Positions 1 through 32,881 of a DNA stretch of 32,881 bases are shown piece by piece. The position numbers were made by a program, and so were the translations under genes. The notes below the pieces were generated by a model. That model saw only the letters and a program-made list of their open reading frames with translations, did no database searches and was not told the origin of the DNA. Origin of the DNA: Pseudomonadota bacterium (GTDB lineage: Bacteria > Desulfobacterota > Desulfobacteria > Desulfobacterales > RPRI01); contig JAHIFE010000166.1 of NCBI GenBank assembly GCA_018901125.1, forward strand, positions 1-32,881, read 5' to 3'. How positions within the stretch are numbered: the first letter of the stretch is position 1; each line of letters begins with the position of its first letter.

Positions 1-15
1 CACTCTTGTCCAAAA
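1..15 (+). repeat. Left terminal inverted repeat of the IS4 element
   Basis: CACTCTTGTCCAAAA; matches the reverse complement of 1394-1408 at 13 of 15 positions. Confidence 0.75.
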
Positions 16-122
16 ACGGTTTTAGAATGAAGTAATTCGAAAAAGCTTGAAAAAAAACCTCCTTGTAAGGCATAGTTTAGCTGCAAAGAAAAACCTTTAG
101 CCAACAACAAGGAGGCAATGCA

Positions 123-1334
123 ATGATACGACATATGAGTTTGTTTAGTCAACTGGTTGCGATATTCAATCGTGGTCGATTTCATAATTTAGTCTTTCAT
201 CATAAGGCCGAACGTTACTGCAAAGGCTTTGACAGCTGGGATCATTTTGTAGCCATGTTATTTTGCCAATTAGCCCAAGCCAAAAGTTTACGTGAGATTT
301 GCGGCGGACTATCCTGCTGCCTCGGAAAATTGCGCCATTTAGGATTTAAAAAAGCCCCCAACAAATCCACGCTGTCCTATGCCAATGCTCATCGGCCCTG
401 GCAGATGTACCAAGATCTTTTTTACCAGACCCTTGATATTTGCAAATTGGCCGGTACCCCCAAACATCGGTTCAAATTCAAAAATAAGCTGCTATCGCTG
501 GATAGTTCCACCATATCGCTGTGCTTGTCACTTTTCCCATGGGCAAAATTCCGGCGAACAAAAGGGGCTATAAAGCTGCACCTGCTGCTGGATCATGATG
601 GGTACTTACCAACCTTTGCTTATATTTCTAACGGCAAAAAGCATGATGTTACTGTTGCCCGTAAGGTTCCCCTTTCGCCCTATTCGATTGTGGCCATGGA
701 TAGAGGATACAACGATTACAATTTGTTTGCCTATTGGACCGAAAACCACATTTATTTTGTCACCCGGTTAAAAGACAATGCCGATTACACCGTTATCGAA
801 GAGCGGGCTGTACCGCAAAACCGAAATATCCTTGCCGATCAGTTGATTGAGTTTAACGGACATTATGCCCGTAAAAAATGCCCTCACATATTGCGCAAAG
901 TCGTGGTCTGGGACAAAGAGCAAAACCGCCAAATCGTTCTTTTGACCAACCACCTTGAATTTGGGGCAACCACAATATCTGCCATCTACAAAGATCGCTG
1001 GCAGATAGAACTGTTTTTCAAAGCCCTGAAACAAAATCTGAAGGTTAAAACCTTTGTAGGAACCAGTGAAAATGCCCTTTACATCCAGATTTGGACAGCA
1101 TTGATCGCCATGTTGCTGATCAAATACCTCCAGTTTAAATCGAAGTTTAATTGGTCGTTATCAAACATGGTCGCTTTCCTAAGGTGGAACCTTTTCACAT
1201 ACAGGGATTTATGGGAATGGATCGATAACCCCTTTGATGTTCTTCCCATAACTCCCAGGTCTGTCCAATGTCCTCTGCCTTTCAAGGAATTTGGACAGCA
1301 TATTTCTAAAACCGGCAACCTGATCTTCAAATAG
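123..1334 (+). CDS. IS4-family transposase (DDE, intact)
   Basis: A 403-residue DDE transposase that would catalyse cut-and-paste movement of the surrounding element. The N-terminal ~75 residues resemble the DUF4372-type domain of IS4-group transposases (starting around MSLFSQLVAIF). The catalytic core shows D127 (SLDSST), D193 (AMDRGY) and E296, and the IS4 signature Y-x2-R-x3-E-x6-K fits exactly at Y289, R292, E296 and K303. There are no internal stops, so the enzyme looks functional. The ATG at 123 is preceded by a strong AAGGAGG at suitable distance; a second ATG four codons later is possible. It is not linked to the genes to the right, which are themselves relics. Confidence 0.9.
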   Translation: MIRHMSLFSQLVAIFNRGRFHNLVFHHKAERYCKGFDSWDHFVAMLFCQLAQAKSLREICGGLSCCLGKLRHLGFKKAPNKSTLSYANAHRPWQMYQDLFYQTLDICKLAGTPKHRFKFKNKLLSLDSSTISLCLSLFPWAKFRRTKGAIKLHLLLDHDGYLPTFAYISNGKKHDVTVARKVPLSPYSIVAMDRGYNDYNLFAYWTENHIYFVTRLKDNADYTVIEERAVPQNRNILADQLIEFNGHYARKKCPHILRKVVVWDKEQNRQIVLLTNHLEFGATTISAIYKDRWQIELFFKALKQNLKVKTFVGTSENALYIQIWTALIAMLLIKYLQFKSKFNWSLSNMVAFLRWNLFTYRDLWEWIDNPFDVLPITPRSVQCPLPFKEFGQHISKTGNLIFK

Positions 1335-1393
1335 TGGACTTTTTATAGGTAAATGATTGAATTCTTTAATGCCAAATGTTTAATTGTATATTA

Positions 1394-1408
1394 TTTTGGA
1401 CAGCAGTG
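1394..1408 (-). repeat. Right terminal inverted repeat of the IS4 element
   Basis: On the minus strand it reads CACTGCTGTCCAAAA, pairing with bases 1-15 with two mismatches. It marks the right end of the element. Confidence 0.75.
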
Positions 1409-1415
1409 ACAATTA

Positions 1416-1636
1416 ATGAATCTTAAAGATAAGGTAGCTGTAGTAACCGGAGGAGCCTTGGGAATCGGAGAAGTTGTATGCGTCTTGCTGAGGCCGGAGC
1501 AAAGGAAATGATTAAAGCAGGCCGCTGGGGAACACCCGACGATATAGCAAAAGCAGTATGTTTTCTGTCAAGCGGTATGGCGGATTATATAACGGGAAGC
1601 CTTATCTCCGTTGATGGTGGTTTTCTTCTGATGTGA
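1416..1636 (+). pseudogene. Short-chain dehydrogenase/reductase relic (internal deletion plus frameshift)
   Basis: The start is a classic SDR N-terminus: MNLKDKVAVVTGG followed by ALGIG, the TGxxxGIG nucleotide-binding motif. A one-base frameshift near 1480 moves the reading to RLAEAGAK, which is the next part of the same fold. The sequence then jumps directly to an SDR C-terminus (GRWGTPDDIAKAV, then ITGSLISVDGG). About 180 residues are missing, including the catalytic Ser-Tyr-Lys segment, so it cannot be active. The IS4 element abuts the start and has replaced the upstream region. The original substrate cannot be told. Confidence 0.85.
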
Positions 1637-1989
1637 AGAACATGCTTTTATGAGTATCAATGAAATATCTTTTTATAGTGATCAGAGATACAAATTGGTA
1701 AATTTTACTGATGTCTTCGTACAATGGCAAGAGTTGTTCTGCCTGCTGAACATCGCCCAACAAGCCGTGGGCGATCATCCTGTCTTGCTGCCTCTTTTTC
1801 TGTTTTCTATCTCCTATGCTTCTTATAAACGACAGGCTGAAAATCTTAATACCCAAAGTTTGGAAACACAGTTGGTTACTTATTCCGGCACTGTCCTGAT
1901 AGAAGAGAGTTGTAGTGTCAGATCAGAAAGTAGTTGCAGATAGAAAAGAGATTACAATAACTTTAAAGAGGCAAGGGGGTAAACAGAAA
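1637..1989. other. Unassigned stretch between two gene relics, with a possible folded RNA
   Basis: No gene was recognised. An open frame of 97 codons on the plus strand (1650-1943) and one of 84 codons on the minus strand (1602-1856) overlap each other; neither resembles a family I know. Within 1727-1788 the plus strand can form an outer 6-bp helix (1727-1732 with 1783-1788) enclosing a 4-bp hairpin (1736-1739/1748-1751) and a perfect 8-bp hairpin (1752-1759/1768-1775), the layout of a three-way junction. It could be a structured RNA, the end of a mobile element, or chance within decayed coding sequence. Confidence 0.3.
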
Positions 1990-2220
1990 ATGAAACCAAT
2001 ACGAATTATAAAGTATTTTGGATTGATTTTGTGTTCGTTTTTTTCTCTGCTTTTGTTCAGCGGTATTCTGCACGCTTTGGATTTACCCAAAGTGATCGAC
2101 AAGACCAACTGTAGTCAATATAAAGACTTTCTCATTCCGGCTTTATACAGGGCTGTTGAAAGAGGCGACTGGATTGTTGAGCCTGGAACTTTGAATTTTA
2201 CATATATCCAAACAGGATAG
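1990..2220 (+). pseudogene. Truncated DUF1329-type exported protein
   Basis: The frame starts at an ATG with AAGGGGG about ten bases upstream. It encodes a good signal peptide (MKPIRIIKYFG, a hydrophobic stretch to about residue 22, then LHALDLP). The next ~45 residues (VIDKTNCSQYKDF... RAVERGDWIVEPGTLNF) resemble the start of DUF1329 outer-membrane or periplasmic proteins, which are normally over 400 residues. Here the frame stops after about 76 residues, just before the IS110 remnant, so the gene was probably cut by that insertion. No downstream remainder is visible in the window. DUF1329 proteins often accompany transport or catabolism genes for hydrophobic compounds in proteobacteria, but this copy gives no functional clue of its own. 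Confidence 0.6.
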
Positions 2221-2244
2221 TTTTATTGAAGCCGAAATAAAAAC

Positions 2245-3037
2245 ATGCATTATTTTGAACAACTTAATATTAATGCCGCCGGAATAGACATCGGTATAAA
2301 ATCTCACTATGTGGCAGTTCCAAAAGGCAGAGATCCCGAAGGTCAGGACGTTCGGGATTTCTCTACCTGTACAGCTGATCTTTATAAATTGGCAGACTGG
2401 TTAAGGCGATGTAATATCCGTGCTGTCGTTATGAAGTCCACCCGCGTATATTGGATTCCATTATTTGAAATCCTCGAAGAGCGGGGATTTGACGTTAGAC
2501 TGGTAAATCCCCGCAGCATCAAAAATTCCGTGGGGCGAAAATCTGACTTATTGGACTGTCAATTGATTCAGCAATATGGACTTTTGCAGAGCACCTTCCG
2601 GCCTGTCAATCAAACAAGTGAGCTTAGATCGTATCTGCGTCAGCGTGCGATGCTGAAATTGTATGCTTCCCAGCATACAAAGCATATACAAAAAACTCTT
2701 GAACGTATGGATATAAAGCTCGGCCAGGTTATTAATGACATTAAATGTGCTACAGGAATGAAAATCATCAGGTCGATTATCTCCGGCGAAAAAAATCCTA
2801 AAAAACTTGCCCGGTTGCGAGATATTCGTTGTAGTAAAGATGAAGTTGCATTTACCAAAGCATTAGAAGGCTATTTTAGACCGGAGCATTTATTTGCATT
2901 GAGACAAGCTGTAGAGCTTTATGATTTCTATAATAAACAAATTATTGAATGTGAATCACGTATCAAAATCTGCCGGAATCAAAATTACTCAAATCGAAAG
3001 CATTGATGCTCCTATAGCACTCAAAATTATTGGTGAA
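2245..3037 (+). pseudogene. IS110-family transposase relic (catalytic mutation, frameshift, truncation)
   Basis: The N-terminal DEDD domain is recognisable: D15 in AGIDIG, then VNPRSIKNSVGRKSD with D101 and D104. The usual MESTGVYW motif reads MKSTRVYW, so the catalytic Glu is Lys64 (AAG at 2434-2436) and the Gly is Arg. The first frame stops at 3006. The match continues in the next frame (IKITQIESIDAPIALKI, the helix-hairpin-helix start of the C-terminal Tnp_20 domain) and ends by about 3037, just before the 3' end of the flavodoxin-ferredoxin gene. Intact members are about 400 residues with a conserved C-terminal Ser, which is missing here. This copy is dead. Confidence 0.88.
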
Positions 3038-3054
3038 AATAGAATCGCCATATT

Positions 3055-3900
3055 CTATCTAAAAAAAGCCATGGTTAATGGGAATTCATTAATCTGTTCT
3101 TTTCTCATCTTGATATGTTTATTAATAGCAGAAAGATCCGCTTCTATAGCGTTTTCGGGGCAAAGCCTGACGCAATTGAAACAGCCGAAACAATTTTCGC
3201 CAAACATTGGATATGGCGCCATATCAATTGCATCTGCCGGACACTCTTCCATACAGATACCGCATTGAGTACATTTGTTTTCGTTTACTATTCTTTCAGG
3301 AAGCATCTGCATTAGATTGTTTATTGAGGTTTTCTTCAGTTCCGATCCAAGCAATTCGGGCTGATAGTCAAGATCTTTCAATTGCAACCGGCGCAGGTTG
3401 CCTTCAGACAAGCCTTTGTGTACCTTTATGACAAACTCGGCAATAAGTTTATCATCATCCGTATCAGGATGACCCAGACAAACCGGAGTTTTGGATTGCC
3501 ATAACATTGAGTGAACTGCTCCTACCTTCGAAGCTGCAGCAATCTTATAGCCTTTTTCAAGTAATTTCTCACCCATTTCCCAAAGAGCAACTCCGCTGCA
3601 AACACCTCCCCATGTTGCAAAGGGAACTGCAAAACCGGTTATTGTTTCAGGAAGTTCATTAATAAAGGCCATTACCGGCAAAACCGCGTGACCGGCATAA
3701 ACAGGAGTTCCTATATATAGACATATCTTTTCTTTAGCCGCTTTGATCTGATCCAGCGCAAAAAACCGGTTACGCTCTTTGCCGATATCTTGTATAAAAA
3801 TGTCGCTGTTAAGTTCTTTTAATGTTTTTTCGATATATTTTGAAACATGTTTGGTGGTTCCTGATGGCGAGCAATAGATTACAAATGATTTAATATTCAT
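3055..3900 (-). CDS. Flavodoxin-ferredoxin fusion (EFR1-type electron carrier)
   Basis: A 281-residue soluble protein. Residues ~1-160 form a flavodoxin-like FMN domain (CSPSGTTKHV phosphate-binding loop, YIGTPVYAGHAVLP). Residues ~210-260 carry two [4Fe-4S] motifs: CTQCGICMEECP and CFGCFNCVRLCP. Such fusions pass low-potential electrons between ferredoxin-type donors and partner enzymes. It is the last gene of a three-gene minus-strand operon, 60 bp after the radical SAM gene, which makes it a plausible electron donor for that enzyme; this pairing is inferred from position only. GGGAGAAATA precedes the ATG. The gene looks complete although its 3' end lies directly against the IS110 remnant. 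Confidence 0.88.
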   Translation of the reverse strand: MNIKSFVIYCSPSGTTKHVSKYIEKTLKELNSDIFIQDIGKERNRFFALDQIKAAKEKICLYIGTPVYAGHAVLPVMAFINELPETITGFAVPFATWGGVCSGVALWEMGEKLLEKGYKIAAASKVGAVHSMLWQSKTPVCLGHPDTDDDKLIAEFVIKVHKGLSEGNLRRLQLKDLDYQPELLGSELKKTSINNLMQMLPERIVNENKCTQCGICMEECPADAIDMAPYPMFGENCFGCFNCVRLCPENAIEADLSAINKHIKMRKEQINEFPLTMAFFR

Positions 3901-3960
3901 TATTTCTCCCTTTAAGCAAGCTTTTTGAAATAACTGTTAAATCAATTATCAGCGGGGCCT

Positions 3961-5412
3961 TTATGAATTACCCAGTCTTTTATTACTTATAACAAACTTG
4001 ATGAAATCAGGCAGATTACGCATAAACCTTACCCAGCTGTCGGGTGAACGCCATAGCATACTTGTGTACTCAAATAATACTTTTGGCCGCATAAAGTGTT
4101 TCCTGTAAAATTTATTAAAAAGCTCTTCAAGCTGATCTTTTGTCATACCCTTTGGTATAAACAGGAAATTCATGCAATCCATCAGTTCCCAGTCTTCATT
4201 AAATTCGCCCATTTCATGTATATTTTCATAAATCGGCGATCCCGGAAACGGAGTAAACTTTGTTACATTCAACTCATCTATAGGGTTTGAGAATACATAT
4301 TCCATGCTTTTATTTATTGCGGCTTCCGTTTCTCCGGGAAGGCCTATCATAAAAAGTCCTTTTGTACGAATTCCGGCTTTTTTTATCAGTTTTATCTTTT
4401 CCGACAAAAAAGTTAAATCAACATTTTGCCTGTGTTGGGATAGAAGGTTTTCATCGCCTGTTTCTATTCCTATGCTTATCATCCAGCACCCGGCTTCTTT
4501 TAGCATTAAAAGAAGATCGTAATCTATATGTTCAGCTCTGACAACGCAATTAAAGGATATTCCAAGCGGCCGGTTAATCATCATATTCGCAAAATCGACA
4601 ACTCTTTCCCTTTTAAAAGTAAACTGATCATCGTAGAAAATTATATGCCTTACACCAAATCTTTCGTTCAGATAGCGAACATGTTCATACATGTACTCAG
4701 CAGAGTTAAATCGGAAAGAACGCCCGAAAACCGAACGATCACAATAGCTGCACGCATAAGGACAGCCGCGGCTTGTGATACAGCTTGAGCTTGGAGCCTT
4801 CGGGTAATTAAATAACGGGGCTCTGTAACCCAAAGGAAATCCATCAAGTTTTTCGTATGCAGGGAATGGAAGCGAATCAAGGTCCAGGCTGTTTGTTCTG
4901 CGGCCAGTAAAACATATTGCACCCGTTTTTTCACGGTATATCAGGCCCATAACGGAAGATAAATTATCTGTGTCGTTTTCTATAAGTTCTGCAAGTGTTT
5001 CCTCTCCTTCGCCTACAACAGTAAAATCTATAACAGGATAATCTATAAGAACTCTTTCTTTAAGGGCCGAAACATGGGCTCCCCCAAAAACCACCTGTAT
5101 TTGAGAAATAATGCTTTTTGCCATTTCAGCTATTCTTACACCATCAAGAAAAGTTGAGGTAGTACAGCTTAATCCTATAAAAGCTGGCTTTTCTATGCTT
5201 ATATAATCATGAATAAGTCGGTCAGAGTCCGGCCTGGCATAGCAGTCTATAACAGATGTATTAATTTTTCGTTTTTCGAGGTAGGCCGCTATTCCGGTAA
5301 GACCTATAGGTGGGATGATATTAGCTATTCTTGAAATATCTTTACGTGCTGCCTCTTTTCTGTAGCCTAAAGGATGAACAAGAAGAATTTTATTTGAATT
5401 TAGTGATGTCAA
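3961..5412 (-). CDS. B12-binding-type radical SAM protein
   Basis: A 483-residue enzyme with the layout of class B radical SAM proteins. There is an N-terminal Rossmann-like cobalamin-binding domain (~1-150; VVFGGAHVSA near 108, VVGEGEETL near 132) without an obvious DxHxxG motif, then the radical SAM core with CPYACSYC (C217, C221, C224, the CxxxCxxC cluster) and an SAM-contact GIETG further on. Members methylate or rearrange diverse substrates; the substrate here is unknown. The start is a TTG, chosen because no ATG occurs in the first ~95 codons and AAGAG lies six bases upstream. It sits 31 bp after the CsgG-like gene and 60 bp before the flavodoxin-ferredoxin gene, all in one direction. 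Confidence 0.87.
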   Translation of the reverse strand: MTSLNSNKILLVHPLGYRKEAARKDISRIANIIPPIGLTGIAAYLEKRKINTSVIDCYARPDSDRLIHDYISIEKPAFIGLSCTTSTFLDGVRIAEMAKSIISQIQVVFGGAHVSALKERVLIDYPVIDFTVVGEGEETLAELIENDTDNLSSVMGLIYREKTGAICFTGRRTNSLDLDSLPFPAYEKLDGFPLGYRAPLFNYPKAPSSSCITSRGCPYACSYCDRSVFGRSFRFNSAEYMYEHVRYLNERFGVRHIIFYDDQFTFKRERVVDFANMMINRPLGISFNCVVRAEHIDYDLLLMLKEAGCWMISIGIETGDENLLSQHRQNVDLTFLSEKIKLIKKAGIRTKGLFMIGLPGETEAAINKSMEYVFSNPIDELNVTKFTPFPGSPIYENIHEMGEFNEDWELMDCMNFLFIPKGMTKDQLEELFNKFYRKHFMRPKVLFEYTSMLWRSPDSWVRFMRNLPDFIKFVISNKRLGNS

Positions 5413-5443
5413 TATATGTGCTCTTATATAAACAAGTAAAACC

Positions 5444-6610
5444 TTATCTAAGACGTTTCAGATTTTTATATGCGTATTTTTTCAGTTTTTTGTTGGACGC
5501 ACTATTTGAAACAGTTTCAAGAGTCGATCTGTACTTAGTCTGTCCTGATGCCCCAAGAGCATTGCAAAGCCACGCCATTGCATCAACAAAATCCCTGTCA
5601 CCGGTAGAGCTATTGTAACTTTTGAGCAGTTCATCATCGACTATGTCAAGAATTCTCTGATCATTTCTGTACTTTTTTGCAACAATCTTGGCCGCTGCTT
5701 CTTTATCTCTCATACTGGAAGATTTAAGCATGCTGATAACATCACCGGAGCTTTCGCCTTTCTTTGAAGATTTTTCTGATGAAAGGGTTCTATGTAATTC
5801 TCTATCCTTAGCCGGTGCTGTTTGTACTACCGGCTGAAGATTTCCTACTATGCTGCTGACAAGCTGCCCGTAAGCAATTGAACCCGGAGATTCTTCCTTT
5901 ATAATTTCAGCTTCTGCGACCTTATCCCTTACAGATATAATTCTGATTTTACCTGTTTCTATCCGCTGGACATCAATTACTGCGCCTGTTTTGGGATGCT
6001 TTATTACCTTACCTTCTTTATAAACTGAAAAATCCATATTGTCTTTAACTCCGGCCATCCTTCCAAGATCTATTGTGACTTTGGAACCGGAATTGTTTAC
6101 AATATAGCCCTCAAGTGGGAAGTTTTTTATTATTTTTTCAGACATCTGAACAACAAGATCCTGAAGCCTTACAGCTGTTGAGCTTTTGACATTTTCAGCT
6201 GCTATTATAGAAGCAGTTTCCACATCAATTATTCTTGCGTTAATTTCAATTATGCCCTGAAGTTTCATAACCGAACCGCTTATTATGGTTTTAACCCCAA
6301 GAAACTTTCCTATTTGTGTTGCAGTGGTTGCATCAACAACACCGGTCATGGAAAGTTTTTGCTCTTCCAATAATTTTTTCAATAATCCTCTTTCGATGAC
6401 TTCAAAACGTCCGGCCTTGACTAGGGCTGTAATAAACCACTCGGCTACAATTACACCCATATCCTTAGTTTCAAAGCCCTCTCCCTGGAGCTGGAAATCA
6501 AGAACGGCAATTTTAGTCTTTCTGAAATCAGCAGGTCCTGCCAAAACCGTAGATTGAAACAGCAACAAAATAATCGACACAAGCAATAGTGGTGAAATAA
6601 ATCTTTTCAT
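5444..6610 (-). CDS. CsgG/FlgT-like exported protein with C-terminal helical repeats
   Basis: A 388-residue exported protein. The signal peptide (MKRFISPLLLVSIILLLFQ, cleavage likely after VLA at residue 24) has no lipobox Cys. Residues ~32-165 resemble the CsgG/FlgO fold (IAVLDFQLQGEG, AEWFITALVKAGRFEVIERG, ISGSVMKLQG). Residues ~170-245 (GRMAGVKDNMDFSVYKEGK, then KTGAVIDV) resemble the C-terminal domain of FlgT. The last ~100 residues are charged and helical, possibly HEAT-like. Relatives act in the periplasm or at the outer membrane in assembly or secretion complexes. No curli or flagellar genes are nearby. The gene heads an operon with a radical SAM protein and a redox protein, an unusual pairing. 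A MITE-like repeat ends 64 bp upstream of its start. Confidence 0.8.
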   Translation of the reverse strand: MKRFISPLLLVSIILLLFQSTVLAGPADFRKTKIAVLDFQLQGEGFETKDMGVIVAEWFITALVKAGRFEVIERGLLKKLLEEQKLSMTGVVDATTATQIGKFLGVKTIISGSVMKLQGIIEINARIIDVETASIIAAENVKSSTAVRLQDLVVQMSEKIIKNFPLEGYIVNNSGSKVTIDLGRMAGVKDNMDFSVYKEGKVIKHPKTGAVIDVQRIETGKIRIISVRDKVAEAEIIKEESPGSIAYGQLVSSIVGNLQPVVQTAPAKDRELHRTLSSEKSSKKGESSGDVISMLKSSSMRDKEAAAKIVAKKYRNDQRILDIVDDELLKSYNSSTGDRDFVDAMAWLCNALGASGQTKYRSTLETVSNSASNKKLKKYAYKNLKRLR

Positions 6611-6674
6611 GAGAATAAACCGTATATCCTGCTAAATTTCGAATAATGCATATCGGGTTAAATTTATATGTCAT

Positions 6675-6815
6675 AGCCAGTTTATAAACGTTTCAGTTTT
6701 GTCAAGGTCAAGGCGGGCGAAAATTTTAACCACTGGAATACCTGGAGCATTTTGAGGATTAAAATTTGAGCCCAACACAAAGATCGGCTAAAATGGAATG
6801 TTTTGCAATTGGCTC
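6675..6815 (-). repeat. MITE-like dispersed repeat, copy 1
   Basis: About 141 bp, clearly homologous along its whole length to 11459-11600 and with no coding capacity. The ends are inverted repeats (AGCCAGTTT... at the left; the right end reads GAGCCAATTGCAAAAC on the minus strand). The flanks GTCA and GTCC could be a degraded 4-bp target duplication. It lies between the CsgG-like gene (minus) and the aminotransferase (plus), 64 bp from the former's start. The rest of the 6611-7029 gap is AT-rich with nothing else recognised; GAAGGATTGAA precedes the aminotransferase ATG. Confidence 0.8.
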
Positions 6816-7029
6816 GTCCTGTTAATATAAATCTATAAATATTTTTGACGCAGTATATATAAAATTATTGCTGAGTGTCAAGGAAGTTAAAAACACCTTG
6901 CGAAATAATATATAATTTGCCAGAATTAATAAGTTTATAATAAATTTGCATCTTCCTCATAAAGGGCGCAAAATAATATCGTGGTTTTAGATCGTATATT
7001 ATGTAAAGTTTAGTGTATGAAGGATTGAA

Positions 7030-8175
7030 ATGCCCGGATATTTTTCCGATTATGAATTTGTTGAAAACGAGATCGAACAGGAGTACCGGAAGGCTGAAAA
7101 GAATAAAGGCTTCATAAATCTTACAGGAAGCAATCCAACTCATGAAGGCCTGATCTTTCCTTTTGATATTTTAAGAAAGGCTGCGACATCATACCTGTCT
7201 AAGCGTAGATACAATCCTGATCCAAAAGGACTTTATTCCGCGCGCCTGTCCGTATCCGATTATTATAAAAACCGCATACCTTCCATTGATATCCCAGCTG
7301 ATAATATCACTATTACGGCAAGCACAAGCGAATCTTATGGTATTTTGTTTGCTCTTCTTGCAGACCCGGGTGATAATATTCTTGCTCCAAAAGTTGGCTA
7401 TCCTCTTTTTGAACATCTGGCAGCCATTCATCATATCAAACTGCGCTCTTATGAGTTGGATGAAAATAACGGATGGCAGATAAAAGAAAACAGCATACTT
7501 TCAGAATATGACAGCCGAACAAGGGCGATCATAATTGTTTCTCCGCATAACCCGACAGGAATGGTTATAAAAGAACCGGTTTCCGTGCTTGACAGGCTTG
7601 ATCTTCCGGTAATTTGTGATGAAGTATTTGCCGAATTTTCCTGTGCAGTTGAAAATGTTGCTCCATTTGGAGCGCTGCACCCCCAGCTTACGGTTTTTCA
7701 CCTTAACGGAATATCCAAGATGTTCGGACTTCCTGATTTAAAACTAGGCTGGATTGCAGCAAGTGGTGCAGGTTCAAAAGATTTTGATAAAAGGCTTGAT
7801 ATGTTAAACGACACTTATCTGGGAGCAAATCACTTGACTCAGTCAATACTTCCATCTATTTTTTCAGAAGGTAGAGATTTTATTAAACAAATGGTGGGGC
7901 GGATTCGCACAAACATAGATCTTGCCACTGAATTGCTTTCGCAAAATCCCAATATAGAAACGAGTCGGCCTGAAGGAGGATATTATCTGTTTCCCCAAAT
8001 AAAAAACTGGGAAGATGAAGAACAACTTGTATTACACCTTTTAAAAAGCAAGGGAGTTCTGGTACACCCCGGCTATTTTTATGACTGCGACCGGAATGTG
8101 CATATCATGATTTCCTGCTTAACCGAAACAAATAAACTGGCTGAAGGGGTTAAACGTGTTATTGCCACAATTTGA
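7030..8175 (+). CDS. PLP-dependent class I/II aminotransferase
   Basis: A 381-residue fold-type I aminotransferase that would move an amino group between an amino acid and a 2-oxo acid. Visible active-site elements are the ASTSESYG cofactor loop near 97, SPHNPTG with N174, ICDEVF with D197, and the Schiff-base lysine K230 in NGISKMFG, followed by DLKLGWI. The length and motif spacing are those of a complete enzyme. GAAGGATTGAA lies directly before the ATG. The next gene is 131 bp downstream on the same strand; an inverted repeat lies between them. The substrate cannot be read from sequence. Its position ahead of a 2-hydroxyacyl-CoA dehydratase/benzoyl-CoA reductase-like pair would fit amino-acid conversion, but that is inference. 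Confidence 0.85.
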   Translation: MPGYFSDYEFVENEIEQEYRKAEKNKGFINLTGSNPTHEGLIFPFDILRKAATSYLSKRRYNPDPKGLYSARLSVSDYYKNRIPSIDIPADNITITASTSESYGILFALLADPGDNILAPKVGYPLFEHLAAIHHIKLRSYELDENNGWQIKENSILSEYDSRTRAIIIVSPHNPTGMVIKEPVSVLDRLDLPVICDEVFAEFSCAVENVAPFGALHPQLTVFHLNGISKMFGLPDLKLGWIAASGAGSKDFDKRLDMLNDTYLGANHLTQSILPSIFSEGRDFIKQMVGRIRTNIDLATELLSQNPNIETSRPEGGYYLFPQIKNWEDEEQLVLHLLKSKGVLVHPGYFYDCDRNVHIMISCLTETNKLAEGVKRVIATI

Positions 8176-8255
8176 TTTTATATGTATAAAAACTCTTGTG
8201 TGCAGATAGAATTTGGGTTTTTATCAACGAAAATAGACTTGTAAAAAGCGTACAA

Positions 8256-8278
8256 CGAACATCGCCATTCGATGTTCG
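8256..8278. promoter_or_regulatory. Perfect 9-bp inverted repeat in the leader of the BcrC-like gene
   Basis: The arms CGAACATCG and CGATGTTCG are exact complements separated by CCATT, and lie 28 bp before the chosen start codon. No run of T follows, so a simple terminator is less likely than an operator or an RNA hairpin acting on translation. Confidence 0.5.
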
Positions 8279-8306
8279 CCATTTTCGGATTTCGATAGGT
8301 GAAAAT

Positions 8307-9434
8307 ATGATAGAATCGTTTAAAAGAATTTATGACAATCGACACGAGTATATCGGCAAATGGAAAGAAAAACACCCTGATCGCAAGATAATGGGATATA
8401 TGTGCACATCCATGCCTGAAGAGATAATTTATGCCGCCAATGCTTTACCGATCAGAATATTGGGAGGACATGAATCCCAGAACGTCAGTCAACAGCATAT
8501 GATGGGAACGTTTTGCCCCTTTTCCCGTGATGTTCTGGCACAGGGACTTCTGGGGAAGTACGACTATCTTGATGCATTAGGCATTACTCATACATGCCAG
8601 CACATATATCAGGCATATGAGAGCTGGGTGTTACATAAAAATATAAAGAGCTTTTACATACCAACGCCAAACACCTCGCAAACACCGCATGCATTGCCTT
8701 ATCTGAGAGGTCAGTTAAAGTTGTTTTTAGAAAAGCTCGAAGACTGGACAGGAAGAAAAATAGGTGAAAATGATCTGAGGCGTGGCATAGAAATAGTTGA
8801 TACAACCCGGAAGTTGATGAAACAAATTTATGAAATGAGAAAGTCTGAATCCCCGCCCATATCAGGACTCGATTCCATGCTGATGGTTGTGGCCGCTCAA
8901 ATGTCCGACAAGGAAGAATTCAATACAATACTGGAAGATGTCATAAAGAATGAACTTCCCGGCCGTAAAGCAAAAGCAACACCTTCAAGCAGATTGATGC
9001 TGATTGGCAGTGAACATGATGATGTTAAATTTATTGAAATGGTGGAAAACCTTGATGCAATTATAGTAATTGATGATCACTGTACCGGCAGCCGTTATTT
9101 CTGGAATACTACTGAGCAAAATGAAGATGCGCTGACCGATATAGCTAACCGATATATTAAAAAGCCACCCTGCCCTATCAAGGATTTTCCTGTACGCAAA
9201 AGAACGGCTCATATTGTCAATTTGGCTAATGAATGGAATGTAGCCGGAGTGATAGAGATTCAGCAAAAATTCTGCGATCCTCATGAGCTTGACAGGGTTG
9301 CCGTTTCAAAGGCTCTGGAAAAAGCCGGTTTTCCCATATTGAATCTGGAGGCCGATGTCACAATGCCGGTAGGACCTTTCAGGATAAGAGTCGAGGCTTT
9401 TCTGGAGATACTTAGCTCGGAAGAATTATTTTAG
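8307..9434 (+). CDS. Benzoyl-CoA reductase BcrC/BzdN-like subunit (2-hydroxyacyl-CoA dehydratase family)
   Basis: A 375-residue protein of the HgdB/FldC/BcrC family, whose heterodimers reduce or dehydrate CoA thioesters using a [4Fe-4S] cluster in each subunit. Cysteines in the expected places are C33 (GYMCTSMPEE), C70 (GTFCPFSRDV) and C97 (GITHTCQHIY). The FCPFSRDVLAQ and KYDYLDALG stretches resemble benzoyl-CoA reductase small subunits. The frame is open from 8196, but the first 37 codons look non-native and include the inverted repeat. AGGTGA with the ATG at 8307 gives the better start. The partner subunit follows after 17 bp. No activase (BcrA/BcrD, HgdC) is in the window. The exact substrate is unknown, and a 2-hydroxyacyl-CoA dehydratase role remains possible. 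Confidence 0.8.
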   Translation: MIESFKRIYDNRHEYIGKWKEKHPDRKIMGYMCTSMPEEIIYAANALPIRILGGHESQNVSQQHMMGTFCPFSRDVLAQGLLGKYDYLDALGITHTCQHIYQAYESWVLHKNIKSFYIPTPNTSQTPHALPYLRGQLKLFLEKLEDWTGRKIGENDLRRGIEIVDTTRKLMKQIYEMRKSESPPISGLDSMLMVVAAQMSDKEEFNTILEDVIKNELPGRKAKATPSSRLMLIGSEHDDVKFIEMVENLDAIIVIDDHCTGSRYFWNTTEQNEDALTDIANRYIKKPPCPIKDFPVRKRTAHIVNLANEWNVAGVIEIQQKFCDPHELDRVAVSKALEKAGFPILNLEADVTMPVGPFRIRVEAFLEILSSEELF

Positions 9435-9451
9435 AATTATGGAGCGTTATA

Positions 9452-10780
9452 ATGGCAAAATATAAGACTGAACCTCTGAAGTGCTGGGATAAAGCGAAAG
9501 AACTTCGAAGCGAGGTATATGACCGTATAGCAAAAGCAAGGGATGAAGGCACGATGATAGTTTCCGGAGGCACGGAAAGCGCTATTTCACTTCCTGCCGG
9601 TTTTGATATGGAGTTTTTTGGGGGAGAACCGTATGTCGCCGGTTGTGCTTTCATGGGCAAAAATGATTCAAGCAAATATATGAAATACTTCGAAACAGCG
9701 GAAGCTGCAAAATTTCCAAGAGACCTGTGCGCATATATGCGCCTTAGCGTCGGGTCTTTACTTTGCAACAGCTATGCATTCGGAGGAACATATCCAAAAC
9801 CTGCATTTAATCTGCAAACCCATATATGTGATACCCAGGGCAAGTGGTATCAGATAATGAGCGAACTGGAAGGCGTACCGTATAATGCTTTGGACCTTAT
9901 ACCATTTGAATGGGAAAGCGAATATGAAAGCGAAGAGAGTAAAAATCTTAAGCATAAATATCTGAAAGACCAGATGCTTGATATAATTGACTGGATGGAA
10001 GATATAAGCGGGAAAAAATATGATGATGAAAAATTCATTAACGCTCTTAACTGCGAATGTGAATCAGCAAGCCTGTGGGCGCAATGCTGCATGGTAAACC
10101 GCAGCATTCCGGCTGTTATGGATGAGAAGATGATGCATTCTCTTTATGTTATAGCAGCTCTGATGAGGCATGAAAAAGCTTCTGTAAATTTTTACAAGGA
10201 ATTGTTAGATGAGTTAAAAGACAGGGCAGAAAGAGGTATAGCGGCGTTTGAGAATGAACGGTTAAGATTATTACTGGATGGCATGCCGCCCTGGCACTCT
10301 CTTGAGATTTATCGTTATATTGAGGAATTCGGTGGTGTGAGTATAGGATCACATTTTTCATTCGGCGTATCGGGCGGATGGGCCTATGACAGCAAACAGG
10401 ATACACGGGTTCCGGCAATGCCTCCAAAAGAAGCAGGGGTGGAATTGAGAACAAGAGAAGATGCTTGCTCCTGGTATTCGAAGTGGTTGCTGAATACTAA
10501 TACAATATTAAGATCACTGAAATTATCCGGACAGGGCAAGAACAAACATATTCTCGATCTAGTAAAGAAATGGAATGTTGATGGTGTCCTTATTCATCTG
10601 AACCGGGGCTGTGAGGGAACAGCGGCCGGGCAGATGGAAATTAGGTATTTCCTGGCCGAAAATAACATTCCGGTAATCACGTTTGAAGGTAATCACGCCG
10701 ACATCCGGGAGTTTGATCTTCCTCGGGTAAAAACAACAATAAACACATTCATGGAAACACTTGATTTAAAAAAACTTTAG
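9452..10780 (+). CDS. Benzoyl-CoA reductase BcrB/BzdO-like subunit (2-hydroxyacyl-CoA dehydratase family)
   Basis: A 442-residue partner of the preceding gene; length and motifs fit BcrB/BadE/BzdO, the larger catalytic subunit of ATP-dependent (class I) benzoyl-CoA reductase. Candidate cluster cysteines are C93 (KFPRDLCAYMR), C105 (GSLLCNSYAFGG) and C126 (LQTHICDTQGKWYQ). The phrases RDLCAYMR, YAFGG..PKP and QTHIC..KWYQ are close to the class I reductase pattern. GGAG precedes the ATG. The order small subunit then large subunit is that of bzdN-bzdO, but the ATPase genes bzdP/bzdQ that should follow are absent; instead the gene ends by overlapping a convergent gene by 4 bp. It would need an activase encoded elsewhere. 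Confidence 0.8.
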   Translation: MAKYKTEPLKCWDKAKELRSEVYDRIAKARDEGTMIVSGGTESAISLPAGFDMEFFGGEPYVAGCAFMGKNDSSKYMKYFETAEAAKFPRDLCAYMRLSVGSLLCNSYAFGGTYPKPAFNLQTHICDTQGKWYQIMSELEGVPYNALDLIPFEWESEYESEESKNLKHKYLKDQMLDIIDWMEDISGKKYDDEKFINALNCECESASLWAQCCMVNRSIPAVMDEKMMHSLYVIAALMRHEKASVNFYKELLDELKDRAERGIAAFENERLRLLLDGMPPWHSLEIYRYIEEFGGVSIGSHFSFGVSGGWAYDSKQDTRVPAMPPKEAGVELRTREDACSWYSKWLLNTNTILRSLKLSGQGKNKHILDLVKKWNVDGVLIHLNRGCEGTAAGQMEIRYFLAENNIPVITFEGNHADIREFDLPRVKTTINTFMETLDLKKL

Positions 10781-11436
10781 AAATAGCGGGTTATTCCTAT
10801 CAAAGCGCCGATGGCATTCACACTCGTATTCCGCTCATCACTTCCTCCGTTGGAAAGATGGTGAAACATGGCTTCAAAATCCATCGACCAATTTTTTTCA
10901 AACAGATAGCGCACCCCTATACTGATCTGGGGATTATACTCTATATTATTACCTATTAAAATCTGTGAGCGATCCTTGTATGCATCGTTATAAATAACCC
11001 CGCCTCCAGCTTGGATATAAGGAAATATACTGTCTGTGCTAAAAGGAAAATTATATCTGAACAGGCATGTTACACCGCTGACCACACTACCTGCCCCCTC
11101 AAATATAAAGGAATGCGTCAGCTCTAATATGAAGTCTATATTTCCTTCCAGGTTGAGTTTTTTCACAGTAAACTCGGGATTCAAACCCCAGATAAATCGA
11201 AGGTCTGTCATAACGTAATTAATTTCCGGCCTGGAACTTCTTTTGTAAACCGGAGAATATAAAATTCCTGCAATGGTTTGAAACGAAAATTTATCTTTAA
11301 CAATCATATCAAATACTATGTTTGGCTTAAGATTATCTTCTCCGCCTGTTTGTGTGCCAGACTGAGCAAAGCCATATAAAGGCAGAAACAATAAAACCAT
11401 GGTACTTATCAGCATCGTTATAAAAATTCTTCTCAT
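10777..11436 (-). CDS. PagL-like lipid A 3-O-deacylase / acyloxyacyl hydrolase
   Basis: A 219-residue outer-membrane beta-barrel protein. The signal peptide runs to about residue 24 (ending LYGFA|QS), followed by alternating hydrophobic strands and a C-terminal aromatic residue (GITRYF), as expected for Bam insertion. The PagL catalytic pair is visible as FHHLSNG (H193, S195). The position 14 residues after the His, Glu in Pseudomonas PagL, is Asn here. Enzymes of this family remove an acyl chain from lipid A. The frame is open 20 codons further upstream, but that part runs into the MITE repeat; the ATG at 11436 with GAGAGAAG upstream and an immediate signal peptide is preferred. It converges on the BcrB-like gene with a 4-bp overlap. 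Confidence 0.78.
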   Translation of the reverse strand: MRRIFITMLISTMVLLFLPLYGFAQSGTQTGGEDNLKPNIVFDMIVKDKFSFQTIAGILYSPVYKRSSRPEINYVMTDLRFIWGLNPEFTVKKLNLEGNIDFILELTHSFIFEGAGSVVSGVTCLFRYNFPFSTDSIFPYIQAGGGVIYNDAYKDRSQILIGNNIEYNPQISIGVRYLFEKNWSMDFEAMFHHLSNGGSDERNTSVNAIGALIGITRYF

Positions 11437-11458
11437 GATCTTCTCTCTGATTCCAATA

Positions 11459-11600
11459 GAGCCACTTTCAAAACGTTTCAGTTTGGTCAAGGTCAAGGCG
11501 GGTGAAAATTTTAACCGAAGGAATACATGGAGTATTTCGAGGATTATAATTTTCGCTCAACGCAGAGATCGGCCAAAATGGGACGTTTTGAAACTGGCTC
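11459..11600 (-). repeat. MITE-like dispersed repeat, copy 2
   Basis: A 142-bp repeat homologous to 6675-6815. The terminal inverted repeats match at 17 of 18 positions (11459-11476 against 11583-11600; consensus GAGCCAGTTTCAAAACGT). Both outer flanks carry AATA, a likely 4-bp target duplication. It starts 22 bp upstream of the PagL-like gene's start codon. Almost the entire element could fold back on itself. No transposase with matching ends is in the window. Confidence 0.83.
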
Positions 11601-11656
11601 AATAGTATTAACAAAAGGATATTTCACTATCAGCACTATTGCTATGATAACATCTT

Positions 11657-11911
11657 TCAAATGTTCGGCCAATATAGGAGAATCGATATTTTTATGTCAA
11701 TAATTTTTTTATAACATCTAGATATGCCAATGATCTGATGAACAAGTTTTACCGGAAAAGGAGCCTGGGTGAATATCCAAAGAGTAAGTTTTCCCGGGTT
11801 ATTGAAACTGGCAAGAGATCCATGCTACTTTCCAAAAGGACACGCTGATGCAACTCTCATCCCGACTACTGTACCGGTTACCACAAAATAATCTGATTCC
11901 TTTTTGCTCAT
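11657..11911 (-). pseudogene. Molybdenum hydroxylase large-subunit relic (xanthine dehydrogenase family)
   Basis: One reading frame of about 84 codons begins at an ATG overlapping the stop of the upstream oxidoreductase (ATGA) and contains an in-frame TAG at 11825-11827. The part after the TAG reads HGSLASFNNPGKLTLW, then FTQAPFPVKLVHQIIGI. This matches the conserved segment EPHxxxAxxDxxGkLTLWxsTQxP of xanthine dehydrogenase/aldehyde oxidase/4-hydroxybenzoyl-CoA reductase Mo-binding subunits, which are about 750 residues long. The first 28 codons look like a gene start joined to this internal segment by deletion of about 200 codons; the rest is lost. The overlap suggests it was once co-translated with the oxidoreductase. 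Confidence 0.6.
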
Positions 11912-13848
11912 ATTTCCTTTCCTGTTAAATATCCTTCATGGACAGCATCATAAATCCTTCGCGGACTTACACTGTCTCCTATCTCATATACTTCTTCCGC
12001 AAGACCTTCCAAAGATTTATAAATGCTGTGATCACTTATGAATCCAGTGCCCACAATTACCGTATCAGCCTCCAGAAATTTTTCATTTCCTTCCTCATTC
12101 CTGATTATAACCCCATTATTTCTGATTTCAGCCGGCTGCCACTTAAGATGTATTGTAACATCATATTTGGGCAGTTCATCCAGCATTGTATATTTATTGA
12201 AAATGGATTCGTCCGGAAGAAGCGCAGAACGCACTACCATGTCAACCTGCTTGCCTGCTTTAGCCAAACAATAAGCCGTTTCCCAACTGACCCATCTTCC
12301 TCCAATAATGACTATTACTTCTCCGACTTTCGCTTCTTTGTTTAACACATCAATGGCGTGAACAACGTTTTTACTTTCTATTCCGGGGATATCCGGTATA
12401 AATGGTTTTGCGCCCGCTGCTACAATAATCACATCCGGTTTCATCTTTTTTACCATCTCCGGTGTTACTTCTGTTCCTCTTTGAATTTTTACTCCGGCAT
12501 TCTCTGTCTGACGTTCGAGCCAGGCTGTAAATATTTTGATTCGATATTTATAATCCGGCACAGCGGCAGTTCTGAGAAGACCTCCCAGATTCGGGTTCTT
12601 ATCTATCAATGTAACTTCATGCCCGCGGCCAGCCGCTATTCCGGCTGCCTCCATACCTGCAGGTCCGCCACCAATAACCAATATTTTTTTAACAGGAAAA
12701 GCCTGCATTACCGGGAAATCTCTTTCACGACCCAATCTTGGATTTACGGCGCATCCAATGTATTTATCTTTCGAGTAGCGATCTATGCACTCCATGCATC
12801 TGATACAGGGTCTGATATCTTCTGTTCTCCCTCTTGAGACCTTGTTCGGCCATTGGGCATCACTCAACAATGCCCTTCCAAGTCCTATAAAATCGACTTT
12901 ATCTTCCATGATTGCTTTTTCACATTCATCAGGCTCTCCTATCTGCTGACCGGTAATGGTAATAGTTTTTACCTTCTTCTTAAATTTTTCGGCATTTACC
13001 AGAACCATCCCATCTTTGGAAAACGCATTAGGCATTCCAACATTTATAGCATCATAAGAACCGTCTCTGACATAGAAAGCATCAACACCGGAATTTTTCA
13101 TTGTCTTTGCTATATCAATACTCTGAGCAAGCGTTCTTCCACCCTCAAATCCATGTTCTAATGCTAATCCGGTTATAACCGGAAAATCCTTTCCTATATA
13201 TCCTCTTGCATTTTCCAAACATTCTGCAAAAAACCGCATCCTGTTTTCCATACTTCCGCCATACTCATCCGTACGATGATTCCAGCATTCCGACAAGAAC
13301 TGATCGATAAGATAGTTATGGGCATTAATAAATAATGCATCAAAACCGGCGCGCTTCAATCTATCTGCTGCTTCGCCAAATGACTGAACTAAACTCATTA
13401 TCTCGGTTTTGCTTAGCTCTTTTGTCATTAAATCCGGATGAAAAAACAACGGCTGCTTTGACGGTGCGGCAGGCCATCTATCCGCTTGAGGAGCATCAGC
13501 CAGTCTCCCTACTCCTGGAGTAAGCTGTGCAACAATCTTTGCTCCATAATGATGAACTGTTTCAGCAATATCTGCAAATTCTTTTATCCTCTGGTCCGAA
13601 TCTATAACCGGCATGCAACTATTTACAGGATAAGGATCTATCTTATACTCCGTCTTGGTTTCACCTGTAATAATCAAACCGACTCCACCTTTTGCTATGT
13701 CGCGAAAATATTCTTTATGCCAGTAATTATACGTGTAATCGTTTCCAACAAAAAACCTGGTATGAATCGGAGAAAAAACAATTCGATTCTTTAATAATAA
13801 TTTTCCAATGTTCATAGGCTCAAAAAGTTTTTCATATTTTTTGTTCAT
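11908..13848 (-). CDS. Old Yellow Enzyme/2,4-dienoyl-CoA reductase family Fe-S flavoprotein
   Basis: A 646-residue protein with FMN-binding TIM barrel (~1-340), [4Fe-4S] site C348-x2-C351-x2-C354-x11-C366, and FAD/NAD(P) domains (GGGPAG at 393-398; second dinucleotide fold near 510). The layout is that of E. coli FadH, trimethylamine dehydrogenase, BaiCD/BaiH and the 2-naphthoyl-CoA reductases. The active-site Tyr equivalent is Y179 (NYLIDQFL, then NHRTDEYGG). The FadH catalytic His region reads GSYDAINVGMPNAF and lacks His, so a different substrate from FadH is likely. AAGGAGAA lies 9 bases before the ATG. It probably reduces an enoyl-, dienoyl- or aromatic acyl-CoA; which one cannot be told. 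Its stop overlaps the start of the molybdenum hydroxylase relic. Confidence 0.85.
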   Translation of the reverse strand: MNKKYEKLFEPMNIGKLLLKNRIVFSPIHTRFFVGNDYTYNYWHKEYFRDIAKGGVGLIITGETKTEYKIDPYPVNSCMPVIDSDQRIKEFADIAETVHHYGAKIVAQLTPGVGRLADAPQADRWPAAPSKQPLFFHPDLMTKELSKTEIMSLVQSFGEAADRLKRAGFDALFINAHNYLIDQFLSECWNHRTDEYGGSMENRMRFFAECLENARGYIGKDFPVITGLALEHGFEGGRTLAQSIDIAKTMKNSGVDAFYVRDGSYDAINVGMPNAFSKDGMVLVNAEKFKKKVKTITITGQQIGEPDECEKAIMEDKVDFIGLGRALLSDAQWPNKVSRGRTEDIRPCIRCMECIDRYSKDKYIGCAVNPRLGRERDFPVMQAFPVKKILVIGGGPAGMEAAGIAAGRGHEVTLIDKNPNLGGLLRTAAVPDYKYRIKIFTAWLERQTENAGVKIQRGTEVTPEMVKKMKPDVIIVAAGAKPFIPDIPGIESKNVVHAIDVLNKEAKVGEVIVIIGGRWVSWETAYCLAKAGKQVDMVVRSALLPDESIFNKYTMLDELPKYDVTIHLKWQPAEIRNNGVIIRNEEGNEKFLEADTVIVGTGFISDHSIYKSLEGLAEEVYEIGDSVSPRRIYDAVHEGYLTGKEI

Positions 13849-14195
13849 ATGGCTATTCTCCTTTTTTTATAACCTGCGACAGATAAACAGTGTTTCGTTT
13901 AAATCTGGTACATCCATTTAAAAAGGTAATAAATCAACTGGTTGCTGTTTTGCTTTTATTATTATTTTACCACGGAAATGGAATTCATCAACTTCTATTT
14001 CTCCTTATGTATCACCTTTAAAAGGAGACTACAGATAACACAAATCTCTATTACGATTTCTAAAAAGACTAATCTTAACTGCCTGATGGGAATGGAAAAT
14101 GCAAATACGCAATTTGTCGTTACTTCTGGTACACTGGTACAATGATGTGCATTAAAGATAAGATCGTCAAGAAATATTTTTATGCGGGCTACGAA
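13849..14195. other. Gap with no recognised gene
   Basis: It holds the leader of the OYE-family gene at its left end (AAGGAGAA, then ATG). The remainder is AT-rich with overlapping open frames of under 70 codons on both strands that resemble nothing I know. No tRNA or promoter stands out. Confidence 0.4.
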
Positions 14196-14240
14196 ATACA
14201 TAACCCGTTATTGTAATGATACCAATAACGGGTTATGTAT
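14196..14240. terminator. Strong hairpin downstream of the formate dehydrogenase gene
   Basis: Two perfect 18-bp arms (14196-14213 reads ATACATAACCCGTTATTG; 14223-14240 is its exact complement) surround a 9-base loop, 40 bp after the fdhA stop. A T-rich tract follows on the plus strand (ATTTTTATG) but only weakly on the minus strand, so it may act as a transcript-end barrier rather than a textbook intrinsic terminator. Confidence 0.55.
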
Positions 14241-14280
14241 ATTTTTATGATACTTATTTATTTAATTATTAAAAAAACCA

Positions 14281-17200
14281 TCATGCTGCTTTAGACAGCT
14301 TTACTGCACATACTTTATACTCAGGTATCTTTGATACAGGATCAAGAGCAGCATTTGTAAGTTTGTTTGCAGCAGACTTTGCGAAATGAAACGGGATAAA
14401 AACCGTTCCATCAACAGCAGTTGTTGATATTTTTATCTTTGCTGTAATATCTCCTCTTCTTGATATAATTTTTGCCAAAGATCCGTCTTCGAAGCCGAAT
14501 TTCTTAGCATCGGAAGCTGATATTTCAACAAAATTCTCCGGCGCCCTTTCATTTATTCCATCCGATTTCATCGTCATGGTTCCGGTATGATATTGATGAA
14601 TTACACGGCCTGTTGTAAGATAAAGAGGATATTCCTGATCGGTCTGCTCTGCCGGAGGCAGATATTCAATTGCATGAAAAACACCTTTTCCTATAGGAAA
14701 TGCCTGCGTGTGCAAGATAGGCGTACCCGGATGATCTGCGCTCGGACAGGGCCAATGAATTCCGACCTGGTCTATCCGGTCATAAGTTATTCCGGCATAA
14801 GAAGGAGTTACCTGGCAAATCTCATCCATTATAGCTTCGCTGCTTTCATATGTCATCGGATATCCCATACGGTTTGCTATTTCACAGACTATTTGCCAGT
14901 CTTCTTTTGCCTGGCCCGGTGAATTAACCGCTTTTCGCACCCGTTGAACTCTGCGCTCAGTGTTTGAAAATGTACCTTCTTTTTCGGCAAAACAGGCGGA
15001 AGGAAGAACAACATTTGCAAGCTTTGCTGTCTCTGTCATGAAAATATCCTGCACAACAAGAAAATCAAGATTCTTTATACATTTTTCAGCATGATTAATA
15101 TCAGGATCAGAAATCAGCGGATTTTCTCCAACAATATAAAGCGCTCTTAAGCTTTTGTCGTGGGCTTTTGGTATCATTTCAGTTGCCTTTAATCCAGGTT
15201 TATCAGAAAGCCCTGAAACTCCCCAGGCCTTTTCCATCTTTTCTCTTAAAGCAGGGTCAATTACTTTCTGATAACCGGAAAATACATCTGGAAGTCCTCC
15301 CATATCACAGGCGCCCTGAACATTATTTTGGCCGCGCAGAGGATTTACACCTCCTCCTCTGATTCCAAGATTGCCACAAAGCATGGAAAGATTAGCCAAG
15401 GACTTCACATTATCGGTTCCAGTCGTATGCTGGGTAATACCCATACAGTAAACAATTGCTCCGGCTTTTGCTCCGGCATACAGCCTTGCTGCATCGATAA
15501 GACTTTGCTCCGGTATGCCCGTTATTGACTCAACATATTGAGGAGTATATTTTTCTACGGTCTTTTTTATATCTTCAAAACCGGTTGTACGGTTTTCCAC
15601 AAAATTTTTGTCAAAAAGTTCTTCCTTGATAATAACGTTCATCATCCCATTAATCCAGGCTACATCGGTCCCAAGATTCTGACGAAGCCAGTTTCTTGAG
15701 AATAAAGTCATATTGATGTGTCTTGGATCTACAACGATCAGTTTTGTTCCTTTAAATTTTATCGCCCTTTTAATGTAAGAGGATATTACCGGATGGTTTT
15801 CGGTAGTATTTGAGCCTGTAAGTAAAATTACATCCGCTTCCTCAAGATCACCGATAGTATTTGTCATTGCTCCGCTTCCGAACGCTGCGGCCAGACCGGC
15901 CACAGTAGATGAATGTCAGAGACGCGCACAATGATCTATATTGTTGGTTTTAAGTACCGCCCTTGTTAGTTTCTGCACCAGATAGTTTTCTTCGTTTGTA
16001 ATCCTTGCAGAAGTAAGAGCAGCCAAGGCATCAGGTCCATACTCATCTCTTATTGCACCGAAACGACGGGCCACAAGATCCAGGGCCTCTTCCCAGCTTG
16101 CTTCCTTAAAGCTGCCGTCATCCTGCTTTATCAAGGGAGTGCGTAAACGATCGGGACTGTTTATGAAATCATAGGCAAATCTTCCTTTTACGCAAAGATG
16201 TCCGAAATTCGGGGCAACTCCGGAAACGCCTTCAACATTGACAACCTTATCTCCCGAGACTCCAAGCATAATCTGGCATCCCACACCACAATAAGTACAG
16301 GTAGTCCGGATTTTTTTTAGCTTAAAAGGGCCGGGCTTGCCTTTCATCTTCTCCTGAAGAGCGCCTGTAGGGCAGTTTCCAACACACAAACCGCAGTCTA
16401 CGCATTTGTCATTTATATTTGGTGTATACTGAGGCGGACCAATTCGATCTTCATCGGGAACCTCATCTACTTTTATGGCATACTGGATCTGGTAATTATC
16501 ACATCCTACGGCACATCTTCGGCATACAACACATTTGTTTGGATCCACAGTTATGAATGGATGAGATTTTTCTATTGTATATTTCGGACTCTTCCAGAAA
16601 GTCAGTTTGTTTGAATCAACACCATAAATTGTGGCATATTTTCTAAGCAGACATTTAAAACTATCAAGGCAACCACAGGAAAGGCATCGTTGGGCCTCAG
16701 TCTGAGCCTGAGCCTCAGTAAGCGGGAGTTCCGCTTCTTCAAAACTTTTACACCTTTGTTCAACGGATAGTAGCGGGGTAGCATTACGCGGACGGCTTAA
16801 AATTCCTTCAAAATTTATCGGATCAACCTCTTTTAATTTTCCTTTTGTTATATTAAATGGCTTAGCATCCTGTATAACAACTCCATCAGTCAAGTACTGA
16901 TGCATAGACAAGGCTGCCTCACGTCCATCAGCACTGGCCTGAATCACAGTTCTTGGGCCCCTTAAAAGATCACCACCTATGAAAAGATATGGAAGACATG
17001 ATTGCAAGGTGTTTGAATCCGTCTCCGGAATTCCCTTTTTGGTAAAAGCAAGTTTATTAAGTTCGCTATCCTCTTTAAGAAAATCCACATCAGAGAACTG
17101 CCCTATGGATACAATAGCCTGATCCGCTTCAATAATTGTTTCCGAACCCTTAATAGGAACAGGACTTGGGCGACCGCTGCTGTCAGCAGCTTTCAGTTCA

Positions 17201-18408
17201 TTTTTAAGATATTCCACTCCTGAGAACTTTCCGTCTTTGGAAATAATCTTTGTAGGAGTTGCCAGAATATGAATTGTTATACCTTCTTGCTCAGCATCGT
17301 GAATCTCCTGCGGATTAGCCGGCATTTCAGCTTTGGTCCGCCGATATAGCATAATAACTTCTTTTGCGCCCATGCGAAGACAGCTGCGGGCTGCATCCAT
17401 GCCTGTATTTCCGTTACCAATTACTATAACCTTTTTTCCAACAGGCGGTGGATCTCCGGAAGCATTTCTAATAAGAAATTCAATTGCAGACATGACTCCA
17501 GGCAAATCTTCTCCTGATATTCCCAGTTTATATGAATTCCAGGCTCCTATAGCCAAATAAATTGCATCAAATCCCTCACTTTTAATTGAAGCCAGAGAAA
17601 AGTCTTTACCAAATTTTTTATTTACAATAACCTCTACGCCAAGGTCGAGAATCTCCTGTATTTCCAGATCAAGTACAGCCTTTGGAAGACGATATTCCGG
17701 TATTCCATATCTTAGCATGCCACCAAGTTTTGGCATGGCATCATAAATTGTTACGCTGTGTCCTTTAAGACGCAGATAATATGCAGCGGCAAGCCCGGAA
17801 GGTCCACCTCCTATTATAGCAACTCTTTTACCTGTATCTGCCGGTGCCGGTGGAGTTGCACTGATTCCGCGTTCAGCAGCATAGTCTGCAACATATCTCT
17901 TAAGGTCCTTAATATTAATAGCTTCCTCTACACAGGTGCGGCGGCATTCGTTTTCGCATGGATGCGGGCATACTCTTCCAAGAGTGGCGGCAAAAGGAGT
18001 CTTTTCTTTAATCAGTTTAAGTGCATCTATATATTCGCCTCTTTCAATATGAGCTACATATCCCTGAATATCCAGTTTACCGGGGCAAGTCATATGACAT
18101 GGCGCTACACAATCTCCGTAATGCTGTTCAAGAAGCAAAGAAAGAATGTTTTCCCGAAATTCCCTGATTGTTGAGGTATCAGTTTGAACTTCCATCCCCT
18201 CAGAAACCTTAAAAGAACAAGATGTCACCGGCCTTGGCTCTCCCTTGACTTCAACCACGCATATTCTGCAGGATTCTTCCGGTTTTAAAAGGGGATGATG
18301 ACAAAGAGTTGGTATAAAAATACCTTCCTGAGCAGCTGCCTGCAAAAGGGTATTTTCAGAATCCGTGGTAATAGTTCTACCGTTAATTGTAATAGACACT
18401 TTAGACAT
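14281..18408 (-). CDS. fdhA: Selenocysteine formate dehydrogenase alpha subunit fused to GltD-like FAD/NAD(P) module
   Basis: The reading frame is 1375 residues with TGA at 15916-15918 decoded as Sec831, in the family context DHCARL-U-HSSTVAGL. Order of parts: N-terminal [2Fe-2S] domain (C36, C47, C50, C64); GltD/NfnB-like region with Cys-rich linker (C100, C104, C108; C147, C151, C155, C159), FAD motif GGGPSG at 200 and NAD(P) motif GNGNTG at 331; two ferredoxin clusters (C626-C636, C669-C679); the Mo/W-bisPGD domain with its [4Fe-4S] site (C704, C707, C711, C739). It would oxidise formate to CO2 (or the reverse) and pass electrons to NAD(P) and/or ferredoxin. No signal peptide, so cytoplasmic. 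GGAG lies 6 bases before the ATG. Without Sec insertion the product would end as an 830-residue protein. A second relic of the same gene family lies upstream. Confidence 0.92.
15885..15905 (-). promoter_or_regulatory. SECIS hairpin directing selenocysteine insertion
   Basis: Ten bases after the TGA the mRNA can form an 8-bp stem (CTGTGGCC with GGCCGCAG, one G-U pair) closed by the loop GGTCT. This matches E. coli fdhF, where the GGUC loop is bound by SelB. Stem, loop sequence and distance all agree. Confidence 0.88.
15916..15918 (-). other. Selenocysteine codon (in-frame TGA) of fdhA
   Basis: TGA follows DHCARL and precedes HSSTVAGL, the exact place of the Mo/W-ligating Sec or Cys in formate dehydrogenases. 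The frame continues unbroken for 544 more codons. Confidence 0.93.
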
Positions 18409-18430
18409 ACATTACTCCACTATCGGTATT

Positions 18431-18459
18431 ATTATATTATTGTTTGAAGTTTTCTGAAG
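18431..18459 (-). promoter_or_regulatory. Possible sigma-70-type promoter of fdhA
   Basis: A perfect -10 TATAAT (18431-18436) lies 17 bases from a weak -35 CTTCAG (18454-18459), about 25 bp before the start codon. The region is very AT-rich, so chance matches are likely. Confidence 0.35.
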
Positions 18460-18894
18460 TAAAACTGCTGGCAACGCATCTGCTGTTTGTGTGCTTCAGT
18501 TTTTTATCATTAATTGAAGCTATATATGTCAAAATTTGGTCAAACAAGTCAAGAAAAAACAAGCTTATTATTGAAAAATATTGAATTTATCTAATACTTT
18601 ACATATGACATAAATGTCATATGATGATTATTTAATTAATCAAATTATTATTACAAATACTTATTTATTTTTGGCAATAATTCAAAAGGTTAATTTCGAG
18701 AAAGCTTGAAACATAGGTATAAAAGTATAAAAATAACAATTTAATAAGAAAATATATTATTATTTTGTAAACATAATTATTAGAAAATATTGGATGGGCA
18801 TTAAATACCGGCGGGAATGGTATTAAAATACTACGTCTAATTTTTGTGTAATTTTCGCATCGACTTTTATTAATAATAAATTATTAATAAATCA
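18460..18894. other. AT-rich upstream region of fdhA, no gene seen
   Basis: No open frame of interest on either strand. It contains the palindrome at 18602-18623 and many A/T runs. Its length and lack of coding suggest that fdhA is controlled separately from the upstream nuo genes. Confidence 0.5.
18602..18623. promoter_or_regulatory. Perfect 22-bp palindrome, candidate operator for fdhA
   Basis: Arms CATATGACAT and ATGTCATATG are exact complements around AA, centred about 205 bp before the fdhA start. The core TGACAT-AA-ATGTCA has the symmetry of a dimeric regulator site. It resembles CRP/FNR-family spacing only loosely, so the regulator is not identified. Confidence 0.45.
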
Positions 18895-19075
18895 TCATGC
18901 TGCTTTTAACATCTTTACTGCACATACTTTTTACTCAGGTATCTTTGATCCAGAATCAAGGGCAGGATTTTACAATTTGCTAACAACATATAATGTGAAA
19001 AAGAAATTGAATAAATACTTTTCGTTCAACTGCAGATGTGAATATCTTTATTTTTTGGAAGATATTAATGCAGAA
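18895..19075 (-). pseudogene. 3' relic of a second formate dehydrogenase alpha gene
   Basis: The minus strand aligns by eye along ~180 bp with the last ~55 codons of the intact fdhA (14281-14450). The upstream part reads KIKIFTSAVERKVFIQF against KIKISTTAVDGTVFIPF in fdhA. After a frameshift, NPALDSGSKIPE-stop-KVCAVKMLKAA matches NAALDPVSKIPEYKVCAVKLSKAA. Stops and a frameshift show it is dead, and everything 5' of it is deleted. It begins about 10 bp after the small ferredoxin gene's stop, so an fdhA paralogue once followed directly in the nuo-linked operon. Confidence 0.85.
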
Positions 19076-19083
19076 TTATTAAT

Positions 19084-19269
19084 TTATACCTCAGTTACCT
19101 TAATCGCAAGAAATTCGCAAACCTGAACACAGCTTTCACAGCCCAGACAATCATCCGGTCTCACGGGTGAGGCCTTACCATTATTTAGTTGCAAAACATC
19201 TACCGGGCAGACCTCTATACATTCCTCATCCCCTACGCATTTATCCGGGTCCACTTCAACTTTAAACAT
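19084..19269 (-). CDS. Small ferredoxin with an Asp-ligand variant cluster
   Basis: A 61-residue soluble ferredoxin. The second motif is regular: C41-x2-C44-x2-C47-x3-C51, with Glu rather than Pro after the last Cys. In the first motif, C11-x2-D14-x2-C17-x3-C21-Pro, the second Cys is Asp. In Pyrococcus furiosus and Desulfovibrio africanus ferredoxin III, an Asp at this place goes with a labile or interconverting [3Fe-4S]/[4Fe-4S] cluster. The frame is open to a GTG at 19308, but the ATG at 19269 gives the normal ferredoxin N-terminus (MFKVEVDPDKC). It follows the NuoEF-like gene in an apparent operon and is the best candidate carrier between that module, formate dehydrogenase and the Nuo complex. 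Confidence 0.85.
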   Translation of the reverse strand: MFKVEVDPDKCVGDEECIEVCPVDVLQLNNGKASPVRPDDCLGCESCVQVCEFLAIKVTEV

Positions 19270-19339
19270 ATCTTTTCTCTTTTCCGTATCAAACTTTGTT
19301 ACCACCACAATATTAAAGGTGGCATATCTTATTTATTTT

Positions 19340-20068
19340 TTAAAATTTACAAACTCCCAACCGGCATTGCTTCTCTTTTATATGCGTTTCAAATTCTTCC
19401 TTAAAATTTGATATGATAGCCAAAATTATTTTTGATACTTTTCCGGCAAAAGCACAATATGCTGCCTGATCAGTAAGACGAATCAAAGTTTCCATCTGCA
19501 TTAATGCATTACCAGGTGACTTACCACTGGCAACTCCTGAAATCAGTTCTATAAGACGCTGAATTCCCAAACGACATGGAGTGCATTTACCGCAAGACTC
19601 ATTAGCATGAAACTTAATAAGATATTCTGCAATCTGAACCATACAAACAGTAGGCTCCATGGTCATAATACATCCGCTTACTTTATCCCAGATTAAATCG
19701 CCACGTATGGTCTGCAGTGAATTTACACATAATATAGGAAATAATATTTTTTTGTTCCCTATTGTTTCCTTTATAATTAAAGATATATGAACATCCTTGA
19801 CTTTATGATAAAAAAGGCCAAGGTGTGGCAGGCTAACATAAGGACCATTATTACATTTGCCGCTACAACCGCATTTTGCAGGTTCTATAGCCACTGGAAT
19901 ATTTTGACGTTGGGATTCTGCAATCAGTCCCTTATAAATACTTTCGCCACCACAAGTATTCGAGGTTTTCCCAACTCCACATACCGTTATCCTTGGCAAA
20001 TTACCTGCAATACCAAGCATATCTTGAGCCGGAGAGGTTTGAATACAATTTGAAGTTACTGCCGACAT
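19340..20068 (-). CDS. NuoE/NuoF (HydB/HndC)-type protein lacking the NADH/FMN core
   Basis: A 242-residue protein built from the two ends of a fused NuoEF/HydB protein. Residues ~25-110 are a thioredoxin-like [2Fe-2S] domain (C30, C39, C66/C68, C72; KCNNGPYVSL). Residues ~130-240 are the NuoF C-terminus: MEPTVCMVQIAEYL, the [4Fe-4S] motif ESCGKCTPC (C159, C162, C165) with its fourth ligand C205, and the tail ending CRLGVCKF. The ~330 residues that bind NADH and FMN are missing, without any stop in the frame. It is 14 bp after nuoN with a good ACGGAGT before the ATG. It could be an electron-wire protein left after an in-frame deletion, or an expressed relic. It cannot oxidise NADH by the normal mechanism. 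Confidence 0.82.
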   Translation of the reverse strand: MSAVTSNCIQTSPAQDMLGIAGNLPRITVCGVGKTSNTCGGESIYKGLIAESQRQNIPVAIEPAKCGCSGKCNNGPYVSLPHLGLFYHKVKDVHISLIIKETIGNKKILFPILCVNSLQTIRGDLIWDKVSGCIMTMEPTVCMVQIAEYLIKFHANESCGKCTPCRLGIQRLIELISGVASGKSPGNALMQMETLIRLTDQAAYCAFAGKVSKIILAIISNFKEEFETHIKEKQCRLGVCKF

Positions 20069-20082
20069 TTATATTTACTCCG

Positions 20083-21501
20083 TTACAATTTTATCGTTTC
20101 ACAGGCTGTACGAGCAAATTCTATAAACTTGGCCGGTAAAACACCTAATAGGATAATAGCTATAATTAAGCCGTAATTCAATAATCTGCTTGAAAAGCTT
20201 ACCGACACTGCTGGTAAACCATCTGGGTCCTGTCCATATGCAGAACGAACAATATTAAGATAATAATAAATGGAAATAGCCGTATTAACAGCAGCTATTA
20301 TAATCAATGCAAGATGCCCTTCTTTTAAAGCCGCAATAAAAAGGAAAAACTTTCCTGTAAATCCAGCTGTAGGAGGAATCCCAGCCAATCCAAAAAAACC
20401 AACCGCTAGAGTAAATGCCAATAAAGGCGATCGTTTATAAAGACCAGAAATGTCACTTATAGTAACATTCTCACCTTCCTTTGATACAGTTGATATAACA
20501 AGAAAGCATGCAAGGTTCATAAGCATATAAGCAGTTATATGGAACATAACAGCAGAATAACCATCAACCTTAAGAGTTAAAATACCAAGCAGGATATAAC
20601 CTGCATGGGCAATGCTGGAATAAGCAAGAAGCCTTTTTAAGTCCTTTTGAACCAGTGCCGCAATGTTGCCAAAAGTCATTGAAACAGCAGCAATAACAAC
20701 TAAAACCTGAACAAGGTCAACAGATCCGGGAGGGGCTAAATTTACAATTCTTATAAGTAAAGCGGCTGCTGCAATCTTTGGCATAGTTGCAATAAATGAA
20801 ACAGTTTCATTAGCAGTACCTTCATATATATCAGGAGTCCAGAAATGAAATGGAACAACTGAAAGTTTATAGAAAAATCCGCAAAGAATTAATAGAATAC
20901 CAACTATTCCTACCGGCTGCCCTATAAGTTCAGGCATTTTATTCATAATTTCCGAAAGATAGGTAGACTGAGTGAGTCCAAAAATGTAACTCATCCCAAA
21001 AAGCATAATACCAGTGGCTGCTGCACCAAATATAATATATTTTACAGCTGCTTCAATTCTTCCATGACTTATATCTTTACTTATTGGTATAAGAATATAA
21101 AGCGAATATGATGACAACTCCATTGATATAAGAATTGTTATCAGTTCCACACTGCTTACCATAAGCATCAAACCCAAGGCACTTACACAAAGAAACATAA
21201 AAAACTCTGGCTGAAGCCTCTCTTCTATGCTCTTGTTCTTTCTGCAAAGTATTACTATCAAGAAGAGCCCAACACTGAGAAGAAGTTTAAATGTCTGTGA
21301 AAAAAGATCAACCCTGTATGCCTGGTAGAAGAGATCTCCCGTCATATTTAAGGTATAAAGATTAATGAATACTCCGATGCCGGTAAGAAATACAGCTATA
21401 CCCTGATTTAATTGGGCAGATGATTTCCATAAAGATTGGCAGAAAAAAGCCAGTGCCATCAAGAGCAGATAGGTTTCCGGCAGAAATAATACAACATCCA
21501 T
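20083..21501 (-). CDS. nuoN: Complex I membrane subunit NuoN
   Basis: A 472-residue polytopic membrane protein, one of the antiporter-like proton channels of the complex I membrane arm, normally next to NuoK. Visible elements are the TM5 Glu (ISMELSSYSLY), TM7 Lys (FFYKLSVVPFHFWTPDIYEG), TM8 Lys (TMPKIAAAALL) and TM12 Lys (GIPPTAGFTGKFF), all needed for proton transfer in known NuoN. The last of the canonical nuo genes in the cluster; 135 bp separate it from nuoM and only 14 bp from the following NuoEF-like gene. GAGGAAT lies upstream of the ATG. Confidence 0.95.
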   Translation of the reverse strand: MDVVLFLPETYLLLMALAFFCQSLWKSSAQLNQGIAVFLTGIGVFINLYTLNMTGDLFYQAYRVDLFSQTFKLLLSVGLFLIVILCRKNKSIEERLQPEFFMFLCVSALGLMLMVSSVELITILISMELSSYSLYILIPISKDISHGRIEAAVKYIIFGAAATGIMLFGMSYIFGLTQSTYLSEIMNKMPELIGQPVGIVGILLILCGFFYKLSVVPFHFWTPDIYEGTANETVSFIATMPKIAAAALLIRIVNLAPPGSVDLVQVLVVIAAVSMTFGNIAALVQKDLKRLLAYSSIAHAGYILLGILTLKVDGYSAVMFHITAYMLMNLACFLVISTVSKEGENVTISDISGLYKRSPLLAFTLAVGFFGLAGIPPTAGFTGKFFLFIAALKEGHLALIIIAAVNTAISIYYYLNIVRSAYGQDPDGLPAVSVSFSSRLLNYGLIIAIILLGVLPAKFIEFARTACETIKL

Positions 21502-21636
21502 TATTATTTATTCCTCAGAATCATTGAAATTGATAACTTAATAAGTCTCATTTAATTTATATTTTTCTTTATATGAGTTTATTATAATATATGTTAAAAT
21601 TAAAAAACTATCGGACAACATCTATAATTCATAATA

Positions 21637-23139
21637 CTATTTCACTAAAGCAACAGCACCGGCTGTTTGCAACTGATCCATAAGATGGCCGACGCTTGCA
21701 TGCATAACATCTAAAAAGGGCCCGGGAGCAAAACCAATCCATAATACAAATATTACAAGAGGAGTTAAATAAATAACCTCTCTTATATTCATGTCTGGAA
21801 AATTGATTTTTCCTTTTTTACCCCAGGCTATTCTCTGGAGTAAATGCAGCATATAGGCTGCAGCCAGAACAACTCCCGGTATGCTCAAAGCACCAATCAA
21901 TTTATGATCCGTAAACACTCCCAACAAAACCAGCAACTCTCCTACAAAACTGTTTGTACCTGGAAACGCCATTGAAGAAAGGCAGAAAAAACCAAAAAAA
22001 CCAATATAAATCGGCATAATCTTAGCTATACCGGAGTTATCTGCTATAAGGCGGCTGTGACTTCTCTCATAAATTATACCAACACATAAAAAGAGAGCGC
22101 CGGTAGTTATTCCATGATTTATCATCTGCAATATTGCCCCTTCGAGACCATATTTATTAAACAGAAATATCCCGAGGGTAACAAATCCCATATGCGCAAC
22201 ACTTGAATAAGCGATAAGTTTTTTCATATCACTTTGCCCAAGAGCAACATAACCTCCGTATACAATGGAACAAATAGAAATAATAAGAATATATGGAGCA
22301 AAATACATACTAGCATTCGGAGTTATTGGGAGACAAAATCTCAAAAATCCGTAAGTTCCCATTTTCAGTAATACACTTGCAAGCAAAACACTGCCTGCTG
22401 TAGGAGCTTGAACGTGTGCTGCCGGCAACCATGTATGAAATGGAGCCATTGGAACTTTAATGGCAAACGCAATCCCAAAAGCAAGAAATACCCAGAACTG
22501 AAAATTAAATGAAAATAAATGTGTCTGAGTCATTAATTCAGGAATGCAGAAAGTTCCTACCTTAAGATACAGGGCAATCATTGCAACTAAAAGGAAAACA
22601 CTACCCACCATCGTATAAATAAAAAACTTAATTGAAGCATAAACTTTTTCAGGACCACCCCAGACAGCAATCAGCAAATACATTGGGATCAGCATTGCTT
22701 CCCAGAAAATATAAAAAAGCACAAAATCAAGTGATGAAAAAATTCCCACGCATGCGCTTCCCATCAATAGAAGGCAAAAATGAAACTCTTTTACCCGCTT
22801 ATCTATATATTTCCACGATGCCAAAACACATATTGGGATAAGAAACGTACTCAAAAGCACTAGAAGCAAACTAATGCCATCTATTCCAAGAGTGTAATTA
22901 ATATTAAATGCCGGTATCCAGGCAGTATGCTCTCCAAATTGATATTTTGTAGTACTTGGATCAAAATTAAAATAAAGAGGCAATGAAAGCACAAAAACTG
23001 CAAGACTTACTAATAAAGTCCATATTCTTGCAACAGTCTCATTCCGGATCATAAAGAGCACAATGGCTCCGGCCAGGGGCGCAAATATTAAGACGCTCAA
23101 AATGGGATAATTAAGCTGATTGGGAATTAAAAAATCCAT
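21637..23139 (-). CDS. nuoM: Complex I membrane subunit NuoM
   Basis: A 500-residue, ~14-TM proton-pumping subunit. Key residues are present: TM5 Glu (FYIFWEAMLIPMYL), TM7 Lys (AFAIKVPMAPFHTWLP), TM8 Lys (ASVLLKMGTYGFL) and the NuoM-typical TM12 Glu (GTNSFVGELLVLLG), which separates it from NuoL and NuoN. The length is normal. It follows the second NuoL-like gene after a 102-bp gap with a small GC-rich hairpin and precedes nuoN. AGGAAA precedes the ATG. Confidence 0.95.
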   Translation of the reverse strand: MDFLIPNQLNYPILSVLIFAPLAGAIVLFMIRNETVARIWTLLVSLAVFVLSLPLYFNFDPSTTKYQFGEHTAWIPAFNINYTLGIDGISLLLVLLSTFLIPICVLASWKYIDKRVKEFHFCLLLMGSACVGIFSSLDFVLFYIFWEAMLIPMYLLIAVWGGPEKVYASIKFFIYTMVGSVFLLVAMIALYLKVGTFCIPELMTQTHLFSFNFQFWVFLAFGIAFAIKVPMAPFHTWLPAAHVQAPTAGSVLLASVLLKMGTYGFLRFCLPITPNASMYFAPYILIISICSIVYGGYVALGQSDMKKLIAYSSVAHMGFVTLGIFLFNKYGLEGAILQMINHGITTGALFLCVGIIYERSHSRLIADNSGIAKIMPIYIGFFGFFCLSSMAFPGTNSFVGELLVLLGVFTDHKLIGALSIPGVVLAAAYMLHLLQRIAWGKKGKINFPDMNIREVIYLTPLVIFVLWIGFAPGPFLDVMHASVGHLMDQLQTAGAVALVK

Positions 23140-23185
23140 TTATAATTATTTTCCTGAAGTAATTAAACCTGAAGGCTTCGTAATC

Positions 23186-23198
23186 CCGCCCGAGGCGG
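23186..23198. other. Short GC-rich hairpin between nuoL-like and nuoM genes
   Basis: CCGCC-CGA-GGCGG is a perfect 5-bp hairpin standing out in an AT-rich 102-bp spacer. It lacks a T-run, so it is more likely an mRNA processing or stability element than a terminator. Low certainty. Confidence 0.25.
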
Positions 23199-23241
23199 TT
23201 ATCATTTTAACTTCAAATAAATTCATCCGGTTTAGTGCTAA

Positions 23242-25011
23242 TTAAAAAAACCAGTGAACACCGACAATAACAAAAATTATTAAAATAGCCATGGCAAGAT
23301 AGTTTTGGAGATTTCCGGTTTGAACCCTTCGTGCTTTATCTCCTATCCATCTGGTTCCATATGCCACATTATCAACAACACCATCTATAGCCCATTTATC
23401 AAACCATGCAAAAAATCTTGCTACAGACATCATTAATATCTTAATACCGAAACTTTTATATACATTTCCCCAGGCAACATCAATCGACTGAATTATCTTT
23501 TGATCAAACCACATAAAAGCATTTAATATATTGCGATAGAACCAGTCAAAATCCAGATTGATTTTTCCTTCGGGCTGCAATCTTTTAAGAAGCAAGAAAA
23601 ACACAAGTCCTGTAAAAAGCAAAATCTGCATTGTTTCCGATAGATGAGGCATATTGTAAGGATGGAATTCAAGTGCTGCTTCTTTATATGGTAGCAATAC
23701 ATATAAAGCTTTCGGATATACACCAATAATAAAGCATAAAAATGCAGCTATTCCCATAGCCCAGAGCATATTTTTTGGTGGTTCTTTCGGCTTAAGCCCA
23801 CAATCCTTTCCGAAAAAAACAAAATAAGGCAGCTTTAAACCTACAGAAAGGAATGTACCAACAGCTGCCAATAACAAAAGCAACATCAAATATTGATGTC
23901 CTCCTTCAGCTGCACCTGCTATTACCATTGATTTGCTTACAAACCCGCTGAAAAGAGGAAATCCGGAAATTGAAATACCACCTACGATATAAAATATCAT
24001 TGTTAAAGGCATATACTTATAAAGACCGCCTAATTTATTCAATTTAGATGTTCCCGTCATCATTAATACAGACCCGGCACCCATAAAAAGCAGCGCCTTA
24101 TAAAGAATATGTGCATATGCATGTGCGCAGGCACCGTTTATTGCAAGTGCGCCTCCTATGCCAATTCCCGCAACCATGTATCCAACCTGGCTTATAATAT
24201 GGTATGCAAGAATACGCCGCATATCATTTTCGATGGTAGCGTAACATACTCCATATATAGTCATCACAGTACCCATAATCGCCAGAACATAAAATTCAGG
24301 AAATGCACGTGCTAATACATATACTGCTGTTTTGGTAGTAAAAGCACACATAAAAACAGCGCCTGTAACTGTAGCCTCAGGATATGCATCTGGAAGCCAG
24401 GCATGCAGTGGAAATACAGCAGCATTCAAAGCAAACCCGGCAAGAATCAGATATTCAGCAACTCCCGCATTTGCCGGTAATAGAGTTTCAAATGCTATAC
24501 TTCCTGTACTTTGATAATGAAGAAAAATCCCGCCAAGCAACAAAAGACCGCCAAAAATATGCATAAGAAGATATCGTTGACCAGCTTTTATTGAGGCAGG
24601 TTCACGTCTAAACCAAATTAAAAATGTAGATGCCAGAGCCATCATTTCCCAGAAGATGAAAACAGTAAGATAATCTCCTGCAAAGACAACCCCCAACGAA
24701 CCGCCAACATAAAAATAAGATGCTATATGCTGTGCATCTTCATCAACATGGATGCCAAAAAGCACTCCTATGAATGACATCAAAGTAAATACATGAGCAA
24801 AAACAATACTCAAGCTATCCACACGTCCTAAAACTATATCAAATTCCAAATATTTAAAGTGAGCATAAACCCCGGTCTTCATGGTAAGTACTGTGTAAAA
24901 AGCAATAAGAGGTAATACAAGAAGATAGATTTTTTTAAACTTACCCGGAATCAGCGGAATAAGTAATGCTCCAAAAATAAAGAATATCGCCGGATGAATG
25001 AAGTTATTCAT
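23242..25011 (-). CDS. NuoL/MrpD-like proton-conducting subunit with C-terminal extension
   Basis: A 589-residue polytopic membrane protein of the proton_antipo_M family. TM5 Glu (VFIFWEMMALAS), TM8 Lys (CAFTTKTAVYVLAR) and TM12 Lys (FPLFSGFVSKSM) are present, but the TM7 Lys seen in NuoL, NuoM, NuoN and MrpD is replaced by Asn (GFALNAAVFPLHAWLPDAYPEA). After ~TM14 comes a ~110-residue tail with a last TM (AMAILIIFVIVGVHWFF), loosely like the NuoL lateral-helix region. The start overlaps the preceding small membrane protein gene by 8 bp, with GAGG inside that gene as ribosome binding site. It is the likely NuoL counterpart or an extra pump module. Confidence 0.85.
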   Translation of the reverse strand: MNNFIHPAIFFIFGALLIPLIPGKFKKIYLLVLPLIAFYTVLTMKTGVYAHFKYLEFDIVLGRVDSLSIVFAHVFTLMSFIGVLFGIHVDEDAQHIASYFYVGGSLGVVFAGDYLTVFIFWEMMALASTFLIWFRREPASIKAGQRYLLMHIFGGLLLLGGIFLHYQSTGSIAFETLLPANAGVAEYLILAGFALNAAVFPLHAWLPDAYPEATVTGAVFMCAFTTKTAVYVLARAFPEFYVLAIMGTVMTIYGVCYATIENDMRRILAYHIISQVGYMVAGIGIGGALAINGACAHAYAHILYKALLFMGAGSVLMMTGTSKLNKLGGLYKYMPLTMIFYIVGGISISGFPLFSGFVSKSMVIAGAAEGGHQYLMLLLLLAAVGTFLSVGLKLPYFVFFGKDCGLKPKEPPKNMLWAMGIAAFLCFIIGVYPKALYVLLPYKEAALEFHPYNMPHLSETMQILLFTGLVFFLLLKRLQPEGKINLDFDWFYRNILNAFMWFDQKIIQSIDVAWGNVYKSFGIKILMMSVARFFAWFDKWAIDGVVDNVAYGTRWIGDKARRVQTGNLQNYLAMAILIIFVIVGVHWFF

Positions 25012-25300
25012 AGTAATCCTCTTTTCTCATAAGAACCTTGTGCGATAAACCCTTCATAATCCGGATCAGCAGAAAACAGCCGACAAGACCAAACGCAGAC
25101 CAGAAGCAAGGAATCGTTTCTGCCCAAATAAAAATAGTTTCCGCTAGAGAGAGATGCTCTCCATGATGCACTGCATGGTGCGAAGCAAATACCTTAACAT
25201 AAACATCGAACAATAGAGACACTGCAATCAGTAACCACATAACTTTTTTTACTGTTTTCAGATTATCTCTTAGATATTGTATTGGTTCAGCAAAGTTCAT
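25004..25300 (-). CDS. Small two-TM membrane protein between antiporter-like nuo genes
   Basis: A 98-residue protein of no family I can name. It has an N-terminal charged, probably amphipathic stretch, a first TM (~21-38: VMWLLIAVSLLFDVYVKV), a His-rich loop (ASHHAVHHGEH), a second TM (~60-80: PCFWSAFGLVGCFLLIRI) and a basic-acidic tail. Its start overlaps the stop of the upstream antiporter gene (ATGA) and its end overlaps the start of the next, so the three are translationally coupled. The position suggests an accessory subunit holding the two antiporter-like proteins together, comparable in role to small Mrp subunits. This is inference from gene order. Confidence 0.75.
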   Translation of the reverse strand: MNFAEPIQYLRDNLKTVKKVMWLLIAVSLLFDVYVKVFASHHAVHHGEHLSLAETIFIWAETIPCFWSAFGLVGCFLLIRIMKGLSHKVLMRKEDYYE

Positions 25301-26823
25301 GATGTAAAAACCGCCTTTAATGTATTCATTAAATAATCCGGATCTACTGACTTGACGATATTCATGAAATAATCCGGATAAAGGCCCATAAGTACTGAAG
25401 CAGTGGCAGTAAGAAGCAGAGGAATAACCATATAAACCGGTGCTTCATGTAATCCACTGTGTTTAGCTCCCGGATCACCTTCCCTGGGTTTACCAAATAT
25501 CGTTTTTATAATTACTGGGAAAAAATAGCCTGTGTTTAAGATTGTGCTGGCAAGCAAGACAACTAAAAGAATTTTATTGTTTGCCTGCATAGTTCCAATT
25601 GCCAGATACCATTTAGTAACAAACCCGCAAACAAGAGGAACTCCTATCATGCTCATTGCTGCTATACTGAATGCTGCTATGGTAAAAGGCATCTGTTTTG
25701 CAATTCCACCCATTTCGCTTATTTTTTTGGTATGAAGAGAAACATAAATAGAACCGGCACACATAAAGAGTGTTATTTTTGAAAAAGCATGGTTTGCAAT
25801 ATGAATCAGCCCTCCGGTAACACCACTTGGCGTAAGAAGTGCAACACCAAGTATAACATATGAAAGCTGACTTACTGTTGAATATGCCAACCTTGCTTTC
25901 AGGTCGTCTTTAGTAAGTGCTATTACTGAAGCCATCAAAATTGTGAATGCAGCCACATAAGCGGTTGGAATTCCCAAATTCAATGTATTCATTAGTTCAA
26001 CACCAAAAACAGAAAGCATAACCCTGCTCGTACAAAAAACTCCTGCTTTAACAACAGCCACTGCATGAAGAAGAGCGCTTACAGGAGTAGGAGCAACCAT
26101 CGCCGATGGCAACCAGTTGTGAAATGGCATCATAGCGGCTTTTGCAAACCCGGCAAGATAAAGAACATAAGTTATCTTTACCAAAAGTGGGTTTGCGGTA
26201 GCAGGAAAAATACCATGTAAAATACCTGATGGTGCAAAATCCAGAGTACCAGCCAAAATATAGGTCATAATTATTGCAGGCAGAAAAAATGATTTTGCGG
26301 TACCTGTAAGATAGACCATGTATTTCCTGGCACCCTCATATGATTCTTCATCCTGATGATGGGCAACAAGCGGATATGTAAAGATGGTGATAAGCTCATA
26401 AAACAGGTACAAAGTAAAAAGGTTCCCTGAAAAAGCAACACCTATTGCACCGAAAATTGCCATTGCAAAACAAAAATAATACCGGGTCTGAGCATGTTCT
26501 TTTAAGGAACGCATATAACCGATATTATAAAATGTTACAAGAATCCACAGAAATGATGCTATTATTCCGAAAAGAAGCCCGAGAGCATCAACTCTGAATT
26601 TAAGCGAAATCCCCGGCAAAATAACAAAAGGGGTAAATTCCAGGGCTTTACCCGACAGTATAACGGGCATCATGGAAAGAATAGTAAGAAAAGTAGCCAC
26701 TGCGCCCAGAATAGACCAAGTCTCTCTAAGATTTGGTTTTTTTGGTGTGGCCATAATCAGCAATGAAGCAACCAAAGCGATCAGGACAGCAAGAACCGGC
26801 TTTATAGTGATAATGGTTTCCAT
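25297..26823 (-). CDS. MrpD/NuoM-like proton-conducting subunit (extra antiporter module)
   Basis: A 508-residue, ~14-TM protein of the proton_antipo_M family, close in length and motifs to MrpD and NuoM. TM5 Glu (LYLFYELITIFTYPL), TM7 Lys (AGFAKAAMMPFHNWLPSAM), TM8 Lys (AVAVVKAGVF) and TM12 Lys (GVPLVCGFVTKWYL) are all kept, so it should be an active ion channel. It lies between nuoK and the small membrane protein gene, a place where a standard nuo operon has nuoL. With the 589-residue protein, NuoM and NuoN it gives four antiporter-like subunits. Confidence 0.87.
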   Translation of the reverse strand: METIITIKPVLAVLIALVASLLIMATPKKPNLRETWSILGAVATFLTILSMMPVILSGKALEFTPFVILPGISLKFRVDALGLLFGIIASFLWILVTFYNIGYMRSLKEHAQTRYYFCFAMAIFGAIGVAFSGNLFTLYLFYELITIFTYPLVAHHQDEESYEGARKYMVYLTGTAKSFFLPAIIMTYILAGTLDFAPSGILHGIFPATANPLLVKITYVLYLAGFAKAAMMPFHNWLPSAMVAPTPVSALLHAVAVVKAGVFCTSRVMLSVFGVELMNTLNLGIPTAYVAAFTILMASVIALTKDDLKARLAYSTVSQLSYVILGVALLTPSGVTGGLIHIANHAFSKITLFMCAGSIYVSLHTKKISEMGGIAKQMPFTIAAFSIAAMSMIGVPLVCGFVTKWYLAIGTMQANNKILLVVLLASTILNTGYFFPVIIKTIFGKPREGDPGAKHSGLHEAPVYMVIPLLLTATASVLMGLYPDYFMNIVKSVDPDYLMNTLKAVFTS

Positions 26824-26837
26824 TTGGCTTTAAGTAT

Positions 26838-27146
26838 CTAACCTTTCAGTTCGCTGACACTATCAGCATTAATCGTTTTAAAGTTACGATAGACGGTAAT
26901 AATAATACTGAGAGCTACTGCAGCTTCAGCAGCAGCAACACCCATAATAAACAAAGCAAATATCTGACCTGTTGCAGGCTCTTTTGACAAAAACATATTA
27001 AAAGCCATGAAATTTATGGCAGCGCCGTTTAGAATCAGTTCGGTAGAGATCAGCATACCTATAAGACTGTTATGCTGTAATATCCCGAATATTCCGATAC
27101 AAAACAACAAGGCGCCCAGAATTAAATATGTTGATAGACATTCCAT
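26838..27146 (-). CDS. nuoK: Complex I membrane subunit NuoK
   Basis: A 102-residue, three-TM protein related to MrpC. The two membrane-embedded glutamates that link the quinone site to the pump modules are present (LISTELILNGAAINF and GVAAAEAAVALSIII). AAAGGAATTAACCC precedes the ATG; the gene starts 3 bp after nuoJ ends. Normal length. Confidence 0.95.
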   Translation of the reverse strand: MECLSTYLILGALLFCIGIFGILQHNSLIGMLISTELILNGAAINFMAFNMFLSKEPATGQIFALFIMGVAAAEAAVALSIIITVYRNFKTINADSVSELKG

Positions 27147-27149
27147 GGG

Positions 27150-27686
27150 TTAATTCCTTTTCCGGACAAAACTAGCGACCATAATAGAACCTATAATTGC
27201 AATGGCCAAAAGCAGAGAAATCAATTCGAAAACAAGAAAATAACGGGTCAGCAGTTGATGACCAATAGTTTCTATGGACCAGTCACGAGCTATATCTGCT
27301 ATAGGTTCAAACTTAAGACTCATAATCATCTTCACCATGACTATGAAAACAACAAAACTAACAGCTGTTGCAGTTATAACTTTGAGTTTATTTCTTTTAG
27401 GCAGTTCTTTCTCAAGCGGAGGTGAAAGCATTATGGCAAATATATAAGTCATGCATATAGCGCCGACATATATAAGCAACTGCATCATTGCTACAAATTG
27501 ACTGCCTAAATAAAGATAAACTCCTGTTATCCCGAACATGGCAAGAGCAAGACCCAAAATATTATGTACAATTTTTTTTGGTATTACAGCTAATAATGCA
27601 CCTGCCAGCGTGAAAACAATCATCAGCACGAAAGCAGCCTGCGCCACCATCAGCGGCGGTATCAGATCTGAAATTGTGGTAGTCAT
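27150..27686 (-). CDS. nuoJ: Complex I membrane subunit NuoJ
   Basis: A 178-residue protein with five TM helices. The region LLIYVGAICMTYIFAIML corresponds to the conserved TM3 of NuoJ, whose pi-bulge rotates during turnover in known structures (seen: similarity; mechanism: family knowledge). The start overlaps the nuoI stop (ATGA), with AGAGGAAAG inside nuoI. Normal length. Confidence 0.93.
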   Translation of the reverse strand: MTTTISDLIPPLMVAQAAFVLMIVFTLAGALLAVIPKKIVHNILGLALAMFGITGVYLYLGSQFVAMMQLLIYVGAICMTYIFAIMLSPPLEKELPKRNKLKVITATAVSFVVFIVMVKMIMSLKFEPIADIARDWSIETIGHQLLTRYFLVFELISLLLAIAIIGSIMVASFVRKRN

Positions 27687-28141
27687 TTTCTTTCCTCTAG
27701 CCTTTGCATAATATCCATTACTCCGTCCCAGCGTGAATAAAAGGCCAATTCATACTCATCGGAAAATTTAAGAGTCTTTTCAGGACAAACATCCACACAT
27801 AAACCGCAAAGGCTGCATTTTGTAAAATCAATAAAGTATTGTTTACCGTATTTTCTATCACCGGCCTTTGTCTTTTCTCCCTGAACCTTAATAACATGCG
27901 AAGGACAGGTACGCGCGCATAATCCGCATGCAACGCAATGATGGCTCTTTGTGTCATCAAATATAATGGCTTCGATATGTCCCCTGAAATGTGGAGTCAT
28001 TATCGGCTTTTGACGAGGATACTGAACCGTAACTATAGGCTTGAACATATGTTTTAAAGTTATGCCCATACCTATAATGAGGCTCTTTGATCCTGTAAAT
28101 ATCTCCTTAACGTACTGTTTGAAGCCATACGAGGTATTCAT
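27683..28141 (-). CDS. nuoI: Complex I Fe-S subunit NuoI
   Basis: A 152-residue peripheral subunit carrying two [4Fe-4S] clusters (N6a/N6b): C69-x2-C72-x2-C75-x3-C79 (CVACGLCARTCP) and C109-x2-C112-x2-C115-x3-C119 (CSLCGLCVDVCP). In a complex without NuoG, this subunit is the expected docking point for an external ferredoxin, as proposed for Fpo-like and cyanobacterial complexes. Its ATG overlaps the nuoH stop by one base (TAATG). Confidence 0.95.
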   Translation of the reverse strand: MNTSYGFKQYVKEIFTGSKSLIIGMGITLKHMFKPIVTVQYPRQKPIMTPHFRGHIEAIIFDDTKSHHCVACGLCARTCPSHVIKVQGEKTKAGDRKYGKQYFIDFTKCSLCGLCVDVCPEKTLKFSDEYELAFYSRWDGVMDIMQRLEERK

Positions 28142-29139
28142 TAAAGCACCTTAATAACAATTGCCGTTACCAAAAGGTTTAAGAGAGAAATCGGAATAAG
28201 TACTTTCCACGCAAAATTCATAAGCTGATCAAAACGAAGCCTTGGAAAAGTCCATCTTATCCAGACGGTAACGAAAACTAGAAAGTAAGCCTTTAGCACG
28301 AACCATACAATTCCGGAGAAAAAAGGGCCATGCCAACCGCCAAAAAACAGGACTACGGCCATAGATGAGGCTATAAACATGGCTGTATATTCCGCCATAA
28401 AAAACAGGGCGTCTCTCATTCCGGTATATTCGGTATGAAATCCCGAAACCAGCTCGGATTCGGCCTCCACAAGGTCAAAAGGAGCCCGGTTCGTTTCCGC
28501 CGTTGAACAGATAATAAAAATTATAGCGGCAACCGGTTGCAGAATAAAATTCCAAACTGTGGATTGATCCGAAACAATTTGACTCATCTTAAAAGAATTA
28601 CTCATGATAATAACCGACATTGTAGAAAGCAGAAGCGGTATTTCATAAGCTATGCTCTGTGCAACCGCCCGAACGGCTCCAATCAGAGAATATTTATTAT
28701 TTGAAGCCCATCCGCCCATCATTATAGATAGACCTGAAATACTGGAAAAAGCAAAGATCAGCAAAATACCTACATTTAGCTCTCTGATCTGCATAACCGG
28801 GCTGAAAGGAATTACAACAAAACAAACAATAGCCGGAATTACAACAATGCAGGGAGCCATCCAGAAAAGAGGTTTGTCCGCAAGATCTGGCGTTATCATT
28901 TCCTTGCACATCAATTTTACAGCATCGATAAGACTCTGTAGAATTCCGTGCGGGCCTACTTCCATAGGTCCGGGGCGAAGTTGTATATGCCCTGCAACCT
29001 TACGTTCAACCCATACAAGAAAAGCGGAATTTAAAGGTACAAATATTAAAACCAGCAGGAGACCTACAACGCCCACCAGCAAATCCGGGCCTAAAAATCC
29101 ATAAATATCTTTAATAATTGGAAGTTGTGTCATATTCAC
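28141..29139 (-). CDS. nuoH: Complex I membrane subunit NuoH
   Basis: A 332-residue, ~8-TM subunit that forms the quinone cavity with NuoB and NuoD. Conserved signatures are [19 protein letters not shown] near the N-terminus and [19 protein letters not shown] with the following [12 protein letters not shown], which include the acidic E-channel loop. The start is GTG at 29139 overlapping the nuoD stop by 4 bp; an ATG two codons later is an alternative. GGAG lies upstream. Normal length. Confidence 0.95.
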
Positions 29140-30263
29140 CGGTCAATCTCCGGAACCGTTACATCGATACTGCCAAAGATAGCGACAAGATCGGCAACAA
29201 AATGTCCAGGAATAATCTTACTCATAACAAATAAATTGGAAAAAGAGGGTGCGCGCACTTTAAGTCTATACGGAATACGCGTACCATCACTGACTATATA
29301 ATAACCCACAGCACCGCGGGCACTCTCAAAAGAATGATAACAGTCCCCGGCAGGTGGTGTAATAAAACACGGAACATCGGCACGAATAGGGCCATCGGGC
29401 AGATTGTTCATAGCCTGCTCAATAATTCTTAAGCTTTGCTCAATTTCGGCTAACCGTACCAAATATCGGGCCATACAATCTCCCTCTTCTTTGGTCGGAA
29501 TCTCAAAATTGAAATCTTCATACGAAGAATAAGGTTCGCTTTTGCGCACATCATAGTTTACGCCTGAACCGCGTAATGTCGGTCCGGTAACCCCGTAATC
29601 CAGCGCTACATCTTTACTGATAACCCCGACTCCGACGGTACGTTTAATAAAAATTATATTTCCGGTTATCAAATCATTGTAGAGTTTGAATCGCTCTCTC
29701 ATTCGATCTATAAACCGTCTGGCACTATCACAAAATGTCTGATCTATATCAACACGAACCCCACCAAAGCGGCTATAATTATAGGTAAGGCGCGACCCGG
29801 TAATCGTTTCCAGAAGATCAAGTATAATTTCACGATCATCCCAGCCGTAAAGAAATGGCGTATATGCACCAATACCCATAACAAAATCCATGACACCAAG
29901 CAAATGGCTGGCTACACGATTAAGTTCGGAAGTAATAACCCTGATATATCGCGCTCTCTTTGGCACTTCAATACCGCAAAGCTTTTCAACCGCTTCACAA
30001 TATCCTGTATTAAAAATCATGCCGGAAAGGTAATCCATCCGGGCAGAATTTGGATAAAACTGCTCATAAATGCGGTTCTCGGCCATTTTCTCATGGCCCC
30101 GATGCGTATAACCTATGAGCATTTCAGCTTTGACCACCACTTCTCCGTCAAGGGTAAGCAAAAAGTGCAACACCCCGTGAGTACTCGGATGCTGAGGGCC
30201 AAGATTGAGCTGATATAGCCGCTCATTTATATTTATGTCGTCTATAGTTTTCATGGTCAACAT
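29136..30263 (-). CDS. nuoD: Complex I subunit NuoD (49-kDa type)
   Basis: A 375-residue peripheral subunit lining the quinone site, related to [NiFe]-hydrogenase large subunits but without the metal-ligand cysteines. [17 protein letters not shown] holds the His that contacts the quinone head; [12 protein letters not shown] and the C-terminal [12 protein letters not shown] are typical. NuoC and NuoD are separate genes here, unlike the fused NuoCD of E. coli. The start overlaps the end of nuoC; the ATG at 30263 or the one three codons later could be used, as neither has a strong ribosome binding site. Confidence 0.95.
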
Positions 30264-30751
30264 AGCATATCATCTATTTCTCCGGTTATAGTAGTCTTAC
30301 CGAAGTTCTTTAATAATGGAAAATAATCTGCATCATCGGGGTTTAGTATACGTCTTAAATCCGGATGCTCCTTAAATTGGATACCGAAAAAGTCATAAAC
30401 CTCCCGTTCCAGCCAAATGGCTTCTGAATAAACTGCCGAAACGGTAAACGGCGGTTCATCCTTTGGCACGCGTATCCGCACCATTACACGGATATTATCC
30501 TGATTATAATTAAAATAGAGGTAAACGATCTCGAACGAATCTATAAAATCAACCGCTGTAACGGTTTCTAAATTGAATCGCCTGCTCCTCATTTCCTTAG
30601 CTACCCTGCGCATACCGACCTTGCTTGAACTGAACTCCAGGTGATAGCCTGTAAGGACATAATCACTCTGGCTGATCTTTGCTTCAGGCACGGACTTCGC
30701 CAGATTATTTTTTAGCTCTTCCAGCAGCTTTTTCTGCCCTTCGGTTAGCAT
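30257..30751 (-). CDS. nuoC: Complex I subunit NuoC (30-kDa type)
   Basis: A 164-residue hydrophilic subunit that braces NuoD and NuoI. The family signature is [22 protein letters not shown] near residue 115. The gene overlaps the 3' end of nuoB by 47 bp in another frame; AAAGGAAC within nuoB supports the ATG at 30751. No cofactor is expected. Confidence 0.93.
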
Positions 30752-31256
30752 CTATTGTTCCTTTACTAATCAAGGTTTGTAATTTAAGAAGTCCCTGAAT
30801 AAAAGCTTCCGGACGTGGTGGACATCCGGGAATATAAATATCAACGGGAATAATCTTGTCTGTTCCGTTAACTATTGCGTACTGTCCATCATAAGCAAAC
30901 GGCCCTCCGGAAATAGCACAATTGCCCATTGCCATTACCCATTTGGGTCCCGGCATCTGTTCATACAGAGTTTTTATGGTAGGAACTAGTTTCTTTGATA
31001 TTGTTCCTGCAACAACCATAACATCCGACTGGCGTGGGCTTGCTCTGAAAATGGTCCCGAACCTATCAAGATCGAATCGTGCCATACCTGCGGCCATCAT
31101 CTCTATAGCACAGCATGCAATCCCAAAAGTAATGGGCCAGAGAGAATTTACCCTTGCCAGATTTAATAAATCCTGAACAGGAGCAAATCCCAGTACTGCC
31201 GGTGCTCCATCCATCCCAATAGTAGGTTCACAATATGGACTTTTCTTTATCTCCAT
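30705..31256 (-). CDS. nuoB: Complex I Fe-S subunit NuoB (cluster N2)
   Basis: A 183-residue subunit binding the terminal [4Fe-4S] cluster N2, which hands electrons to quinone. All four ligands are seen: the adjacent pair C48-C49 ([11 protein letters not shown]), C113 (MGNCAISGG) and C145 ([10 protein letters not shown]). [17 protein letters not shown] is also characteristic. The start overlaps nuoA by 10 bp with AAAGGAG inside nuoA. The last ~15 residues are Arg/Lys/Ala-rich. Confidence 0.96.
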
Positions 31257-31630
31257 TCAAAAACTCCTTTGCGCCAGGCATAAACAATTGCCAGAGAAAT
31301 GATAAAAAGGAAGATAAAGAGTTCGACCAGTTCGATATAAGCGGTTCCTTTCTGATAAGTCAGGAGCACCGGAAAGAGGTAAAGTACGTCCACATCAAAA
31401 GCTAAAAAAATCAGGGCGAAAAGATAATAGGACGCACCGAATTGAATCCAGGCGGTTCTGATTGGAGCCACACCGCTTTCATAGGTTTCTCCTCTTCTTT
31501 TTCCACGATAGTTAGGACCTATCAAGGAATTTAACACAACCATCACAACTGATAGTCCAATGGCGACTAAGAAGAAAATAAATACAAAGAAAAAATCATA
31601 TAGGCCGGCTTGTAGCATCTGAGAAAACAC
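31247..31630 (-). CDS. nuoA: Complex I membrane subunit NuoA
   Basis: A 127-residue, three-TM subunit, first gene of the nuo operon. The conserved loop [12 protein letters not shown] and the second helix [12 protein letters not shown] match the family. The start is taken as GTG at 31630 because GGGAG lies nine bases upstream; an ATG four codons later has no ribosome binding site. A candidate promoter lies 62 bp upstream. Confidence 0.93.
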
Positions 31631-31691
31631 AGCTTATAACTCCCATACCCTCACATAAAATTTTTCATGACTCAACGTAATTGTTTCGGCT

Positions 31692-31721
31692 CTCATATCT
31701 GGTTGGAACAACTTTTGTCAA
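31692..31721 (-). promoter_or_regulatory. Likely sigma-70-type promoter of the nuo operon
   Basis: A perfect -35 TTGACA (31716-31721) and a -10 TATGAG (31692-31697, four of six) are 18 bp apart, 62 bp before the nuoA start and after the T-rich end of the thrS side. Confidence 0.45.
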
Positions 31722-31761
31722 GCAAAAAAAATAAAAAACCCTCTGAAAATTATGATTACGT

Positions 31762-31783
31762 AAAAAGTCAAAAAACGACTTCC
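31762..31783 (-). terminator. Weak hairpin that may end the thrS transcript
   Basis: On the minus strand AAGTC, a loop of GTTTTTT, then GACTT followed by TTT gives a short stem that two flanking G-U pairs could lengthen. Further T-runs follow before the nuo promoter. The stem is short, so confidence is low. Confidence 0.35.
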
Positions 31784-31833
31784 TACCCGGCGCAAAATTG
31801 GTATTCTGAGCCTTTTTGCACCCCTAAGCCTTG

Positions 31834-31875
31834 AACCTTTACCCTCTAACCTTTATCCTTAAACCTTTACTCTTA
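31834..31875. repeat. Three tandem copies of an imperfect 14-bp repeat
   Basis: On the minus strand the units are TAAGAGTAAAGGTT, TAAGGATAAAGGTT and AGAGGGTAAAGGTT, ending 33 bp after the thrS stop. Each unit keeps TAAAGGTT. It is likely a slippage-prone non-coding repeat. Confidence 0.75.
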
Positions 31876-31907
31876 TGAGCTTATCAACTCACGAACTATC
31901 TTTTACT

Positions 31908-32881
31908 TTATTCTTCATCAAATATTTCAAGATCAAGCTTTCGTTCTTTAATTTGAGATAGTACAATTTTTACAAAATTGTCAATCGTTATTCCATACTT
32001 GATCTTGCCGCTTAAGTTCCTTACAGAAACTGTTCCGGCTTCCATTTCCTTTGGCCCGCATGTGATTATCAGTGGCACATAGCTTAACTGGGCGTCTCTA
32101 ATTTTCTTTTTTAGACTTTCCGTTCTGCTGTCCAGTTCAGTGCGAATTCCATTTTTTTCGAGCACATCTTTTATCCCGGCTGCATATGGAATAAGCTCGT
32201 CATTTATCGGAAGCAATGCTGCCTGAACCGGCGCCATCCAGAGGGGAAATTTTCCGGCAAAATGTTCAATCAATATCCCGAAAAACCTCTCGATAGAGCC
32301 GTATATTACCCTGTGTATCATTATCGGGCGGCATTTTTCATTATTTTTATCGATGTAGCTCAGATCAAATCTTTCTGGCAATGCCATGTCAAGCTGCACG
32401 GTCCCACATTGCCAAGTTCTTCCAAGAGCATCCTTTATATGAATATCTATTTTAGGCCCGTAAAAAGCGCCATCACCTTCATTTGTTTTGTAATCCATCC
32501 CATAGACTTTCAGAGCCGATTCCAAACCTTGTGTAGCAGTATTCCATTGCTCATCGTTTCCTATGGATTTTTCAGGACGTGTTGAAAGTTCAAGATGAAA
32601 ACTCAGCCCGAACGTACTGTAAATCCTTTCAACAAGTCTAAGCACTCCAAGAATTTCGCTTTCTATCTGGTCGGGCGTCATAAATATATGGGCATCATCC
32701 TGGTGAAAAGCCCTGACTCTGAAAAGGCCGGATAAAACCCCGCTTAATTCATGCCGGTGAACAAGGCCTATTTCTGCGGATCGAAGCGGCAAATCTTTAT
32801 AGGAATGAGGTTTCATTCCAAAAAGAAGCATTCCGCCGGGACAGTTCATGGGTTTTATTGCATATTCGATTTCATCCACTA
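31908..32881 (-). CDS. thrS: Threonyl-tRNA synthetase, C-terminal half (cut by the window edge)
   Basis: About 324 residues of an enzyme normally ~640 long; the start lies beyond the right edge. Visible parts are the class II catalytic core with the zinc-ligand Cys (KPMNCPGGM), motif 2 region (VHRHELSG, FRVRAFHQDDAHIF with a zinc-ligand His), motif 3 region (MIHRVIYGSIERFFGILIEH) and the C-terminal anticodon-binding domain from about FPLWMAPVQ. It charges tRNA-Thr in the cytoplasm. No break is visible. It is transcribed towards the nuo operon, with 277 bp between them containing a 14-bp tandem repeat, a weak terminator and a promoter. Confidence 0.96.
   Translation of the reverse strand, partial: VDEIEYAIKPMNCPGGMLLFGMKPHSYKDLPLRSAEIGLVHRHELSGVLSGLFRVRAFHQDDAHIFMTPDQIESEILGVLRLVERIYSTFGLSFHLELSTRPEKSIGNDEQWNTATQGLESALKVYGMDYKTNEGDGAFYGPKIDIHIKDALGRTWQCGTVQLDMALPERFDLSYIDKNNEKCRPIMIHRVIYGSIERFFGILIEHFAGKFPLWMAPVQAALLPINDELIPYAAGIKDVLEKNGIRTELDSRTESLKKKIRDAQLSYVPLIITCGPKEMEAGTVSVRNLSGKIKYGITIDNFVKIVLSQIKERKLDLEIFDEE

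What the first reader, a model, noticed from the sequence alone, without database searches (positions are those of the whole stretch)
19340..20068. NuoEF/HydB-type protein with the entire NADH/FMN core removed but both Fe-S ends intact
Seen: a thioredoxin-like [2Fe-2S] domain is joined in frame to the NuoF C-terminal [4Fe-4S] domain; about 330 middle residues are absent with no stop. All four [4Fe-4S] ligands survive. Either this is a recent in-frame deletion in a dying gene, or a new short electron-transfer subunit between ferredoxin/formate dehydrogenase and complex I.
Basis: partly seen in the sequence, partly recalled or inferred. Interest (0 to 1): 0.7.

Follow-up and report, generated by a model that had tools for sequence, protein, structure and literature searches.

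The report
Flavin-free NuoF-like complex I subunit
Some anaerobic bacteria carry, at the end of their complex I operon, a conserved small iron-sulfur protein that looks like the usual NADH-oxidising subunit with its entire NADH/flavin part cut out, and it is a good candidate for the unknown electron entry point of complex I versions that do not use NADH.

Summary
Window 19340-20068, minus strand, is an intact 242-aa ORF: a thioredoxin-like [2Fe-2S] domain joined to the NuoF/HydB [4Fe-4S] domain, with about 327 residues (FMN/NADH and SLBB region) replaced by about 12. It is neither a dying gene nor an assembly error. Full-length orthologues of the same shape occur in 5 other genomes of the genus (54-78% identity; dN/dS mostly 0.10-0.22) and in 21 further genomes of seven other families of the phylum that I read individually. 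Seven core cysteines are invariant in 27 of 27, and four cysteines are always present in the thioredoxin-like domain. In 20 of 27 the unusual Cys/His B2 site of bifurcating HydB is also kept. In 25 of 27 the gene lies immediately after nuoN in an operon without nuoEFG; within the genus it is present exactly where nuoN is (6 of 10 genomes). The redox partner encoded downstream varies: Sec-formate dehydrogenase, catalytically dead NuoG-like protein, GltD-fused protein, or none. Best reading: a flavin-free Fe-S input/relay subunit of an NADH-less complex I, fed by ferredoxin and/or formate dehydrogenase. Cofactors, binding and electron flow are inferred. New variant of the NuoF/BfuB kind.

The parts
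19340..20068 (-). Short flavin-free NuoF/HydB-like protein, 242 aa: Trx-like [2Fe-2S] domain (aa ~23-118; C30, C39, C68, C72), junction (aa 119-130), NADH_4Fe-4S helical domain (aa 131-242; C159, C162, C165, C205 plus B2-type site C142, H229, C235, C240)
19084..19308 (-). 2[4Fe-4S] ferredoxin, 74 aa from the listed GTG start; neighbour of the short gene in the four genus genomes where the contig reaches it; candidate stand-in for the missing HydB C-terminal ferredoxin domain (B3/B4)
20083..21501 (-). NuoN; ends 14 bases before the short gene starts
21637..23139 (-). NuoM
   Evidence: named from sequence
23242..25011 (-). NuoL-like antiporter subunit (589 aa, Proton_antipo_M)
25004..25300 (-). 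98-aa small protein, probably membrane-bound, no Pfam family; conserved in f1 and f80 operons
25297..26823 (-). Additional antiporter-like subunit (508 aa, Proton_antipo_M)
26838..27146 (-). NuoK
   Evidence: named from sequence
27150..27686 (-). NuoJ
   Evidence: named from sequence
27683..28141 (-). NuoI (2[4Fe-4S], N6a/N6b)
   Evidence: named from sequence
28141..29139 (-). NuoH
   Evidence: named from sequence
29136..30263 (-). NuoD
   Evidence: named from sequence
30257..30751 (-). NuoC
   Evidence: named from sequence
30705..31256 (-). NuoB
   Evidence: named from sequence
31247..31630 (-). NuoA, first gene of the nuo operon
   Evidence: named from sequence
14281..18408 (-). Probable selenocysteine formate dehydrogenase, ~1375 aa read through one in-frame TGA (...NNIDHCARL-U-HSSTV...): N-terminal NuoG-like [2Fe-2S], GltD-like FAD/NAD(P) domain, 4Fe-4S domains, molybdopterin domain; possible partner of the short protein, set off by a 675-base gap

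Best explanation
The gene encodes a functional Fe-S-only subunit of an NADH-less complex I. It is related to HydB/BfuB-type NuoF with the FMN/NADH and SLBB region, about 327 residues, left out. It keeps ligands for the N3-equivalent [4Fe-4S] cluster (B1), the B2 [2Fe-2S] site and the N-terminal thioredoxin-like [2Fe-2S] cluster (B5). [quoted passage not shown] With no flavin it cannot take a hydride from NADH and cannot bifurcate. Shown: architecture, conserved ligands, selection, synteny and co-occurrence with nuoN. Inferred: cluster content, docking, the donor, and the direction of flow (possibly reversible).
For: The short form is full length and intact in 6 genomes of the genus, in family f30 and in families f80, f86, f88, f130, f137, f153. 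In the 27 aligned, C30, C68, C72, C159, C162, C165, C205 are 27/27; C39 is 22/27 and the other five have a cysteine at nearby spacing; C142/H229/C235/C240 is complete in 20/27. These last map without gaps onto NiFe-HydB B2 ligands C438, H525, C531, C536. dN/dS is 0.10-0.22 overall; for five closer pairs the junction gives 0.03-0.13. Short and full-length C-domains are split by one branch (94/98, 95% of bootstrap trees). AF2 on 27 sequences: pLDDT 84.8, pTM 0.80; best folds are HydB/NfnB-type chains at about 2.3 A over ~110 residues. Immediately after nuoN in 25/27, one gene away in 1. In the genus, present in the 6 genomes with NuoN, absent in the 4 without. It is the only NuoF-like gene in this nuo cluster, and G000 has one NuoN hit.
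Against: No biochemistry, transcript or proteome data; cluster occupancy is unproven. The ferredoxin neighbour is established only in the genus. In the window a 675-base AT-rich gap with a promoter-like site precedes FDH, so FDH may be a separate unit. Where no NuoG-like gene follows (three f80 and three f153 genomes, and f130), how the N3-type cluster connects to NuoI is unclear; NuoG/FDH-type homologues exist elsewhere in those genomes. The f88 copy is not next to nuo genes at all.
Confidence: 0.6

Rival explanations
1. It is a subunit of the neighbouring formate dehydrogenase (a formate:ferredoxin enzyme), and its position next to nuo is incidental.
For: FDH follows in the window and in G009, G005 and G001. 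The FDH N-terminus carries a NuoG-like [2Fe-2S] domain with which an N3 domain could pair. The f88 copy lies beside formate-THF ligase.
Against: In f137 and G655 the downstream partner is NuoG-like without the catalytic Cys/Sec motif, and in f80 (three genomes), f130 and three f153 genomes none follows, yet nuoN adjacency persists. In the window FDH is set off by a 675-base gap.
Confidence: 0.15
2. It is a structural or assembly subunit that caps the peripheral arm; the clusters stabilise the fold and are not on an electron path.
For: Off-path Fe-S clusters are known in complex I relatives (B5 and A5 are described as dead ends). Downstream partners vary while the protein stays. The B2 site is lost in two f153 members and incomplete in f86 and f88.
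Against: Seven cysteines are invariant across proteins as little as 24-30% identical to the window's, and a fourth Trx-domain cysteine is always present; the retained N3 cluster is an on-path cluster in complex I and HydB.
Confidence: 0.15
3. Recent in-frame deletion in a decaying gene.
For: The missing block is a clean excision relative to HydB.
Against: Same form in 27 genomes of eight families, no stops, dN/dS mostly 0.10-0.22 including the junction.
Confidence: 0.01
4. Assembly error joining two gene fragments.
For: The window comes from a 241-contig draft genome.
Against: The same junction appears in independent assemblies, including L005/G009 at 78% identity and single-contig genome G745.
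Confidence: 0.01

Closest known systems
BfuB / HydB of electron-bifurcating enzymes (HydABC, NiFe-HydABCSL, NfnABC; Bfu family of Schut et al. 2022, PMC9304861)
   Same: Trx-like [2Fe-2S] N-domain (B5), [4Fe-4S] helical domain (B1), B2-type ligands, and the C-terminal KxCxxGxC motif; best structural matches.
   Different: FMN/NADH Rossmann and SLBB region absent; C-terminal ferredoxin domain (B3/B4) absent or a separate gene; no BfuC/NuoE homologue recognised next to it; cannot bifurcate or use NADH.
Nuo-Bfu (14-subunit complex I with BfuABC replacing NuoEFG, e.g. Geobacter; PMC9304861)
   Same: A HydB-type protein is encoded with a complex I operon in anaerobes.
   Different: Nuo-Bfu has full BfuABC in the middle of the operon; here only a flavin-free B-type protein lies after nuoN.
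[quoted passage not shown] Desulfitobacterium hafniense; PMC11238625)
   Same: nuoABCDHIJKLMN without nuoEFG; electron donor unknown.
   Different: A dedicated Fe-S subunit is encoded at the operon end; extra antiporter-like subunit and 98-aa protein in this genus and f80.
Epsilonproteobacterial complex I (Campylobacter/Helicobacter)
   Same: NADH-independent complex I lacking a normal NADH module, thought to use ferredoxin or flavodoxin (mentioned).
   Different: From general knowledge, the small proteins in the NuoE/NuoF positions there are unrelated to NuoF; not compared here.

Membership tests
NuoF (TIGR01959 / NADH-quinone oxidoreductase subunit F) | FMN-binding domain PF01512 and full-length model score | tested here: not met
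   No PF01512; TIGR01959 66 bits against a 558.65-bit cut-off, matching only model positions 311-410
NuoF (TIGR01959 / NADH-quinone oxidoreductase subunit F) | C-terminal NADH_4Fe-4S domain with four Cys ligands (N3) | tested here: met
   PF10589 70.7 bits; four Cys 27/27
BfuB/HydB (Bfu family) | FMN/NADH core (IPR011538) and SLBB domain | tested here: not met
   HydB ~122-448 absent; definition from PMC9304861
BfuB/HydB (Bfu family) | B1, B2 and B5 cluster ligand sets | tested here: met
   In the window protein and 20/27 overall; B2 incomplete in 7/27. Ligands only; cluster occupancy not testable here
BfuB/HydB (Bfu family) | C-terminal 2[4Fe-4S] domain (B3/B4) | tested here: not met
   Protein ends after the KxCxxGxC motif; a separate 74-aa ferredoxin gene follows
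BfuB/HydB (Bfu family) | NADH/ferredoxin bifurcation activity | not testable with these tools
   Needs biochemistry; loss of flavin makes it implausible
[quoted passage not shown]
   (plus an additional antiporter-like subunit)
Subunit of complex I | Gene linked to nuo operon and co-occurring with it | tested here: met
   25/27 immediately after nuoN; 6/6 present and 4/4 absent within the genus
Subunit of complex I | Physical presence in the purified complex | not testable with these tools
   No proteomics available
Pseudogene | Relaxed selection or disrupted frame | tested here: not met
   dN/dS mostly 0.10-0.22, no stops

The most novel reading that the evidence does not exclude
A widespread class of NADH-less complex I in this phylum uses a flavin-excised HydB/NuoF as a conserved Fe-S socket onto which different donors (ferredoxin, Sec-formate dehydrogenase, GltD-type NAD(P)H flavoprotein, dead NuoG) are plugged, giving at least part of the answer to what feeds the 11-subunit complex I.
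Probability: 0.45. Interest if true: 0.8.

Novelty: new variant of a known kind. Interest (0 to 1): 0.62.

Why it matters
The electron donor of 11-subunit complex I is unresolved: a search for a donor protein common to all bacteria holding it failed, and it was proposed to be a docking platform for several donors (Willemin et al. 2024, PMC11238625, citing Moparthi and Hagerhall 2011). This protein is a concrete, operon-encoded candidate, found in eight families, for the point where donors attach. It gives a natural test case for which parts of NuoF/HydB are needed for electron relay as opposed to NADH oxidation or bifurcation. It also warns annotators: NCBIfam has no model for it (only partial NuoF matches), so it could be read as a NuoF fragment and the organism be credited with an NADH dehydrogenase it may not have.

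Tried and rejected
Dying gene and assembly error: rejected. FDH subunit as the primary identity: demoted because the link to nuoN persists without FDH. Bifurcating subunit: rejected for want of the FMN/NADH core. The first AF2 job with 6 sequences was poor (pLDDT 66) and was repeated with 27. Cluster-to-cluster distances could not be computed because no coordinates are released. A bacterial SECIS element after the FDH TGA was looked for by folding; a local stem-loop forms but is no better than shuffles (z -0.98 to +0.20), and Rfam found nothing in the window, so Sec rests on the motif, the TGA shared by three genomes of the genus and selB in the genome. Papers on sulfate reducers, syntrophic partners, Pelobacter and Desulfotignum give no description of the short form in the passages searched.

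Full report
OBSERVATION. The ORF at 19340..20068 is on the minus strand: 242 aa, ATG start, no internal stop; the plus strand of the same stretch is full of stops. Pfam sees only the NADH_4Fe-4S domain (PF10589, residues 146-229, E 9.5e-20) and no FMN-binding domain. Against solved structures the best sequence matches are HydB-type subunits of bifurcating hydrogenases, in two separate pieces: a weak N-terminal one (residues 26-103) and a strong C-terminal one (131-241). Profile comparison with HydB-type proteins of the same genome and order makes both firm: residues 23-118 align to HydB 25-121 (E 2.4e-22) and 131-242 to HydB 449-561 (E 2.5e-41), while an unrelated pairing (N-domain against C-domain) scores nothing. 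About 327 residues, the FMN/NADH and SLBB region, are missing and about 12 residues span the junction.

NOT DECAY, NOT AN ARTEFACT. Five other genomes of the genus carry the same full-length short form at 54-78% identity; one is the MAG filed as Desulfonema limicola FI88_41_9 (L005 = G009). Pairwise dN/dS is 0.10-0.22 (one further pair has saturated dS); for five closer pairs the junction itself gives 0.03-0.13, while the first 23 residues are looser at 0.23-0.70 (Nei-Gojobori, dS high for the more distant pairs, so approximate). Further full-length short forms occur in family f30 and in f80, f86, f88, f130, f137 and f153 of the phylum: 24 of 395 phylum genomes by my count of the match list. 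I read 27 individually, from eight families. On a 116-column tree of the C-domain the 27 short forms and 44 full-length HydB-type proteins are separated by one branch (support 94/98, found in 95% of bootstrap trees), consistent with one origin of the short form. The alignment is short, several branches are long and the root is unknown, so this is not proof, nor does it show which form came first.

LIGANDS. In the 27-sequence alignment C30, C68, C72 (thioredoxin-like domain) and C159, C162, C165, C205 ([4Fe-4S], N3/B1) are invariant. C39 aligns in 22, and the other five have a cysteine a few residues nearer (C-x4-C or C-x5-C), so all 27 have four cysteines in the thioredoxin-like domain. A preprint cited there assigned zinc at that site in the T. 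maritima enzyme, so its content is disputed. This set is complete in 20 of 27, lost in two f153 members and incomplete in f86 and f88. AF2 on the 27-row alignment gives pLDDT 84.8, pTM 0.80: a thioredoxin-like domain, a two-strand junction and a helical bundle; Foldseek ranks HydB/NfnB-type chains first, about 2.3 A over roughly 110 residues. Coordinates are not released, so I could not measure distances.

GENOMIC SETTING. In the window the order on the minus strand is nuoA-B-C-D-H-I-J-K, an extra 508-aa antiporter-like subunit, a 98-aa protein, NuoL-like, nuoM, nuoN, then 14 bases later the short gene, 31 bases later a 74-aa 2[4Fe-4S] ferredoxin, and after a 675-base AT-rich gap a formate dehydrogenase. 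There is no nuoE, nuoF or nuoG in the cluster. In 25 of 27 cases the short gene is immediately after nuoN; in G527 one gene (a full NuoF-GltD fusion) intervenes; in f88 it is elsewhere, beside formate-THF ligase. Within the genus NuoN is found in exactly the six genomes with the short gene and in none of the four without, although some of these drafts are incomplete. So the association is with complex I.

PARTNERS VARY. In the window, G005 and G001 the FDH has an in-frame TGA at NN(I/V)DHCARL-U-HSSTV and the window's genome has selB, so it is probably a selenoprotein; no convincing SECIS fold was found. The window FDH carries a NuoG-like [2Fe-2S] domain and a GltD-like FAD/NAD(P) domain; the G001 FDH is at the same place but lacks the GltD part. 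In f137 and G655 the next gene is NuoG-like with the [2Fe-2S] and 4Fe-4S domains but without the catalytic Cys/Sec motif, and in f86 a GltD domain is fused to such a pseudo-pterin protein (G556 read in full). In three f80 genomes, three f153 genomes and f130 no such gene follows, though relatives exist elsewhere in those genomes.

MECHANISM. Removing the FMN/NADH core leaves a protein that cannot accept a hydride but retains up to three one-electron sites. The N3-type cluster is the on-path contact to NuoG in complex I and to HydA in HydABC, so the natural reading is an Fe-S relay that carries electrons between ferredoxin and/or a formate dehydrogenase and the complex I chain. The ferredoxin encoded next door in this genus could take the place of HydB's missing C-terminal ferredoxin domain. 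Which donor, whether the flow is towards or away from menaquinone, and how the relay reaches NuoI where no NuoG-like gene is present are not shown. I give 0.6 to the relay in complex I, 0.15 to an FDH subunit, 0.15 to a structural cap; a dying gene and an assembly error are excluded in practice.

RELATION TO KNOWN SYSTEMS. Schut et al. (PMC9304861) define the Bfu family by a BfuBC core whose BfuB contains the FMN domain and five clusters, and describe Nuo-Bfu, a 14-subunit complex I with complete BfuABC in mid-operon. The present protein fails that definition (no FMN core, no B3/B4) while keeping the B1, B2 and B5 ligand sets; the non-bifurcating homologues they list lack B2-B5. Willemin et al. 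(PMC11238625) state that the donor of 11-subunit complex I is unknown and that no common donor protein was found. NCBIfam has no model for the short form, and no paper found in the library searched here describes it; most subscription journals and preprints were not covered. I therefore file it as a new variant of a known kind. Most Nuo subunits in the window were named from sequence; only the antiporter-like, ferredoxin and FDH proteins were run through Pfam here.

Noticed in passing
window 20083-26823: The nuo operon has four antiporter-like subunits (508, 589, 500, 472 aa) plus a 98-aa protein without a Pfam family; the same set is in f80 but not in f137, f153 or f86. Could raise ion-pumping stoichiometry, or be a Mrp-like addition.
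   Followed up: partly
window 14281-18408: Formate dehydrogenase read through an in-frame TGA (probable selenocysteine) with a GltD-like FAD/NAD(P) domain inserted after a NuoG-like [2Fe-2S] domain; the G001 orthologue at the same site lacks the GltD domain.
   Followed up: partly
L096 1120-4974 (G527): One operon carries both a full-length NuoF fused to GltD (1038 aa) and the short flavin-free form, side by side after nuoN.
   Followed up: no
L099 7137-8795, L104 6244-8226, L107 4551-6095: f153 short forms carry long C-terminal extensions (ORFs of 515-661 aa), Ala/Glu/Pro-rich and Lys-rich at the end in L099 and L104; L099 and L104 have also lost the B2-site ligands.
   Followed up: no
L112 7134-7838 (f88): A diverged short form lies next to formate-tetrahydrofolate ligase and an AICARFT-like gene with a CODH/prismane-family gene nearby, away from any nuo gene: possibly a different use of the same module.
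   Followed up: partly
f1 and f80 loci (L093-L096): f1 and f80 short forms intermingle on the tree and share the four-antiporter operon, mostly at 65-85% identity, suggesting transfer of the whole operon between families.
   Followed up: no
window 123-1334 and 2245-3006: Two transposase genes (DDE with DUF4372; IS110-type) at the left end of the window.
   Followed up: partly
window 8196-10780: Two adjacent 2-hydroxyglutaryl-CoA dehydratase D-component (HGD-D) family genes.
   Followed up: partly
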